Shown here one piece after another: positions 1-64,000 of a stretch of 64,000 bases of DNA. How positions within the stretch are numbered: position 1 is the stretch's first letter; each line of letters begins with the position of its first letter. The DNA is taken from assembly GCF_002104515.1 (NCBI RefSeq), contig NZ_NBOE01000010.1:62001-126000 (forward strand). Direction: 5' to 3'. The stretch is from Colwellia polaris. GTDB lineage: Bacteria; Pseudomonadota; Gammaproteobacteria; Enterobacterales; Alteromonadaceae. Under the pieces are notes generated by a model. That model saw only the letters and a program-made list of their open reading frames with translations. It ran no database searches and was not told the DNA's origin. Position numbers and translations under genes: made by a program.

Positions 1-142
1 CCGCACCCATAACACCGTTAGCTTGGTAGTCACCAAAATTTGCACGGTTAGATAAACTTATTGCAGGGTTTGTGCCTTCAGGTAAACCTGCTGCTGTCAT
101 TGCTGCACTAACTTTTTCACTTAGGATGTTACTAATATTCAT
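1..142 (-). CDS. argS: arginyl-tRNA synthetase, N-terminal fragment (runs off left edge)
   Basis: Only the first 47 codons are in the window; the gene continues past base 1. The reverse strand begins MNISNILSEKVSAAMTAAG and continues with FGDYQANGVMGA, matching the N-terminal domain of ArgS (E. coli has MNIQALLSEKVSQALIAAG and FGDYQANGVM). ArgS charges tRNA-Arg in the cytoplasm. The ATG at 142-140 fits the family start exactly. It lies downstream of prfC on the same strand with a 182-bp gap holding a strong hairpin, so it probably has its own promoter or reads through. Identification rests on a short stretch, but the motif is distinctive. Confidence 0.85.
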   Translation of the reverse strand, partial: MNISNILSEKVSAAMTAAGLPEGTNPAISLSNRANFGDYQANGVMGA

Positions 143-196
143 TTTATTTAACTCTTATTCAATTTAGGTTCAAGTTAGTGGTGTTAACTTGAATGA

Positions 197-225
197 ATAA
201 GCCTAATGATAGGCATTAGGCTTAT
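197..225 (-). terminator. 12-bp perfect hairpin between prfC and argS
   Basis: ATAAGCCTAATG pairs perfectly with CATTAGGCTTAT around a 5-base loop. It sits 100 bp after the prfC stop and 55 bp before the argS start. Only a broken T-rich run follows on the minus strand, so it may be a weak terminator of prfC or a leader hairpin of argS. Confidence 0.4.
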
Positions 226-324
226 AGGTAAATTACGTGATTGACTTTGTTTTGTCATCAGTTACTTATCGTTAAGTTTGGCATCAGACATTATTCACTG
301 ATGCTTAACTTAATATGCAGCAAA

Positions 325-1905
325 TTAGTGCTCACGTGTTTTGTGAAACACAATATCCGGATGACGTTCCTGCGCTAGGCTTAAGTTCACCATAGTTGGC
401 GCGATGTAAGTTAAGTTATCGCCGCCATCAAGAGCAAGGTTGTCATAAGCTTTCTTTTGAAATTGCTCTAATGTGCGTTCATCATCACATTTACACCAAC
501 GTGCGGTTGCTACGCTAATAGGTTCGTAAATTGCGTCTACTTTGTATTCGGTTTTTAAGCGTTGTACTACAACCTCAAACTGCAATACACCAACCGCACC
601 AACGATCATGTCGTTAGAATTGAATGGTCTAAATACTTGTACTGCACCTTCTTCAGATAACTGAATTAAGCCTTTTTGCAATTGCTTAGCTTTTAAAGGA
701 TCGCGTAAACGAATACGGCGGAACATTTCAGGCGCAAAGTTTGGAATACCACTGAATTTCATATCTTCACCAGCGGTAAAGGTATCACCAATTTGAATGC
801 TACCGTGGTTATGTAAACCAATAATATCGCCAGCGTATGCTTGCTCTACGTTAGAGCGATCACCAGCCATAAAAGTTACCGCATCAGCAATTTTTACGTC
901 TTTGCCAATACGTACTTGTTTCATTTTCATGCCTTTTTCATACTTGCCTGAACAAATACGCATAAAGGCAATACGGTCACGATGTTTCGGGTCCATGTTG
1001 GCTTGAATTTTAAAAACAAAACCAGAAAACTTTTCTTCTTCGGCATTTACAGTGCGAGTAGAGGTTTCACGAGGTAATGGTTTAGGTGCCCATTGTGTTA
1101 AACCGTCAAGCATATGGTCAACACCAAAGTTACCTAATGCGGTACCAAAAAATACTGGCGTTAGTTCACCTTTTAAGAATTCTTCTTGATTAAATTCATG
1201 TGAAGCTCCAACAACAAGCTCTAACTCTTCACGTAAATCTTCAGCATAGTTACCAATAACTTTATCAAGCTCAGGGTTATCAATACCTTTAATAACGCGC
1301 TTTTCTTGAATTGTGTGGCCTTGACCTGTTTGATATAAAAATATCTCATCAGTTAACAGGTTATAAACGCCTTTAAACTCTTTACCCATGCCAATTGGCC
1401 AAGTAATAGGGGCGCACTTAATCTTTAGTACGTCTTCAACTTCATCCATGACTTCCATTGGGTCGCGCACGTCGCGGTCCATTTTGTTCATGAAGGTAAT
1501 AATAGGGGTATCACGCAGGCGCGTAACTTCCATTAATTTAATGGTTCGGGCTTCAACACCTTTTGCTACATCGATAACCATTAAACAAGAGTCAACAGCG
1601 GTTAGCGTTCGGTAAGTATCTTCCGAGAAGTCTTCATGGCCTGGAGTATCAAGCAAGTTTACCAAACAGTCATTATACGGAAACTGCATAACCGAGGTAG
1701 TAATTGAAATACCACGGTCTTTTTCCATTTCCATCCAGTCAGATTTTGCATGTTGGCCAGATTTTTTACCTTTTACGGTACCGGCTTTTTGTAACGCTTG
1801 ACCGAAAAGTAAAACTTTTTCAGTGATCGTTGTTTTACCCGCATCGGGATGACTAATAATAGCGAAGGTGCGTCGTAGGTCGACTTCCTGCTGTTGTACA
1901 GACAT
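325..1905 (-). CDS. prfC: peptide chain release factor 3
   Basis: RF3 is the ribosomal GTPase that recycles RF1 and RF2 after peptide release. The 526-residue product is close to the usual 529. Seen in order: the G1 loop SHPDAGKTT near residue 18, switch region [12 protein letters not shown]3 DTPGHEDF, and G4 NKMDRD, followed by domain II and III sequence ending [12 protein letters not shown]. The DAGKTT P-loop and the [23 protein letters not shown] stretch separate it from EF-G, EF-Tu and TypA. The ATG at 1905 gives the expected N-terminus. It is monocistronic or followed by argS. Nothing looks damaged. Confidence 0.97.
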
Positions 1906-2108
1906 GCAAATTACCTGTTTAAAGTGGATGAAAAATTAGCTTAAATTTGAGCGCGCAACATTATAGCGAAAACGAGTGCGAAGGGCAGTAACAATATCGA
2001 GCAAACTAAATTTATTTTTAAATTACGGGCTGATTACACGCTAATTATTGTAAAAATATCACTTTGTTAGTCTCAGGTAAGTCAAAGTTGAGCTAGTTTT
2101 AGATAAAT

Positions 2109-2180
2109 TTATGTCCGAGTTTATGTCCGAGTTTATGCCTGAGTTTATGCCTGAGTTTAGGTTTGAGTTTCTGTCTGATT
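2109..2180 (+). repeat. six-unit 12-bp tandem repeat (TTATGTCCGAGT type)
   Basis: Six consecutive 12-bp units: two identical TTATGTCCGAGT, two identical TTATGCCTGAGT, then degenerate TTAGGTTTGAGT and TTCTGTCTGATT. Read on the plus strand it opens a 66-codon frame beginning MSEFMSEFMPEFMPEF, but I do not call that a gene. The rest of the gap 1906-2368 holds the prfC upstream region and a terminator; I see nothing else in it. Confidence 0.9.
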
Positions 2181-2313
2181 TTACCTTAGATGTAGAGCTA
2201 ATATGCTTAATTAAGTTTGTAATAAGTAATATTAAGTTGGATGTTATTATTTGTAATACTTTTATTTATCAATTGCTTGGGTCTTTATTTTCTGGGTGGC
2301 TGTACGTTTGAAA

Positions 2314-2345
2314 AAGGCGTATGTTTTATATGAAAACTACGCCTT
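2314..2345 (-). terminator. rho-independent terminator of the DsbB-like operon
   Basis: AAGGCGTA-GTTTT pairs with AAAAC-TACGCCTT (13 pairs, one bulge). On the minus strand it is followed directly by TTTTT. It lies 24 bp after the stop of the DsbB-like gene. Confidence 0.75.
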
Positions 2346-2368
2346 GTCTTGATATTAAGTGCTGTGAT

Positions 2369-2779
2369 TTAAATAACTTTGGCAGATGTTTTAGTTGCTG
2401 TAACAGCCAAGTAAGTCAAACCAATAATACCTGTTAATGCAAAGGCCGATAAAATAAATGGGTCAATCAGCAAGTTATCTTTAAATTCAAAGGTACCTGC
2501 TGATATTTTTTTCCAGCCCATAAAGTGCTGATTAGCGGCCACTGTTGCGCCAAAAAAACCAATCACTAAAGCAAAATATTTGCCTACCCAATGTGTAACC
2601 GCGGGCGTTATTAATAATAAACCTAAAAGGCCAATTACTGAGCGCTGAACTCTACAATAGGGGCAGACATAAACGATGCCCGATAGGTCTGTGCTCCACG
2701 CAGCTATTGAAATAACAATAGCTATTAAACCGACTATTTTAATATGTGTAGAGTAGGTGGTTAAGTTTAAAATGTTCAT
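2369..2779 (-). CDS. small DsbB-like / quinone-type thiol membrane protein
   Basis: A 136-residue protein with about four hydrophobic segments (about residues 12-30, 48-65, 67-85 and 108-126). After the first segment comes VCPYCRVQR, which resembles the CxxC motif with trailing arginine of DsbB, the inner-membrane protein that passes electrons from thiols to quinone. There are no other cysteines, so the second periplasmic pair of classic DsbB is absent. Its ATG is preceded by GGAAAG. It follows the DUF2938 gene by 33 bp on the same strand and ends at a terminator, so the two probably form one operon next to a divergent LysR gene. Calling it DsbB-like is inference from the motif and topology. 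Confidence 0.55.
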   Translation of the reverse strand: MNILNLTTYSTHIKIVGLIAIVISIAAWSTDLSGIVYVCPYCRVQRSVIGLLGLLLITPAVTHWVGKYFALVIGFFGATVAANQHFMGWKKISAGTFEFKDNLLIDPFILSAFALTGIIGLTYLAVTATKTSAKVI

Positions 2780-2812
2780 GGGTATTGCTTTCCTACGTTA
2801 ATTTTTTTTGAA

Positions 2813-3295
2813 TTATGCTAACACAAGGGCGGTTAAAAACATGCCAAGGCCAAATATGGTGTGTCCGACAAAGCTTTTAATGCGCGTTACAGTCGGGTTA
2901 GGTGTTTTTGCACCGGCCATACCTGCGCCCATGCCTGGCATCATTATAAAAAAGGGGGCAACTATGCCAAACCACGAAACAAGCAATGTAGGTAGTATGG
3001 TTGGAAAATCAAGCCATTGGGTGTTAACACACACCATTAATATTAAGCCATACACTATGCCTATTAGGTAATGTACAACCCAACCAATACCAAGCTCACC
3101 AGCTATTTTTTCGGCTTTAGTTAGCGCAGGCTGATAAAATTGCCCCGACTTCATATGGCCTACCCAGCGACCGACTAATCGCCAATTTGTGGCGGGTAAA
3201 GCAAAAAACTTAGTGAGTAAGCACGCGTAAATATCTAACACTATTGTGCCCCCTATACCTATTAATATAAAAGTATAGATAGAGTCGTTGATCAT
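2813..3295 (-). CDS. DUF2938 family membrane protein
   Basis: A 160-residue integral membrane protein with four predicted helices (about residues 7-28, 72-90, 98-120 and 140-158). WRLVGRWVGHM, FFIMMPGMGAGMAGAKTPNP and the closing SFVGHTIFGLGMFL are features I associate with DUF2938. No biochemical role is known to me. The ATG at 3295 has GGGAGA about 9 bases upstream. It is divergent from the LysR gene across 167 bp that contain an inverted repeat, suggesting LysR control of this gene and the DsbB-like gene behind it. Confidence 0.75.
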   Translation of the reverse strand: MINDSIYTFILIGIGGTIVLDIYACLLTKFFALPATNWRLVGRWVGHMKSGQFYQPALTKAEKIAGELGIGWVVHYLIGIVYGLILMVCVNTQWLDFPTILPTLLVSWFGIVAPFFIMMPGMGAGMAGAKTPNPTVTRIKSFVGHTIFGLGMFLTALVLA

Positions 3296-3408
3296 GTGTT
3301 GTGTCTCCCGACGATAGGTAAATTGGTAGGCGTTTTACAGCTATGTATACATGTTACAAATAGCGAAGCGCGTAGACTTGCCTATGTAATGTGATAATAT
3401 TACCAAAA

Positions 3409-3431
3409 CACCATTATGAACACTAATGGTG
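3409..3431. promoter_or_regulatory. candidate LysR-type operator in divergent intergenic region
   Basis: A perfect inverted repeat, CACCATTA-N7-TAATGGTG, between the DUF2938 gene and the LysR gene. It contains the T-N11-A pattern typical of LysR-type binding sites and lies 31 bp upstream of the LysR start. Confidence 0.5.
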
Positions 3432-3462
3432 AAAGCTGGATTTGGAATGAATTTAAATCATA

Positions 3463-4347
3463 ATGCTTGAGCGTAATCATCTACACATTATTAAAGAGGT
3501 TAATCGCCTTAAAAGCGTGACCGCCGCGGCCGAAAGTTTACACCTAAGCCAGTCGGCTGTTAGCCATACTATTGCTAAATTAGAGCGCCGCTTTGGCGTT
3601 AAACTGTGGCACCGTAAAGGCAATACACTGGTGTATTCTCAGGCGGGGCTTTATTTACTTTCGCTTGCTGAAAAAATGCTGGTTGAATTTGAATATGCCG
3701 AGCGAGTATTGCAAGAGTTTGCCCAAGGCCGCCGAGGAATAATGCGCATAGGAATGGAGTGCCACCCGTGTGAGCAATGGCTAATGGGTAAAATTCAGCA
3801 GTTTTTAAAAGCATGGCCAGAGGTAGACGTAGAAATAAAAAGCGCCTTTAGGTTTGATGGCGTTGCAGCGCTAAAAGCCAACGAAATAGATGTGCTAATA
3901 ACCCCCGACCCCTTAAATACAGACGGTTTACACTTTAGGTCGGTGTTTAACTACAATTTATGTATTGTAGTGAGCGAGCAAAACCCGCTTTACAATAAAG
4001 CGTTTGTTACAGCACAAGATCTCGAGAACGAAATACTGTATACCGTGCCCGTAGGTTACAACCGATTAGATGTATATACCCGATTTTTAGACCCCGCTAA
4101 CGTGCAACCTAAACGCAGAGTACCGATAGAAACCACCGAAATGATGTTGCAACTAGTGTCGGCTAATCGCGGCGTGGCAGTGTTACCCGAGTGGCTAGTG
4201 TCATCACACGAAAGCCGTTTAGGCATAAAAGGCATCAGCATAGGTAATAAAGGGCTGCAGAAAAGTGTTAATGTAGGCGTGCGCGAGGACGACTTACAGC
4301 TTGATTATGTAAAAGGCTTTATCGCATCAACGCGTTCGAATGTGTAA
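3463..4347 (+). CDS. LysR-family transcriptional regulator, MetR-like
   Basis: A 294-residue LysR regulator. Residues 1-60 form the winged helix-turn-helix (SVTAAAESLHLSQSAVSHTIAKLERRFG). The effector domain carries MECHPCEQWL, FRFDGVAALKANEIDVLITPD and a YNRLDVYTRFLDPANV stretch that parallel MetR, the homocysteine-responsive regulator of methionine genes. No met gene is adjacent, so the true target may be the divergent DUF2938/DsbB-like pair. The last 55 codons and some downstream sequence recur as a decayed copy near 10.0-10.3 kb, and the RND export operon lies between the two copies. Confidence 0.85.
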   Translation: MLERNHLHIIKEVNRLKSVTAAAESLHLSQSAVSHTIAKLERRFGVKLWHRKGNTLVYSQAGLYLLSLAEKMLVEFEYAERVLQEFAQGRRGIMRIGMECHPCEQWLMGKIQQFLKAWPEVDVEIKSAFRFDGVAALKANEIDVLITPDPLNTDGLHFRSVFNYNLCIVVSEQNPLYNKAFVTAQDLENEILYTVPVGYNRLDVYTRFLDPANVQPKRRVPIETTEMMLQLVSANRGVAVLPEWLVSSHESRLGIKGISIGNKGLQKSVNVGVREDDLQLDYVKGFIASTRSNV

Positions 4348-4440
4348 ATGGCTTTACTGTTAATCATTGCGAGGTGAAAGCGTAGTAATAATGGAGTAAG
4401 TATTAACTTTAGTTGTAAGTTCGGAGCGAGTGTAGATAAA

Positions 4441-4472
4441 AAAGGGGATTATTGATTATCATTAATCCCTTT
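4441..4472 (+). terminator. hairpin downstream of the MetR-like gene
   Basis: AAAGGGGATTA pairs with TAATCCCTTT with one bulge. It lies about 95 bp past the LysR stop and lacks a clear T-run, so termination is only likely. Confidence 0.35.
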
Positions 4473-4534
4473 CTGCTGGTTAATGATCACGAAATAATTA
4501 GCTGTTGTTTTTAGCTGCACCAGGTATCGAATTC

Positions 4535-4569
4535 GACGGATAAGTAATCCTCGTAGGCTCTTATCCGTC
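4535..4569 (-). terminator. hairpin at the 3' end of the export operon
   Basis: GACGGATAAG and CTTATCCGTC form a perfect 10-bp stem just after the stop of the outer-membrane gene. No strong T-run follows on the minus strand, so it may serve as a processing or stability hairpin instead. Confidence 0.45.
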
Positions 4570-4576
4570 TGAAAGT

Positions 4577-5800
4577 CTAAAAATACCACTCTACAGCTAG
4601 TTGCATGTGGTCATCGTTTTTAACAAAATATAACGCGTCAGTTGTTTTTGTACTTTGAAATAAACGCAGGTCTAAACTCACCTTTACACTTTCACCAAAA
4701 CGGCGGTTAGCCTCTACAATAAAGCTAAATGCATTGTGGTGTAGATCAGCACCTAATCCCATTAAAAACTCACTACTTTGTACATCATTAAATGCAATAC
4801 GACTACCAAAAAACACATCGTCTTGTATATTAGCACCTGGCTCGTTAACGCTGCCTTCACCACGAGAGTCCCAACCATATTCAACTAACAGGCCTAGATC
4901 AGCATTAGTATCAAACACGCCAACATAAGTGTATTCAAAGCCACCTTGTAATGCCCAAAAATCATCATCATCGGTTGTGCGGAAAATAGTTTCGAATTTC
5001 CATAACCAATCATCAATTGTTGCTTGAACATCGAGACCAAATTGATCCATTTGGTTATAATATTGCTTAAGCTCTACTTTATTACCTACCGTAACCGGAG
5101 TAAGAATTGGGTCTCGATTAGTACCATGGAACCAATGAACACCAAAATCAAAAACATCAACGCTATGCGACCAACGTACAGCAGCATCAAGATGCTTATC
5201 TTCAGCAGAAGATTGATAAGTGACGTTTCTGTCACTTACAACAGGTCCACGCAAACGCCCATTACTACCCGAAAATGTTCTTTCTCTAAAGCCTGGCAAT
5301 AAATATAAGTCGACAATTCCCCACTCTTTTACAAGCGATAAATTAACCATAAGTTGTCCAAGTTTATCTTCGCCGTCGAAATCTTCAACATTATCTGTTT
5401 GATTGATAACATCGACTAAATGTTGAAACTCTGTTACGCCCCAAAACTCTTTACGAATACCCGCTCTTAATTCCCAGTTATCACCAGCATGTATATAAGA
5501 AAATTCACGAATATCGCCATGGCTACGTTCATCATCACGTTCATCTTGGCGATAGAAAGGCTTGAATAACACACTATCATCACCGTTATTCCAGCTCCAA
5601 TAAAGTTCAGGCTCAACTAATACTGATATTTGTGTGTGTTCTAGTTGCTCTGGACTGTTACCTTTTTCAGAAAAAACTCGTTGCTCAACGCCTATTCTCC
5701 CTGAAAGCTCAAATTCAGCGGCGTTTGTTACCTGAGGTAACAAAACGCCATTGAGCGCGAGTATGCCAGACAATAATAACTGTTTATTGTTGATGCTCAC
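4577..5800 (-). CDS. outer-membrane beta-barrel protein of the RND export operon (DUF1302-like)
   Basis: A 407-residue exported protein. A signal peptide is evident (hydrophobic core LLLSGILALNGVLLPQV, cleavage near TNA-AEF). The remainder alternates hydrophobic and polar residues, is rich in aromatic residues, and ends in AVEWYF; a terminal phenylalanine is the usual barrel-assembly signal. Barrels of a DUF1302-like type commonly accompany RND/LolA-like export cassettes; the exact family is inference. It starts with GTG at 5800, preceded by AAGGTAGAG, and lies 8 bp after the LolA-like gene, so it is the last gene of that operon. It may be the outer-membrane acceptor or exit for whatever the RND pump moves. 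Confidence 0.7.
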   Translation of the reverse strand: MSINNKQLLLSGILALNGVLLPQVTNAAEFELSGRIGVEQRVFSEKGNSPEQLEHTQISVLVEPELYWSWNNGDDSVLFKPFYRQDERDDERSHGDIREFSYIHAGDNWELRAGIRKEFWGVTEFQHLVDVINQTDNVEDFDGEDKLGQLMVNLSLVKEWGIVDLYLLPGFRERTFSGSNGRLRGPVVSDRNVTYQSSAEDKHLDAAVRWSHSVDVFDFGVHWFHGTNRDPILTPVTVGNKVELKQYYNQMDQFGLDVQATIDDWLWKFETIFRTTDDDDFWALQGGFEYTYVGVFDTNADLGLLVEYGWDSRGEGSVNEPGANIQDDVFFGSRIAFNDVQSSEFLMGLGADLHHNAFSFIVEANRRFGESVKVSLDLRLFQSTKTTDALYFVKNDDHMQLAVEWYF

Positions 5801-5808
5801 GCTTATCT

Positions 5809-6621
5809 CTACCTTGCTCGTTTTAATGTGTTTGTATTAAAGTCACCGTCAACTAAACCTGTTTTGAAAGCGTAATTACTCCACTTAAGTTCAGTACTTT
5901 TACCGCTTTGATGATTAGTCATTAAACCACTCGCCGGGCGCCAATACTTATCTAAGTACTGCTTGAAGTCTGTGTATGATAGTGTTTTTAATAAGGCGTT
6001 TTTTCGATCATAAAAATCAACCTTTTGTACGCGATACTCGGCTTTATCAATCCATACAATACGACGTGTATAACCTGAATTTTCATCGACTGGAAATTGC
6101 TCAACCATAAAACTATCAAGACCATTAATTTTTTCATCGCCTAAGTAGTTATAACGGTATTTATCAACTTCAAATGAACTTAAATCTTCAAATGAAAACT
6201 CAGAGCCCATAAAAGGACCTGACTTATTGCGAGATGAAATACGCTTAACGCGCTTTAACGAAGGTAAGTACAACCATTGGTCATCATTTCCAACAACATG
6301 AGAAAAACTCAAAAATGACGTTCCTTTTACATCCCTAGGTTTATTAAAAACGGTTAAACTTTTATCACCATCATCTAACAACTCAAGGGTTTTATTTTTA
6401 ATTTCACGGATACTTTCTTGACCCTGTTTATTACGCAGTATCATTAACATATCTGATGTACTATCTGTCCAACCGGTATCACGTAGCTTAGCTTCTTGTG
6501 AAATCTCAAGCCCCAAACGTTGTGCTTCTTCTTTTGAAAGTGGTGCTGCGTTAATATTAAATGTGCAAAGTAATAAAGTGGTAATTGCAACCGCTTTCGT
6601 CGTAAATAATTTTTGTAACAT
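5809..6621 (-). CDS. periplasmic LolA-like protein (outer-membrane lipoprotein-sorting family)
   Basis: A 270-residue exported protein related to the outer-membrane lipoprotein-sorting/LolA-like fold that accompanies RND transporters. It has a signal peptide (MLQKLFTTKAVAITTLLL, cleavage near INA-AP), then SFLSFSHVVGNDDQWLYLPS, KRVKRISSRNKSGPFMGSEF and a C-terminal half with RRIVWIDKAEYRVQKVDFYD, typical of the family's open half-barrel. I chose the ATG at 6621 because GGAGA stands 7 bases upstream and the signal peptide starts there. A longer frame to 6660 overlaps the RND stop and lacks this site. It probably carries a hydrophobic substrate between the inner-membrane pump and the outer membrane. 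Confidence 0.8.
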   Translation of the reverse strand: MLQKLFTTKAVAITTLLLCTFNINAAPLSKEEAQRLGLEISQEAKLRDTGWTDSTSDMLMILRNKQGQESIREIKNKTLELLDDGDKSLTVFNKPRDVKGTSFLSFSHVVGNDDQWLYLPSLKRVKRISSRNKSGPFMGSEFSFEDLSSFEVDKYRYNYLGDEKINGLDSFMVEQFPVDENSGYTRRIVWIDKAEYRVQKVDFYDRKNALLKTLSYTDFKQYLDKYWRPASGLMTNHQSGKSTELKWSNYAFKTGLVDGDFNTNTLKRAR

Positions 6622-6659
6622 ATTAATTTCTCCAGTAAATTTTTTTAAATCAAATACCA

Positions 6660-8984
6660 TTAAGTATTAGATTCTTGAAAGGGTAATTGCACTTCTTTAA
6701 CTTGGCTTTTGCGTTCAAGTAACATAAGAAGCGGGGGTAAAAATAAGAAATCAACCACAAGCGCAATGAAAATAGTAATTGCAGTGAGCAGCCCCATATC
6801 GGCATTCGGACTAAAAGTTGATTGTGCCAGCACACTAAAGCCAACCACTAAAACTAAAGTAGTTGTCCACAACGCTGTTCCAACATGTTCAAATGCGTAG
6901 CGTACAGCCGCTTTAGGATCGGCTTTTTTTTCTCGACGTGCATGTAAGTATTTACTTAAAAAGTGAACCGTATCATCGACTACAATGCCAAGTGTCATGC
7001 CCACAACAACCGAGATACTCAAACCAACTTGTCCAACAAGTAGCCCCCAAGTACCAAATGCCACACCAGCAGGGATAAGATTAGGTAGTAAGCTGATTAA
7101 ACCATAACGCCAGCTTTTAAGTGCAAAGCCCAAAATAGCCGAAATAAGTAAGAAAGCGAGTGTTGTGCCCAGTAACATACTGTGAATACTGCGTTGACCA
7201 ATATGGGCAAACATTAAACTTGGGCTTGCAATTATGATGTTGTATTGCGAAGCATTGTTAGCAAACCAGGCATTAATACGAGTTTCTAATTCAATTAACT
7301 CATTGCTTGTCAGGTTTTTAAAGGTACCTACAATTTTAGTGGATGATTTATCTACATTTAATTGATTATTTAAATCTAAACCGTACGGCAATGACATTTC
7401 ATAAAGTAATAAGTATTGTGCTGCCATTTCCTGATCGGTAGGTAATTTATACCAAGTTGGATCATCACCATGCATATTTTTATTTAAACGTTTAAGCGTA
7501 TCTGTAATCGTATTCACATGGTCTGTTTCTGGCTGAGATCGTAACCAATCGGTGAAATTAGATAGCTTTTTCAGATACTCTGGATTATTAATTCCGCTAG
7601 AAACACCTGTTTCAATCGACATTTCTAGTAATGTCATGCCTGAAAGGTTTTCTTGCATAAAATCAGTGTCTGCACGAAAGGGTACAGACTCATCAAAGTA
7701 TTTTACAAAGTCATCATTTAACTCATTCTGTGTAATAAATACGGTTGACCCGATAATCAATATACTCGTTAATGGCAATAATATACGTCTTTTAGCAATA
7801 ACAAAGTTAGCTAACGACATCATCATTGTGTTTTTACCTTCTTTGGTCGACTTAACTTTGATAGGTAATACCGTTAGTAAGGCAGGAAAAACAGTAATAG
7901 ATAGAATAAACGCTAGCATAACGCCAAGTGCAACCATATTCCCTAAGTCGTGAAATGGCGGCGAATCAGAAAAGTTCATTGTTAAAAAACCAATGGCGGT
8001 TGTGATACTGGTTAAGAAAATGGGTTGAAAATTAAGTTGCAAACTGCGCTTTATTGCGGTTTTTTTATCAGCGCCTCGGCGCATTTCATAAAACATTGAT
8101 GACAGAATATGAATACAGTCGGCAACAGCCAGGGTTAAAATCATCGTTGGTGCAGAAGATGATGGACCGGTTAAGTAAACGCCCATCCAGCCTGCAACTC
8201 CCATCGTTGCGGCAATACTTAGCATAATAATAAGAACTGTCGCAAACGTTCCAGAAATTGTGCGTAACATTAAACCGATAAAAACAATAACCGCCAAAAA
8301 CATTAGTGGTACAAGAGTAGAGCCGTCACTCATTGCCACTTCTGCAGAAGTGTTATTCATGACGACCATTCCAGAAAGGTGTATTTCTATATCAGGGTGC
8401 TTCGCTAAAAAGTCGGTAACTAATGGTTTAACAAATGCCCCAACTTCAGGTTGCTCAGTATTTAAATCAATACCTGGAAATTGAACGGTAACATTTACAA
8501 CAGATACATGCCCTTGTGGCGATATAACTTTATTAACTAATAAAGGTTCATTAATCGCGATTGTTTTAATTTTTTCTAAAGCTGCTGCCGTTAAGTTAGC
8601 GGTGTCCATAACTAAATCTTCAACAATCATGTCGTCATCTTCAGCATGGGTGTACTGAAAATTAGTCACTGAATCGACACGGGTAGAGTAAGGTATTTGC
8701 CAACTTTGCTTAGTTAACGTTTTTATTGCTGCTAAGTGTTTTTTACTAAATACATTCCCGTCTTTAGGTACAACAATAAAAGAAACATTGTCACTTTTAT
8801 TGTAAACATTTTGCATTTTATCGTAGGCCACTAGTTGTGGATTATCTTCGCCGAAGAACACTCTATAATCAGCTTTAAAAACTATATTTTTAACGCCAGC
8901 TCCTGCTGCTAGTGTAATCAATAGTGTAAGTAGTATGACTCCAAAGGGATATTTCCCGATAAAATCAAACAGTTTATCTTTCAT
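6660..8984 (-). CDS. RND superfamily exporter (MMPL/HpnN-like)
   Basis: A 774-residue inner-membrane transporter made of two similar halves. Each half has one N-terminal helix (residues about 8-27 and 395-412), a large periplasmic loop, and a bundle of five more helices. LAVADCIHILSSMFYEMRRGADKKTAIKRS in the first half and GIVVDDTVHFLSKYLHARREK in the second are the paired helix-4 regions with aspartates expected for proton-driven RND/MMPL proteins. Start chosen at 8984, where GGAG lies 6 bases upstream. A frame open 9 codons further simply translates the operator at 8998-9010. It is transcribed after tetR and followed by the LolA-like and barrel genes. The substrate is unknown; relatives move hopanoids, lipids and similar hydrophobic compounds. 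Confidence 0.88.
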   Translation of the reverse strand: MKDKLFDFIGKYPFGVILLTLLITLAAGAGVKNIVFKADYRVFFGEDNPQLVAYDKMQNVYNKSDNVSFIVVPKDGNVFSKKHLAAIKTLTKQSWQIPYSTRVDSVTNFQYTHAEDDDMIVEDLVMDTANLTAAALEKIKTIAINEPLLVNKVISPQGHVSVVNVTVQFPGIDLNTEQPEVGAFVKPLVTDFLAKHPDIEIHLSGMVVMNNTSAEVAMSDGSTLVPLMFLAVIVFIGLMLRTISGTFATVLIIMLSIAATMGVAGWMGVYLTGPSSSAPTMILTLAVADCIHILSSMFYEMRRGADKKTAIKRSLQLNFQPIFLTSITTAIGFLTMNFSDSPPFHDLGNMVALGVMLAFILSITVFPALLTVLPIKVKSTKEGKNTMMMSLANFVIAKRRILLPLTSILIIGSTVFITQNELNDDFVKYFDESVPFRADTDFMQENLSGMTLLEMSIETGVSSGINNPEYLKKLSNFTDWLRSQPETDHVNTITDTLKRLNKNMHGDDPTWYKLPTDQEMAAQYLLLYEMSLPYGLDLNNQLNVDKSSTKIVGTFKNLTSNELIELETRINAWFANNASQYNIIIASPSLMFAHIGQRSIHSMLLGTTLAFLLISAILGFALKSWRYGLISLLPNLIPAGVAFGTWGLLVGQVGLSISVVVGMTLGIVVDDTVHFLSKYLHARREKKADPKAAVRYAFEHVGTALWTTTLVLVVGFSVLAQSTFSPNADMGLLTAITIFIALVVDFLFLPPLLMLLERKSQVKEVQLPFQESNT

Positions 8985-8997
8985 AACTTCTCCATAA

Positions 8998-9010
8998 TGA
9001 CGAAACGTCA
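8998..9010. promoter_or_regulatory. TetR operator O1 (TGACGAAACGTCA)
   Basis: A 13-bp near-perfect palindrome that ends 13 bp before the RND start codon, next to its Shine-Dalgarno. It is identical to the site at 9065-9077 and nearly identical to the one upstream of tetR. Confidence 0.8.
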
Positions 9011-9064
9011 CTTTATAGTGTTAAAAAATGGCCCCAACGACCAGTAAATTCATACAATCTTAAG

Positions 9065-9077
9065 TGACGAAACGTCA
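9065..9077. promoter_or_regulatory. TetR operator O2 (TGACGAAACGTCA)
   Basis: Second identical copy of the 13-bp palindrome, 67 bp from O1 centre to centre, in the gap between tetR and the RND gene. The pair brackets a region containing TATAAA on the minus strand (near 9011-9016), a possible -10 element. Confidence 0.8.
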
Positions 9078-9177
9078 TCTAAGTGCTTAAAAAAAACGGC
9101 TTGAAACTGCCGAGTTCTATTTATTTATTTATTTATGTGTATATATTCAGACAACATACACGTTATAAAATTATCTG

Positions 9178-9933
9178 TTAACCAAAGTTAAAATCTCTGC
9201 CAAGCGACTTCAATAATGCTAACTCGCTAGGAAATACGGTTTTAATTGCCTTGACCAATGTTGCCTTATAATTGCCATCTTTCGTTAATGGTAGCCATTG
9301 CAAACCATCAAAAATCAAATTATTTTGATTATATAACTCTTGTTCAACTATCATCCCGATACTGCCAGAACATTGTTCAATTTCTGTAGCTAATAGTGAA
9401 ATAGCGCCATAACTCGCCGACCAAGATGAAAACGAAACCTGCAACGCCGTCATATGAGAAGGGATAACCAATTCTTTTGCAGATACTGCATCATCAATAA
9501 TGCTGATCACGGTCCCCATTAACCTTTCTTCTAAATGATCTTTTTCGGCAATGCGTTCTTCGCTAGCTTTAGCATGAACATATGGGCTGCGGGCACATTG
9601 AACTGACTGAAAGAGCGCAGGATGCAAAACCGCATAAATAAGGTATGAGACATGTAATAGAAGCATACGTCCGCGAGAACAGCCATCAAATTTCGCAGCA
9701 CGCATAAATAAATCAAGCATGATATTAGTTGCGTGATTACTTACCGCTAGAAATAGATCTTCTTTACCCAGAAAGTGCTTATAAACCGTACCTTTTGAAT
9801 ACGACACAGCCGCAACTACTTTATCCATGGTGATATTTTCAACACCGGATTTACCAATAAGAGCAATCGTAGCATCGATTATATCTAGCTCTCTTGCCTG
9901 TAAGTCTGCTTTATCAAGTACTTTAGGGAACAT
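9178..9933 (-). CDS. TetR-family transcriptional regulator of the export operon
   Basis: A 251-residue TetR regulator. The N-terminal helix-turn-helix spans about residues 15-60, with MDKVVAAVSYSKGTVYKHF as recognition helix. The C-terminal ligand-binding part is poorly conserved, as is usual. It is transcribed in the same direction as, and just upstream of, the RND-LolA-barrel genes. Palindromes TGACGAWWCGTCA stand upstream of tetR itself (9942-9954) and twice before the RND gene, so self-regulation plus operon repression is a strong inference. The inducing ligand is probably the exported compound or a related hydrophobic molecule. Confidence 0.9.
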   Translation of the reverse strand: MFPKVLDKADLQARELDIIDATIALIGKSGVENITMDKVVAAVSYSKGTVYKHFLGKEDLFLAVSNHATNIMLDLFMRAAKFDGCSRGRMLLLHVSYLIYAVLHPALFQSVQCARSPYVHAKASEERIAEKDHLEERLMGTVISIIDDAVSAKELVIPSHMTALQVSFSSWSASYGAISLLATEIEQCSGSIGMIVEQELYNQNNLIFDGLQWLPLTKDGNYKATLVKAIKTVFPSELALLKSLGRDFNFG

Positions 9934-9941
9934 ATCTCTCG

Positions 9942-9954
9942 TGACGATTCGTCA
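9942..9954. promoter_or_regulatory. TetR operator O3 upstream of tetR (TGACGATTCGTCA)
   Basis: The third copy of the palindrome, differing from O1/O2 only in the central bases, begins 9 bp upstream of the tetR start codon. It supports autoregulation. Confidence 0.8.
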
Positions 9955-10036
9955 TTAATTGCGGTAATTTACATTTTAAACATAAAAGTGTCAATAACTG
10001 GCTTTGAAAAACATGTGCGTAAATTTAACGAAATTA

Positions 10037-10219
10037 GTGCTAACCAATGCAGCGTTACCTGAGTGGTTAGTCTCGTCGCACGAAAGTCGTTTAGGTATAA
10101 AAGGCACTGGCATAAGCAATAAAGGGCTGAAGAAAAGGGTCAATGTTGGTTTGCGGAATGACGATTTAGGGCTTGATTATGTTAAAGGGTTTATAGAGTC
10201 AACGCGCTCGAATGTGTAA
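10037..10219 (+). pseudogene. decayed 3' fragment of a MetR-like LysR gene
   Basis: From about 10052 the plus strand encodes LPEWLVSSHESRLGIKG through STRSNV. This matches the last 55 residues of the LysR protein at 3463-4347 with 45 identities, in the same orientation. Homology also continues past the stop (ATGGCTTT, then TAATAAT and GTAAGTATTAACTT) to about 10295. No helix-turn-helix or other upstream LysR sequence is present, so this is a fragment and not a gene. The intact gene and this remnant flank the TetR/RND export operon, which suggests insertion at, or duplication of, the gene's 3' end. Confidence 0.85.
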
Positions 10220-10295
10220 ATGGCTTTGTTGTTAAATGTAGTGAGGGGGAAGCGCTGTAATAATAGGGTAAGTATTAACTTGAGCTGTTAGATTT

Positions 10296-10538
10296 GATTG
10301 ATAGGGAGTAGTCAAATTTGACAGGATATTTGCCAAATTGCAGACCTTTTTATGTTCTTTTTAAAGCGAAAACTAACAACACAAAGTCGACGGAAGAGAA
10401 TTCGAACGGGCAGACCATATTGAGCCAAAAACCATCACCCGATTGAGCAAACATGACTGACCGTTGAGGGCGAGTAACGTACCTTGAAAGTTGGTAACCT
10501 GATGGTCTGATCTAAGCTTGTTGCGGTTCTTGAAGTCA
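10296..10538. other. non-coding stretch with a separated inverted repeat
   Basis: I see no gene here. CAGACCAT near 10413-10420 and ATGGTCTGA near 10502-10510 form a separated inverted repeat, and the sequence is less AT-rich than neighbouring gaps. It could be the remains of a mobile element, but no transposase coding is visible. Confidence 0.3.
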
Positions 10539-10585
10539 TTATGGGTAGCCTGTTAATTAAGAAAGTGTATCTGACCATACTTAAT
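10539..10585 (+). repeat. 47-bp direct repeat, left copy
   Basis: Begins TTATGGGTAGCCTG and ends TACTTAAT. It matches 13308-13354 at 41 of 47 positions in the same orientation. The two copies bracket exactly the AhpD-like, DsbA-like and LysR genes. Confidence 0.8.
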
Positions 10586-10671
10586 TTTTGTTGGGTTAGG
10601 TTAGGTTATTTGGCTTCACTGATTAATGATCTCAGTACAACAGGGATACTGAGACCATTTTCTGTAAATAC

Positions 10672-11229
10672 TTATGACATTTTCTTCTGCCATGCCAATT
10701 TTTGGAATGGTGTATCAAGGGGTGTTTTTGCAATGTGATTCACATAGTTACTGATCACCTTTTGAGAAAGTCCCAAAATAATGTCCAATATTTGACGTTG
10801 CGCATAACCAGCTTCGAAAAACTTAGCAACTGCCGCATCATCCACATTGCCACGATTACGCACGATATTCAGTGTCATGTCTTGTAGTGCTTGTAGCTTT
10901 GCTGTTGGCATTGGCTTTTGATCTCTCAGCGCTTCGGTCAGCGCCGGATCAACCTTCATCATACCTGCAATAACCGTATGCGCAGGTACGCAGTAAGTAC
11001 AACCATGCTCAACATTAATTGTCTGCCATACCACCGTTAGTTCCTCTGCATCGAAAGAAGAAGCAATAAATAGGTCATTAAGTTCGCGGTAAGCAATAAG
11101 TAATTCTGGCGACTCAGCTAACACACCATGTAAGTTAGCAATCATGCCATTTTGTTTAAGTGATGCTTCCAGAAGTGGTTTGCTTTTTTCTGGTGCTGTT
11201 TCAAGGTTATGGATAGTAAATGTAGTCAT
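10672..11229 (-). CDS. AhpD-like / carboxymuconolactone decarboxylase family protein
   Basis: A 185-residue cytoplasmic protein of the CMD/AhpD superfamily. The core motif EHGCTYCVPAHTVIAG (near residues 73-88) holds the CxxC and downstream histidine used by AhpD-type alkylhydroperoxidases. FEAGYAQRQILDIILGLSQKVISNYVNHIAKTPLD is the usual closing helix pair. It probably reduces peroxides using thiols. It follows the FrnE-like DsbA gene by 63 bp on the same strand, so a thiol-redox pair under the divergent LysR regulator is likely. The ATG at 11229 is the only sensible start. The substrate and reductant are unknown. Confidence 0.85.
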   Translation of the reverse strand: MTTFTIHNLETAPEKSKPLLEASLKQNGMIANLHGVLAESPELLIAYRELNDLFIASSFDAEELTVVWQTINVEHGCTYCVPAHTVIAGMMKVDPALTEALRDQKPMPTAKLQALQDMTLNIVRNRGNVDDAAVAKFFEAGYAQRQILDIILGLSQKVISNYVNHIAKTPLDTPFQKLAWQKKMS

Positions 11230-11292
11230 TTTTAATAATCTCTTAATTGGTTTGTTTGTTTGCTGAAGTAGCGATCATTGAGCCAAGTAGGC

Positions 11293-11934
11293 CTAATGAG
11301 CCATAGCTTCAGTTAATATTTGTTTATAGCCTTCAATGGTTTGGCTACCGTTAACTCTTAATTTCTGATTAAAAAACATTGTTGGTACAGAGGAAATACC
11401 CACGGCCTGCCACTTTGAAACCTCCGCTTCAATGTAACTTTGTATATCTTGGTTATTAAACACATCTGCCGAGTCATTTAATTCTAAGCCAACAGCTCGC
11501 ATTTCTTGCTCTAGCACCTCTGTTTTAGAGATGTCTTTTTTCTCCGTAAAAAAGGCAGTAAATAATCGCTCCTTTAATGCTGTTTGCTTACCAAGCTGTC
11601 TGGCATATTCCAAAGTTACATGTGCTTTATAGGTATTTATCACTCGTGTGTTGTCATCAAGGTTAAACGTCAGGCCATTGTCTTTAGCCATTGCAGTGAT
11701 CCGCTCACGATTAAGGAGACTCTCTTCCAAACTACGATTGTATTTTCTCGCACCATAGTCGTTATTGTTTTCACCTTCTTGTGGCATATCAGGGTTTAGA
11801 AAGTATGGGTGCCAAACAATGTCTACCTTATCTTGCAAGCCTGTTTCTGCTATTGCTTGCTTAAGTCGTTTATAGCCAATGGCGCACCACGGGCAAACCA
11901 CATCTGACACAAAATCAATTCTAATTTTTTCCAT
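11293..11934 (-). CDS. DsbA-family oxidoreductase, FrnE-like
   Basis: A 213-residue thioredoxin-fold protein without a signal peptide, so cytoplasmic. DFVSDVVCPWCAIGYKRL near residues 6-23 is the FrnE/HCCA-isomerase-like active site with CPWC. SSVPTMFFNQKLRVNGSQ near the C-terminus is the cis-proline segment, and GYKQIL follows. FrnE relatives act as dithiol oxidoreductases or isomerases under oxidative stress. I chose the ATG at 11934 because AGAGAGGCGG precedes it by a few bases; the frame opens 12 codons further without such a site. It probably forms a two-gene operon with the AhpD-like gene and is divergent from a LysR gene. Confidence 0.88.
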   Translation of the reverse strand: MEKIRIDFVSDVVCPWCAIGYKRLKQAIAETGLQDKVDIVWHPYFLNPDMPQEGENNNDYGARKYNRSLEESLLNRERITAMAKDNGLTFNLDDNTRVINTYKAHVTLEYARQLGKQTALKERLFTAFFTEKKDISKTEVLEQEMRAVGLELNDSADVFNNQDIQSYIEAEVSKWQAVGISSVPTMFFNQKLRVNGSQTIEGYKQILTEAMAH

Positions 11935-12171
11935 GTTAACCGCCTCTCTATATTGAATGTAATTAATCATTGAGCTTATTGTGGCGTAATTACGAAAAGA
12001 GATAATCAGAGATATTTACCTATCATTGTGGTAAAAAAGGAAACAATGAAAGTTTATGGTGTAATATGCTCACCTTGAAACTTAGCCTAAAGTGCACTTG
12101 AAAATGATTGCGGTAATAGCGGCATCACTCCAGATAGCCAAAAACAAATAAACTCAAGCAGGACGATTAAA

Positions 12172-13074
12172 ATGGATATTGCCAAAAGATTGGATCTCTT
12201 CTTAGATGTAGTAAAACAAGGCTCTTACACTAAAGCAGCCAATTTAAGACAGATAGACCGCTCAGCCTTATCAAAGCAGATTATGATTTTGGAAAAGGAG
12301 TTGGGCATTCGTTTACTTAACCGTTCTACGCGCTCTTTATCACTCACCGAGGCAGGCAAAGAAGTGCTAAAACAGGCCGAATCGGTCAGGCAAACTGTTT
12401 CGGATACCTATCGAATTGTGGAAAGTTTTAACAACGAACCTAAAGGGTTGTTACGTATTACCAGCCCCACCTTATTTGGCAAGTTGTACGTGCATAAAGT
12501 TGTTAAAAAGTTTATGCGTACTTACCCCGAAGCGCATATTCATCTCACGCTGGATAATCAAAAGTTAAAACTCATTGAAGAGCGTTACGACTTGGCTTTT
12601 AGAATCGGTAACCTAGGTGATTCTAACCTAATCGCTAAAAAGCTAGCAGATAACCATCCTGTGATATTAGCTTCAGAAGACTTTATTAAAGAACATGGCC
12701 AACCGAAAACACCCGAAGAATTGATTCAACTACCTGCGGTATTTTATGCCAGTGACGGTTTGGTAGTGAATCGCATTCCAATGATTGAAAGCCTGAGCAG
12801 TGGTGAGGCTAAATCTTGGGAATTTCAGGGGCATTATCGGGTGAATGAGCCAGAGTTGATTATTGATGCCGTGCGTTCAGGCTTGGGCTTTGCGATGGTG
12901 GGGCGCTATATGCTGGATAAACCGCTGAGTGAGTTAGGTTTAGTTCCACTGTTAACGAACTATCAGTTTCCGGATTATTTTGGAGGAATTTATGCCGTAT
13001 ATCCTCATCGCAATCCCACTCTGCTAGTCAATAAATTTATTGAAATGATGCAGGATGAGATTGGTGACATTTAG
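12172..13074 (+). CDS. LysR-family transcriptional regulator
   Basis: A 300-residue LysR regulator. The helix-turn-helix covers residues 1-60 (GSYTKAANLRQIDRSALSKQIMILEKELG) and the effector domain follows, with LRITSPTLFGKLYVHKVV and YDLAFRIGNLGDSNLIAKKL, as in the common LysR group that lies beside redox enzymes. It is divergent from the DsbA/AhpD operon across about 240 bp that include a CGTAATTACG palindrome at 11985-11994, so it probably controls that operon. It ends before the right 47-bp repeat. Confidence 0.88.
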   Translation: MDIAKRLDLFLDVVKQGSYTKAANLRQIDRSALSKQIMILEKELGIRLLNRSTRSLSLTEAGKEVLKQAESVRQTVSDTYRIVESFNNEPKGLLRITSPTLFGKLYVHKVVKKFMRTYPEAHIHLTLDNQKLKLIEERYDLAFRIGNLGDSNLIAKKLADNHPVILASEDFIKEHGQPKTPEELIQLPAVFYASDGLVVNRIPMIESLSSGEAKSWEFQGHYRVNEPELIIDAVRSGLGFAMVGRYMLDKPLSELGLVPLLTNYQFPDYFGGIYAVYPHRNPTLLVNKFIEMMQDEIGDI

Positions 13075-13307
13075 TAGGTACAATGGCCGTTTATAGATTA
13101 AGGAATTGCGTGCTATTACTAGAGTAAATAAAACTTTGGCGACTGTTAGTGATAAGTAGTTAATGTCAGGATTGTTAACGACTGACTTCTCTTTACGTCA
13201 GTTGAAAGCCAAAAGAGGGCGTAAGCTTTGTTATACCTGAACATATTAAGGACGATTTTAACCCAAGTAACTAGATATTTGAGTGTTCGAGTTGGTCATT
13301 GCAATTG

Positions 13308-13354
13308 TTATGGGTAGCCTGATCTTTAATAAAGTGTACCTGACCCTACTTAAT
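13308..13354 (+). repeat. 47-bp direct repeat, right copy
   Basis: Second copy of the repeat at 10539-10585 (41 of 47 identical). It lies in the 300-bp gap between the LysR gene and the amine oxidase stop; I see no other feature in that gap. An internal CTTTAATAAAG element is nearly palindromic. Confidence 0.8.
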
Positions 13355-13374
13355 ATAAGCTCAAGTATCAGCCA

Positions 13375-14496
13375 TTACAAATCACGCTTTAACATTTTTA
13401 AGTAATGCTCAACACCTATGTTTGCTGCATCAACTGCACCGGCAACATAGCCCGGAAATTGCACCGACCATTCACTACTAATACCTACTAAATTTTGATG
13501 CCACGGGCCATTTTGCGCTGTTATGTCAGGTGCTGGCGCATGTGCGCTCGCTGCGTGTGTATCTAGCGACGTTGCTGTGAGTGGGTCTTGTGCCCAGTCT
13601 TTAATAATATCGGCTTTTGGTGTGGCGGCTTGTGCGCCAAAAAGCCTGACCAATTGCGCTCTACAATGTGTGATTAAATCTTCATTACTAATGCGTTTTC
13701 GACCATAGGCAGGTATACCAATAAAGCCAAATAATGCGGCTTGGCCTTCTGGGTTTGATGCGTCGTGTATTTCAGCCATTGGCCCAACGCTGCTGCGGGC
13801 GCTGCCCGATAATTCTTCCTCGCGCCAAAATGGCTTGTTGTATACAGCAATATACTTAGCGTGCGGTGCCATCCAGGTTGCGGTATTCTGCCACTGTGTT
13901 AGTAAGTCGCTTGGCAATGCTGGGGTAAATGTTATTTGGCTTACGGCTAAGCGTGGCGGCAGCGCAAGCATTACATGCTCCACACTTACCTGATTATTTA
14001 CTTGGTTATTTGCTGTATTTGAGGTGCTAAAGTTAACTTCAATATTGTCGTGTTGTTGGGTAATTGACTTTACCAAAGCACCGATAACTATTTGTTTGTT
14101 GTTAAGTTTTGCATGTAAGGCATTAATGAGTATGCCCATGCCACCTTTTAACCGCATAGACGTAGGAGAATGCGTATAACCGGGCATTGCTGTTGGCACT
14201 TGCGTATGTGAGCGTTCTACTAAGGTATTGCCTTGCTCGTACTGGGCAAATGTTTCTAGGTTTAGCGTTTTAATAATGGCATTTAATTGCGGCTGAAACT
14301 CTGGCCAAAACCAAGTTGGGCCAAGATCAAAGTTATTTGTTGTAGCTTGCGAATGATGCGTAAAGTCCATTATGCGCCCACCTAATTGGTCTCTGGCTTC
14401 AAGCAATATGTAATCGGTAATGCCTTGTTGTTCTAACTGGTAAGCGGCATACAAGCCGCTAAGCCCACCGCCTATGATCGCAATTTTTGTACGCAT
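13375..14496 (-). CDS. FAD-dependent amine oxidase (flavin monoamine oxidase family)
   Basis: A 373-residue flavoprotein. The N-terminus MRTKIAIIGGGLSGLYAAYQ is the FAD-binding Rossmann motif, followed by LLEARDQLGGRI, the amine-oxidase GG motif. VEHVMLALPPRLAVSQI and the closing SEWSVQFPGYVAGAVDAANIG are the second FAD-contact segments. It is shorter than typical monoamine oxidases (about 450), chiefly in the substrate domain. It likely oxidises an amine to an aldehyde with hydrogen peroxide release. The cupin gene ends 3 bp upstream, and GGAGG at that junction serves as its ribosome site, so the two are translationally linked. The substrate is unknown. Confidence 0.85.
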   Translation of the reverse strand: MRTKIAIIGGGLSGLYAAYQLEQQGITDYILLEARDQLGGRIMDFTHHSQATTNNFDLGPTWFWPEFQPQLNAIIKTLNLETFAQYEQGNTLVERSHTQVPTAMPGYTHSPTSMRLKGGMGILINALHAKLNNKQIVIGALVKSITQQHDNIEVNFSTSNTANNQVNNQVSVEHVMLALPPRLAVSQITFTPALPSDLLTQWQNTATWMAPHAKYIAVYNKPFWREEELSGSARSSVGPMAEIHDASNPEGQAALFGFIGIPAYGRKRISNEDLITHCRAQLVRLFGAQAATPKADIIKDWAQDPLTATSLDTHAASAHAPAPDITAQNGPWHQNLVGISSEWSVQFPGYVAGAVDAANIGVEHYLKMLKRDL

Positions 14497-14499
14497 TAT

Positions 14500-15174
14500 T
14501 TAGCCTCCACAACCTATATTGTTAAAATGACCTACTTTAAGGTAAATTTTAGCGCTATTGCTTCCCGCTGATATTAACGCTTTGCTATTGCTTGGCAGCC
14601 TTAGCCAGCTTCCTTTTGAATATTCTACCTCGTTATGTACTACGCTGCCGCTCAGTACAAATAACTCTAAGGCATTATGTGCATTTACATTATCAAATAG
14701 GGGCTGTTGCGGTGCTAACTTTACCAGTTTAGTTACTTCATTATCATTTTTATAAAGCGGGCATATAGTGCGGTTGTTTTGTGTTATCCACGTATCCGGA
14801 TCGTGTGTATTTATGCGCACTGGGGCGGTTTCTGTTACGCACATTTGCCACAGTTTTACAAAAATTGTTGCGCCACTTTTACTCTTAGGTGCATGTAAAG
14901 ACCCTGGCGGATTTCGTAAATAAAAGCCTTGTGGGTAGTCGCCCGACTCATCTGAAAAGGTGCCCGAAAGTACCATGATTTCTTCTCCGCCTGGGTGAGC
15001 ATGACTTGGAAAAGTAGACTCAGGCGCGTAGCGTACTACGCTTGTTGCTCTGGCTTTTTCAGCGCCTATTCTGTCGAGCATTACGCGCTCAACACCCGCC
15101 TGAGGCGATGTTTGCCAACTATATTGACTTGGCAGCATTAAAGCGTGTTGTGAAAAATCTGAATTGACTCGCAT
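14500..15174 (-). CDS. two-domain cupin protein (ChrR-like cupin)
   Basis: A 224-residue protein with two tandem cupin units. The first (about residues 45-105) has FPSHAHPGGEEIMVLSGTFSD, carrying the His, His and Glu ligands for a metal. The second (about residues 145-215) has NAHNALELFVLSGSVVHNE and a WLRLPS strand but fewer metal-type histidines. The arrangement resembles the cupin of ChrR anti-sigma factors, but no zinc-binding anti-sigma domain is seen, so it may be a free-standing metalloenzyme or sensor. It is upstream of the amine oxidase with a 3-bp gap and is surely co-transcribed. Confidence 0.78.
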   Translation of the reverse strand: MRVNSDFSQHALMLPSQYSWQTSPQAGVERVMLDRIGAEKARATSVVRYAPESTFPSHAHPGGEEIMVLSGTFSDESGDYPQGFYLRNPPGSLHAPKSKSGATIFVKLWQMCVTETAPVRINTHDPDTWITQNNRTICPLYKNDNEVTKLVKLAPQQPLFDNVNAHNALELFVLSGSVVHNEVEYSKGSWLRLPSNSKALISAGSNSAKIYLKVGHFNNIGCGG

Positions 15175-15195
15175 TTATCCAACCTAAATAAAATA

Positions 15196-15221
15196 AGAGC
15201 AATAATGTATGTTATTGCTCT
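15196..15221. other. 10-bp perfect hairpin upstream of the cupin gene
   Basis: AGAGCAATAA and TTATTGCTCT pair perfectly around a 6-base loop. It stands between the dispersed repeat at 15225-15433 and the cupin start, so it may be a regulatory or terminating hairpin. Confidence 0.4.
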
Positions 15222-15224
15222 ATG

Positions 15225-15433
15225 ATACCAATCCGCACTAATACTTAATCATTTTGCGGGGCTAAACGTGTCGCTACCTGCGTTAAAAAATTCTCATTTA
15301 CGACTGCATGGATGCAGAAGGTAGAGCAATGCAGGAGCAATTGCCGAGAACAACTAAATAGCGAATTTTTTGCCTAACTATCAACACGTTTCTCCAACCT
15401 CAAAATAGATCACTTAATTAAGCGAATTGGTAT
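15225..15433. mobile_element. MITE-like palindromic repeat, family C
   Basis: A 209-bp non-coding unit beginning ATACCAATCCGC and ending GCGAATTGGTAT, so its ends are inverted copies. Inner pieces such as TAAACGTGT against ACACGTTT, and AAAAAATTC against GAATTTTTT, also pair, so the whole unit can fold on itself. No coding frame is present. It fills most of the gap between the SDR and cupin genes. Only one copy is in this window. Confidence 0.55.
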
Positions 15434-15468
15434 AAATTTACGCCCTTTGAGGGCTTTAAAATTACGTA

Positions 15469-16242
15469 TTAATTACGACCAGCCATTACACCGCCGTCAA
15501 TATCCCATACTGCACCCGTTACCCAAGCGGCTTTGTCGCTGAGTAAAAACGCAATGGTATTGGCTACATCTTCACTTGTACCTACACGACCAATTGGGTG
15601 GAAGCTGTTAAAACCTTGTAGCGCATCGTTTACTTCGGCTTTAGGGATAAAACCTTCATAAATTGGCGTTTGTACAACCGCTGGCGATACTGCATTAACG
15701 CGAATATTGTGTGCTGCTAATTCCATTGCTAAATGTTGAGTTAGCGCATGTAAACCTGCTTTAGCCATTGAATACGCTGACGATGGTGTAGCGGCAATAG
15801 CTTGCTTACCCCACATAGAGCCTACATTAACAATGGCGCCGGCGCGTTTTGCTGCCACTAAATTAGCGGCGACTTTTTGAGTAATAAAAAACAAGGCACG
15901 GTTAATTTGCATGTACTGATCGTAATCAGCCGCTTCGTGCTCTAAAAATGGTTTAGGGAAAAACACACCGGCAGCATTTACCAGTAAATCGACGTCTGCG
16001 TGGTCTTGTGAAAGTGTGTTAATTAAGTTTTGCACGCCTTCATAACTGGTTAAATCAGCGGTTAACACCTCAACAGTGCCTAAAGCTGATAGCTGTTCTT
16101 TTGCTGCTTGGGCTTTTTCTTTACGGTGGCCAACAATGACAGCTTGGCCGCCTTGCTCTAAAATTAATCGAGCCGTTTCAAAACCCATGCCGCTAGTACC
16201 ACCAACAACGAGTAATTTTTTACCTGAAAATTGCTTAGTCAT
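15469..16242 (-). CDS. SDR-family oxidoreductase
   Basis: A 257-residue classical short-chain dehydrogenase/reductase. [12 protein letters not shown] (about residues 14-25) is the nucleotide-binding glycine motif. HRKE after the second strand suggests NADP preference. LVNAAGVFF, the catalytic serine in VGSMWGK, and the tyrosine-lysine pair in SAYSMAKAG are present. [12 protein letters not shown] ends the chain as usual. It is divergent from a GcvA-like LysR gene, the common arrangement in which the regulator controls the SDR. The substrate cannot be read from sequence. Confidence 0.9.
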
Positions 16243-16409
16243 GATTATTTCTCCAAGCGCTACTATGCGCTGTATTTGTTATATAAATAAAAGTATTGAG
16301 TTGCCTATAACAAGTAGCTTGCTGTTTGGCTTGGGAGGTATTTTTTACTTATTTACTTGCTTTAACAAACGAGATAATCTGAATCATCAATAAAGAAAAA
16401 GTTTATCGC

Positions 16410-17339
16410 ATGAAATCACCTATACATCTCAATGCATTAAAAGCGTTTGAAGCCAGCGCACGACACCAAAGTTTTTCAGCGGCAGCTGATGAGCTAAACG
16501 TAACGCCTGCAGCCGTTGGGCAACTGGTTAAAACTTTGGAAGAGTGGCTCGACACGCCGCTGTTTCATAGAATGACTTCTGGTAAAACACGGCTAGTAGC
16601 CACTGAAACCGCACAAAGTGCCTTGCCATTAATACGCGAAGGGTTTGATAAACTCGCCCAAGGGCTGGACGTTTTAAAAGACAATGCGATTAGCGGTGTA
16701 TTAACGGTTGCAGTAAGTCCTGCATTTGCTGCGAAATGGTTATTACCTAGGTTGCATCACTTTCAAGAAATATGTGCGCAAACCAATGTAAATTTAAATA
16801 CTAATTTAAAACCGGTTGATTTTGCAGATCAGCGTATAGATGTAGGCATACGCTTTGGCGTAGGTAATTGGCAAGGCTTGAGCGCAGAAAAACTAATGGA
16901 TGAAGAAGTATATCCGGTATGCTCCCCTAAATTTTTAGAAGACTCAAACCGCTTAAATACCATTGATAAACTATTGAACGAAACCCTGATACACGATCAG
17001 TCAATGGATGACCATACGGGTTTTCCATCTTGGTCAGCGTGGTTAAAAAAAGCCGGAGTAACAGGGCCTTTAACCACTAAAAGCATTCAAATAAATAATT
17101 CAGCGGCTGTATTGCAGTCAGCTATTGACGGCCACGGCGTAGCTTTAGCGCGCAGTGTTATGGCTAAAGATGACCTAGCTGCAGGGCGGTTGGTCAGGTT
17201 GTTCCCAAATATTTATTTTGAATCACCTTTGGCGTATTACGTTGTTTACCGCCCCGAATGTGCTGAGCTGCCAAGAATACACGCATTTAAAGAATGGCTG
17301 TTTAAAGAGGTAGAAAACCCACAGGCTAAAAGAGATTAA
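16410..17339 (+). CDS. LysR-family transcriptional regulator, GcvA-like
   Basis: A 309-residue LysR regulator of the GcvA-like subgroup: PIHLNALKAFEASARHQSFSAAADELNVTPAAVGQLVKTLE forms the start and helix-turn-helix, and RLVATETAQSALPLIREGFDKL replaces the usual linker. YVVYRPECAELPRIHAFKEWL is the typical GcvA-like end. It is divergent from the SDR gene across 167 bp and followed by a second AhpD-like/MFS operon on its own strand, so it may control either side. Confidence 0.88.
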   Translation: MKSPIHLNALKAFEASARHQSFSAAADELNVTPAAVGQLVKTLEEWLDTPLFHRMTSGKTRLVATETAQSALPLIREGFDKLAQGLDVLKDNAISGVLTVAVSPAFAAKWLLPRLHHFQEICAQTNVNLNTNLKPVDFADQRIDVGIRFGVGNWQGLSAEKLMDEEVYPVCSPKFLEDSNRLNTIDKLLNETLIHDQSMDDHTGFPSWSAWLKKAGVTGPLTTKSIQINNSAAVLQSAIDGHGVALARSVMAKDDLAAGRLVRLFPNIYFESPLAYYVVYRPECAELPRIHAFKEWLFKEVENPQAKRD

Positions 17340-17381
17340 AACTCAGCAGTATTTTTATAAATTACAGCAGTAAAGAAAATA

Positions 17382-17419
17382 TTTACCATGGTAAAAGATA
17401 ATCTCTGTGGTTAACCACA
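17382..17419. promoter_or_regulatory. twin 14-bp palindromes upstream of the AhpD-like/MFS operon
   Basis: Two perfect 14-bp palindromes, TTTACCATGGTAAA (17382-17395) and TGTGGTTAACCACA (17406-17419), are 24 bp apart centre to centre. They fall 75-110 bp before the AhpD-like start, where an operator would be expected. Which regulator binds is unknown; they do not resemble the TetR operator. Confidence 0.5.
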
Positions 17420-17493
17420 TTCATTCCCCGTAAGCTTCGCTCCAAGTTAGCCACTTTAATTACTTAAGTGGCGTTTAATTAGGAGTAAACATT

Positions 17494-18015
17494 ATGTCAC
17501 AAGTAAGAGTAACGCCATGGCAAGATGGCGATGAAGCCCCAGCCGAACTACTAGCCGAAATGCAAGGTCGTCGTCCAAACGGTGAACTAATAGGCATAGA
17601 TAGAGTACTACTAAAAAGCTTTCCTTTAGCTAAAGGCTGGAACGAGTTGCTAGGGCGCGTTAGAGCAAACTTTGGCTTATCGCTTGAGTACCGCGAACTT
17701 ATTATGCTGCGTGTAGCGGTATTAAACAAAGCCGATTTTGAATGGAATGTGCACTACCCTGCATACATACAAGCTGGCGGTACCGATGAAAAAGCAACTG
17801 CACTTAAAAGCGTGGTAGTAAATGCTGAATTATTCTCTGAGCAGGAGCTGGCTCTGCTTGAACTTACTGAGCAATCAACCACTAAAGTAAATGTTGATGG
17901 CGGCGTTATTGAGCGTTTAAAAGCGCTATTTGGGGAAACGCAAACTGTAGAAGCTGTAGCAACTGTTGCTGCTTACAACATGGTATCGCGCTTTTTAGTG
18001 GCGTTAGACATTTAA
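17494..18015 (+). CDS. carboxymuconolactone decarboxylase/AhpD-like family protein
   Basis: A 173-residue CMD-family protein. LSLEYRELIMLRVAVLNKADFEWNVHYPAYIQAG carries the family's EW-x2-H element but lacks the CxxC of AhpD, so a thiol-peroxidase role is unlikely and it resembles the non-redox CMD group. EAVATVAAYNMVSRFLVALDI is the closing helix. AGGAG precedes the ATG by about 9 bases. It starts an operon with the MFS gene 57 bp behind, and paired palindromes stand upstream. Confidence 0.8.
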   Translation: MSQVRVTPWQDGDEAPAELLAEMQGRRPNGELIGIDRVLLKSFPLAKGWNELLGRVRANFGLSLEYRELIMLRVAVLNKADFEWNVHYPAYIQAGGTDEKATALKSVVVNAELFSEQELALLELTEQSTTKVNVDGGVIERLKALFGETQTVEAVATVAAYNMVSRFLVALDI

Positions 18016-18072
18016 ATATATCAACCATAACCCTCTTTTTAGCTCCTTTAATACTTTTAGGAAAGTGAAACC

Positions 18073-19302
18073 ATGCCAAAATTAAACGCTATAGACTCAG
18101 ATATATTTGAGCCGAGCGACCCTCAAGTTCAAACCTCTAACTTATGGCGTTTAATGTTAGCGCAGGCACTTTCTGGAGCTAATAGCGTTGTGCTGTATGC
18201 AACAGGTGCAGTAGTGGGGAGCTTGCTTGCTCCTACTGCACTTTTAGCCACATTACCTGTTTCTATTTTTGTTTTGGGCATGGCTTTGTGTGTTTTACCC
18301 GCCGGTGAATTAGCACGAAAATATGGGCGACGTGCAGCATTTATGGCAGGAACTGGCGCTGGTGTTTTAACCGGGCTAATAGCTGCTATTGGGTTGTATA
18401 TAGACAGCTTTTGGCTGTACTGTTTATCTGCGCTGTTGGGCGGCGCTTATGCGGCAGTGGCCTTGTCTTTTCGGTTTGCTGCAACCGATGGCGTGCCCGA
18501 AAATAAGCGCCCGCAAGCGCTTTCTATGGTAATGGCAGGGGGCGTAGCCGCAGGTATTATTGGCTCGCAGTTAGTCACGCATACCATGCACCTTTGGTCA
18601 GACAAAATGTTTGCTGCCACATTTATAGCGCAAGCCATTGTTGCGGCTCTAGCTGGTGTTATTTTGTTTGGAGTTAAATTAACTAAGCCAGCAGCAAATC
18701 AAGCATATTTAGGAAGGCCATTGAGCACAATTGCCCTGCAACCACGTTTTATAAGCGCGGTTATTTGTGGAGCTGCGTCGTATATGGTGATGAATTTTTT
18801 GATGACATCGGCACCTCTGGCAATGCATATGCACGGGCATAGCCAAGAGTCAGCCAATTTAGGAATGCAGTGGCATGTTATTGCTATGTATGCACCTAGC
18901 TTTTTTACCGGCAAACTCATTGCACTTTTTGGCGCTGCTCGTATTTCTATTTTTGGTATTATTTTAACCGCAATATCAGCAGCTATAGGATTTTTAGGCG
19001 AAGGTGTATATCACTTTTACGCGTTGTTAATTTTGTTAGGCATAGGTTGGAACTTTGGCTTTTTAGGAGCATCAGCATTGGTGCTCGAAACTCACAAACC
19101 AGAGGAAAAAAACCGCGCTCAATCGTTTAGTGACTTTATTGTATTTGGCTTAATGGCTGTGGGTTCTTTTTCATCGGGTGGGTTATTAAGTGCTTACGGT
19201 TGGCACACCGTTTTGTGGGCATCTTTTGTGCCTTTATTACTGGCGGTTATTGTTTTGATATTCACAAAAAAATATCAGATAAGATCTGCTCAAAAAGGGT
19301 AA
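18073..19302 (+). CDS. MFS transporter
   Basis: A 409-residue inner-membrane transporter with about 12 hydrophobic segments. GELARKYGRRAAFMAG after helix 2 is the MFS loop motif, and ALSMVMAGGVAAGIIGSQL lies in helix 5. The C-terminal half has the matching six helices and a short cytoplasmic end rich in basic residues. It probably exports or imports a small molecule in step with the AhpD-like gene ahead of it. The substrate is unknown; drug-efflux-type annotation would be speculative. Confidence 0.85.
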   Translation: MPKLNAIDSDIFEPSDPQVQTSNLWRLMLAQALSGANSVVLYATGAVVGSLLAPTALLATLPVSIFVLGMALCVLPAGELARKYGRRAAFMAGTGAGVLTGLIAAIGLYIDSFWLYCLSALLGGAYAAVALSFRFAATDGVPENKRPQALSMVMAGGVAAGIIGSQLVTHTMHLWSDKMFAATFIAQAIVAALAGVILFGVKLTKPAANQAYLGRPLSTIALQPRFISAVICGAASYMVMNFLMTSAPLAMHMHGHSQESANLGMQWHVIAMYAPSFFTGKLIALFGAARISIFGIILTAISAAIGFLGEGVYHFYALLILLGIGWNFGFLGASALVLETHKPEEKNRAQSFSDFIVFGLMAVGSFSSGGLLSAYGWHTVLWASFVPLLLAVIVLIFTKKYQIRSAQKG

Positions 19303-19388
19303 AAGCAAGTTTTACAAGTAAACTAGCTAGTGCCCTTTGTTATCGGCACTAGAATTTATGCAAACGTTAGGAAAGTGCGTAGGGTAAG

Positions 19389-19850
19389 TTATATCTTTTT
19401 CGACATCACAATAGCGTCTTCATAGCCAAATCCGCTGTTACTTGGGTAGTAACCGGTTCTTCGTGATATTTCTTTAAAACCTTGATTGATATAAAGCATT
19501 TGAGCACTAATGTTTTTTGCTCGCACTTCTAAGAAAATCGTTGAAGTAGTAAGCTGTTTACAATGTTTAAAAAACTGTAGTAATAATGCTTTACCATAGC
19601 CGCTACCTTGTTGCTCTGGGTCAACACAAATGTCCATCAAGGTAGATTCGCCAGCCACATGCTCCCCAACATAAAAGCCGACAATTACTTGGTCAACAAT
19701 TAAGTATTCACCAAAATATCGGCCATCAATACAGCTTCTAAATGTTTTTTCACTCCACGGATGTGGATGACAAGCAAGCTCGATTACCATAAGCTTTTCT
19801 ACTATTTCCTGCGTTACAGGGTGGAATGTGGTATTGGTTGCTTGTGTCAT
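19389..19850 (-). CDS. rimI: ribosomal protein bS18 alanine N-acetyltransferase
   Basis: A 153-residue GNAT acetyltransferase. HPHPWSEKTF (near residue 27), VDPEQQGSGYGKALLLQF (acetyl-CoA pyrophosphate loop) and LEVRAKNISAQMLYINQGFKEISRRTGYY match RimI, which acetylates the N-terminal alanine of ribosomal protein bS18. I chose the ATG at 19850: it overlaps the holD stop as ATGA, so translation is coupled. The frame opens a little further inside holD. The holD-rimI order is the same as in E. coli. Confidence 0.92.
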   Translation of the reverse strand: MTQATNTTFHPVTQEIVEKLMVIELACHPHPWSEKTFRSCIDGRYFGEYLIVDQVIVGFYVGEHVAGESTLMDICVDPEQQGSGYGKALLLQFFKHCKQLTTSTIFLEVRAKNISAQMLYINQGFKEISRRTGYYPSNSGFGYEDAIVMSKKI

Positions 19851-20335
19851 GTTGAACTTAAAGATCCTAGTGATTGCCATAAGGCTTTTTTTAATGCAGG
19901 TGAGTTAGCAAGTGTTGTTAAAACAGGGGTTTTAAGACAGTTATGTTTGAATTCAATCGCTGAATTTTCGCTGAATTGCCAATTAATAATACCGAGATCT
20001 ATTTGATCATTAGCAATCGATATATCAGCGCTGCTGGCGCCAATACTGAGAATAATGTCTTTAAAAAGTTGCTGTTTAAGTAAAACATCTAAGTCTATGG
20101 CTACTTTATCGCTGATGCTCGTCTGTTGAGTTTGGCTAGGGTTAGAATCAGAATGTACTACCGATGAAGCTGATGTATTTTCAGGTGCAGAGCTAGCCTG
20201 GTCGATTTCATTGCTATTTTTCTTGCTTTGCACAGCGTTTGATGAAGTTGAGCTAGTGTTGGTCAACTCACGTCTTTGCCAAACAGTAATGCCCATGGCT
20301 TGTAATATATTAAACTGTCGTTTGTTAATGCTCAT
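19847..20335 (-). CDS. holD: DNA polymerase III psi subunit
   Basis: A 162-residue protein. FNILQAMGITVWQRRE near the start corresponds to LQQLGITQWSLRR of E. coli HolD, the segment that binds chi (HolC); NSPALKKALWQSLGSL near the end corresponds to NPTARAALWQQI. Psi links SSB-bound chi to the clamp loader. Between these lies a serine/threonine/glutamine-rich, low-complexity stretch (about residues 26-80) that makes the protein longer than the usual 137. The overlap with rimI supports the call. The short repeat 20340-20499 begins 5 bp upstream of the start codon. Confidence 0.85.
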   Translation of the reverse strand: MSINKRQFNILQAMGITVWQRRELTNTSSTSSNAVQSKKNSNEIDQASSAPENTSASSVVHSDSNPSQTQQTSISDKVAIDLDVLLKQQLFKDIILSIGASSADISIANDQIDLGIINWQFSENSAIEFKHNCLKTPVLTTLANSPALKKALWQSLGSLSST

Positions 20336-20339
20336 ATTA

Positions 20340-20499
20340 ATACCAATTGAAATAAATAATCGATCATTTTAAGGCGGTTTAAATCGTCAATAACTGTGTT
20401 GTTTTCAATCCCAATAGCCCGCTATTACTCAATCAAACGCCTTATTCTTGAACAATTATCCTCGCTTAAAATTGGTCAATAACTTATTACATTTGGTAT
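20340..20499 (+). mobile_element. MITE-like repeat family A, full copy A1
   Basis: A 160-bp non-coding unit beginning ATACCAATTGAAATAA and ending TTATTACATTTGGTAT, imperfect inverted ends (12 of 16). It contains the 9-bp direct repeat TCAATAACT at 20387-20395 and 20476-20484. It shares the first ~90 bp with 58728-58819 and both ends with 61637-61707. It forms the immediate upstream region of holD. The gap 20500-20690 beyond it shows no feature. Confidence 0.75.
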
Positions 20500-20690
20500 A
20501 ATTTAGCTATGGTTAAAATCACGGTTATCATGACAGAATTTTTAAATGGGAAAAACTAGAATCTGCAAAAGTAGAGCAATTAGCTGACAAAACGACAGAT
20601 TATGTCATTTGAGATTAAGACCCCAACACCGTAACCTAAAAAAGTATAAAAGATGATGTAAGACGGTAAGATAGAAAGTAATACAGAGAA

Positions 20691-20708
20691 TAGTATAAAT
20701 TAATACTA
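20691..20708 (-). terminator. hairpin after tRNA-Trp
   Basis: TAGTATAAATTAATACTA has perfect 6-bp arms and lies 11 bp past the tRNA 3' end, with TTTTCTTTTC on the minus strand between them. Confidence 0.5.
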
Positions 20709-20718
20709 GAAAAGAAAA

Positions 20719-20795
20719 TGGCAGGGGTGGAGAGATTCGAACTCCCAACCGTCGGTTTTGGAGACCGCTGTTCTACCAATTGGAACTACACCCCT
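20719..20795 (-). tRNA. trnW: tRNA-Trp (anticodon CCA)
   Basis: The reverse strand reads AGGGGTGTAGTTC, an anticodon arm with CTCCAAA (anticodon CCA), then GGGAGTTCGAATCTCTCC as T arm and an acceptor end CACCCCTGCCA, so the CCA tail is encoded. The 7-bp acceptor stem AGGGGTG/CACCCCT is perfect. Length is 77 nt, one more than E. coli tRNA-Trp because of one extra base in the D region (GTTCCAATTGG). It stands alone between holD and aceK, not beside tuf/secE. Confidence 0.95.
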
Positions 20796-20923
20796 GCAAC
20801 GGATTCGAATTATACTGATGCCAAGCCAAAGGTAAAGCGCAATTTTAAAATAAATGACCGTTCGGCTAAATAAACAGCACATTTACGCATTTTTACACTT
20901 TATCAAGTGGTTTTGTTGGTTTA

Positions 20924-22660
20924 TTAGCCAGCTCGCCAATAACAAAAGCGCGACTTCTCAGGATATGGGTAAACATCAGCAAATACGCCTTTGGCAACAT
21001 TGGCTTGGCAGTCTTGCCAATACTTTGCCTCTAATAGATTAGCATGATGACCTAAAAAGGCTTGTCGGTAGCGGTTGTTTGCTAGGGCAAAGGTTGCTAT
21101 TTCTTCTGGGAATACATCGCCAGGGGCTACCGAGTACCATGGCTCGGCCGCATAAATTTGTTCTTCTGTTACAGGTTCTGGCTTAACGCGAAAGTTAACT
21201 TCGTTCATGTAAGTTATTTCATCATAATCATAAAAAATAACCCGTCCGTGTCGAGTAACACCAAAATTTTTCAGTAACATATCACCAGGAAATATATCAG
21301 CGGCAATTAATTGTTTAATGGCTTTGCCGTAGCCATACATTGCGCTGTCAATTTGTTCATCAGTGGCTTTGGCTAAATATAAATTAAGCGGGGTCATTTT
21401 ACGTTCTATGTACATATGTTTAATGATCACTAAATTATCTTCATATCGGAGCAACGATGGGGCAACCGTAGTTAATTCGTCAAGCAGCTCTTCTGAAAAA
21501 CGGTCTTTAGGAAAGGCAACTTCTGAATATTCCATGGTATCGGCCATTCTGCCTACTCGATCATGTAGCTTAACTAAGCGATACTTGCCTTTAACGTCGT
21601 CTCTACTCATATTTTTACTGGGTGAGAATTTATCTTTAATAATTTTAAAAACATAAGGATAAGAAGGCAGCATAAATACTGACATGACCATGCCTTTAAT
21701 GCCCGGTGCTAGTTCAAGTTTGTCGTCGCTGTTTTCAAGATGATTTAAAAACTCACGATAAAACTGTGTTTTGCCTTGCTTATGAAAACCAATGGCAGAA
21801 TATAAGTCAGCACTAGTTTTGTGAGGGATCAAGCGACTTAAAAACTCAACTAGGGCTCGCGGGTGCTGACAATTCACAAAGAAGTAAGCTCGAGCAAAAC
21901 CAAATACTACAGCCATGTGCTCACCTTTTGTGATTAAGGCATCGATAAATAGCCCGTCTTTTTCGGTGTTTAGCAAAGAGATAATAAATGGTGTTTCGCC
22001 TGCTGGTGAAATTACTCGTCCGATAATATAGGCACCCTTATTGCGATAAAAAACAGAATCTAAAATATCGAATTGTAAATCTGAAGGTTTATAGTGTGTT
22101 TTATCCGCTTGTTTACGAAACTTAGCAATTAGAGTATTAATATCTTTTTTTAAGTGAGCAAAAGGTACAGAAAAATTTCTGCTTTGCATGATTTTACTGA
22201 TGGTTTTAAATAAGCCTTGTTCTTCAGGGAAATAACTGGTGTATATGGTTGGCGTAGGCAATGCATCTAAGCGTGTTGCCGTTGACTGCACAAAAATATA
22301 AGCATTGTGGTAATACTCGCGATCAAATAAATGACAAAAAATAGAATTGTAAAAGCTTTCGGCTAGTTCTGGTTGTGGGTGCTTACTTAGCAACTCGATA
22401 TAACAACTTTTAACGATTTTCCAAAGTTGGTCATCAAGTTCGCCGATGGCAAAGCCTTCTTTAAGTGTTGCGAGTGTTTCGTCTATGCGCTGGTCGTAAA
22501 AGTCGGTACGATCTTTTGCGGCAATTTGTATCTCGCGCCATAGGCGAAGTTCAAAGCGTTGCTTTGCAGTTTGTGTAATTTCACTATAAAGATAAATATG
22601 ACGTTCAAAGCCGTTGATGATAGTTTTTGCGATGGCGAAAGCGAGATTTTTCATAAGCAT
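20924..22660 (-). CDS. aceK: isocitrate dehydrogenase kinase/phosphatase
   Basis: A 578-residue protein matching AceK, which switches isocitrate dehydrogenase off and on by phosphorylation and so steers carbon into the glyoxylate shunt. Seen: LFYRNK-like VFYRNKGAYIIGRVISP, VFGFARAYFFVN, APGIKGMVMSVFMLPSYPYVFKIIKDKF (ATP-binding region), DRVGRMADTMEYSEV, YIERKMTPLN, and GDMLLKNFGVTRHGRVIFYDYDEI (catalytic loop). The first codon is 22660 or 22654 (second Met). aceA/aceB are not next to it, unlike in E. coli, so it is probably transcribed alone. Confidence 0.97.
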   Translation of the reverse strand: MLMKNLAFAIAKTIINGFERHIYLYSEITQTAKQRFELRLWREIQIAAKDRTDFYDQRIDETLATLKEGFAIGELDDQLWKIVKSCYIELLSKHPQPELAESFYNSIFCHLFDREYYHNAYIFVQSTATRLDALPTPTIYTSYFPEEQGLFKTISKIMQSRNFSVPFAHLKKDINTLIAKFRKQADKTHYKPSDLQFDILDSVFYRNKGAYIIGRVISPAGETPFIISLLNTEKDGLFIDALITKGEHMAVVFGFARAYFFVNCQHPRALVEFLSRLIPHKTSADLYSAIGFHKQGKTQFYREFLNHLENSDDKLELAPGIKGMVMSVFMLPSYPYVFKIIKDKFSPSKNMSRDDVKGKYRLVKLHDRVGRMADTMEYSEVAFPKDRFSEELLDELTTVAPSLLRYEDNLVIIKHMYIERKMTPLNLYLAKATDEQIDSAMYGYGKAIKQLIAADIFPGDMLLKNFGVTRHGRVIFYDYDEITYMNEVNFRVKPEPVTEEQIYAAEPWYSVAPGDVFPEEIATFALANNRYRQAFLGHHANLLEAKYWQDCQANVAKGVFADVYPYPEKSRFCYWRAG

Positions 22661-22900
22661 ATCTTCGTTAGTTGTTTGATTTCAGCATACGTTAAAATGA
22701 ATCATTTAGGTGATTATTTTTAAACTATAGTCGCTATTTATTATCGTGATACCTTGAACAAAAAAAACGTGTGATATTACAGAGCTAAACAAGGATATTT
22801 GGTGAAATAATGAGACTGAGTTATTCAAGTTAATGCTTGCTATTCGTGCCGTGCAGCACTAAAATTACGCGTTTTTTATCTATAAACTAGTTTATTACTC

Positions 22901-23959
22901 ATGCGCGTTGCTGATTTTTCATTTGAATTACCCGAAGAGCTTATCGCTCGTTACCCAAAAGCCAATCGTTCAGCTAGTCGTTTAATGACGCTAAACGGTA
23001 ATAGCGGTGAACGTAAAGATGAATCTTTTACAGATTTGATTAACCATTTAGAAGCTGGCGATTTATTGGTATTTAACAATACTCGTGTTATTCCTGCTCG
23101 CATGTTTGGTCAAAAGGACAGCGGTGGAAAGTTAGAAGTATTAGTCGAGAGGCTACTCGACGAGCATCGAGTGTTAGCGCATATTCGCTGTAGTAAATCA
23201 CCTAAACCAGGCAGTGAAATATTATTAGAAGGTAAAGTTAAAGCGACAATGGTTGCTCGACATGACGCACTTTTTGAGCTTGAATTTCATGGTGAACAGT
23301 CCGTTTTATCAATATTAGACGACGTTGGCCACATGCCATTACCGCCTTATATTGACCGTCCAGATGAAGACAGCGACCGAGAACGTTATCAAACCGTTTA
23401 TAACGAAAAGCCAGGCGCGGTAGCTGCTCCTACAGCCGGCTTGCATTTTGATGATGCGTTAATGGCGCAACTAAAAGCGAAAGGTGTGGATTTTGCTTTT
23501 GTAACTTTGCATGTTGGCGCGGGAACTTTTCAACCAGTAAAAGTTGATGAAGTGGCTGACCATATTATGCATGCTGAATACGTCGAGGTTCCGGCTAGCG
23601 TTGTTACACAAATTGAGCAAACTAAGGCAAATGGCAAGCGCGTTATCGCGGTAGGCACAACGTCGGTGCGTTCTTTAGAAAGCGCGGCAAAAGTTGCCAA
23701 AGAAAAGGGTAGACCTTTTAGTGAGTTTTATGGTGATACCGATATTTTTATTACTCCAGGCTATGAATTTCAGATTGTTGATGCGTTGATCACTAATTTT
23801 CATTTGTCTGAATCAACGTTATTAATGTTAGTGAGTGCTTTTTCGGGTTATGAAAACATAATGGCTGCATATAAACATGCTGTTGAACAAGAGTATCGTT
23901 TTTTCAGTTACGGCGATGCTATGTTGTTAACGAAGAAAGAGCTAACGTCAGACAAGTAA
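22901..23959 (+). CDS. queA: S-adenosylmethionine:tRNA ribosyltransferase-isomerase
   Basis: A 352-residue protein that adds the cyclopentene ring precursor to preQ1 in tRNA during queuosine synthesis. [19 protein letters not shown] at the start, [38 protein letters not shown] and [17 protein letters not shown] are family signatures. The ATG at 22901 fits the family N-terminus. It opens the conserved run queA-tgt-yajC-secD-secF on the plus strand. Confidence 0.97.
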
Positions 23960-24022
23960 AAAATTAATCATTACAAGTAGAGTTAGCTTGCGTGCTAACA
24001 CTTTAAACGAAAAAGCTGCTAG

Positions 24023-25222
<1,200 letters not shown>

Positions 25223-25283
25223 AATAAAAAATTTAAACCATCACTTTATAAAATTTAATTAGAAACAATAACAAGAGGTATTT

Positions 25284-25619
25284 ATGAGTTTATTTATTAG
25301 TCAAGCCCACGCTGCTGCTGCACCTGCTCAAGGCGCTGATGGTATGTCAATGTTGATCATGCTAGCGGTATTTGGTTTAGTGTTTTACTTTATGATTTAT
25401 CGTCCACAAGCAAAACGTGTGAAAGAGCATAAAAGCTTAATGTCTGAGTTATCAAAAGGTGATGAAGTACTTACACAAGGTGGCATTGTAGGTAAAATTG
25501 TTAAAGTTTCTGACGAAAAAGACTTTATTGTAGTTAGCATTGCTGAAGGTACTGAAGTAACAGTACAAAAAGGTGCTGTTAATGCGGTATTACCTAAAGG
25601 TACAATGAAGTCTCTATAA
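25284..25619 (+). CDS. yajC: preprotein translocase accessory subunit YajC
   Basis: A 111-residue protein with one transmembrane segment (about residues 22-43, MLIMLAVFGLVFYFMIYRPQ) and a cytoplasmic tail with KGDEVLTQGGIVGKIVKV, the YajC signature. It joins SecDF in the Sec holotranslocon. Its place between tgt and secD is conserved. AAGAGG precedes the start codon. Confidence 0.96.
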   Translation: MSLFISQAHAAAAPAQGADGMSMLIMLAVFGLVFYFMIYRPQAKRVKEHKSLMSELSKGDEVLTQGGIVGKIVKVSDEKDFIVVSIAEGTEVTVQKGAVNAVLPKGTMKSL

Positions 25620-25650
25620 GAGGTTTTGTTGGCTTTTCGCTATAATTTTG

Positions 25651-25688
25651 AAAGGTGCTCATTGATAGATTTCAATAGAGTGCCTTTT
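25651..25688 (+). terminator. imperfect hairpin with T-run between yajC and secD
   Basis: AAAGGTGCTC and GAGTGCCTTT can pair with two mismatched or wobble positions, followed by TTTTG. It may reduce read-through from yajC into secD or be an attenuator. Confidence 0.4.
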
Positions 25689-25788
25689 GTAATTTATGGC
25701 GTTAGCGATAATAAAATTATAATAAACTTTCGCGTTTGCATTTATCTAAGTGTTGTTGCGTGATTCAAAAAGAAAATAGGGTGATATT

Positions 25789-27636
25789 GTGTTAAACAAA
25801 TATCCATTATGGAAAACATTAATGGTGCTATTTATAGTTGCTATTGGTGCTTTGTATGCGTCTCCTAACCTTTATGGTGAAGATCCTGCGGTACAAATTT
25901 CTGGCTTGCGCGGTATAGAAACAAACGCTGCAACCTTAGACGTAGTTAAAGCGAAATTGGATGAGAGTAAAATTTCATACGCAAGTATCGAAATGGAAGG
26001 CGGTCAAATATTAGCTCGCTTTAAAGATACGGAACAACAACTACGTGCACGTGATTTACTAGATGAAAGCATTGGTGATGAATATTCTGTTGCTTTAAAC
26101 TTAACGCCTGCTACACCTGAATGGTTAGCTACTCTTGGCGGTACGCCAATGAAGTTAGGTTTAGATTTAAGTGGTGGTGTTAGCTTCTTAATGGAAGTTA
26201 ACATGAAAGAAGCCATTAATAAGGCGCAAGAGAGTTTAGTTGACGACTTTAGAACGGGTTTACGTGGTGAAAAAATCCGCTACCGTTCAGTAAAACAAGT
26301 TGATGACGCTATAGCTGTTAAATTTCGTAATATCGAAGATTTAGACCAAGCAGAATCTTTTTTAGAAAAGCAAAATCAAAGTTTATTATTTGTTAGCGAT
26401 GAAGATTCTTTAACGCTAACGGCTAGAATGACTGAGCAAAAATTAAAAGAAACACGCGAATATGCTCTTCAGCAAAACATAACGATTATTCGTAATCGTG
26501 TGAATGAGCTAGGTGTTGCTGAACCATTAGTTCAACGCCAAGGTCAAAAGCATATTGTTATTGAATTACCGGGTGTTCAAGATACTGCAAAAGCAAAAGA
26601 AATTTTAAACGCAACGGCAACTATTGAGTTTCGATTAGTTGATACTGATGGTGACTTAGGTGCGGCGCTTAACGGTCGTGTTCCGGGTAGTTCTCAGTTA
26701 TTAAAAGAGCGTAACGGCCAACCGGTATTATTGAAAAAACGTGTCATGCTAACGGGTGATCACATTGTTGATGCCGGTTCTAGCTTTGACGAATACAGCC
26801 GCCCACAAGTAAATATTACCTTGGACTCTGCTGGCGGTAGCAAAATGTCTAACGGCACTAAAAATAGCATTGGCAAGCCAATGGCGACTGTATTTATAGA
26901 ATACAAGCCCACTGATCGTGTTGATTCTGAAGGTAATACTGTTTTCGAAAAAGTTGAAGAAGTGATCAGTGTTGCTACGATTCAAGCTCGACTTGGTAAA
27001 ACCTTCCGTATTACCGGTGCTGGCAGCCAAGCTGAAGCACATAATTTAGCGCTATTGTTACGAGCTGGTGCGTTAATAGCGCCAATTCAAATAGTTGAAG
27101 AGCGTACAGTTGGACCTACATTAGGTGCAGAAAACGTTCAGCTAGGTTTCCAAGCCATTATGATGGGCTTTGGTTTAGTTTTCTTATTTATGCTGATTTA
27201 TTACCGTGCATTTGGTGTTGTTGCTAACTTAGCCCTAGGTGCTAACTTAGTACTTATTGTTGGTGTTATGTCGATGATCCCAGGCGCAACATTAACCCTA
27301 CCAGGTATGGCTGGTATTGTATTAACTGTTGGTATGGCCGTAGATGCAAACGTACTTATTTTTGAGCGTATTCGTGAAGAAATACGAGCAGGTAAATCGG
27401 TGCAACAATCAATTCATCAAGGTTACGATGCTGCTTTCTCAACCATTATTGACGCCAACATTACCACGTTAATTGCTGCGCTGATTTTATTCGCCGTTGG
27501 TACCGGGCCGATTAAAGGTTTTGCGGTAACATTATCAATTGGTATTCTTACCTCAATGTTTACTGCTGTAGTGGGTACTCGAACAGTTGTTAACGCTGTT
27601 TGGGGTGGTAAACGTCTCGACAAATTGTCAATATAA
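25789..27636 (+). CDS. secD: protein translocase subunit SecD
   Basis: A 615-residue RND-like subunit of the Sec machinery that uses the proton gradient to help release exported proteins. It has a first helix (about residues 8-25), the P1 periplasmic domain with [15 protein letters not shown], the repeated segment [21 protein letters not shown], and a five-helix C-terminal bundle with [14 protein letters not shown]. The start is GTG at 25789. It is 12 bp ahead of secF and co-transcribed. Length matches the E. coli protein. Confidence 0.97.
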
Positions 27637-27648
27637 GGCTTCAATAAT

Positions 27649-28596
27649 ATGCAAATTTTACAATTAAAAGAGACTGTTGCCTTTATGCGCTTCCGCAAAG
27701 TTGCGGTGGTATTTAGTCTTATTCTGATGGCTGCTTCTATTTTTTCATTAGCGACCAATAAACTTAACTTCGGTTTAGATTTTACCGGTGGTACCTTAAT
27801 CGAAGTTGGTTTTGAACAAGCGGCAGACCTGAACAAAATTCGCGCTATGATGGACTCAAACGGCTACGATGACGCTGTTGTGCAATTGTACGGTTCAAGT
27901 CGTGATGTAGTTATTCGTTTAGCAACGCGTGAAAACGTAAAAGCTGAAATGCTAGGTAACCAAGTACTTGATATTCTTCAAGCAGGTACCGGGCAAACTA
28001 TCGACATGCGTCGTATCGAGTTTGTTGGTGCAAGTGTTGGTGATGAACTAGCAGAGCAGGGCGGTTTAGCTATGCTAACGGCGCTTATCTGTATTTTGGT
28101 TTATGTTGCATTTCGTTTTGAATGGCGTTTTGCTTTAGGCTCGGTTATCGCATTATTTCATGATGTTTTACTTACCCTGGGCTTGTTTTCGGTTCTGCAA
28201 CTTGAATTTGATTTAACCGTACTAGCGGCAATATTAGCGGTAATAGGTTACTCACTTAACGATACTATTGTTGTCTCGGATCGTATTCGAGAAAACTTCA
28301 GAAAAGTGCGAGAAGGCACACCTGAAGATGTTATTAATATCTCGTTAACGCAAACATTATCACGTACGGTTATTACCTCAATTACTACGCTATTAGTACT
28401 TGCTGCTTTATTCTTTAAAGGTGGAGCATTAATACATGGTTTTGCTACGGCATTACTTTTAGGTGTTTTTGTTGGTACTTATTCATCTGTTTATGTTGCT
28501 AGCTCGGTTGCATTAGCATTAGGTATTTCGAAAGAAGACTTAATTCCTGAAGTAATTGAAAAAGAAGGCGCTGATCAAGAAGAAATGAGACCTTAA
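27649..28596 (+). CDS. secF: protein translocase subunit SecF
   Basis: A 315-residue partner of SecD. LNFGLDFTGGTLIEVGF near residue 40 is the SecF signature, RRIEFVGASVGDELAEQG precedes the helix bundle, and GYSLNDTIVVSDRIRENFRK holds the helix-4 asparagine/aspartate pair. Six transmembrane helices are expected. A strong terminator follows 53 bp after the stop and ends the queA-secF block. Confidence 0.97.
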   Translation: MQILQLKETVAFMRFRKVAVVFSLILMAASIFSLATNKLNFGLDFTGGTLIEVGFEQAADLNKIRAMMDSNGYDDAVVQLYGSSRDVVIRLATRENVKAEMLGNQVLDILQAGTGQTIDMRRIEFVGASVGDELAEQGGLAMLTALICILVYVAFRFEWRFALGSVIALFHDVLLTLGLFSVLQLEFDLTVLAAILAVIGYSLNDTIVVSDRIRENFRKVREGTPEDVINISLTQTLSRTVITSITTLLVLAALFFKGGALIHGFATALLLGVFVGTYSSVYVASSVALALGISKEDLIPEVIEKEGADQEEMRP

Positions 28597-28648
28597 TAAA
28601 CTTAAGGGTTTAGCTTTCTAGGTTTTTAAGACTCAGTGTTCTAAAAAT

Positions 28649-28680
28649 AAAAACGGCTCGCATTATGCGAGCCGTTTTTT
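28649..28680 (+). terminator. rho-independent terminator after secF
   Basis: AAAACGGCTCGCA and TGCGAGCCGTTTT form a perfect 13-bp stem with a 3-base loop, followed by TTT. A-runs on the other side allow it also to end the TPR gene arriving from the minus strand. Confidence 0.92.
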
Positions 28681-28710
28681 ATTAGCAATCATTAATGTAT
28701 ATTTACAGCT

Positions 28711-29733
28711 TTATAACCACTTCTGATATTCACTAAGGTTACTTTGTTCTAATGCTGCTTTAAGCAATTTTATTGTATTAGCATTTGGGTCTGCATTAAT
28801 ACTTTGTTGCCACTTTGCTCTGGCTTTTTTTCTTTCACTTTTGTTCTTAATTTTATCTGCGGCTATCGCCCGTAAAAACCACTTCCAGCCACCATCAACC
28901 TTAAAGTCAATTAACCTCGTTGAGATATCGAAGGCGTTTTGCCATTGCTCTTGATATAACGCCACTAAAACAGCATTTTCTAAAATATACGATTCCTCTT
29001 CACCATTGGCAATACTGCTACCTTTTTGAAAATCATCTAGGGCATTAGCAAACATTTTCTGCTCAATGTATAAAAAACCTCGGGTATTGAAATAGTTTGC
29101 CAGTACTTCGCTAAAAGGAAGTTCACTTTCAATATTAATCGCGGTCGTTTGAGCTTCTGTGGCAGCGACAATATTACCTTGCTTCGCCAAAATTTCTGAC
29201 TTTACTGAGTAGGGGGTTGAGATATTGCCCTTAAGTTCAATCGATCTATTTATAGCCTGCAGGGCAGGGGCTAGCTTGTTGGCAGCTGACAACTCCGCTG
29301 CTTGGGTTAAATAGTAAACGTTATCTTTAAGGGTGCTATAGCTCTTATCTTTTTGATATGACTCTAAAGCTTTTTGTTGCTCAGGTGAACTGCGACGATT
29401 AACCTTTTTAGCAATAACATCGGTTATTAATTGCTGTTGAATTTCTTTAACGGTTATGCCACTTTTTTCATAAATATTTTGTCTAATAGCTCTCATTTCA
29501 ACTTCTATTTGATCTAAACGATCGACCAACTTTTTATTTTCAGTAATTTGCTGTGTTAATTGGTTGTTTAAACTTGAAATAGAGATACCAAATAAACCAA
29601 TGAGTATCAGTAAAACAACAATGAATATTAGCGTTTCAACTTTGAATTGTTGTTTACTTTTTATATTCATTTCTTTGTACAAATCATCTATTTTTTGTAC
29701 TGTTTGAAGTTCAGAACCTGTGGTTTTCATCAT
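28711..29733 (-). CDS. membrane-anchored TPR protein of unknown function
   Basis: I do not recognise a named family. The 340-residue protein has a 30-residue cytoplasmic start, one transmembrane helix (about residues 34-52, LIFIVVLLILIGLFGISI), a coiled coil (about 54-95, NNQLTQQITENKKLVDRLDQIE), and then four or more TPR-like helix pairs (about 135-330), for example QAINRSIELKGN and NYFNTRGFLYIEQKMFANALDDFQKG. The TPR part is probably periplasmic and a protein-binding scaffold. The gene stands alone, with MITE-like copy B1 directly upstream and the bidirectional terminator downstream. TPR assignment is by eye. Confidence 0.65.
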   Translation of the reverse strand: MMKTTGSELQTVQKIDDLYKEMNIKSKQQFKVETLIFIVVLLILIGLFGISISSLNNQLTQQITENKKLVDRLDQIEVEMRAIRQNIYEKSGITVKEIQQQLITDVIAKKVNRRSSPEQQKALESYQKDKSYSTLKDNVYYLTQAAELSAANKLAPALQAINRSIELKGNISTPYSVKSEILAKQGNIVAATEAQTTAINIESELPFSEVLANYFNTRGFLYIEQKMFANALDDFQKGSSIANGEEESYILENAVLVALYQEQWQNAFDISTRLIDFKVDGGWKWFLRAIAADKIKNKSERKKARAKWQQSINADPNANTIKLLKAALEQSNLSEYQKWL

Positions 29734-29747
29734 AGTATCCTTTTTAA

Positions 29748-29982
29748 TTAACCTGAACTCTGGATAATGAGTGCTTGATACTCAAGTGAATCAAAAGCTT
29801 AGGTAGTAAAGTAAATGCTATAGCAAGGTGAACATCACGAATTTACACCATCAATGCTTAATTTTATGGCACTTCCTAGGCAAAACGTTTATGAATAGCA
29901 CGCTATTTATCGACGTTTTAACGCAGGTAAGGGGTTGAAATCGAGCATTGAACAAGTGCTGCTTATCCAGAGTTCAGTTTAT
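29748..29982 (+). mobile_element. MITE-like repeat family B, copy B1
   Basis: About 235 bp with inverted ends: TTAACCTGAACTCTGGATAA on the left and TTATCCAGAGTTCAG on the right (the last bases of this end have drifted to TTTA). An inner palindrome, AAAACGTTTATGAATAGC against GCTATTTATCGACGTTTT, is shared with B2 and B3. It is non-coding and lies between the TPR gene and the two-helix protein. Its right end provides the stop codon of the gene at 29979-30380. Confidence 0.85.
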
Positions 29983-30380
29983 TTAGATTGACACATTTTA
30001 TTAATTAGCTCTTCTCCACCCTGTTTTAAACAGGCGCTTTTTTGCATAAATTCGAAGGCAACTTGGGGTTGTTCTATATCGATATGAAAAATTGCGATAT
30101 TGCAGGAATTTTTACAGCACCAACACTTTTGAATTTGGTACAGAGAATACATTAACACAATAGAAAATATGGTGCCTGTGCCGAGTAATTCAGTGATTTT
30201 ATCGACTAAAGAGCTAGTTACAAGTAAGTAGAAAATAATAATAATTGAGATAATAGACGCGATTAATAATGTAATTTGAAACTTCAGATAGAAGCTAAGA
30301 CCTGATTTTGTGCTATCTATGTAACGATTAGCCGCTTTCGCATACAGTGTGTATTGTTCAGCTGGAATATGAGTATCCAT
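29979..30380 (-). CDS. hypothetical two-helix membrane protein with a cysteine cluster
   Basis: Not recognised. The 133-residue product from the ATG at 30380 (AAGGTG 6 bases upstream) has two hydrophobic segments (about 32-55 and 66-80) in a hairpin, then KCWCCKNSCN with four cysteines close together and a cytoplasmic tail. A longer frame upstream has no ribosome site. The stop codon TAA overlaps the end of repeat B1, so the C-terminus may be shortened or altered by the insertion. The cysteine cluster could bind metal or become thiol-modified; that is a guess. Confidence 0.5.
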   Translation of the reverse strand: MDTHIPAEQYTLYAKAANRYIDSTKSGLSFYLKFQITLLIASIISIIIIFYLLVTSSLVDKITELLGTGTIFSIVLMYSLYQIQKCWCCKNSCNIAIFHIDIEQPQVAFEFMQKSACLKQGGEELINKMCQSK

Positions 30381-30557
30381 GTTTTTCACCTTTTTATCCT
30401 TAACTGCATCATCAATAACTATAGTAAAGCCTATATAAATCGCAATTATCGACTCTTGGTGATATTTCAGTTTATTGTACGTAGGTGGGCGCAATAAAAA
30501 AGCCACCTAATAAATTAGCTGGCTTTTAGGCTTTCATAAAAGGTGTTTGAAGATTTA

Positions 30558-31025
30558 CTACAACTGAGACTGGATGTAATTCTGTAATCCGATAGTTTTA
30601 ATGAGGCCTAGTTGTTGCTCTAACCAAAAAGCATGGTCAACTTCGGTATCATCAAGTAGCTTTTCAAGGATTTCGCGAGTAACGTAATCTTTTTCTTGTT
30701 CACATAGTGCTATTGCAGATCTTAGTGCCTTAGCTACGTCATATTCCACGTTTAAATCACTTTGCAGCATTTCAGGAACAGTTTTACCAATGGTAATACC
30801 TGCGCGTGTTTGCATGTCAGGTATGCCTTCTAAAAAGAGTATGCGTTGTATTAGCATAGACGCATGTAACTTTTCATCGTCAAATTCGTGATCAATGCGT
30901 TCGAACAGTTTATTAATGCCCCAGTCTTCATACATACGTGAATGTATAAAATATTGATCCATAGCGGCTAGTTCATATGACAGCAGGCCATTTAACGCAG
31001 AAATTATTTGTGTATTACCTTTCAT
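30558..31025 (-). CDS. bfr: bacterioferritin subunit, ferroxidase type (lacks haem methionine)
   Basis: A 155-residue bacterioferritin, an iron-storage shell protein. By alignment with E. coli Bfr the ferroxidase ligands are all present: E18, E51, H54, E94 (LNVEYD), E127 and H130 (TEVDH). Position 52, the haem-ligating methionine in E. coli, is lysine here. The ATG at 31025 has AGAAGGA upstream; a longer frame to 31106 is unsupported. It follows its partner bfr gene by 37 bp. The partner has the opposite pattern, so mixed shells are likely. Confidence 0.93.
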   Translation of the reverse strand: MKGNTQIISALNGLLSYELAAMDQYFIHSRMYEDWGINKLFERIDHEFDDEKLHASMLIQRILFLEGIPDMQTRAGITIGKTVPEMLQSDLNVEYDVAKALRSAIALCEQEKDYVTREILEKLLDDTEVDHAFWLEQQLGLIKTIGLQNYIQSQL

Positions 31026-31062
31026 TTTACTTTTCCTTCTAATTGTTTTGGCGATAACAAAA

Positions 31063-31527
31063 TTAAAGCTGCGCTTGAATGTATTTTTCAATACCCATAG
31101 CATCAATTTGATATTGCTGAGTTTCTAGCCAATCTAAGTGCTCTTCTTCGTCATTTAAAATGCCGTCTAACATTTCACGACTGACATAATCTTGCTCTTG
31201 TTCACAAACAGTAATAGCGTTGCGAACGATGGCAATTTGAGCCGTTTGAAAACCACTGTCACAGTTGATCATTTCTTGGGTATGTTCACCAATAGCAAGT
31301 GGAGCTAATTGTTGTAAATTAGGTAAACCTTGGAGAAATAATATACGTTCAATAACTTTGTCGGCTTGCTTCATATCGAGGATCGATTTTTTGTAGCACT
31401 TACTGTTTAAGGCATTGATCCCCCAGTTTTTATACATACGGGCATGCAGAAAGTATTGATTAATAGATGTAAGTTCACTGGTAAGCACTTTATTAAGTAT
31501 TGCCAGTACAGTTGAATTGCCTTTCAT
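31063..31527 (-). CDS. bfr: bacterioferritin subunit, haem-binding type (ferroxidase ligands lost)
   Basis: A 154-residue bacterioferritin. Methionine 52 (DMKQAD) is kept, so haem can bind between subunits. The ferroxidase site is degraded: position 51 is aspartate, 54 is glutamine, and the equivalent of E94 is glutamine (SGFQTAQ); E18, E127 and H130 remain. It therefore probably serves electron transfer and shell building rather than iron oxidation, complementing the next gene. It is the first gene of the two-gene operon and has a strong Fur-box-like site about 104 bp upstream. Confidence 0.93.
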   Translation of the reverse strand: MKGNSTVLAILNKVLTSELTSINQYFLHARMYKNWGINALNSKCYKKSILDMKQADKVIERILFLQGLPNLQQLAPLAIGEHTQEMINCDSGFQTAQIAIVRNAITVCEQEQDYVSREMLDGILNDEEEHLDWLETQQYQIDAMGIEKYIQAQL

Positions 31528-31630
31528 AATAGCCTCAAATTTAAACGGTTTAAATATTGGCTATAAGTATAGAAAGATACACAGAAATTGCAAAGGTTAA
31601 ATTGTAAAATACCTTTAAAAACAACGGTTT

Positions 31631-31649
31631 GATAATGTTAATCGTTATC
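31631..31649. promoter_or_regulatory. Fur-box-like site upstream of the bfr pair
   Basis: GATAATGTTAATCGTTATC agrees with the classic Fur box GATAATGATAATCATTATC at 17 of 19 positions. It lies between the bfd stop and the first bfr start, where a bfr promoter should be. Confidence 0.75.
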
Positions 31650-31680
31650 AGTTGTAATTAGGTTTTTAATAGAGATTGGT

Positions 31681-31875
31681 TTAGCCCACTTCTTTAAATA
31701 AGCTTTCATCCATAATGGTGGTATCAATAATATTTTGAGCAACTTTAACGCAAGTGCCACACTGCGAACCTAACGGTAAGTGCTGCTTTAGCTCACGAAT
31801 AGACCCGACACCAGATTCAGTGACTAATTGTTTAATTTGATGATCTGTAATGCCCTTGCAAATACAAACAAACAT
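31681..31875 (-). CDS. bfd: bacterioferritin-associated ferredoxin
   Basis: A 64-residue [2Fe-2S] protein. The four cluster cysteines are in MFVCICKG (positions 4 and 6) and QCGTCVKVA (39 and 42), the Bfd pattern. Bfd passes electrons to bacterioferritin so that stored iron can be released. It is upstream of, and on the same strand as, the two bfr genes, with a Fur-box-like site between, so iron status probably regulates the genes separately. The gap upstream has GATAATAGTTCTTAT at about 31908, a weak second Fur-like candidate. Confidence 0.95.
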   Translation of the reverse strand: MFVCICKGITDHQIKQLVTESGVGSIRELKQHLPLGSQCGTCVKVAQNIIDTTIMDESLFKEVG

Positions 31876-32025
31876 AATAAAATTTCGCTCAAGATTGATA
31901 ACGCGATTGATAATAGTTCTTATTTGGATTCATTTCAACAATTAATTTGATCTTTTTTACTACTTTCCTGAAAAATATCATCATTTATTTTGCAATTTAT
32001 ACAGGTTGAATTTTAATCATTAAAA

Positions 32026-32258
32026 TAACCTGAACTCTGGATAATGAGTGCTTGAAACTCAAGTGAACCAAAAGCTTAGGTAATAAAGTAAATACTATAG
32101 CCAGGTGAACATCACGAATAGATATCATCAATGCTTCATTTTATGCCATTTCCAAGGCAAAACGTTTATGAATAGCGGGCTATTTATCGACGTTTTAACG
32201 CAGAAAATGGCTTAAAAGGGAGCATTGAGCAAGTGCTGCTTATCCAGAGTTCAGGTTA
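32026..32258 (+). mobile_element. MITE-like repeat family B, copy B2
   Basis: 233 bp with perfect inverted ends: TAACCTGAACTCTGGATAA at the left and TTATCCAGAGTTCAGGTTA at the right. It is very similar to B1 along its length, including the inner palindrome. It is non-coding and fills much of the 495-bp gap between bfd and the sulfotransferase. I see no other gene in that gap. Confidence 0.9.
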
Positions 32259-32303
32259 AAATAGCATTTACTAAGTACTTAGTGGAAGGGGGACTGAAAG
32301 CAG

Positions 32304-32335
32304 CAGCGATATCAAGATTTTTATATCGCTGTTTT
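32304..32335. terminator. hairpin downstream of the sulfotransferase gene
   Basis: CAGCGATAT and ATATCGCTG form a perfect 9-bp stem; TTTT follows on the plus strand. A short tandem repeat (TTAGCTTAAGTAAG, about 32343-32370) lies between it and the gene's stop codon. Confidence 0.4.
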
Positions 32336-32370
32336 GATAAAATTAGCTTAAGTAAGTTAGCTTAAGTAAG

Positions 32371-33006
32371 TTAGTTTAAATAAGGTAACTTTGTTACTCG
32401 GCCTTTATTGGTCGAATCAACTTTTAAAATGTTTTTTATATCTTTCCAAGCGGTAACTTTACCGCCCACATTCAGCTTTTTAAAACCTTGTTCTGCCGAA
32501 GCTTTTGTATCCAACTCTAAGAAATTTAACAATTGTGCATAACTGTGCACTTTACTAATATCAATAGATAAAAAATCGCTCTGTCTGTTTTGAAAATAAT
32601 TATCGACTGCAATTTTATGTTGTTGATAACAAAGAGCTAAAAACTCATCATTATTAATGTTTTCTAAATTGTAAGGTGAAAATATTGATTTATAACAACG
32701 CTTAATTATGGGGTTAAAGCCACCATCTTCGCGAATAAGGTTATTATGCATGCGGGCAAGTAGTTGTTTAATAGAAGGTAACCAGTTATCTAAGCTGCGT
32801 GCTAAATAGATAAACTTAGCATTAGGGTAGGCTAGATCTAATGCCTGATAATCACAAAAAATAGGTGTATCAGCAATTACTTGTGCTTCAATAAAAGAAC
32901 GGTCGGTATAGGCGGTGTGGGCAACATGAAAGCCCAATTCAAGCATAGCTACACAAACGCTGGTTGTGCCTGTTCTAGGTAAGCCAATTATAAATATTTT
33001 TTGCAT
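32371..33006 (-). CDS. sulfotransferase family protein
   Basis: A 211-residue protein. MQKIFIIGLPRTGTTSVCVAML holds the 5'-phosphosulfate-binding loop (GLPRTGTTS) of PAPS-dependent sulfotransferases, and AKFIYLARSLDNWLPSIKQLL corresponds to the 3'-phosphate segment (R-x-D-W type). This is a small member resembling the group often labelled sulfotransferase family. I chose the ATG at 33006 since it sits right at the motif; a longer frame starts with TTG. It probably modifies a surface carbohydrate or small molecule, but no glycan genes are near. Confidence 0.78.
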   Translation of the reverse strand: MQKIFIIGLPRTGTTSVCVAMLELGFHVAHTAYTDRSFIEAQVIADTPIFCDYQALDLAYPNAKFIYLARSLDNWLPSIKQLLARMHNNLIREDGGFNPIIKRCYKSIFSPYNLENINNDEFLALCYQQHKIAVDNYFQNRQSDFLSIDISKVHSYAQLLNFLELDTKASAEQGFKKLNVGGKVTAWKDIKNILKVDSTNKGRVTKLPYLN

Positions 33007-33222
33007 GTTAGTAGGCTTATTTGTAAATTTATGGGCGGTTATTTTAAAACTAAGCAAGTGAACTTTACAGTAGAAAGCGTAAAGTAAACCATTGAGAATT
33101 TATAAGATTAAAGGTCGTTAAATTAAAGCCTTGAAGCATTCATTACTTTAAAATTAACGACTATCTCTTTGAAAAATTTGTTATTTTAATTGATAGAAGT
33201 CTGCATAAATGCAAAATAACGC

Positions 33223-33825
33223 TTATTTACTACCGTCAACCGATACGTTTAAATCCTTCAAAATACCGTCTTTTAAGTTATAAACAAAACCATGTACGGT
33301 AACGTCTTGATTATTTGCCCATGCATTTTTTAAGATGGTGGTGTTACATACGTTGGCGACTTGTTCAATTACGTTTAATTCACAAAGCAGTGATATTTTT
33401 TCTTCTTTATCTTTAACCGCATCTAGTTGCTCTTTATTGAAACGATACACGTCTTTAATATGATGTAACCAATTATCGATAAGCCCATAGCTTTTATCTT
33501 CAAGAGATGCCATTACACCGCCACAGCTAGAATGACCACAAACAATAATATGATTAACCTTTAGTACGTCAACAGCAAACTGAATAACAGAAAGACAGTT
33601 TAAATCAGTATGTATAACTTGATTGGCAATATTGCGATGAACAAAGACTTCGCCAGGTAACATGCCTAGTAATTCATTTGCTGGCACTCTTGAGTCAGAG
33701 CAACCTATCCAAAGATAGTCAGGGTTTTGTTGCTCAGATAAATTTTTGAAAAAGTCAGGATTATCTTTTTTTATGTTATCTGACCACTGCTGATTATTGT
33801 CAAAAAGGTGTTGTATTGAACTCAT
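33223..33825 (-). CDS. can: beta-class carbonic anhydrase
   Basis: A 200-residue enzyme that interconverts carbon dioxide and bicarbonate. The zinc ligands are present: C42 and D44 in WIGCSDSRVPAN, then H98 and C101 in IVCGHSSCGGV; GEVFVHRNIANQV and DNWLHHI are also typical. I take the ATG at 33825; an upstream TTG adds four residues. It is monocistronic. Its numbering matches E. coli Can. Confidence 0.95.
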   Translation of the reverse strand: MSSIQHLFDNNQQWSDNIKKDNPDFFKNLSEQQNPDYLWIGCSDSRVPANELLGMLPGEVFVHRNIANQVIHTDLNCLSVIQFAVDVLKVNHIIVCGHSSCGGVMASLEDKSYGLIDNWLHHIKDVYRFNKEQLDAVKDKEEKISLLCELNVIEQVANVCNTTILKNAWANNQDVTVHGFVYNLKDGILKDLNVSVDGSK

Positions 33826-33989
33826 AAATAGAATCAACTAAAGAAAATATAAGGTGATTTTAAGTGGTTAGCCAGACAAGTAAAGAAAAAACTGGTCTAA
33901 GCTTTGTAAATAGCTACTTAAGGGCATTAGACTCATTAAAATAAAGCATACTGTTTATCGGTTTCATGGTTCAATAGACATATAATTAG

Positions 33990-34206
33990 TTAACCTGAAC
34001 TCTGGATAATGAGGGTTTGATACACAAGTGATTCAAAAGCTTAGGTGGCAAAGTAAATGCTATAGCAAGCTGAACATCGCGAATTTACACCATCAATGCT
34101 TCATTTTATGCCACTTTCAAATCAAAACGTTTATGTATAGCGCGCTATTTATCGACCTTTTAACGCCGAAAATGGCTTAAAAGGGAGGAGTCAGAGTTCA
34201 GATTAT
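33990..34206 (+). mobile_element. MITE-like repeat family B, copy B3 (damaged right end)
   Basis: The left end TTAACCTGAACTCTGGATAA is intact and the body matches B1 and B2, but about 20 bp near the right end (the GCATTGAGCAAGTGCTGC part) are missing, leaving AGTCAGAGTTCAGATTA. It lies just downstream of the DUF2897 gene. Confidence 0.85.
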
Positions 34207-34230
34207 TTATATAACAAGTTCAGAGATAAA

Positions 34231-34398
34231 CTACTTTTGCTCTTGGTCTTTTTGTAATTGTTCTTCTTTACGCTGTGCTACTTTTTGCTGTTGCTCTTCT
34301 GACAATTCAAACTTACGAGCAGATTGTTTTATCAATAATATTCCCGCTATTACAGAGCCAACAGCAATAACAATAATAAAAATGGTGGTAATACTCAT
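34231..34398 (-). CDS. DUF2897-like single-helix small protein
   Basis: A 55-residue membrane peptide: MSITTIFIIVIAVGSVIAG with one N-terminal helix (about residues 4-24), then a charged helix FELSEEQQQKVAQRKEEQ and an end QKDQEQK. GAGGT lies 9 bases before the ATG, so translation is well supported. Length, position of the helix and lysine/glutamine-rich tail fit DUF2897 proteins, found mostly in marine gammaproteobacteria; the function is unknown to me. It faces away from the chemoreceptor gene and repeat B3 lies right behind it. Confidence 0.7.
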   Translation of the reverse strand: MSITTIFIIVIAVGSVIAGILLIKQSARKFELSEEQQQKVAQRKEEQLQKDQEQK

Positions 34399-34594
34399 GG
34401 TGTTAACCTCAAAGAAAATATTTTTAAAAAGTAGCTTGTACGTTATGCATTATTAAAATTCAAATAAAAACAAATAGCCAAAGAGTACAATAGCATGTAA
34501 TTTAATTGTAAGCTCAAACACGTGAACAAGAACAGCTTAATTCAAAAACCATAAAAAAGTTCACTAAGTTACTACTTTACAATATTCGGAAATA

Positions 34595-35761
34595 ATGATG
34601 TCTAATCGTCTCAGTATCAAATTACTTATACCTACTATATCAATTGGCTTTGTGAGCATTATTGCTTTTGCTCTTATCGGCGACTTTAGCCAAAATGCCA
34701 CCATGCTATTTTTAATAGCGATGGTAGCTACACAAATAATCGTTAGTTATATTTATTCACAAAAAAAGCTCAGTCAAAGGCTTGTTAAATTGCAACTTTA
34801 TATTGATCAAGTAGCAAGTATTAACGAGGCACCAAGTGTAGCCCTTAAAGATGATAATCGTGATGGATTAGCAAAGGTGACCAATGAACTCTCGAAATTC
34901 ATTGTTAATTTAGCTGATGTAATTAATGAAATTAGAGCGGAGTCTGATGCTTTAAAACAAGGTTCATCTTCCCTAACAGAACAAATGCATGGCTCGGTAG
35001 GGGCGGTTGATCAATCTGTAAATCAAATTGAGCAAATGGCAAGTTCAATCGAGCAAGTTGCTTTAACATCGACCACTCTTTCTGATAGCGCAACTAAGGT
35101 AAGTGAAACAACTAGTCAAGTGTCTGCTTTATTGAAGCAGGGCGCTCATGCTTCAACCACAAGTAAAAATACCATTGAAGACTTCGATAATGAAGTGACT
35201 ATAATGGCCTCAGATTTAGTTTTATTACAGGAAGAATGTTCTCGTATTGGCTCGGTGCTAGAAGTGATCAAAGGCATTGCAGACCAAACCAACTTATTGG
35301 CATTAAATGCTGCTATTGAGGCCGCTAGAGCAGGTGAACAAGGGCGAGGTTTTGCGGTGGTTGCTGATGAAGTGCGTGCATTAGCCCACCGTACGCAAGA
35401 ATCTACCGTAGAAATTCATGCCATGGTTGAAGGTTTACAAGATAAGTCAACCAATGCGGTTAATGCTATTGAACGTGGCCAAGGCTTATCACGTGAAAGC
35501 TTAATACATTCTGCTGAGGTAGCTGAGGCATTAGGTAAAATTGGGCAGGTTTTCACCGATGTTGACGTGTTAACATCGCAAATGGCGCAAGACACAACCG
35601 AACAAAAACAGGCCACAGCCTCAATCAGTGAAAATATGTCAATAGTGGTGAACTTAAGTCGAGAGCTTAATAGTAATTTGCTTAATGTGACAGAGCTTGC
35701 TGAAATGCAACAACAAACGGCATTACAAGTTGACACCACCTTAAATCGAATTTGCGTTTAA
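34595..35761 (+). CDS. methyl-accepting chemotaxis protein without a periplasmic sensor domain
   Basis: A 388-residue chemoreceptor. Two transmembrane helices (about residues 9-27 and 36-54) are separated by fewer than ten residues, so no ligand-binding domain is present. A HAMP-like linker (about 55-105) leads into a long signalling coiled coil whose hairpin tip reads [36 protein letters not shown], the universal kinase-binding region. It probably senses a cytoplasmic, membrane or energy cue, or works with a partner. The start is the first of two adjacent ATGs. A strong terminator follows. Confidence 0.93.
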
Positions 35762-35791
35762 CCTAAGGTGTTAAGTTACATCGGTAGTAGT

Positions 35792-35831
35792 ACAAAGAAG
35801 TAATAATAGCAGAGATTACTTCTTTGTTTGT
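35792..35831. terminator. bidirectional terminator between the chemoreceptor and btuF
   Basis: ACAAAGAAGTAAT and ATTACTTCTTTGT form a perfect 13-bp stem with a 10-base loop, followed by TTGTT on the plus strand. Two convergent genes end here. Confidence 0.85.
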
Positions 35832-35847
35832 TCTGATTAAACTTGCA

Positions 35848-36744
35848 CTAATGCGTGCTTGAGTTTTGGTGGTAATAGGCTCTGCTTTTTTCGGCTTGCT
35901 GGCATAAGTCGTTGAGTGCCACTAAACTGCGTGTTGTCATGCGATGGACAATATCAGCATCTAAAATAATGTATTGTTGGTGCTTAACTGCAGGCAATAT
36001 TGACCATTGCTTCCAGTTGTATTCATCTCCGCCTTGCTGTTTTTTTGACAGTGGTTGAATAATAATATCAATAGAGTGCTGTAGAACTTGTTCAATATTT
36101 ACTTGCGGGTAGCTAGTTTTTGCAGTTTCAAATGGGTTTTTTATACTGCATATTTCTAAAAACTGTTGTGGCCAACTGTCTTGAGCAATGGTCGTTAATG
36201 GCCTTGACCATACTTCATAAAAGCCTGTTAACGGTTTTTTCTGGCCGTATTGCTTTTTTATTTCTGCTAAATCAATTAAAAATTTATTAGCCACTCGTTC
36301 TGCTTGTTCACTATGACCTGATAGCTTGCCAAATAAGCGCAGCTCTTGAGCCACTTCAGCAAAGCTATCGGGCTGCGAATACACTATTTTGAAGCCTAAC
36401 TGTTTTAAACGTGCTAAATCATCACTAGGGCTACCACTTTCCCAAGCAATAATTACGTCAGGTTGTAACTCAATAACGCGCTCTAACTGAATGCGCATTG
36501 AGCTACCTATTCTTGGGATTTTCTGTGCAGCTAACGGGTAATCGGCATATTCAGTGGTTGCAATAATTTGTTCACCTGCGCCAATATCAAATAGCATTTC
36601 AACAATATGCGGAGCAAGCGCAATTATTTTAGGTTTAGTTGTTTCTATATTGGCTTTAACGGCATTATTACTGCTATAAGCCTCTACGCTAGCTAGGGCT
36701 AAAATACAGATAATTGCCAAATTGAACACATGTGTTAATTTCAT
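35848..36744 (-). CDS. btuF: cobalamin ABC transporter substrate-binding protein
   Basis: A 298-residue periplasmic binding protein. A signal peptide follows the ATG at 36744 (LTHVFNLAIICILALASVEA), with GGA upstream. Two lobes are joined by one long helix, as in the BtuF/FhuD class: IIALAPHIVEMLFDIGAGEQIIATTEYADYP, then RIGSSMRIQLERVIELQPDVIIAWESGSP and an end with LNDLCQQAEKSRAYY. It delivers vitamin B12 to BtuCD. It is last in an operon led by a cobalamin riboswitch, which makes the substrate call strong. Confidence 0.93.
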   Translation of the reverse strand: MKLTHVFNLAIICILALASVEAYSSNNAVKANIETTKPKIIALAPHIVEMLFDIGAGEQIIATTEYADYPLAAQKIPRIGSSMRIQLERVIELQPDVIIAWESGSPSDDLARLKQLGFKIVYSQPDSFAEVAQELRLFGKLSGHSEQAERVANKFLIDLAEIKKQYGQKKPLTGFYEVWSRPLTTIAQDSWPQQFLEICSIKNPFETAKTSYPQVNIEQVLQHSIDIIIQPLSKKQQGGDEYNWKQWSILPAVKHQQYIILDADIVHRMTTRSLVALNDLCQQAEKSRAYYHQNSSTH

Positions 36745-36785
36745 AAAATTCCATCTTATCATTGCTGATGTCGCTGTTAGTTAAT

Positions 36786-37391
36786 TTACCAGTCGATACC
36801 TTTTTGTGCTTTTATACCGTTATCAAAGGCATGTTTAAGCGGTTGAACCTCGCTAACGGTATCGGCAAGCTCAATAATGCTGCGATGACATGCGCGACCG
36901 GTAATAATGACATGCTGCATAGCTGGGCGGTTTACTATGGCTTCAATAACTTCGTCTAAATCAAGGTATTTGTATGACAGCATATAAGTTAACTCATCAA
37001 GCAAAACCACATCAACGCTTTCATCTTGTAACAATCGTTTAGCTTCTTGCCAAACTTTTGTGGCGGCGGCAATATCTTTAGATTTATCTTGTGTGTCCCA
37101 AGTAAAGCCGGTTGCCATGACATGAAATTCAACACCATTATTTTCTAAAAGATTACGTTCACCACAGGCCCAATCGCCTTTAATAAACTGTAATGCCGCT
37201 GCTTTATAACCATGACCTACGGCGCGCGCTAACGTACCAAATCCTGAGGTAGACTTACCTTTACCATTGCCGGTAATTACAATTAATAAACCACGCTCTT
37301 CTTGAGCTGAATCAATGCGAGCATCAACTTTTTCTTTAATACGTTGCATACGAGCTTGGTGTTTTTGTGTTTTATCTGTTTCTGTTGTCAT
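36786..37391 (-). CDS. cobO: cob(I)yrinic acid a,c-diamide adenosyltransferase
   Basis: A 201-residue enzyme (BtuR/CobO type) that puts the 5'-deoxyadenosyl group on corrinoids. VITGNGKGKSTSGFGTLAR is its P-loop; GVEFHVMATGFTWDTQDK and VDVVLLDELTYMLSYKYLD are family signatures. The gene is 5 bp after btuC and 41 bp before btuF, so imported B12 is turned into coenzyme form by the same operon. Confidence 0.95.
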   Translation of the reverse strand: MTTETDKTQKHQARMQRIKEKVDARIDSAQEERGLLIVITGNGKGKSTSGFGTLARAVGHGYKAAALQFIKGDWACGERNLLENNGVEFHVMATGFTWDTQDKSKDIAAATKVWQEAKRLLQDESVDVVLLDELTYMLSYKYLDLDEVIEAIVNRPAMQHVIITGRACHRSIIELADTVSEVQPLKHAFDNGIKAQKGIDW

Positions 37392-37396
37392 GAGAG

Positions 37397-38428
37397 TTAT
37401 CCTGTTTTACGCGTGCGATACATAATCGCTAAAAAGAAAATACTGCCGATGGCTGAGGTAATGATACCAATGGGGATTTCAACATTACTGAACGCACTGC
37501 GTGCTGCAACATCAACCCAAACTAAAAAACAGCCGCCAACCAGTGCTGAACCAATAATGAGTGGCATAGTTGTAACGCCAACTAATTGTCTAACAATATG
37601 TGGGATCATCAAGCCTACAAAACCAATGCCGCCGCAGTAAGCTACTATTGTTGCGGTAACTGCCGCACACAAAGCTAATAATATTAAACGGAGTTTATCA
37701 ATGTTTACACCAAGGCTTGCTGCGCTTTCATCGCCAAGTAATAAAGCGTCAATTTGTCGATGTAAGGCAAAAATAGTTAACAAGGTGATCAGCACAATAG
37801 CGCCAATCAAATAAAAGTGAAACATTTCAACGCGCGCTAAGCTACCCATAAGCCAAAAAATAACACGATTGGTAGCAAAAGGATCGCCAAGATAAAGAAT
37901 AAAGTGACTGATTGAGCCTAACATGAAAGAAACGGCAACACCTGTAAGTAGGAGGTGATTCATATTACGTAATAAAGTTGCTATACCAAAAACAATGACG
38001 ACGGAAAACAACGCACCAAGAAATGCCGCTAGCGGTAAGGCAAGAGATTGTTGATCATTAAAGGCAAATGTAGCAATAGTTGCGCCTAAGCCAGCGCCCG
38101 AAATTATGCCAAATAAATAGGGATCGGCGAGTGGATTGCGTGTTACATTTTGCAAAATAGCACCTGCACAAGCTAAGCCCATGCCGGCAACTAAGCCGAC
38201 TAAAACGCGTGGAATACGAATTTGCCAAATTACCATGTCGTGTATAGGTGACATACATTCATACATAACACATTGAAGTATATCGTCACCAGTTATGTTT
38301 GCCGGTCCAAAGGTAATTGACATAATAATTGAGAGGAAAGTAAAAATAATTAAGCCTGAAAATACCCAAGAGTTTTTACTTTTTATTGCACTAACAGAAC
38401 GTAGAATATTACCTAGATTAGCATTCAA
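37397..38428 (-). CDS. btuC: cobalamin ABC transporter permease
   Basis: A 343-residue FecCD-type permease with about ten transmembrane helices. IRIPRVLVGLVAGMGLACAGAILQNVTRNPLADPYLFGIISGAGLG is the signature near the first coupling region, and GGIGFVGLMIPHIVRQLVG lies near the end. The start is TTG at 38428, overlapping the btuD stop as TTGA, so translation is coupled. It forms the membrane channel of the B12 importer with BtuD. Confidence 0.94.
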   Translation of the reverse strand: MNANLGNILRSVSAIKSKNSWVFSGLIIFTFLSIIMSITFGPANITGDDILQCVMYECMSPIHDMVIWQIRIPRVLVGLVAGMGLACAGAILQNVTRNPLADPYLFGIISGAGLGATIATFAFNDQQSLALPLAAFLGALFSVVIVFGIATLLRNMNHLLLTGVAVSFMLGSISHFILYLGDPFATNRVIFWLMGSLARVEMFHFYLIGAIVLITLLTIFALHRQIDALLLGDESAASLGVNIDKLRLILLALCAAVTATIVAYCGGIGFVGLMIPHIVRQLVGVTTMPLIIGSALVGGCFLVWVDVAARSAFSNVEIPIGIITSAIGSIFFLAIMYRTRKTG

Positions 38429-39267
38429 GACAATTCACCTTCATGGTTAGCCGAGTTATCGGGTTTATTAGCCAACGGTATATTGCTTGCAGTTTGTGAA
38501 GCTGGATAAAAATATACTCGAGGTACTCCACAATGTTGCGCGTCGTCTCGATAGCAAGGTAAGCCAAAAACTTTGGTGAGTAATTCAGGCTTTAATACTT
38601 TATCTACGCTGTTGTCACTAACTAATTGGCCTTTATCTAACAAAAGCAACCTATTACAGTAATGGGCAGCCAGGTTAAGGTCATGTATTGTCATAATAAC
38701 CGTAATGTTTAACGCCTTAACTAATTGTAATATTTGATGTTGATAGTAAATATCTAAATGATTAGTTGGTTCATCTAGAACTAATACTTTTGCTTTTTGC
38801 ACTAAGGCTTTGGCAATTAAAACCCGTTGTTGTTCACCACCCGATAAGGTATTGAAAAACTTAGCTTGGCTGTTGGCTAAACCCACTTTTTCAAGCGCGC
38901 TAATAATATTTTTTTTATCAGTGTCGCTGTCGCGAGCAAATAGGGTTTTATAGGGTAACAAGCCCATGCGAACCACGTCATAAACTTTTAAATCAAATAT
39001 AGGTGGGGAATTTTGCACCACTAAAGCGAATGTTTGTGCTAATTCATTAGGCTTGTATTGAGACAGAGCCTTATTTTTTAGCTTGATAGTACCTTGCCAA
39101 TTCTTGTAATGGTTTAATAAGCACTTTAATAAGGTTGTTTTACCTGCGCCATTAGGGCCGATAATGCCAATAATATCGCCGCTATTAACGTCAAATGAAA
39201 TGTTCTTGATAATAACTTGTTTATCAACAGACCAAGATAATGATGCCACACTGAGTAATTTTGCCAT
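38425..39267 (-). CDS. btuD: cobalamin ABC transporter ATP-binding protein
   Basis: A 280-residue ABC ATPase. Walker A GPNGAGKTT (about residues 37-45), Q-loop VVQNSPP, signature LSGGEQQRVLIAKAL, Walker B VLVLDEPTNHLD and the H-loop TIHDLN are all seen. The C-terminus is somewhat longer than usual (last 30 residues low in conservation). It is the first gene of the B12 operon; its leader holds a cobalamin riboswitch. Confidence 0.94.
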   Translation of the reverse strand: MAKLLSVASLSWSVDKQVIIKNISFDVNSGDIIGIIGPNGAGKTTLLKCLLNHYKNWQGTIKLKNKALSQYKPNELAQTFALVVQNSPPIFDLKVYDVVRMGLLPYKTLFARDSDTDKKNIISALEKVGLANSQAKFFNTLSGGEQQRVLIAKALVQKAKVLVLDEPTNHLDIYYQHQILQLVKALNITVIMTIHDLNLAAHYCNRLLLLDKGQLVSDNSVDKVLKPELLTKVFGLPCYRDDAQHCGVPRVYFYPASQTASNIPLANKPDNSANHEGELS

Positions 39268-39434
39268 TACAAGCAGCCCTGAGTGTTAATAACTAAGGCG
39301 GTGCTTTTTAACATACTGTAAAAGTAGAGTATTTTCATTACTGCCTAAAAGTGATACCAAATTGATGAATTTAAATAAATATTAAATTAATTAAGGCGCG
39401 ACAATAATAGGAAACAAGTGTCTTGTAGACAGTG

Positions 39435-39624
39435 TAACTCACGTGTATTCCCGCACGGTGTTATTAGTTTTATTCAAATAGTGTTATTTAAACATGTTGA
39501 TACTAGGTGTCCTGACTTATAACTTTTAAAGAAAAGTTACTTACAGTTGCGGGTACAGTCACGGCATTAAACCGTGTTCCCTATAAATTAGCCAAAAGTA
39601 ATTAGCATGCTTGGCTAAAGTATC
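39435..39624 (-). promoter_or_regulatory. cobalamin riboswitch in the btuD leader
   Basis: On the minus strand: P1 arms GATACT (39624-39619) and AGTATC (39504-39499); hairpin TTAGCCAA/TTGGCTAA; GGGAACACGG with its paired CCGTGACTG; CCCGCAACTGT; and the B12 box AAGTCAGGACACCTAG (39519-39504). Downstream, P13 (39464-39435) has loop CGGGAATA, and TGCGGG there can pair with CCCGCA of the L5 loop: the kissing contact of this riboswitch class. The transcript then runs about 170 nt to btuD. High B12 should repress the importer. The rest of the gap (39625-39700) probably holds the promoter. Confidence 0.93.
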
Positions 39625-39702
39625 GTTTGTTAAGCGGGAGATTTTACGGTTAAGTACAGCGCTTTACAATGAAAACCTGTGACTGTCTTGAGTTGAGATA
39701 AA

Positions 39703-39731
39703 TTTAATAAAAAAGGAGCCGAAGCTCCTTT
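39703..39731 (-). terminator. rho-independent terminator after the M13 peptidase
   Basis: AAAGGAGC and GCTCCTTT pair around CGAA; on the minus strand TTTTTTATT follows. It lies 40 bp past the peptidase stop. Confidence 0.85.
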
Positions 39732-39770
39732 CAATTTATCGTGTTAAGTTATGGTATAAATTAAGCGATA

Positions 39771-41837
39771 TTACCAAATTTTAACGCGATTCTCAGGTGC
39801 AATATACATAGCGTCACCTTCTTTAACATCAAAGGCACGATAGAACTCAGGCATGTTTGATAAAGAACCTAAAGCACGGAACTCAGCAGGAGAGTGTGGG
39901 TCGGTGGCAACACGGTTACGTAAAGACTTTTCAACCATTTTTCCACGCCATACTTGCGCAAAGCCCATAAAGAAACGTTGATCACCCGTTAAACCATCGA
40001 TTACTGGCGCTGGTTTGCCATTTAATGAGGCTTTGTAGGCTTTATAAGCAATAGAAACCCCAGATAAATCACCAATGTTTTCGCCTAAAGTAAGTTCACC
40101 GTTAACGTTTAAGTCGTCAAATACCGCATAATTATTGTATTGAGCTACTAAGTTGTCTGTGCGTACTTTAAAGGCTGCTAAATCATCTTCAGTCCACCAA
40201 TTACGCATATTGCCGTCACCATCATATTTACTGCCTTGGTCGTCGAAGCCGTGGCCCATTTCATGACCAATAACTGCGCCAATACCGCCGTAGTTTACTG
40301 CATCATCTGCAGCTAAGTTAAAAAATGGTGGTTGTAAAATAGCCGCTGGAAATACAATTTCATTTTTGGTTGGGTTGTAGTATGCATTGACGGTTTGTGG
40401 TGTCATGCCCCATTCTTGACGATCAATTGGGCCGCCTAGTTTAGCCACTTCTTTATTATGAGCCACAGTACCAGAGCGAATTTTGTTGCCGACTAAGTCG
40501 TCACTTTTGATAACTAATGCAGAGTAATCTTCCCATTTGTCTGGGTAACCTATTTTAGGATCAAAGCTAGCTAACTTAACATGAGCTGCTTTTTTAGTGG
40601 CGTCTGACATCCACTCAAGATCATCAATACTAGCGCCGTATGCACCACGCAAGTTTTCAACTAACTCTGTCATACGCACTTTCGCTTCAGGCTTAAAGTG
40701 GCGGCCAACATAAACTTTACCAATAACTTCACCTAAGTTGCTATTTACCACGGCAACACCGCGTTTCCATGCTGGACGTTGCTCTTCACGACCACTTAAT
40801 TGCTTTGAGTAAAAGTCAAAGTTCTCATCATTCAAGGCCGTGGTAAGTGAATTAGCAAAATTACTTAGTGTGTGAAAAGTTAAGTAAGTTTGCCAATCGG
40901 CTAAAGAAGTTGCTGCGAAAGTTTCACCAAAACCTTTAACAAACGAAGGTTGGTTAATAATAAGATCTTTTTGAGCAGGAACACCTTGTGCTTCAAGAAA
41001 TGCAGTCCAGTTAAAGGCATCAGTAACTGTGTTTAACTCGCTAACGTTAAATTTGTTATAACGCTTGGTGCTATCTCGAGATTCAACTTTTGTCCAGTGA
41101 AAACCGGCTAACTTTGTTTCAAGCGCCATAATAGTTTGTGCCGCTGCTTTACCATCTTTTAAACCAGCTAAGTTGAACATGTTTTCAATGTGAGCAACAT
41201 AACCTGCACGCAATTGTTTAAAGCGCTCTGTATCGTTGAAATAGTAGTCTTTATCAGGTAAGCCTAGACCGTTCTGCCAGACATGAGTGGCGTAGCGAGT
41301 TGAATCTTTAGCATCTACACTGATGTAAAATGCTAAAGGGGTATTTATACCAATTTTTTGATTTTCACCAAAAAATGTCGCTAGTTCAGTTTTATTTTTA
41401 AGGTTATTGATTTGATCAAATATTGGTTGAATTGGCGCAGTGCCTAAAGCATTGCGGGCTTCTTCATCCATAAATGAACGAAATAAGTCAGCAACTTTTT
41501 GCTCATCGCTGCCCATTTTCAAGTTTTTAGTAGCGGCTAACTCTTCAATAATGGCTTTTACGCTATCGTCGGCTTCATCGCGTAAGTCGTAAAATGAACC
41601 AATTGAAGTTTTGTCACCAGGAATTTCATGTTTATTTAACCAGGCACCATTAACGTAGCGGTAAAAGTTATCTTGTGGACGAACAGAAAGGTCCATATTA
41701 GCTTTATCTATACCAGAGGCTAATGCCGTTTTTTGCATTACTGGGGCTGCAACTTCTGCTTTTGGAGAGGTGGTTTCATTACAACCAGCAATGAACAGTA
41801 AAGATGTGCAAACGGCACTTGTTAATATTTTCTTCAT
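39771..41837 (-). CDS. M13 family (neprilysin-like) metallopeptidase, lipoprotein
   Basis: A 688-residue zinc peptidase. The N-terminus has a lipoprotein signal (LLFIAGC, cysteine about residue 19), so it should be anchored to a membrane on the periplasmic or outer face. The zinc site VIGHEMGHGFDDQG and the downstream ligand glutamate in GENIGDLSG are present, as are NAYYNPTKNEIVFPAAILQPPFF and the C-terminal RVKIW. It resembles PepO. It probably degrades peptides in the periplasm. It is monocistronic with a terminator behind it. Confidence 0.94.
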   Translation of the reverse strand: MKKILTSAVCTSLLFIAGCNETTSPKAEVAAPVMQKTALASGIDKANMDLSVRPQDNFYRYVNGAWLNKHEIPGDKTSIGSFYDLRDEADDSVKAIIEELAATKNLKMGSDEQKVADLFRSFMDEEARNALGTAPIQPIFDQINNLKNKTELATFFGENQKIGINTPLAFYISVDAKDSTRYATHVWQNGLGLPDKDYYFNDTERFKQLRAGYVAHIENMFNLAGLKDGKAAAQTIMALETKLAGFHWTKVESRDSTKRYNKFNVSELNTVTDAFNWTAFLEAQGVPAQKDLIINQPSFVKGFGETFAATSLADWQTYLTFHTLSNFANSLTTALNDENFDFYSKQLSGREEQRPAWKRGVAVVNSNLGEVIGKVYVGRHFKPEAKVRMTELVENLRGAYGASIDDLEWMSDATKKAAHVKLASFDPKIGYPDKWEDYSALVIKSDDLVGNKIRSGTVAHNKEVAKLGGPIDRQEWGMTPQTVNAYYNPTKNEIVFPAAILQPPFFNLAADDAVNYGGIGAVIGHEMGHGFDDQGSKYDGDGNMRNWWTEDDLAAFKVRTDNLVAQYNNYAVFDDLNVNGELTLGENIGDLSGVSIAYKAYKASLNGKPAPVIDGLTGDQRFFMGFAQVWRGKMVEKSLRNRVATDPHSPAEFRALGSLSNMPEFYRAFDVKEGDAMYIAPENRVKIW

Positions 41838-42222
41838 TCAATACTCACTATTTAATTGGTAAGAATGCTCAGAATGTTGCCGAGCTTTTATGTAAAGTAG
41901 GCGATATTAAAGGCTATTAAGCTGATATGCTAGATTAAATTTGTTATTTTTTAACAAGTTGTTAACTTGTAATGTAGTTTTAAATTTACAGCGACAAATA
42001 AATATGAGTCTCTGAGATCTATTACTTCATTATTTTGTGTCGGCTCTTTGCTATTTTGTCGTCGTTTTTTATCTCTAGCGAAAGCCAAAAACTTTTATTT
42101 AGGACGTATTTATCTAAAAGACAGAAAGTTACTAAAGTCAGCAGATATATTTTAAAGAGCTGTGTTATTATTTTAGGCTAATAGTTTGGGTATTATTGCC
42201 ATTATCAATTAAGAAAGAGTTC
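41838..42222. other. divergent intergenic region, M13 peptidase / lolC
   Basis: 385 bp with no gene. One near-operator element, ACAAGTTGTTAACTTGT (41954-41970), has perfect 7-bp arms with a 3-base spacer. Promoters for both flanking genes must lie here, but I cannot fix them with confidence. Confidence 0.45.
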
Positions 42223-43443
42223 ATGTTTCAGCCAGTTAGTGTTTATATCGGCTTAAAATATAGTCGTAGCAGCCAAGGAAAAGGATTTGTCTCCTTTATT
42301 ACATTTTTCTCCATTATTGGCATTGTGCTAGGTGTTGCTTCTTTGATCACCGTGGTTTCTGTTATGGATGGCTTAGAGCAGGAGCAAAAAAGGCGTGTGT
42401 TGGGGTTAGTGCCGCATGTATTAATGTCAACAGATCAAAAGCATATCGATAATTGGCGCGACTTACAGCGCGATATAGTTACCTTGCCTGAGGTCATTCA
42501 AGTAACCCCCTTTCAAGAAAGCGAAGCATTAATTCAGTCTAAAACCGCATTACAAGGTGTTTTAGTACATGGCATTATGCCTGAGTTTGAACAGCATAAT
42601 ATTATTAACAGCTCCATGGAATATGGCCAACTATCGAAGCTAGATACGCAGCCCTTTAGTATAGTTTTGGGGCAAGCATTAGCCCGAAAGTTAAATGTTA
42701 GTTTAGGCAATACTGTGCGACTAACCTTACCGAATAAAACTATATTTACTCCTATGGGGCGGGTACCTGTTCATCGTACTTTTACCGTGGTTGGTATTTT
42801 TAATGTCGGCTCGCAAGTAGATGAAGCCATGGTTTTTATTGAAATTAAAGATGGTGCTAAGTTGCATCGAAATAAAAGTGATGGAGTCAACCAACTGAGA
42901 CTTTATTTAGATGATGCCTTTAAAGCTGAACATCTAATATCGCAGTTATCGCTAAAGTATCCGAACTTTAAATTTGTCAGCTGGCAAGAAAGTCAGGGCG
43001 CTTTATTTGCCGCGGTGAGTATGGAAAAAAACATGATGTGGCTGATGCTCAGTCTTATTATTGCCGTTGCTGCTTTTAATATTGTTTCTGCCCTTGTGAT
43101 GGTGGTTATTGATAAACAAGGCGAGATCAGTATTTTACAAACCTTAGGCTTAGACCGAAGTGGCATTGTTAAAATATTTATCACCCAAGGATTAACAAAC
43201 GGCATTTTTGGCGTTATTTTGGGCGTAACACTCGGCGTAATATTAACCTTAAATTTAAATACCTTATTTAGCTTGTTGGGTGTCAACCTCTTGGGTGCAG
43301 GACAAGAACTACCTGTGGCAATAAACCCAATGGATATATTAATTATAGTTTCCTCTGCGCTGGTTATGAGCTTTTTAGCCACCCTTTATCCTGCTTATCG
43401 CGCGGCACAAACACAGCCTGCAGAGGTGCTTAGAAATGAATAG
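42223..43443 (+). CDS. lolC: lipoprotein-releasing ABC transporter permease LolC
   Basis: A 406-residue permease that with LolD and LolE lifts outer-membrane lipoproteins out of the inner membrane and hands them to LolA. Seen: [22 protein letters not shown] at the start, a helix near residues 25-45, a large periplasmic domain, and three C-terminal helices ending in [18 protein letters not shown], the MacB/LolC signature. I took the ATG at 42223 (GAAAGAG upstream); a frame 9 codons longer has no site. Its last 8 bases overlap lolD. Confidence 0.93.
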
Positions 43444-44278
43444 TAAAATGGACAATGAATTGAATAGCGAATTGAATAGCGAGTTGAACAGTGAATTGAA
43501 TAGTGAGTTGAATGACCAGATGAATAAAAACCACAATCAAGTTTCACAACAATCTGAGCTTGCACTCGGGCTGGAGTGTCGCCAACTCAGTAAATCTTAC
43601 CAACAAGGTCCTGAAACGACCCAAGTATTATCCAATCTAAATTTAGCAGTTAAAGCCGGAGAGTTGGTTGCAATTGTTGGCAGTTCGGGCTGTGGTAAGA
43701 GTACTTTTTTGCATTTAGCTGGCGCTTTAGATACCCCAAGTTCAGGCGAAGTTTTTATTAACGGTGTTAATATTCATCAGTTGTCTGAAAAGCAGCGAGC
43801 GAAATTTAGAAATCAACACATTGGCTTTATTTATCAGTTTCATCATTTAATGATGGAGTTTAGCGCCGAAGAGAATGTGGCAATGCCGTTGTTAATTCGA
43901 GGTGATAAACCAAAAGTTGCTAGGCAGCTTGCAAAAGAAATGCTTGAGCAGGTTGGTTTAGCACATCGTAGTCACCATAGACCGTCTGAGCTTTCAGGGG
44001 GCGAACGTCAGCGTGTTGCTATAGCCAGAGCGTTAGTGACAAAACCTTCACTTATACTGGCTGATGAGCCAACAGGAAATCTAGATTTTGATACGGCAGA
44101 ACAAATTTATCAGTTGCTGCAAGCGTTAAACCGCACAGTAAATACGAGCTTTGTTATTGTAACTCATGACTTAACTTTGGCTGCCAAAATGGACCGCCAG
44201 TTAACGTTAGATCATGGTCATTTAAAGCTGCTTGAAAATACCCAGAACACGAACAGTAAAAAAGATGGAGATACTTAG
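43436..44278 (+). CDS. lolD: lipoprotein-releasing ABC transporter ATPase LolD, with repeat-built N-terminal extension
   Basis: A 280-residue ABC ATPase, about 45 residues longer than typical LolD (about 233). The extra N-terminus (residues 1-40) is made of the unit ELNS repeated four times plus a variant, encoded by a 12-bp tandem repeat, and is rich in asparagine and glutamate. The core has Walker [32 protein letters not shown], signature [15 protein letters not shown] and Walker [19 protein letters not shown] precedes this ATG, so the extension is likely translated; a later Met could also start. It powers LolCE. Confidence 0.92.
43457..43516 (+). repeat. five-unit 12-bp tandem repeat inside lolD
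   Basis: GAATTGAATAGC twice, then GAGTTGAACAGT, GAATTGAATAGT and GAGTTGAATGAC. All are in frame with lolD, encoding ELNS units, so repeat number can change without frameshift. Confidence 0.92.
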
Positions 44279-45544
44279 GTGCGAAAACCATTAAGTGTTT
44301 TTATTGGCTTACGCTATGTGCGAAGTCGTCATAGCAAGGGTTTTTCTTCTTTTATTTCAGCTTCTTCAACTATAGGTATTGTTATTGGTGTAATGGTGTT
44401 GATTGTTGTGTTATCGGCAATGAATGGTTTTGAACGCGCTTTAGCGACACATTTATTATCGATTGTACCTCATGCTGAAGTGTTGACTGTTAATGAACCA
44501 ATAAATAAATGGCCTAAAAATGTTGCGCTGATTCAGCAAAACTCTAATGTTATTGCCGCCGCGCCTTTTATAAAAACACAGGGCATGATGCAAAAGTCGG
44601 CAGCGTTAAAAGGCGTAGAAATACGTGGTGTTGACGTAGCATTAGAACAACAAGTTTCAGCAATATCTCGTTATATAATTGCCGGTAGTTGGCAAGATTT
44701 ATCACTTGAAAATGGCGTTGTGATTGGCGCAGGTGTTGCTCGTAAACTTGCAGTAGAAGTAGGTGATAAGGTTCAGTTACTATTACCTCCTGCAACGTTA
44801 AGTCATCAACAAACGAGTAAAAATCAGCAATTTCCAGTACCAGTTACTCAGCAAGCGACTATTGTTGGGGTGTTTAAATTTGGCGGTACTATTGACGATA
44901 CACAAGTCTTTATTAATTTGGCTAAAGCAGGTGAGTTACTGGGTTATAAAGCAGATGAAGTACAAGGAATACGTTTAAAAGTAGACGATGTTTTTGCCGC
45001 GCCAAGTATTATTCGACAGGTAGCATACAATTTTGATTTTTATGTTTATATGTTGGATTGGACACGTAGCCACGGGCATTTATTTAACGATATTCAGCTC
45101 GTGCGTTTAGTGATGTTTATCGTTTTAGTTTTGGTGATTGCAGTAGCCAGTTTTAACATAGTGTCGACACTTATTATGGCTGTAAACGAGAAGAAATCTG
45201 ACATTGCTATATTAAAAACCATGGGGGCAAAATCGAGCACCATTATGGCTAGTTTTATGTTTCAGGGGTTAATGAATGGCATTGTTGGTTGTGCGCTAGG
45301 TGCCGCTTTAGGGATTTTAATCTCGCTTAATCTAACCGATATTATCCGTGCGATAGAAGCAACGTTATCTGTAGAGTTTTTATCGGCTGATGTATATTTT
45401 ATTGATTTTTTACCGACATTACTGCGAGAGCAAGATGTAATTAATACGGTTGTTACCGCATTAATGATGAGTTTACTTGCAACTATTTACCCAGCATGGC
45501 GGGCGACAAAAGTTGAGCCGGCTAAAGTGTTAGGGCAAGCTTAA
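44279..45544 (+). CDS. lolE: lipoprotein-releasing ABC transporter permease LolE
   Basis: A 421-residue permease paralogous to LolC and adjacent to LolD. SVFIGLRYVRSRHSKGFSSFISASSTIGIVIGV starts the chain, and YPAWRATKVEPAKVLGQA ends it. Four transmembrane helices flank one periplasmic domain. It starts with GTG directly after the lolD stop (TAG GTG). LolE is the lipoprotein-contacting partner in the complex. A terminator follows at 45626-45654. Confidence 0.93.
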   Translation: MRKPLSVFIGLRYVRSRHSKGFSSFISASSTIGIVIGVMVLIVVLSAMNGFERALATHLLSIVPHAEVLTVNEPINKWPKNVALIQQNSNVIAAAPFIKTQGMMQKSAALKGVEIRGVDVALEQQVSAISRYIIAGSWQDLSLENGVVIGAGVARKLAVEVGDKVQLLLPPATLSHQQTSKNQQFPVPVTQQATIVGVFKFGGTIDDTQVFINLAKAGELLGYKADEVQGIRLKVDDVFAAPSIIRQVAYNFDFYVYMLDWTRSHGHLFNDIQLVRLVMFIVLVLVIAVASFNIVSTLIMAVNEKKSDIAILKTMGAKSSTIMASFMFQGLMNGIVGCALGAALGILISLNLTDIIRAIEATLSVEFLSADVYFIDFLPTLLREQDVINTVVTALMMSLLATIYPAWRATKVEPAKVLGQA

Positions 45545-45625
45545 AACTAAGCCGATATTATAAAAACTACATTTATAGCTTTTAAAACACGATTAATACT
45601 TTTAAAAAATCCGTTTTATAAAACA

Positions 45626-45654
45626 AAAAAATCAGACTTGTTGTCTGATTTTTT
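45626..45654. terminator. bidirectional terminator between lolE and the DUF2062 gene
   Basis: AAAAAATCAGAC and GTCTGATTTTTT form a perfect 12-bp stem with loop TTGTT; both strands have T-runs. Convergent genes end on either side. Confidence 0.92.
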
Positions 45655-45695
45655 AGTCCATTTTCATCCGTTTACGTGCTCATAGTTACTCGATA

Positions 45696-46211
45696 TTAAC
45701 GTCTACGTGCTTGACGCTTTTTCCACTCTTTTGCTACTGAATATCGCCAAATGGTATTTATTGAGATATAGCCTAAAATAGAAAATATAATGCCAAGTAC
45801 CACACAGCCTACGATAAAAGCTGGGCCAATAGTTGAAATGCTTTCTGCTAACCATTGCCAGCTTGCTTCAAAAGCAAATTGTCGAGTTGGTACACCAACA
45901 ATCCATGTGCCAACGACGTAACAAAAGTAAAAAATTGCAGGCATAGTCAAAGGGTTAGTGATCCAACAAAGCGCAATGGATAAAGGTAGGTTGGCATGTA
46001 CTATAATGGCAATGCCTGCCGCTAATATCATTTGAAATGGAACTGGCATAAAGGCAAAAAACAACCCTACAGCAAATGCTTTACTAACGGAGTTACGGTT
46101 TAAATACCACAAGTTGGCATTATGCAGTAATGCACCGAAAATTTTTAAATGTTTGTTACTTTTGATTTTTTGATGATCAGGCATCAAACGTTGAATCAAT
46201 TTTTTCGGCAT
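45696..46211 (-). CDS. DUF2062 domain protein
   Basis: A 171-residue membrane protein with a basic start (KKLIQRLMPDHQKIKSNKHL) and two to three hydrophobic segments (about 53-78, 80-100 and 125-155). VSKAFAVGLFFAFMPVPFQMILAAGIAI and CWITNPLTMPAIFYFCYVVGTWI are characteristic of DUF2062. Its role is unknown, though it commonly lies beside comEC and msbA. It is divergent from comEC across only 18 bp, so their promoters overlap. Confidence 0.85.
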   Translation of the reverse strand: MPKKLIQRLMPDHQKIKSNKHLKIFGALLHNANLWYLNRNSVSKAFAVGLFFAFMPVPFQMILAAGIAIIVHANLPLSIALCWITNPLTMPAIFYFCYVVGTWIVGVPTRQFAFEASWQWLAESISTIGPAFIVGCVVLGIIFSILGYISINTIWRYSVAKEWKKRQARRR

Positions 46212-46229
46212 AAATATACTTAACTTTAT

Positions 46230-48713
46230 ATGGTTAAATGGATATTAATCACTATGGAATGGTGGCTACTAACATTTTTTATCAGCGCTATTTTGTCATT
46301 ATTCTTACCCTTAGTGCCAGAGTTTTCTTTGTTACTGATAATATTGATGATGTCTTTAGCACTTCTTTTTACAGCCAAGTTTAGATTAATGGCTATTTCT
46401 GCTATTGCAATAGTGTGGATTTTACTTGCCGGCAGCCAATACAAACATACCTTAAGTCACAATAATATTGACCATATAATGTTACATAAGCAAGTTCATC
46501 TGATCCAAGGTGAAGTACGTAACATTGTGCATATAAAGTCGGGCAATAGTCGCTTTAACTTTCTTATAAGCCATTGGGCAGGGCAACCAGTAACTACTCC
46601 CTTTTTGGTGCGTTTATCATGGAAAAATGCTGAAAAACCTTTGTTACAAGGTCAACAATGGCAATTGGCGGTAAAATTAAAACCTTCGCATGGGCTAGCA
46701 AATATAGGTGGGTTTAATTACCAAGTATGGCTAAGGCAACAACAAATAGTTGCTACGGGCTATGTTAAGGCAGATAAAAAACCTAAAGCTAAGTTAATAA
46801 ACATTAAGCGCAATGTTTTGCTTAATGAACAAGTGAGTTGGCGTCAAACCTTATACCAAAAGTTAACTATTGCTTTGGCAGATGAACCTCTTGGGGGATT
46901 AATTCTAGCGTTAGGGTTTGGCGAGCGAGGTAAATTAACGACAGAGCACTGGCAAGTGTTGTCAGCAACGGCAACACAACATCTTATCGCTATCTCAGGT
47001 TTACATATTGGTATTGTCGCCATTGCAAGTTTGATGCTTATAAGATTACTTACTCGACTGTTACCGTTGAATTTACTGTTATCTAAACGTTGGCAGCTAA
47101 AATTGATGCAACAAAACTTTAGTTATATTGCCGTGCTGTGTAGTTGTTTTATGGCATGGTATTACGCCTATTTAGCTGGATTTTCTATTCCGACTTTACG
47201 TGCATTGGTTATGTTGCTGTTGTTTTGGGCGCTTAAGGTTTTGCATATTAGGCTTAATTTAATACGTTGGTTTTTATTCGCTATTGTCATTATTGTGTTG
47301 ATTTGGCCGTTAAGTTTAATTAGTGCCAGTTTTTGGCTTTCAGTTTCAGCATTAGTTATTATTTTTTCAACATTCGCACGCTTTTCAATACCTAAAGTGC
47401 CGTTAGAAGAAGCCTCCAATGTATTGCTTGAAAAGGTACCAGAAAACCCGGTAAATAGAAAATTTCGGAAAATTAAAGCTCGAGCCTGGTTGTGGGTTAA
47501 AACGCTGCTTATTATGCAATTGGCGTTAACTATGGCTATGTTACCGATTGCCGGCACCTTAAGTTATCAACTGCCACTTGCGGCATTTTTTGCCAATATT
47601 ATCGCTGTGCCTTTGATGAGTGTTAGTGTTATTCCTTTAACACTGCTGGCGGTAGTGGTATCGCCATTTAGTAGTGTATTGTCAGGCTTTATTGTTGATT
47701 TTGCATTGCTTTGTTTGTCGTTTGTCTGGCAGTGGTTGAGTTATTTAGCTGATGCAAAGTGGGCTATGGTTGCTATTTCATATCAGCAAATTCAATTATT
47801 GATGATGTTTTTTATTTTTATTGCATTAGCGTTATTTTTTCGTCTCAGTAAAGGTAAGTTTATTGCTACTTTGGGCTTATTTGTAATCGCCGTCTCTCTA
47901 GAATTATTTAAAAATAGCCAACAACAGACTTGGCAATTATCGGTACTAGACGTTGGACATGGGCTCGCCATTGTTATTGAGAAAAATAACCATGTTTATA
48001 TTTATGATACTGGTGCGAGTTACCCGAGCGGTTTTAATATGGCCGATGCGGCGCTATTACCTTACTTAGCCCATCAGGGGTATCAATCGATTGATGGCGT
48101 TATTATTAGTCACAATGATAATGATCATGCGGGCAGTTTAGAGCAATTAAGAGCAAAAATGCGTATTGATCACGTTATAGCAAATGACAGTAAACTTAAT
48201 CCTGATAGGTCTTGTTTGATGGGGCAACGTTTTAGTTGGCAGGGGTTAAGTTTTGAAATGTTAGCGCCTATAAAACCTGATGGCGATAAAAATGATGACT
48301 CATGTGTGGTTGTTGTTGGTGATGGTGTACATAGTGTTTTATTGCCCGGTGACATTTCGGTAAAGCAAGAAAGGCGGTTATTAAATATAAAGAGCATTCG
48401 TAAAAGCTTGAGCAGTGATTTATTGATTGTTCCCCATCATGGCTCTAAGTCATCGTCGAGTCGCCAATTTTTAACTGCTGTTTCACCTAGTTTTGCGGTA
48501 TTTAGTGCCGGTTACTTGAACCGTTGGCATATGCCAACAGACGAAATAACCAAGCGCTATAATAGGTTTAATATACAAACCTTTAATACTGCTGAGGTCG
48601 GCATGGTCACTTTTAAATTTAGTCCAGATAAAGCGAAAAAAACTAACGATGAGAAACATATTGAAGTGTTGAGTTATCGTGAGAACATGCGCCCATACTG
48701 GTTTGTAAATTAG
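46230..48713 (+). CDS. comEC: DNA internalization channel protein ComEC/Rec2
   Basis: An 827-residue protein that carries single-stranded DNA across the inner membrane in natural transformation. The order is: N-terminal helices (about 10-65), an OB-like segment (VHLIQGEVRNIVHIKSG), the Competence domain with ATQHLIAISGLHIGIVAIA, about eight helices, and a metallo-beta-lactamase-like C-terminal domain (about 570-800) with DVGHGLAIVIEKNNHVYIYDTGA, ISHNDNDHAGSLEQL and VPHHGSKSS. The first codon may be 46230 or the Met at 46254; neither has a clear ribosome site. It leads comEC-msbA-lpxK. Confidence 0.93.
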   Translation: MVKWILITMEWWLLTFFISAILSLFLPLVPEFSLLLIILMMSLALLFTAKFRLMAISAIAIVWILLAGSQYKHTLSHNNIDHIMLHKQVHLIQGEVRNIVHIKSGNSRFNFLISHWAGQPVTTPFLVRLSWKNAEKPLLQGQQWQLAVKLKPSHGLANIGGFNYQVWLRQQQIVATGYVKADKKPKAKLINIKRNVLLNEQVSWRQTLYQKLTIALADEPLGGLILALGFGERGKLTTEHWQVLSATATQHLIAISGLHIGIVAIASLMLIRLLTRLLPLNLLLSKRWQLKLMQQNFSYIAVLCSCFMAWYYAYLAGFSIPTLRALVMLLLFWALKVLHIRLNLIRWFLFAIVIIVLIWPLSLISASFWLSVSALVIIFSTFARFSIPKVPLEEASNVLLEKVPENPVNRKFRKIKARAWLWVKTLLIMQLALTMAMLPIAGTLSYQLPLAAFFANIIAVPLMSVSVIPLTLLAVVVSPFSSVLSGFIVDFALLCLSFVWQWLSYLADAKWAMVAISYQQIQLLMMFFIFIALALFFRLSKGKFIATLGLFVIAVSLELFKNSQQQTWQLSVLDVGHGLAIVIEKNNHVYIYDTGASYPSGFNMADAALLPYLAHQGYQSIDGVIISHNDNDHAGSLEQLRAKMRIDHVIANDSKLNPDRSCLMGQRFSWQGLSFEMLAPIKPDGDKNDDSCVVVVGDGVHSVLLPGDISVKQERRLLNIKSIRKSLSSDLLIVPHHGSKSSSSRQFLTAVSPSFAVFSAGYLNRWHMPTDEITKRYNRFNIQTFNTAEVGMVTFKFSPDKAKKTNDEKHIEVLSYRENMRPYWFVN

Positions 48714-48879
48714 GTAGGTGGGCAATAGTTTTACCGTAATTAATAGGTTTTTATCGCTGATGAAAGTTTATCGGTTGGTTGATTGGTAAAATAGCGTTAA
48801 AATACTCAGATAATTTAATATCTATAATTAAAGTAATCCCTTAGGGATGATATTTTTTGATAACGTATTGAGAGTATGA

Positions 48880-50643
48880 ATGTCGACAAAACCCCAACAA
48901 CTGACTACAAAAGATACCACGCGAAAAAACTTTAAGCGCCTTTTGGGTTACGCCAAAATTTACAAAGCGGCTGCTGTTGTATCTATTCTAGGCATGCTTG
49001 GTTATGCCGCTATCGACAGTTTTGTTTTTTCACAGCTTCAGCCCCTTATCGATAAAGGCTTAGACGGCCAAGATCCTGAATTTATGAAGTGGGCACCCTT
49101 TGTCATTGTTATTATGTTCATTCTTCGCGGTATTTGTCACTTTGCGGGTAATTATACTTTGGCTTGGTTGGGGAATAATGTTGTTGCTAATATACGCCAA
49201 GAGCTATTTGAACATGTTATGTCAATGCCGGTTGCTTACCATGATAAAGAATCAACAGGGAGTTTGATCTCAAAATTAACCTTTGATACAGAGCAAGTGC
49301 TTAGTGCGGTTTCTAAAGCTTTACTGACCTTGGTTCAGCAAGGGGCTTTTGTGTTAGGTTTGCTTATTGTTATGTTTTATAACAGTTGGCAGTTAGCGTC
49401 GATTTTTTTACTGATCACACCTGTTATTGCCGGCATAGTCACAGTGGTTTCTGGTCGTTTTCGCAAAATAAGTAAAGGTATTCAAAATGCCATGGGCGAA
49501 GTGACCACGGCGGCAGAGCAAACTTTTAATGGCCATAAAGTGGTATTAACCTTTGATGGCCAAGAGCGAGAGTTTGCTCGCTTTTCTAAAATTAATAGAC
49601 AAAATCGTCAACAACGTATGAAAATGGTAGCAACCCAAGCGGCTAGTGTTCCGGTTATTCAAATTATAGCGTCGTTTGCTTTAGCATTTGTTTTGTATGT
49701 TGCTAATTTAGACTCGATGCGAGCTGACATTTCTGCCGGTGTATTTATGACAATATTAATGTGTATGGTTACGCTGCTTCGTCCGCTTAAATTACTAACA
49801 ACGGTTAATAGCGAATTTCAAAAGGGTATGGCCGCTTGTGTCAGTATTTTTGGCGTGCTTGATCAAAAAACAGAACACGACACCGGCACGTTATCAATTG
49901 AACGAGCAAAAGGTACATTGGCGTTTGAACATGTTAATTTCTTTTATAATGATGACGAAGAAAAACAAGCACTAACCGATTTAAGTTTTACGGCAAATGT
50001 TGGCGAAACGGTTGCTTTAGTTGGGCGTTCAGGTAGCGGTAAATCTACGGCTAGTTCGTTATTGTTACGATTTTATAATGCGACATCAGGCAAGGTTTTA
50101 ATTGATGGGCAAGATATTAAAGACTACAAATTAAAAGATTTACGTAAACAATTTGCTTACGTTTCGCAACAAGTTGTGCTGTTTAATGACTCTATTGCCA
50201 ATAATATAGCTTACGGAAAACCTGAAGCTACACGTGAAGAAATTGAAGATGCTGCCCGTAAAGCGCATGTTATGGAGTTTGTTGAAGCGTTACCTGAAGG
50301 GCTAGAGACAAATATTGGTGACAATGGCGCTATGTTATCGGGTGGACAACGTCAACGCGTGGCTATAGCACGAGCTTTATTATGTGATGCACCATTTTTA
50401 ATTCTAGATGAAGCTACCAGCGCACTTGATACTGAGTCTGAACGCCACATTCAAGATGCCTTAAGCATATTACAGAAGAATCGTACTTGTATCGTTATTG
50501 CCCATCGTTTATCCACCATAGAAAGTGCCGATAAAATTATTGTTATGGAGCAAGGAAAAATTAAAGAGCAGGGCGACCACCCAACATTATTAGCGTTAAA
50601 CGGCGCTTATGCTCAACTACATAAATTTCAATTTGGTGATTAA
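48880..50643 (+). CDS. msbA: lipid A export ATP-binding/permease MsbA
   Basis: A 587-residue half-transporter that flips lipid A-core across the inner membrane. Six transmembrane helices (about residues 25-320) precede the ATPase with Walker A GRSGSGKST, Q-loop FAYVSQQVVLFND, signature [15 protein letters not shown] and Walker B FLILDEATSALD, with AHRLSTI as H-loop. Length is near the usual 582. It lies 38 bp before lpxK, as is conserved. Confidence 0.96.
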   Translation: MSTKPQQLTTKDTTRKNFKRLLGYAKIYKAAAVVSILGMLGYAAIDSFVFSQLQPLIDKGLDGQDPEFMKWAPFVIVIMFILRGICHFAGNYTLAWLGNNVVANIRQELFEHVMSMPVAYHDKESTGSLISKLTFDTEQVLSAVSKALLTLVQQGAFVLGLLIVMFYNSWQLASIFLLITPVIAGIVTVVSGRFRKISKGIQNAMGEVTTAAEQTFNGHKVVLTFDGQEREFARFSKINRQNRQQRMKMVATQAASVPVIQIIASFALAFVLYVANLDSMRADISAGVFMTILMCMVTLLRPLKLLTTVNSEFQKGMAACVSIFGVLDQKTEHDTGTLSIERAKGTLAFEHVNFFYNDDEEKQALTDLSFTANVGETVALVGRSGSGKSTASSLLLRFYNATSGKVLIDGQDIKDYKLKDLRKQFAYVSQQVVLFNDSIANNIAYGKPEATREEIEDAARKAHVMEFVEALPEGLETNIGDNGAMLSGGQRQRVAIARALLCDAPFLILDEATSALDTESERHIQDALSILQKNRTCIVIAHRLSTIESADKIIVMEQGKIKEQGDHPTLLALNGAYAQLHKFQFGD

Positions 50644-50681
50644 CAGGTTATGTATTACTTGAATGGTTGCGGCAAATAATA

Positions 50682-51734
50682 ATGCGATTAATTGAAAAAG
50701 TATGGTTTCAAGGGCATGTGGCTAAATGGCTATACGTGCCGCTATTGTTTCCATTAACGGTTATGTTCGCCATCATCAGTTTTTTGCGCCGAATAGCGTA
50801 CCAAGTTGGACTACTAAAGCGTATTAAGATTTCAGTTCCTATTGTGGTGGTTGGCAATATTGGCATTGGCGGTAATGGGAAAACACCTACCACGTTATAT
50901 TTGGTTGAAAAGCTTACTGAACAAGGGTTAAAGGTTGGGGTGGTAAGTCGTGGTTATGGTTCAAAAGCGCCGCACTACCCTTATCAAGTTAGTCATGAAA
51001 GTAATGCAGAACAGGCTGGCGATGAACCTTTATTAATCTTTAAGCGAACGGGTGTTCCTGTGGTGATTGGCGCTGATAGAGTGCAAGCATGTCAGCGCTT
51101 GGTTGATTTAGGCTGCGAATTAATAATTGCAGATGATGGCTTGCAACATTATCGCTTAGCAAGAGATTTCGAATTTGTTGTAGTTGATGGCAAGCGCTTG
51201 TTTGGCAACGGCTTATTATTACCTTCAGGACCATTGCGCGAAACAACTTCACGAATAAATAGTGCTAACTGTGTGATTGTAAATGGCGAGAGTTCATGGC
51301 CGTGTAACGGCAGTAAACTTTCGATACCTGTATTAACGATGCAGTTAAAAGCTAAGCAAGTTATTAATGTTAAAAGTGGTGTGGTAATTGCGCTAGAAAC
51401 TTTTTTAACCACACAATTAACCCGTGATAAAACCATTAATGCCTTAGCAGGTATTGGCGATCCTCAGCGGTTTTTTAATACGCTTGAACATCTCGGTTTT
51501 AATTTAGCCTTGGCTAAGGGCTTTATTGATCATCAAGCTTTTACTGCTGATGATTTACAGGCGTTTTCTCAAGATATACCGTTATTAATGACAGAAAAAG
51601 ATGCGGTTAAATGTGCTGGATTTGCTCAAGATAATTTTTGGTATTTGCCTGTAGATGCAGATTTCTCAACTAATAACGAATTAATTTCAAACGTTATTAA
51701 TAATATTGTAAGGCTTGTTCCAAAAAGCATATAG
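50682..51734 (+). CDS. lpxK: tetraacyldisaccharide 4'-kinase
   Basis: A 350-residue kinase that adds the 4'-phosphate of lipid A. PIVVVGNIGIGGNGKTPTT is its P-loop, and IIADDGLQHYRLARDFEFVVVDGKRLFGNGLLLPSGPLRE is a signature block. One N-terminal membrane helix (about 15-35) is present. I chose the ATG at 50682; a TTG 15 bp ahead also stays open. It follows msbA and leads into the Trm112-like and kdsB genes. Confidence 0.95.
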   Translation: MRLIEKVWFQGHVAKWLYVPLLFPLTVMFAIISFLRRIAYQVGLLKRIKISVPIVVVGNIGIGGNGKTPTTLYLVEKLTEQGLKVGVVSRGYGSKAPHYPYQVSHESNAEQAGDEPLLIFKRTGVPVVIGADRVQACQRLVDLGCELIIADDGLQHYRLARDFEFVVVDGKRLFGNGLLLPSGPLRETTSRINSANCVIVNGESSWPCNGSKLSIPVLTMQLKAKQVINVKSGVVIALETFLTTQLTRDKTINALAGIGDPQRFFNTLEHLGFNLALAKGFIDHQAFTADDLQAFSQDIPLLMTEKDAVKCAGFAQDNFWYLPVDADFSTNNELISNVINNIVRLVPKSI

Positions 51735-51904
51735 GCTATTGCCAATGTTAAAAATAAAGCCTTATGCATAACAATAAATAAAATTGAGCTTAAATTAAAC
51801 GCATGAACGCTATGCAGTAGCTATTCGTATTAATTATGAGCTTTAATCAACATTAACACCTGATAACTATTTATTAGGTAATAAGAGACTTAAGAGAGAG
51901 AATA

Positions 51905-52087
51905 ATGGCGTTTGATACTAAATTAATGGAAATCCTAGCGTGCCCAGTTTGTAAAGGAAAGTTAGATTACAACAAAGAGCAACAAACGTTAATTTGTAAG
52001 TTTGACCGTTTATCTTATGCAATAGAAAAAGATATTCCCGTGTTACTTGAAAGTGAAGCGCGTCGCATTAGCGCGGATGACGTTTAA
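51905..52087 (+). CDS. Trm112-family small zinc-binding protein (YcaR-like)
   Basis: A 60-residue protein with [17 protein letters not shown] and [25 protein letters not shown], the Trm112/YcaR pattern. Only three cysteines (C13, C16 and C32) are seen, so zinc binding may be incomplete. It lies between lpxK and kdsB, as in many proteobacteria. AGAGAG precedes the ATG. Its role in bacteria is unclear; eukaryotic Trm112 activates methyltransferases. Confidence 0.9.
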
Positions 52088-52172
52088 CTTTTTACTAAAA
52101 TTAGAAATGCCATGCTGAGTTAATTTATGCTGAGTTATGTCGTATAAAAAATATAAGTTTAAAGAGGTTTTT

Positions 52173-52937
52173 ATGTCATTTGTGGTAGTGATCCCTGCTA
52201 GGTTTGAATCGTCACGTTTACCGGGTAAGGTACTTGCTGATATCGCTGGCAAGCCGATGATCCAATGGGTTGTGGAAAAGGCCTTAGCGAGTGGCGCAGA
52301 GCAAGTTATTGTAGCAACAGATAACGATGAAGTTGCTCGCGTGGTTAAAAGCTTTGGCGGTGAAGTTTGTAAAACCCGTGCTGATCATCAGTCGGGCACT
52401 GAACGTCTAGCTGAAGTTATGCAAACTTATCAGTTTTCAGATCAGCAAGTTATTGTTAACGTGCAAGGAGATGAGCCATTTATTCCAGTTGAAAATATTG
52501 CTCAAGTTGCAGAAAACTTATCAAATCAAAACCAAGCTAGAATGGCAACGTTAGCGATGAAAATTGATAATGTCGAAGAAGCACTTAACCCTAATGCGGT
52601 TAAAGTGTTATGCGATAGAAATGGTTATGCAATGTACTTTAGCCGTGCGACTATACCGTACGACCGTGAACGTTTTCTCAATAATGACAATATAAATGCC
52701 ATTGGTGACTACTATCTCCGTCATATTGGTATTTATGCTTATCGTGCCGGTTTTATTAAAGATTATGTTCAGTGGCCAGCAAGCCAATTAGAGCAAGTTG
52801 AATCTTTAGAGCAACTGCGAGTACTTTGGCAAGGTGAAAAAATTCACGTTGCGGTAGCTAATACTCGTTTGGAAGTGGAAGGTGTAGACACACCAGAAGA
52901 CTTAGAAAAAGCACGTGCTTACGCCCAAGCGTTATAG
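52173..52937 (+). CDS. kdsB: 3-deoxy-manno-octulosonate cytidylyltransferase
   Basis: A 254-residue enzyme that makes CMP-Kdo for LPS core. [30 protein letters not shown] is the nucleotide-binding start; [26 protein letters not shown] and [15 protein letters not shown] follow. I chose the ATG at 52173, with AAAGAGG a few bases upstream; a 12-codon longer frame lacks one. A terminator closes this run. Confidence 0.96.
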
Positions 52938-52955
52938 CATTGAAAAACAATGATG

Positions 52956-52978
52956 AAGAGGCAATAAGCCTCTTTTTT
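52956..52978 (+). terminator. rho-independent terminator after kdsB
   Basis: AAGAGGC and GCCTCTT pair around AATAA, followed by TTTT. Confidence 0.9.
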
Positions 52979-53088
52979 ATTATCTCTTTGAAATGTTAAA
53001 CCCAAGTTGTATGTTTCAGCAATTTACTATGTAGATATAAATTGTAATTTATCGTTTAGTTAGATGTACCTATAAGGTTTTTAGTTTA

Positions 53089-53910
53089 ATGGCACTTAGC
53101 AAGAAAAAAGCGCGCTGGTTGATGGCAAGAAAAGGCTTTTTTGACATGTTACCTCTCAACTTAGCAGTTTTGCCTTGGGGAATTCTGTGTGGCTCTTTAG
53201 CTGTTCAACGTGATTTTTCGGCTCTCGAAGCTATCCTCATGCCCTTGATAGTTTTTGCTGGCTCAGCACAGCTTGTTGCGATTGAATTAATCGCCAATAA
53301 CGCTTCGCTGGCGACTATTTTATTTACTACTTTTATTATTAGTTCGCGACATTTTTTATATGGCTTGGCGTTACGAGATAAGTTAAAAGTTCTACCAACG
53401 AAGTGGCGTTATGGACTTGGCTTTTTATTGACCGATGAATTATTTGCGCTGTCGAGTCATAGTAAGTCGTTTGTTGGGCAATTAAGGCTGATTTATGCCG
53501 TAGTGGCTGGTGGCAGTTTCTATGTGTTTTGGCTGTTATGGAATGTAGCAGGGGTTATTGCTGGCAGTTACCTTCCTGACTTAACCCATTTAGGTTTAGA
53601 TTTTGCCATTGCGGTGACTTTTATTGCCCTAGTTATTCCTACGGTTATTAATTTGCCTATTTTGGTAACAGTAATAGTGGCTGCTATTTTGTCTGTTGTA
53701 TTTAAGTTAATGGCATTTGAATTAGATTTAGTTGCTGCGGCATTAATTGCCATGTATTGCGGTTACCTTACCGACAGATTTCAGCATAAACATAAAAGAG
53801 TCGATAAGCCTGACGATAACGACAGCCTTGACGAGACACATAATGAGAGCAGCAGTGACAATGTAACAAGTAAAAAACATTCATCTTTATCCGTTGAGGA
53901 TAAGCTATGA
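53089..53910 (+). CDS. azlC: AzlC-family branched-chain amino acid exporter, large subunit
   Basis: A 273-residue membrane protein with about five to six helices in the first 230 residues. MLPLNLAVLPWGILCGSLAVQRDFS, FAGSAQLVAIELI and SSRHFLYGLALRD are AzlC signatures. The last 45 residues form a charged, histidine/aspartate-rich tail (HKHKRVDKPDDND, then SSSDNVTSKKHSS) that most relatives lack. With AzlD it should export valine- or leucine-like amino acids. Its stop overlaps the azlD start by 4 bp. Confidence 0.9.
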   Translation: MALSKKKARWLMARKGFFDMLPLNLAVLPWGILCGSLAVQRDFSALEAILMPLIVFAGSAQLVAIELIANNASLATILFTTFIISSRHFLYGLALRDKLKVLPTKWRYGLGFLLTDELFALSSHSKSFVGQLRLIYAVVAGGSFYVFWLLWNVAGVIAGSYLPDLTHLGLDFAIAVTFIALVIPTVINLPILVTVIVAAILSVVFKLMAFELDLVAAALIAMYCGYLTDRFQHKHKRVDKPDDNDSLDETHNESSSDNVTSKKHSSLSVEDKL

Positions 53911-54224
53911 CATTACTGACGATTGTGTTGATGGCGCTGATCACGTTTACTACCCGTTATCTCTTCATTCATCCACGTTTACCTGTGCGCCTAGGCGCAA
54001 AAATGGCAAAACTATTAAGCTTTAGTGCACCCGCAGTATTAACGGCTATTTGGGTGCCTATTATTTTTGTTCAACAGGGTGAGTTAAGTGTTTCGTTACA
54101 AAACCCTTATTTAATTTCAGCGACCTTGGCAGTATTAACCGCAGCCAAAACTAAAAGCATTTATTTCACCATGTTTATTGGTTTAATTACCTTTGTTTTA
54201 AGTCGATATTTGTTAAGCGTATAG
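53907..54224 (+). CDS. azlD: AzlD-family transporter, small subunit
   Basis: A 105-residue protein with four hydrophobic segments. FTTRYLFIHPRLPVRLGAKMAKLLSFSAPAVLTAIWVPIIF is the AzlD core, and TKSIYFTMFIGLITFVLSR closes the chain. The start overlaps the azlC stop as ATGA, so both are made together. Confidence 0.9.
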   Translation: MTLLTIVLMALITFTTRYLFIHPRLPVRLGAKMAKLLSFSAPAVLTAIWVPIIFVQQGELSVSLQNPYLISATLAVLTAAKTKSIYFTMFIGLITFVLSRYLLSV

Positions 54225-54371
54225 CTTATTAATCGTTTACGTCTAACCATTGAACTGTGCTTTTAGGATACATTACGCCGTTATCTGAGAATTTTCTCGC
54301 CTTAAATGTTTACACAATTTAAGACGAGCAATACAGTACTTGAAAAACGTCTGTTTGGAAGGTTGTCTTAT

Positions 54372-55475
54372 TTATAGTTGCAAATTTTGCTTAGCTGTAA
54401 CAGGGTTAGCATACATAGTTAATAACCAATGTTGTTGTGCTGTACTAAGGTTTTCCATACGCTTATTTAAAAGCTTTAATACAGTATCGTTGATCGATAA
54501 ATTATTGAGTTTAGCGTGCGCTACTAGGTTAGAGTCGTATAATTTATAGTGGCTTATAATCTCTTTGTCTATTGCGGCTGCAATGGCTTTGCTGTCGCAA
54601 TAGTCGCCTTGAATTGGCTGGCAAAACTCTATGTGTACGCGACCTTTTTGCCCAACTAAACCTTGCGTAATGCTCCTTAAGTCTTCACCTGCTTTCTTCT
54701 GATAACTGCCTGTTGCTTCTTTTTCAGCAAGCTCAATGGCTTTGTCAGTATCGCAGGGGTCAAATTCATAAGAAATCGACACCGGAACTATATTAATTTC
54801 AGCAAGGTAGTCTGCTATGGGGGTTTGTTTATCTTTATTAAGCAACAACATCGAAATTAATGCAGAGTTTGTTTTATCTATACCGTCTTTAGCACGACCT
54901 TCACGTTGTGCAATCCAAATGTTTTGTTGACGGTTAGATACTGTGTCGTGAATATAAGCCGAAAGTTGCTTCGATGCTGTCAGCATTGCACGTTTAGTGT
55001 CTTCACTGCGTTTAACAATAAAGCTTTTATTGATACGCATAAGGTCGGCGACCCAAGGCTGATCTAATAAATTATCACCAACGGCAGCTTCAACCGTGCT
55101 GATACCACTTTTGTATAACGCTAAATTTACTAAAGCAACATCTAAAACAATATCACGATGATTACTAATGAAAAGTGCAGGCTTAGTGTTGTCAAAATTA
55201 TCCATACCGCTAAAGCTAAAACCAGCTGTACTGCTTTTGATCAGATGATGGAGGTATTTAGCTACTTCGATTTGAATTTGCTCAATATTGTGAAACTTTT
55301 GCACGCGAATTTTTAAAGACCATTTAACGATAGTGCAAGCAAGCGAAGGAAAAACTTGATATAAGCGCGGCATTTTAAGACTAGCAATTGAAGCTTGTAA
55401 GCCTTTTTCATTGATTAATTTTTCGATTACGTCAACTACCTCATCATCACGATAAGGGCGAATATCATCAAACAT
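54372..55475 (-). CDS. glycerol-phosphate acyltransferase-type protein (PlsC/PlsB superfamily)
   Basis: A 367-residue acyltransferase. KPALFISNHRDIVLDVALVNLAL is block I, but the histidine and the expected aspartate are spaced H-x5-D instead of H-x4-D (another aspartate is at +2). NKSFIVKRSED and NIWIAQREGRAKDGIDKTNSALI are blocks II and III, and IVPVSISYEFDPCD is block IV. No transmembrane helix is evident. It probably moves a fatty acyl group to lysophosphatidic acid or a similar lipid. It stands alone between azlD and hpf. Confidence 0.82.
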   Translation of the reverse strand: MFDDIRPYRDDEVVDVIEKLINEKGLQASIASLKMPRLYQVFPSLACTIVKWSLKIRVQKFHNIEQIQIEVAKYLHHLIKSSTAGFSFSGMDNFDNTKPALFISNHRDIVLDVALVNLALYKSGISTVEAAVGDNLLDQPWVADLMRINKSFIVKRSEDTKRAMLTASKQLSAYIHDTVSNRQQNIWIAQREGRAKDGIDKTNSALISMLLLNKDKQTPIADYLAEINIVPVSISYEFDPCDTDKAIELAEKEATGSYQKKAGEDLRSITQGLVGQKGRVHIEFCQPIQGDYCDSKAIAAAIDKEIISHYKLYDSNLVAHAKLNNLSINDTVLKLLNKRMENLSTAQQHWLLTMYANPVTAKQNLQL

Positions 55476-55794
55476 TCAAAATTCTCTTCTTTGGTCGAAA
55501 ATAAATAGTTTATAAGCAATTATTATAACCGAATCATCTTAAAAAATGTGCTTTTTGTTTAATAGATTAGCTTTAATAAAAATATTAACTTAATCGAAAA
55601 TAAGTAAATGGTGATGTTGTTTGAACTGATTAAATACTAATGTTTATAAAGCTTATAGCGAAGTTTTATTGTTAAGTTTTATTTTACAAATTGATTTTTG
55701 AAATTATTAATCAAAAAAATAAATACTAATTAACTTGCGTTTTTAACCTTTTGACCCAAGTATTATTATTGAGTAGACAATAAAAGGAAAAAAT
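55476..55794. other. AT-rich divergent region upstream of hpf
   Basis: 319 bp, very AT-rich, no gene seen. TTGACC near 55751 could be a -35 element for hpf; the -10 element is not clear to me. I see no repeat here. Confidence 0.4.
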
Positions 55795-56151
55795 ATGAAA
55801 ATAAATCTTTCTGGTCACCATGTTGAAGTTTCAGATTCAATTAAAGAACATATCAACGAAAAGTTTTCAAAAATAGCGACACACTTCCCAACCTTAATTT
55901 CACTCGATGTTATTTTATCGCACGAACATAACCAACATAGTGTAGAGTTGCGAACAACTTATGAAGGTGGTCGTATTTCCGCCTCAGCAAGCGACAATGT
56001 TATGTATCCTGCCATTGCAGCAGCAGCGAAAAAATTAGACGCAGCATTAAAACACCGTAAAGGTTTGTTAAAAGCCAATCTGCATAGTAAGCCTGAAATT
56101 ACTGCACCAGAGATTGCTCACGAAAAAGTACAAGAAATGAGTTTAAGTTAA
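55795..56151 (+). CDS. hpf: ribosome hibernation promoting factor (short HPF/RaiA type)
   Basis: A 118-residue protein: MKINLSGHHVEVSDSIKEHI, VILSHEHNQHSVELRTTYEGG and AIAAAAKKLDAALKHRKGLL match the HPF/YfiA fold that blocks and protects idle ribosomes in stationary phase. The last 20 residues are not conserved. AAGGA lies upstream of the ATG. Here it is not in the usual rpoN-ptsN place, so it could be a RaiA-like paralogue. A terminator follows. Confidence 0.9.
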   Translation: MKINLSGHHVEVSDSIKEHINEKFSKIATHFPTLISLDVILSHEHNQHSVELRTTYEGGRISASASDNVMYPAIAAAAKKLDAALKHRKGLLKANLHSKPEITAPEIAHEKVQEMSLS

Positions 56152-56176
56152 ACGACGATATTAGTAACTTACTCGA

Positions 56177-56199
56177 GGAGGCAATTGCCTCCTTTTTTT
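56177..56199 (+). terminator. rho-independent terminator after hpf
   Basis: GGAGGCAA and TTGCCTCC form an uninterrupted palindrome, followed by TTTTTTT. Confidence 0.93.
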
Positions 56200-56301
56200 A
56201 TGCTCAGAAATGCTCATCTTATTCTGCAAAGTTTCACTTAGTTTGGCATTACAATGAAATAGCCTTACTATATTTATTAAAAGATACAAAAAAGAGGGTA
56301 T

Positions 56302-56715
56302 ATGCTAGAAATTTCCAACAATGTCATGCTTGCTGATTGGGAAATTGAGCTAACAGGCATACGAGCTACAGGAAACGGTGGGCAAAGAGTTAATAAAGTT
56401 GAAACTGCAATACATTTACGTTTTGACATTAAGCGCTCTACATTACCAGCTATATACAAAGATAGATTATTGAAGCTCTCAGACAGTCGTATTTCAAGTG
56501 ACGGTGTTATCATTATTAAAGCACAATCTTTTCGCACGCAATCTATGAATAAAGATGATGCATTGAAACGTTTAAAAGCGTTAATAAATGCGGCCATGAT
56601 AGTAAAAAAAGTCAGACGAGCGACCAAGCCAACAAAGGGCTCAAACCTCAGACGTTTGGACTCTAAAAAGAAGAACAGTTCTAATAAGTTACTACGTGCA
56701 AAAGTCGATCATTAA
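56302..56715 (+). CDS. arfB: peptidyl-tRNA hydrolase ArfB (ribosome rescue)
   Basis: A 137-residue release-factor-like protein. GIRATGNGGQRVNKVETAIHLRFDI carries the GGQ tripeptide that cleaves peptidyl-tRNA on stalled ribosomes; SDGVIIIKAQSFRTQSMNKDDALKRL follows. The basic tail (RRATKPTKGSNLRRLDSKKKNSSNK) fits the mRNA tunnel. It is close to E. coli YaeJ in length and order. GAGGGT precedes the ATG. Its place after hpf puts two ribosome-stress factors side by side. Confidence 0.95.
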   Translation: MLEISNNVMLADWEIELTGIRATGNGGQRVNKVETAIHLRFDIKRSTLPAIYKDRLLKLSDSRISSDGVIIIKAQSFRTQSMNKDDALKRLKALINAAMIVKKVRRATKPTKGSNLRRLDSKKKNSSNKLLRAKVDH

Positions 56716-56807
56716 CGCATGTGTTAGCCATATATCGTGAGTAGTATGAATTTTTAATATATTCAAAAGTAGCATTTGTTGAATAACAATAAGCATTGGG
56801 AAGTAAT

Positions 56808-57806
56808 ATGGACAATGAGTTAACGTTTTGTAAAATGCCGCTTGATAGAGCATCAACGTTAAGAAAAAATCAGTCTTGGTTGGAGCAAAAACTAGCAGCA
56901 ACTGAAAGTTGTTTCTATTTTTATTGGCGCGGCAAGTACCTTTATCTTGAAGAACGTCTATTTGTTTATAGCAAAGCATCAACAGCGGATTTAACGCTTG
57001 ATTGTTCAAGTTCGGCATTATTTAATCAAGCAATTAGTGATAATCGGGTTACCTTTTTAGGAACAGAGCAAGATGCAGCATATTTTGTTTGTGACCTTTC
57101 ATTTTTGACTGATGTTGAGATGAAGCAATGGTTGGATAAACTTGCTATACAAAAGCTAAAGTTTATTGATTTTAGAAGTTCACTAACACTATTAAACCAA
57201 CATCAAGGCGCTATATTAAGTTATGCAAAGGCGTTAATACATTGGCAAAAAAGTGCTTCATTTTGTGGGCATTGTGGTGAAAAAACCAAGCTTATGGATG
57301 GCGGTCACCGTTTAGTTTGTCAAAATACTGGCTGTAAAAAAGAGCATTTTCCTCGTACTGATCCTGCAGTAATTATGTTGGTTGAGCATCAACCAAAATC
57401 AGGGCCTGCAGTTTGTTTATTAGCTGAGCATCATAGAATACCCGAAAAAGTTTTTTCTACACTCGCAGGCTTTGTTGACCCAGGCGAGTCTTTACAAGAA
57501 GCAGTCGCTAGAGAGGTTTTCGAAGAAGCAGGTGTTAAAACCACAGATATTGAGTTTATTGACTCGCAACCTTGGCCTTTTCCACACTCTTTAATGATAG
57601 GTTTTATTGCTAGAGCACAAAATACAGAGCTATGCCTTGAAGAGGAAGAGCTTCGCAGCGCGGACTGGTTTACTGCGCAAGAACTTGTTAACTTTGGTGA
57701 ATGGGGAGATGAGAGTGACGGACCTAAATTACCAAGAAAAGAGTCAATATCAAGGTTGTTAATCGACTTATGGTGTCAAAAGCAATTAAGTCAATCATCA
57801 GGCTAA
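56808..57806 (+). CDS. nudC: NAD(+) diphosphatase NudC
   Basis: A 332-residue Nudix hydrolase that cleaves NADH and removes NAD caps from RNA. It has an N-terminal domain, a zinc ribbon (CGHCGEKTKLMDGGHRLVCQ with NTGCKKEHFPRTDPAVI) and the Nudix box GFVDPGESLQEAVAREVFEEAG, then SQPWPFPHSLM, the NudC-specific motif. I chose the ATG at 56808; a TTG lies four codons ahead. A terminator follows. Confidence 0.95.
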   Translation: MDNELTFCKMPLDRASTLRKNQSWLEQKLAATESCFYFYWRGKYLYLEERLFVYSKASTADLTLDCSSSALFNQAISDNRVTFLGTEQDAAYFVCDLSFLTDVEMKQWLDKLAIQKLKFIDFRSSLTLLNQHQGAILSYAKALIHWQKSASFCGHCGEKTKLMDGGHRLVCQNTGCKKEHFPRTDPAVIMLVEHQPKSGPAVCLLAEHHRIPEKVFSTLAGFVDPGESLQEAVAREVFEEAGVKTTDIEFIDSQPWPFPHSLMIGFIARAQNTELCLEEEELRSADWFTAQELVNFGEWGDESDGPKLPRKESISRLLIDLWCQKQLSQSSG

Positions 57807-57821
57807 TAGTCAGTAAACTTA

Positions 57822-57857
57822 AACCTAGTTGCTGTTAATATGGCAACTAGGTTTTAT
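57822..57857. terminator. terminator between nudC and the cyclophilin gene
   Basis: AACCTAGTTGC and GCAACTAGGTT form an 11-bp stem with a 10-base loop, followed by TTATTATTG on the plus strand. Two convergent genes end here. Confidence 0.85.
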
Positions 57858-57866
57858 TATTGCTCG

Positions 57867-58649
57867 CTATTTAAAGCGTCTTTTTAAGGTAATTAAGCCA
57901 ACAAAAATTAAACTGAACCAGGTCATTGAGCCGCCACCACTACTTGACGTTGTTGGCTCTGAAGGCTCTGATACTGGTGGCGTAGTGTTTAATGAGGTGT
58001 TCCTAACACCAGCTAAGCTTGCTGCCGTGTTAACTGTTGCATCGACTATCGTTACGGTTTCTATGGTCACAAAGTTTTCAACGCCGGGTACAAAGCTACT
58101 ATCAGAGCATTGTGTGGCGTTATATCCAGGCATTGGGACATCGCTACAACGAAATATATCTGACATATTATCGATATTTTCTAACCCTTCAATTACTTCA
58201 CCGAATACAGTAAAACCGCCATTTTGTGTATCTAATTCAGCAGTGCCGCCACTATTATCAGATAAATTAACAAACCATTGGCTAGTAGCACTATTTTCGT
58301 TGTTGGCCACTTTAGCCATCGCAATAGTACCACGTACATTGGAAAAAACAGGCTCGTTGATAATAGCGCTATCAGTAGCTATTGGGGTTAACGGAAACCC
58401 TCCAGTAAACTCAAACCCGCCTGCTTGCATGACAAAGTCAGGTACAACACGATGAACAACGGTATTGTTGTAATCACCATCATTAATATATTTTAAAAAA
58501 TTAGCGACCGTTTCTGGTGTTGTTTCATCGTGAAGGTTAACCTTGAAGTTACCTTGAGAAGTCGTGAATTCAACAACGGTAGCAAAGCTTGAGGTGCTAG
58601 CAAAAATTAATGCAGCAATTGATAGTTTCGAAAGTTTTGAGCGATTCAT
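57867..58649 (-). CDS. cyclophilin-type peptidyl-prolyl isomerase with GlyGly-CTERM tail
   Basis: A 260-residue exported PPIase. A signal peptide (LSIAALIFASTSSFA) is followed by the cyclophilin domain (about 25-190): TSQGNFKVNLHDETTPETVANFL, VVHRVVPDFVMQAGG, ATSQWFVNLSDN and FTVFGEVIEGL. A proline/serine linker then leads to GGGSMTWFSLIFVGLITLKRRF, a glycine-rich spacer, hydrophobic helix and basic end: the GlyGly-CTERM anchoring signal cut by rhombosortase. The mature enzyme should be at the cell surface or secreted. It faces lepB with repeat A2 between them. Confidence 0.9.
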   Translation of the reverse strand: MNRSKLSKLSIAALIFASTSSFATVVEFTTSQGNFKVNLHDETTPETVANFLKYINDGDYNNTVVHRVVPDFVMQAGGFEFTGGFPLTPIATDSAIINEPVFSNVRGTIAMAKVANNENSATSQWFVNLSDNSGGTAELDTQNGGFTVFGEVIEGLENIDNMSDIFRCSDVPMPGYNATQCSDSSFVPGVENFVTIETVTIVDATVNTAASLAGVRNTSLNTTPPVSEPSEPTTSSSGGGSMTWFSLIFVGLITLKRRFK

Positions 58650-58727
58650 AGGTTAATTACTTATAGCCATTTTAGTAAGAAGTGCCTGAATAGTAATGGG
58701 CTTTGAGGATAACAACAAGAGGCTTTA

Positions 58728-58819
58728 ATACCAATTGAAATAAATAATCGCTCATTTTAAGGCGGTTTAAATCGTCAATAACTGCGTTGTTTTCAATCCC
58801 AATAGCCCGCTATTACTCG
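58728..58819 (+). mobile_element. MITE-like repeat family A, partial copy A2
   Basis: The first ~92 bp match A1 (20340-20431) almost base for base, beginning ATACCAATTGAAATAAATAA and including TCAATAACTG and CCAATAGCCCGCTATTACTC. The right half is missing. It lies between the cyclophilin gene and the end of lepB. Confidence 0.85.
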
Positions 58820-58839
58820 ACAAATAGCTTAGATATTAA

Positions 58840-59517
58840 CTAAATGGATTTCAAAAATCGTTCAGCTCTGGGTAATAAGTAGTTTTCATAATCCAGAGAA
58901 AAAACCACAGTACTTGATCTACCTATAATTTCTGCTCTTGGAATAAGTCCTATGGCACGAGAGTCGGCACTGTTATCTCGGTTGTCGCCCATAACTAAAT
59001 AATATCCCTCTGGAATAGTTACCGGTTTAAAGCTTTCTAATGGGTAAGGGTTATTGTGTCCTGGCATTACTGAAGTTCTAATTAAATGGCGATTACCCCC
59101 GATACTTTCTTCGCTTAAAGTAAAATTAGCATTTTCTGTAATGAGCTGGTAGTTCGCTGTATCTTGGTTAATGAATAACTGGTTTTTATGCATTGAAACT
59201 GTATCACCTGGTACACCAATAACACGCTTAACTAAACGTTTTTCTGCCACTTTTGACTCAAAAATAATAATATCATTCGGTAAAGGATCAGAAAACTTTA
59301 TCAATGAATACTGAGTAAACGGCAGCTTTAAATCGTAAGCCATCTTATTAATTAAAATTCGGTCACCTTCGACAATAGTTGGTTTCATAGAGCCGGTAGG
59401 AACATCATTCCAGTCAGCGACGGCACTGCGAAAAACTAGCATTAAGCTAACAAAAAGCAATAATGATGCGTTTGCTTTTAATACTCGGGTGATACTCTTT
59501 TTTATGTTGTTTTTCAT
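58840..59517 (-). CDS. signal peptidase I, single-helix type
   Basis: A 225-residue S26 peptidase. One N-terminal helix (about residues 17-33) precedes the catalytic serine in VPTGSMKPTIVEGDRILINK and the catalytic lysine in EKRLVKRVIGVPGDTVSM; MGDNRDNSADSRAIGLIPRAEIIGRS is the family box. It is much smaller than the housekeeping LepB (about 300, two helices), so it is probably a second, specialised signal peptidase. lepA and rnc, the usual neighbours of lepB, are absent. It is alone on the minus strand. Confidence 0.9.
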   Translation of the reverse strand: MKNNIKKSITRVLKANASLLLFVSLMLVFRSAVADWNDVPTGSMKPTIVEGDRILINKMAYDLKLPFTQYSLIKFSDPLPNDIIIFESKVAEKRLVKRVIGVPGDTVSMHKNQLFINQDTANYQLITENANFTLSEESIGGNRHLIRTSVMPGHNNPYPLESFKPVTIPEGYYLVMGDNRDNSADSRAIGLIPRAEIIGRSSTVVFSLDYENYLLPRAERFLKSI

Positions 59518-59583
59518 GCAAGCCTCTGAAGTAATAGGTAATATGCTAAATAAAATAAATAGCAGAATTAAAATACAATTAAA

Positions 59584-59620
59584 AAAATAACGACTTAGTT
59601 TTTGACCAAGTCGTTATTTT
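59584..59620 (-). terminator. rho-independent terminator after the secreted unknown
   Basis: AAAATAACGACTT and AAGTCGTTATTTT form a perfect 13-bp stem; on the minus strand TTTTT follows. It separates the secreted protein gene from lepB. Confidence 0.88.
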
Positions 59621-59725
59621 AAAGTTCCTTCACTTAAAGGCGCTAAAGACAGTTAAATGTAATTATTTATGTCTGACGTTTTATACGTTATTTATCTATT
59701 CACCCATTCACCTTTTACACTTTGC

Positions 59726-60349
59726 TTATTCATTGTTTTCGTCTGAATATCCCCAAGGCGCTGGCGGTGGAGTTACGGGGGCTGTTAAATCAAAGTCGAC
59801 ACGAAATTCTCGTCCCTGACGAATTAATCGATAGGTAAATTTGTCTGCGTAGATAAACATTTGCCAAGTATTTCCCGCAGATTGTGGGATCCCTGAACTA
59901 ACAAATAGCTCTTTTGAGTATTGATCGGCAGGAAAAGACTGTGCTTGTGACCAACCGGCATCTAAGGTATGACCTCCATACATAGTGCTTTCATCATGGC
60001 TGCCGTCACGGTGACGGTGATCATGCTTTAAAGATAACCCTGACCCTGTTTTAGTAATAATCCAAGTACGCGAGGCATCGTCACCAACGTGAAAGGGGAT
60101 TTCGAGTTTTTCATCTGAGCACTTTCTAACATGCATAATCAAATCTTTATTGGCAAAGCTGTCACCAGGTGCGTTATCAATAGTTACTTGACCTTGAAAG
60201 GCTTTGTCACAGAGCGCTTTAATGCTGTTAAAAAAATTATCATGTGTTTCGATAGACACTAATGGTGCGTCAGTTGCCATAGCAGCGTTGCTAAAGCAGA
60301 AAATACTGCTTGAAAGTATGAGGGTTAATATGCTTTTTTTAGTTTTCAT
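59726..60349 (-). CDS. secreted protein of unknown function, histidine-rich core
   Basis: Not recognised. The 207-residue product has a clean signal peptide (LTLILSSSIFCFSNAAMA), then a region with two cysteines (ALCDKAF and VRKCSDE, likely a disulphide). A striking central motif, LKHDHRHRDGSHDESTMYGGHT, holds five histidines and several acidic residues and could bind metal. WQMFIYADKFTYRLIRQGREFRVDFDL and a proline-rich end follow. The spacing suggests one globular periplasmic or extracellular domain. It is monocistronic with its own terminator. No function can be claimed. Confidence 0.6.
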   Translation of the reverse strand: MKTKKSILTLILSSSIFCFSNAAMATDAPLVSIETHDNFFNSIKALCDKAFQGQVTIDNAPGDSFANKDLIMHVRKCSDEKLEIPFHVGDDASRTWIITKTGSGLSLKHDHRHRDGSHDESTMYGGHTLDAGWSQAQSFPADQYSKELFVSSGIPQSAGNTWQMFIYADKFTYRLIRQGREFRVDFDLTAPVTPPPAPWGYSDENNE

Positions 60350-60537
60350 TTTATATACCTAAATTGACTTATTTTTAAAAGCTTCATAGCGATGCTATCA
60401 GATAATACGCTAATAGATAATTGAAAAGGCTAAGTAAGGTGTTATTCAATGCTCAGTTATTAAAAATTATCTTGTAGTATTGTCATTGGCAGCGCAAAAT
60501 TGCGAAAAATACAGAGGTAAATATAGAGTAATGTGAA

Positions 60538-61053
60538 ATGAATTTAAAAGCAGAGCAAGTTGTTATTGGCTTAACCGATCCTAAAAGCCCATCAAATGTT
60601 GGTGCCGTAATGCGTGCTGCTGGATGCTACCAAGCCGATGAAGTTCGTTATACCGGTGTTAGATATACGCGTGCAGCAAAGTTTCATACCGACACAAAAG
60701 ATGTGCTAAGAAAAATTCCATTAAACGCTGTTGAATCCTTAATCACTGACTTACCTGAAGAACAGCGTGTTATTTGTGTTGATTTGGTTGAAGGGGCAAT
60801 ACCTTTGCCTGAATTTGAACACCCAGAAAATGCACTTTACATCTTTGGCCCTGAGGATGGCACTATAGCGCAGAATGTTATTGATGCTGCAGATGCCGTA
60901 GTTTATGTACCTACAATTGGTTGCATGAATTTAGCCGCGAGCGTAAATGTATTACTATACGACCGATTAGCAAAATCGAAGCATTTAGTCGCTAATGACG
61001 AACTCATCAAACGTAGTCGAGATACTAATAATAAGGTTTTTGTGAAAGCCTAA
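60538..61053 (+). CDS. SpoU/TrmH-family RNA 2'-O-methyltransferase
   Basis: A 171-residue SPOUT-fold methyltransferase. DPKSPSNVGAVMRAAGCYQ is motif 1 (with the catalytic arginine), ALYIFGPEDGTI motif 2, and VYVPTIGCMNLAASVNVLLYDRL motif 3, the SAM-binding knot. It lacks the N-terminal RNA-binding domain of RlmB and TrmH, so it is a compact, TrmL-sized member. The target RNA cannot be read from sequence. It has its own promoter region and stands before the cold-shock gene. Confidence 0.88.
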   Translation: MNLKAEQVVIGLTDPKSPSNVGAVMRAAGCYQADEVRYTGVRYTRAAKFHTDTKDVLRKIPLNAVESLITDLPEEQRVICVDLVEGAIPLPEFEHPENALYIFGPEDGTIAQNVIDAADAVVYVPTIGCMNLAASVNVLLYDRLAKSKHLVANDELIKRSRDTNNKVFVKA

Positions 61054-61129
61054 AAAATGGTAACTAGAAGATCTAATTATCCAGTTAAAATATTATTTAT
61101 CAGTATTTGATACTTTTATATTAAACGGG

Positions 61130-61157
61130 TTGACTATTGTTAGAAACTAGATACAAT
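61130..61157 (+). promoter_or_regulatory. candidate sigma-70 promoter of the cold-shock gene
   Basis: TTGACT (61130-61135) and TACAAT (61152-61157) are 16 bp apart. Start near 61164 would leave a leader of about 145 nt before the csp ATG, similar in length to the regulatory leader of E. coli cspA. Confidence 0.6.
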
Positions 61158-61308
61158 ACCTGCAGCTAGAAAGTAAGACCTATATTTATGTACAAAGTTT
61201 CGCAGTTATATTAGTAAGTAGCTCGTCCTGTTTAATAAGTAATAGCAACACTCTCTGCAACATCGCCTTATTTTTGAGGCATCAATTACGAATAAATAGG
61301 ATAATAAA

Positions 61309-61518
61309 ATGTCTAATACAACTACTGGTACAGTAAAATGGTTCAACGAGTCTAAAGGCTTCGGTTTCATCGAGCAAGAGTCTGGTCCAGACGTTTTCGC
61401 ACATTTCTCTGCAATCTCTGGCGACGGTTTCAAAACTCTTGCTGAAGGCCAAAAAGTACAGTTTACTGTTACTCAAGGTCAAAAAGGTCCTCAAGCTGAG
61501 AACATCGTAGCACTTTAA
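61309..61518 (+). CDS. cold-shock protein, CspA family
   Basis: A 69-residue nucleic-acid chaperone. [30 protein letters not shown] contains RNP1 (KGFGFI) and RNP2 (VFAHFS), and the chain ends [22 protein letters not shown] before the ATG gives the ribosome site. It has a long leader and its own terminator, as is usual for cold-inducible csp genes. Confidence 0.96.
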
Positions 61519-61568
61519 TTAATATTTCTTAGCTGGTTTTACTAGCTAAAATATTAACAGTGTTAAAA

Positions 61569-61599
61569 AAAAGGGGAGACATTAGTCTGCCCTTTTTTG
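61569..61599 (+). terminator. rho-independent terminator after the csp gene
   Basis: AAAGGGGAGAC pairs with GTCTGCCCTTT (one mismatch), followed by TTT. Confidence 0.88.
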
Positions 61600-61636
61600 T
61601 GTCTGTAATAAATTGATTAATTAGTTATTCATTGTT

Positions 61637-61707
61637 ATAGCAAATGTAATAAGTTATTGACGATTTAAACCGCCTTAAAATGATCGATTATTTATTTCAA
61701 TTGGTAT
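61637..61707 (-). mobile_element. MITE-like repeat family A, short copy A3
   Basis: 71 bp. On the minus strand it begins ATACCAATTGAAATAAATAA as A1, runs through TCAATAACT, and then continues with TATTACATTTG as in the right end of A1. It is thus A1's two ends joined at the 9-bp direct repeat, an internal-deletion form. Confidence 0.85.
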
Positions 61708-61846
61708 TAATGGTTAAAATGAATAAGTACGGCGTTATAAAGTTTATATATGTGCCTAGCTACTGACTAAGCTTTAGGTCTTGTAATTACCTCTTTTTAA
61801 TGATGAAAAAGTAGAATACTTAATTAATAAAATTGGCATAACTTGT

Positions 61847-63001
61847 ATGTCTGTAACTGAACAATACCAACAACTCATTGAACTTAACAAGCTTAAGTCC
61901 GATAACGAGCAATACAAAGCAGCACTCGCTTTAGATGATCTTTCTAGAAAATTAATTTGTGCACAAAAGCCAAAATCAATCCTTTCCAAAATAAATAACT
62001 TATTCACTAAACATGAGTCCATTCAAGGGATATATTTTCATGGTCGAGTAGGCCGTGGAAAAACTATGCTAATGGATTTATTCTATCAACAGCTAAAGAT
62101 AAAACGGAAGAGGCGTATTCATTTTCATCACTTTATGGAAGATGTACACCAACAGTTAAAAGACTTTAGTGGTAAAGATAACCCGTTAATGTTGATAGCA
62201 AAGGTTTGGTCTACACAAGTTGATATACTTTGCTTCGATGAATTCTTTGTTAATGATATTGGCGATGCTATGTTATTAGCTGGTTTACTTAAAGCAATGT
62301 TATCAAACGGTATTACTTTAGTAGCAACGTCAAACTGTCCACCGAAAGAACTCTATAAAAATGGCTTACAACGTGAAAGGTTTTTACCAACAATCGATGT
62401 CATTAATCATTATTGCCAGGTGATTTCAATTGATGGGCCTACTGACCATCGGCTATTAACTACAGAAGCTCAAGAATATAAATATCGTGACTACTATAGT
62501 GGTAACGACATTGAGAATAACTTTTTACTCGATTATTTTAATAAACTATCTCAAGGTAATATTCGTAATAACGATAATATAGTCATTAATAATAGAACTA
62601 TTAACTTTAGAGCCTGCAGTGATAACACCATTTGGTTTGATTTTATGGCGCTCTGCTCTGGACCTAGAAGTCAAAGAGACTACATTAAGCTAGCCGATAA
62701 CTTTAAGATTATTCTTGTAAGTAATGTCCCTCAATTTAGTGGAAAATTAATTCCGGCGGTATTTTCGGGCGTTGAAGATGGCTATCAACGAAGTGGTGTT
62801 GTAATGGGCCAATTAAGAGGTTTAGATGATGAAGCCCGACGCTTTATAGCACTTGTTGATGAATTTTACGATCGAGGTATTCGTTTAATTATAACCGCAG
62901 AAGTTGATATTGCTGAACTTTATCAAGGCACACAGTTGAGTTTCGAGTTTGCCCGTTGCATGTCACGTCTTTTTGAAATGCAGCGATTATCTTATTCTTA
63001 A
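61847..63001 (+). CDS. zapE: AFG1-family ATPase ZapE
   Basis: A 384-residue P-loop ATPase, close to the usual 375. GIYFHGRVGRGKTMLMDLFY is Walker A, and VDILCFDEFFVNDIGDAMLLAGLLKAM Walker B; TLVATSNCPPKELYKNGLQRERFLPTI is the sensor region. FEFARCMSRLFEMQ ends the chain. In E. coli ZapE acts on Z-ring dynamics. No ribosome site is clear before the ATG. It is alone on the plus strand. Confidence 0.94.
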   Translation: MSVTEQYQQLIELNKLKSDNEQYKAALALDDLSRKLICAQKPKSILSKINNLFTKHESIQGIYFHGRVGRGKTMLMDLFYQQLKIKRKRRIHFHHFMEDVHQQLKDFSGKDNPLMLIAKVWSTQVDILCFDEFFVNDIGDAMLLAGLLKAMLSNGITLVATSNCPPKELYKNGLQRERFLPTIDVINHYCQVISIDGPTDHRLLTTEAQEYKYRDYYSGNDIENNFLLDYFNKLSQGNIRNNDNIVINNRTINFRACSDNTIWFDFMALCSGPRSQRDYIKLADNFKIILVSNVPQFSGKLIPAVFSGVEDGYQRSGVVMGQLRGLDDEARRFIALVDEFYDRGIRLIITAEVDIAELYQGTQLSFEFARCMSRLFEMQRLSYS

Positions 63002-63236
63002 GTAAAGTTACTATTGAAAATATACTACTTGTTAAACTCACCACAAAGTTAATAATTCCACTAAATTTTAGTTAATTACATTTGCCATGAAAAGTACTTT
63101 TATTTCTTACCTATTGATAGTTATGTGTTTTTAATTTTGGCATCCGTTTTGTAAATAGAATACTAACTAGCGGTTTTAAAAGTCTTAAGTCGCTTTAGAA
63201 AGCTTTAATTTATAAGGAAGATTAAAATGAAAACAT

Positions 63237-64000
63237 TGATTGCAACAGCACTAATAATGACCAGCACATTAACTTATGCTCACGATAATTCTTTTTCTAG
63301 TGATTCATGTAATGTTGAGTTAAATGGCGGCATTAATATCAGTGCAAATGAAATTGTATTCTCTAAAAATAAATCGCCCCTTTATACCATAACAAACAAC
63401 AATACTTTATTGATTAACGGTGAAGAAATTGCTTTAACAACTCATCAAAAATCAATGTTAAACGATTACTCTAGTCATATCAGAGAAGTTGTGCCTGAAG
63501 TTAAAAATATTGCCTTAGACGCGATAGACTTAGCTATTGACGGAGTTAATTTAGCTTTTAATGAATTATTAGGTAAAGGTAACAACGTAAGCTCTGATCT
63601 AACCACGCAATTAACTTACATACGAACTGAAGTAGAAGCTGAATTTGGTAAGCAAAATAACTTTTATATCGATGAAGATGGCTTTTCTGGCAAAGACTTT
63701 TTCGGTGAAGATTTCGAACAAAGAATTGAATCAGCAGTAGAAAGCACGATTAAAAACTCTTTAGGGACCGTAATGATTGCGGTAGGCCAAGAGTTGTTAT
63801 TTTCTGGTGGAGACATGGATGCCTTTGAAGCTAAAATGGAAAATTTTGGCGAGCTTATAGGTAATGAAATGGAGAATCGTAGTACCGACATAGAAAAGCG
63901 TGGTGAAGCTTTATGTCAGTCAATTATTGTTATCGATGAAATGGAAGCGCAATTAAAAAATAGTATTGATGAGATCTCTGACTATGACTTTATTACAGCG
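63237..64000 (+). CDS. DUF2884/YggN-like exported protein, truncated by right edge
   Basis: The ATG at 63237 follows AAGGAAG by a few bases. The first 254 codons are open to the end of the window. A signal peptide (LIATALIMTSTLTYA) is followed by SCNVELNGGINISANEIVF, LLINGEEIALT and long amphipathic helices (VKNIALDAIDLAIDGVNLAFNEL). These fit DUF2884 (YggN) proteins, exported proteins of unknown function; the missing C-terminus prevents a firmer call. Confidence 0.75.

What the first reader, a model, noticed from the sequence alone, without database searches (positions are those of the whole stretch)
3463..10295. Export operon lies between a LysR gene and a decayed copy of that gene's 3' end
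The last ~165 bp of the MetR-like LysR gene, plus about 75 bp beyond its stop, recur in the same orientation at about 10.04-10.30 kb (45 of 55 residues identical). The interval holds exactly the tetR-RND-LolA-barrel operon. Direct copies flanking a block suggest site-specific insertion at a gene 3' end, with that end regenerated, or an old duplication. Only one copy is now full length.
Basis: partly seen in the sequence, partly recalled or inferred. Interest (0 to 1): 0.7.

Follow-up and report, generated by a model that had tools for sequence, protein, structure and literature searches.

The report
Gene-tail scar in a swappable slot
A marine bacterium carries an export operon between a working regulator gene and the leftover tail of another version of that gene, most likely a scar of DNA swapping at a spot where related bacteria keep different genes; it is an ordinary but clearly readable case of genome remodelling.

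Summary
Window 4177-4419 (end of a MetR-like LysR gene plus 72 nt past its stop) recurs at 10049-10291, 81% over 243 nt, with a complete tetR-RND-LolA-barrel operon between. The pair lies in a larger variable slot (about 4420-13355) before an amine-oxidase gene. The flanks are 89-95% identical to four Pseudoalteromonas-genus genomes, each with different cargo there. No empty site was found. The fragment is not a recent copy of its neighbour: it is as far from it (140/171 coding nt) as from orthologues in other species (142-145/171), with excess synonymous change. Three other genomes keep only a LysR 3' scar at this locus, with two further breakpoints. No recombinase was found in the proteins scanned. 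Best reading: a scar of a divergent allele, left when incoming LysR plus operon joined by homology on one side and illegitimately on the other, as proposed for Vibrio T6SS effector genes. The mirror-image event and an old duplication stay open. Modest interest.

The parts
2378..4419 (.). Left conserved block, Pseudoalteromonas-like: DsbB-like gene (label recalled), DUF2938 gene, LysR gene and 72 nt downstream
   Evidence: 89-90% DNA identity to four genomes of the Pseudoalteromonas genus; DUF2938 by Pfam
3463..4347 (+). Intact MetR-like LysR regulator, 294 aa
   Evidence: Pfam HTH_1 and LysR_substrate; best NCBIfam model MetR, 200 bits, below its cut-off of 382
4177..4419 (+). Repeat R1, copy in the intact gene
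4577..5800 (-). Outer-membrane-barrel-like protein, 407 aa
5809..6660 (-). LolA-like outer-membrane lipoprotein-sorting protein
   Evidence: Pfam LolA_like 3e-64
6660..9011 (-). MMPL/RND exporter, 783 aa
   Evidence: Pfam MMPL 2e-28; best NCBIfam model HAE3, below its cut-off
8998..9077 (.). Two TGACGAAACGTCA palindromes, probable TetR operators; a third, TGACGATTCGTCA, at 9942-9954 before tetR
   Evidence: repeat family and sequence; operator role inferred
9178..9933 (-). TetR-family regulator of the operon
   Evidence: Pfam TetR_N 2e-12
10031..10296 (+). 3' fragment of a divergent allele of the same LysR gene (about 60 codons, no internal stop) with its downstream 72 nt; best-matched part 10049-10291
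10285..10324 (+). Strong hairpin overlapping the end of the fragment; similar sequence in G237 and G449 at other loci, absent at the intact copy
10525..10585 (+). Repeat R2, left copy; a short repeat dispersed in the host genus
10672..11229 (-). Peroxidase-related/AhpD-like protein
   Evidence: NCBIfam TIGR01926 at 5e-10, below its cut-off; no Pfam match
11293..11970 (-). DsbA-family (FrnE-like, recalled) oxidoreductase
   Evidence: Pfam DSBA 2e-32
12172..13074 (+). Second, different LysR-family regulator
   Evidence: Pfam
13294..13354 (+). Repeat R2, right copy; its end abuts the conserved right flank
13356..19277 (.). Right conserved block, Pseudoalteromonas-like, beginning with an amine oxidase gene (13375-14496, minus); 15224-15466 aligns only in part
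   Evidence: 89-95% DNA identity to four genomes of the Pseudoalteromonas genus; Pfam Amino_oxidase

Best explanation
The slot between this LysR gene and the amine-oxidase gene is a place where accessory genes are exchanged. The fragment at 10031-10296 is the 3' scar of another, divergent allele of the same LysR gene. Proposed steps: (1) a lineage carried allele B, whose LysR had lost its 5' part, with the peroxidase-related/DsbA/LysR module behind it; (2) DNA with an intact LysR (allele A) and the self-contained tetR-RND-LolA-barrel operon came in, paired through conserved sequence upstream of or within LysR, and was closed on its other side by a joint without homology in front of the scar; (3) the scar now lies behind the new cargo and is decaying. 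Shown: the repeat, the variable slot, different cargo in four relatives, the divergence of the fragment, and LysR-only scars at the same locus in three other genomes. Inferred: the order of events, their polarity, and homologous-plus-illegitimate recombination as the mechanism.
For: Same flanks, different cargo in 5 of 5 genomes that hold this LysR intact at 89% DNA identity or more: the window and four genomes of the Pseudoalteromonas genus, slots of about 2.3-11.6 kb in those four. Fragment versus neighbouring LysR 140/171 coding nt, versus four orthologues 142-145/171, while the neighbouring LysR is 154-158/171 from those orthologues. dS involving the fragment 0.59-0.81, against 0.31-0.45 between the intact window gene and relatives and 0.20-0.28 among relatives, in the same stretch. 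20 private changes on the fragment against 0-6 on the other five genes; 11 of the 20 synonymous against a neutral expectation of 26-28% (P = 0.005-0.011), so part of its divergence arose while it was a working gene. 3' scars of the same gene at the same locus in G327, G458 and G459, beginning at ORF positions 874, 843 and 843 of 885, against 715 for the window. No recombinase in 14 of the 16 non-overlapping ORFs of at least 130 aa between 1906 and 19388; the other two were not scanned. G+C: operon 37.3%, equal to the window's core (37.3%), in a block of 42-43%; fragment 41.0%. A published model has the same anatomy (PMC5361080, passages read).
Against: No intermediate arrangement turned up in the searches made: LysR in 395 family genomes and 108 of the Pseudoalteromonas genus, the fragment in those 108, the operon in 395 family genomes, the second module in 108 and 395. 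The operon was not searched in all of the 108. Fragment and intact gene lose similarity at the same point, about 72-85 nt past the stop, which a site-specific core would also give. The 171-nt tree does not place the fragment (supports 15-45 around it). The synonymous excess rests on about 39 sites. The left block is only slightly more diverged from relatives than the right one (ratios 1.81 against 1.41 and 1.25), so separate origins of the two sides are not demonstrated. The flank expected behind a resident scar is missing.
Confidence: 0.5

Rival explanations
1. Mirror image: LysR allele A and the left block were resident, and a segment carrying the operon and/or the second module, with the 3' tail of a foreign LysR allele as a hitchhiking edge, was joined on the right by homology and on the left without it.
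For: The same anatomy; both flanks are closest to G404; the flank usual behind the LysR end is missing behind both window copies.
Against: LysR-only scars without an intact LysR exist as standing alleles in three genomes, which makes a resident scar simpler.
Confidence: 0.22
2. Old tandem duplication of the LysR gene, before the split of the species compared; one copy decayed and the operon landed between the copies.
For: The fragment is more diverged than any of the five intact genes are from each other and was under purifying selection for part of its history.
Against: None of the four genomes with an intact LysR shows a second copy or fragment, and in the three scar genomes the LysR DNA search found no intact gene.
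Confidence: 0.15
3. Site-specific island at the LysR 3' end whose integrase has been lost; the repeats are attachment-site relics.
For: Direct repeats at a gene 3' end; both copies lose similarity at the same distance after the stop; a hairpin lies at the joint on the fragment side.
Against: Copies 81% alike over 243 nt; no recombinase in the proteins scanned; scar breakpoints differ between genomes; the usual flank does not follow the distal copy; cargo in four relatives is not flanked by LysR ends.
Confidence: 0.08
4. Recent duplication of the neighbouring gene's own 3' end (a local copying event).
For: Position and orientation only.
Against: The fragment is no closer to its neighbour than to other species' genes (140 against 142-145 of 171 nt; downstream part 78% against 82-88%).
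Confidence: 0.03

Closest known systems
Hotspots of horizontal gene transfer without recognisable mobile elements, exchanged by recombination at flanking core genes (PMC5635113; abstract and passages read)
   Same: Conserved flanks, different cargo in each genome, no mobile-element enzyme in the proteins scanned
   Different: There the flanks are core genes of one species; here 4 of 108 genomes of the Pseudoalteromonas genus hold the LysR flank at full length, and the window's block lies in a genome of another genus. Recombination rates of the flanks were not measured here
Sequential displacement of T6SS effector genes in Vibrio cholerae (PMC5361080; passages read)
   Same: A new module joined through a homologous upstream anchor, with the old gene's 3' end shifted behind the new cargo
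   Different: No effector-immunity pair; the anchor is a LysR regulator and the cargo an export operon; one scar only; no ancestral arrangement found
Homology-facilitated illegitimate recombination (PMC3240628; start of the abstract seen in the listing)
   Same: One homologous and one non-homologous joint is the event inferred
   Different: Not shown here; competence of this organism was not examined
Genomic islands integrated at gene 3' ends by tyrosine recombinases (recalled)
   Same: Direct repeats at a gene 3' end
   Different: No integrase found, long and diverged repeats, variable scar breakpoints in relatives

Membership tests
Gene-exchange hotspot without recombinase | Different gene content between conserved flanks in related genomes | tested here: met
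   5 of 5 genomes with this LysR intact differ in the slot
Gene-exchange hotspot without recombinase | No integrase or transposase in the cargo | tested here: met
   Window: all 7 slot proteins scanned, and 14 of 16 non-overlapping ORFs of at least 130 aa in 1906-19388. Relatives: only 10 slot proteins scanned (Pfam 10, PADLOC 9 of them); the rest of their cargo was judged by eye
Gene-exchange hotspot without recombinase | Raised homologous recombination in the flanking genes | tested here: inconclusive
   Left/right divergence ratios 1.81 against 1.25-1.41; five genomes only
Site-specific island at a gene 3' end | Integrase gene in or beside the element | tested here: not met
   two of 16 ORFs in 1906-19388 not scanned
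Site-specific island at a gene 3' end | Near-identical att repeats with a fixed breakpoint | tested here: not met
   81% over 243 nt; scars in relatives start at ORF positions 843 and 874 against 715
Site-specific island at a gene 3' end | Empty site in relatives | tested here: not met
   4 of 4 genomes with intact LysR have cargo; of the 3 scar genomes, G327 and G458 have other DNA behind the scar and the G459 contig ends within about 0.4 kb
Displaced 3' end by anchored insertion (as proposed for T6SS loci) | 3' fragment of the anchor gene behind the new cargo, same orientation | tested here: met
Displaced 3' end by anchored insertion (as proposed for T6SS loci) | Fragment from a different allele than the intact gene | tested here: met
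   placement by tree unresolved, and an old duplicate would look alike
Displaced 3' end by anchored insertion (as proposed for T6SS loci) | Ancestral arrangement without the new module in a relative | tested here: not met
   none seen in the searches

The most novel reading that the evidence does not exclude
The LysR 3' end works as a recombinase-free stacking point: successive modules are added behind an intact LysR, each displacing the previous LysR tail, so that scars record the order of acquisition across Pseudoalteromonas and its neighbours, with the hairpin at the joint as a preferred break.
Probability: 0.1. Interest if true: 0.5.

Novelty: new member of a known kind. Interest (0 to 1): 0.28.

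Why it matters
It shows in one locus how an operon can end up beside a regulator gene with no integrase in sight and leave a readable scar, and that direct repeats at a gene 3' end need not mean a mobile element. If the stacking reading held, such scars could be used to order gene acquisitions at hotspots.

Tried and rejected
Recent local duplication: rejected on distances. Regenerated gene end by an integrase: not supported. Usual downstream flank behind either window copy: alignments within the range of shuffles (fragment side: 16, 262, 52 and 30 of 300 shuffles as good for G384, G404, G464, G399; intact side: 84 to 216 of 300). Placing the fragment by a tree: unresolved. A close source of the operon: best-scoring long matches 70-74% DNA in 395 family genomes; in plasmid records two partial matches of 66-75%. 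A close source of the second module: best 67-72%. RNA families in 1900-20500: none. A hairpin as a mark of scar alleles: strong in the window fragment and in G237 and G449 at other loci, but not significant in G458 or G459, so dropped as an argument. R2 as the end of a known transposon: suspected from memory only; no transposase recognised by eye in the ORFs of seven loci with copies, which were not scanned against family models; left open.

Rows set aside: the LysR-family hits of at most 44%; the 49 of 395 genomes with any match, of which only G384 and the window were used further (G150, 69%, noted only); the 11 of 108 with any match, of which the 4 long ones were used and G327 followed up, 9 of 108, of which 4 are the intact genes, 3 the scars and 2 (G237, G449) hairpin matches. 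Five of the seven loci (47-65% relatives) were used only in the tree; their surroundings were not examined.
Full report
Observation. The 3' end of the LysR gene at 3463-4347 and 72 nt beyond its stop recur in the same orientation (4177-4419 and 10049-10291, 243 nt, 81%). A whole-genome search with 4100-4440 finds only these two places, and randomised controls do not come near (score 251 against at most 32 in 100). The copy at 10 kb is a fragment of about 60 codons, open in frame from about 10031 with one 9-nt gap. Between the copies lie a TetR gene, an MMPL/RND exporter, a LolA-like protein and a barrel-like protein, all on the minus strand, with two TGACGAAACGTCA palindromes near the exporter start and a third near-palindrome before tetR. 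An operator role is inferred.

Surroundings. The window's genome (G000) belongs to a genus of which 17 genomes are held. In the other 16 the LysR protein finds relatives of at most 44% identity, and the LysR DNA finds only short partial matches, in 2 of 16. Full-length orthologues at 90-91% DNA identity occur in 4 of 108 genomes of another genus. Two of these are Pseudoalteromonas sp. P1-25 and P. atlantica NBRC 103033, by matching coordinates and, for P1-25, contig length, so I call that genus the Pseudoalteromonas genus. In the four genomes the DNA matching window 2378-4419 and 13356-19277 is 89-95% identical, and the slot between the LysR end and the amine-oxidase gene holds different genes each time: cupin-like, AhpC-like, NADPH-reductase-like and HxlR-like genes in P1-25; two genes with weak defence-model matches in P. 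atlantica; about 11.6 kb with an AraC-family regulator and acetyltransferase-like, oxidoreductase-like and other genes in G404; three genes without a Pfam or PADLOC match in G464. Names without a family search are read from the sequence. None of the four has the export operon in the slot or a second LysR end. In the window the slot holds the export operon, the LysR fragment and a second module (10672-13074) flanked by its own 61-nt direct repeats (80%). That second repeat is dispersed in the host genus: exact copies of a 17-base core lie in 4 of 17 genomes of the genus and in 0 of 23 other genomes searched.

The outer block. In 11 of 15 fetched sibling loci prfC and rimI lie 1.7-8.5 kb apart; in the other 4 rimI was not seen within the stretch fetched, and one sibling (G008) was not fetched. 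In the window they are about 17.4 kb apart with the Pseudoalteromonas-like block between them. I read the interval in two siblings: in G007 it holds a periplasmic-nitrate-reductase-like cluster (names recalled), in G012 one 285-aa ORF. So the block at about 2.4-19.3 kb appears foreign to this genus.

What the fragment is. Over 171 coding nt the fragment agrees with its neighbour at 140 positions and with the four orthologues at 142-145, whereas the intact window gene agrees with those orthologues at 154-158; in the 72 nt past the stop the fragment is 78% like its neighbour and 82-88% like the four relatives. Synonymous divergence is 0.59-0.81 in pairs with the fragment, against 0.31-0.45 for the intact window gene and 0.20-0.28 among relatives. 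It has 20 private changes, 11 synonymous and 9 not, against 0-6 on the other five genes; the synonymous share exceeds the neutral expectation (P = 0.005-0.011). So it spent part of its separate history as a working gene and part, it seems, as a decaying piece. It cannot be a recent copy of its neighbour. A short tree does not place it.

Scars elsewhere. In three further genomes of the Pseudoalteromonas genus (G327, G458, G459) the same locus keeps only the last 4 to 14 codons of LysR and the downstream flank, and the LysR DNA search found no intact gene in them. Their similarity to the LysR reading frame begins at position 874 (G327) and 843 (G458, G459) of 885, against 715 for the window fragment. 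In G327 the slot behind the scar holds a reverse transcriptase gene matching Drt4 defence models, split over two reading frames. The G459 contig ends soon after the scar, so its slot is not seen. Loss of the 5' part of this LysR with retention of the tail is therefore a recurring outcome here, with varying breakpoints, which argues against a fixed attachment site.

Mechanism. The simplest account is that an allele with a LysR scar received DNA carrying an intact LysR allele and the export operon, paired by homology on one side and closed without homology on the other. The operon's G+C (37.3%) equals the window's core and differs from the surrounding block (42-43%), while the fragment (41.0%) matches the block; this fits several arrivals from different sources but does not order them. 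The published model for Vibrio T6SS loci has the same anatomy, an anchored module with the old gene's 3' end shifted behind it (PMC5361080, passages read), and hotspots without recognisable mobile elements are described (PMC5635113, abstract and passages read).

Against this reading. No intermediate arrangement turned up in the searches made (LysR; fragment; operon; second module); the operon was not searched in all 108 genomes of the Pseudoalteromonas genus. Both copies in the window lose similarity at about the same distance past the stop, and the flank found downstream of the LysR end or scar in seven genomes of that genus follows neither copy in the window (in G399 that flank is itself displaced by about 390 nt). 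A strong hairpin overlaps the end of the fragment (z = -5.2) and recurs at other loci in two genomes, but the related scars in G458 and G459 do not fold significantly. The left block is slightly more diverged than the right one, which hints at but does not show separate origins. The mirror-image event and an old duplication remain open.

Verdict. The site-specific reading is not supported; insertion by exchange at a variable slot is. This is a new example of a known kind, of modest interest. Whether this particular slot is in print was not settled: one search for Pseudoalteromonas islands and hotspots found 38 papers with at least three of four terms, 8 were listed and none was opened.

Noticed in passing
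window 2378-19302: A block of about 17 kb, mostly 89-95% identical to Pseudoalteromonas DNA, lies between prfC and rimI in a genome of another genus; 11 of 15 sibling loci show 1.7-8.5 kb there, in G007 a nitrate-reductase-like cluster.
   Followed up: partly
window 10525-10585 and 13294-13354: A short repeat ending in CTGACC(C/A)TACTTAAT, dispersed in the host genus and, in G005 contig C10, repeated between consecutive small genes; no transposase recognised beside the copies read.
   Followed up: partly
window 10285-10324; L168:8460-8495; L169:8409-8446: A hairpin of 14-16 base pairs shared by the LysR fragment end and two other loci in the Pseudoalteromonas genus.
   Followed up: partly
L156:10577-12194: A Drt4-like defence reverse transcriptase, split over two reading frames, sits directly behind a LysR 3' scar in G327.
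   Followed up: no
L087:12285-12752: A small slot protein in G464 ends in NNQIHPTPKSGVAD, a tail that I recall from cassette-like genes; not tested.
   Followed up: no
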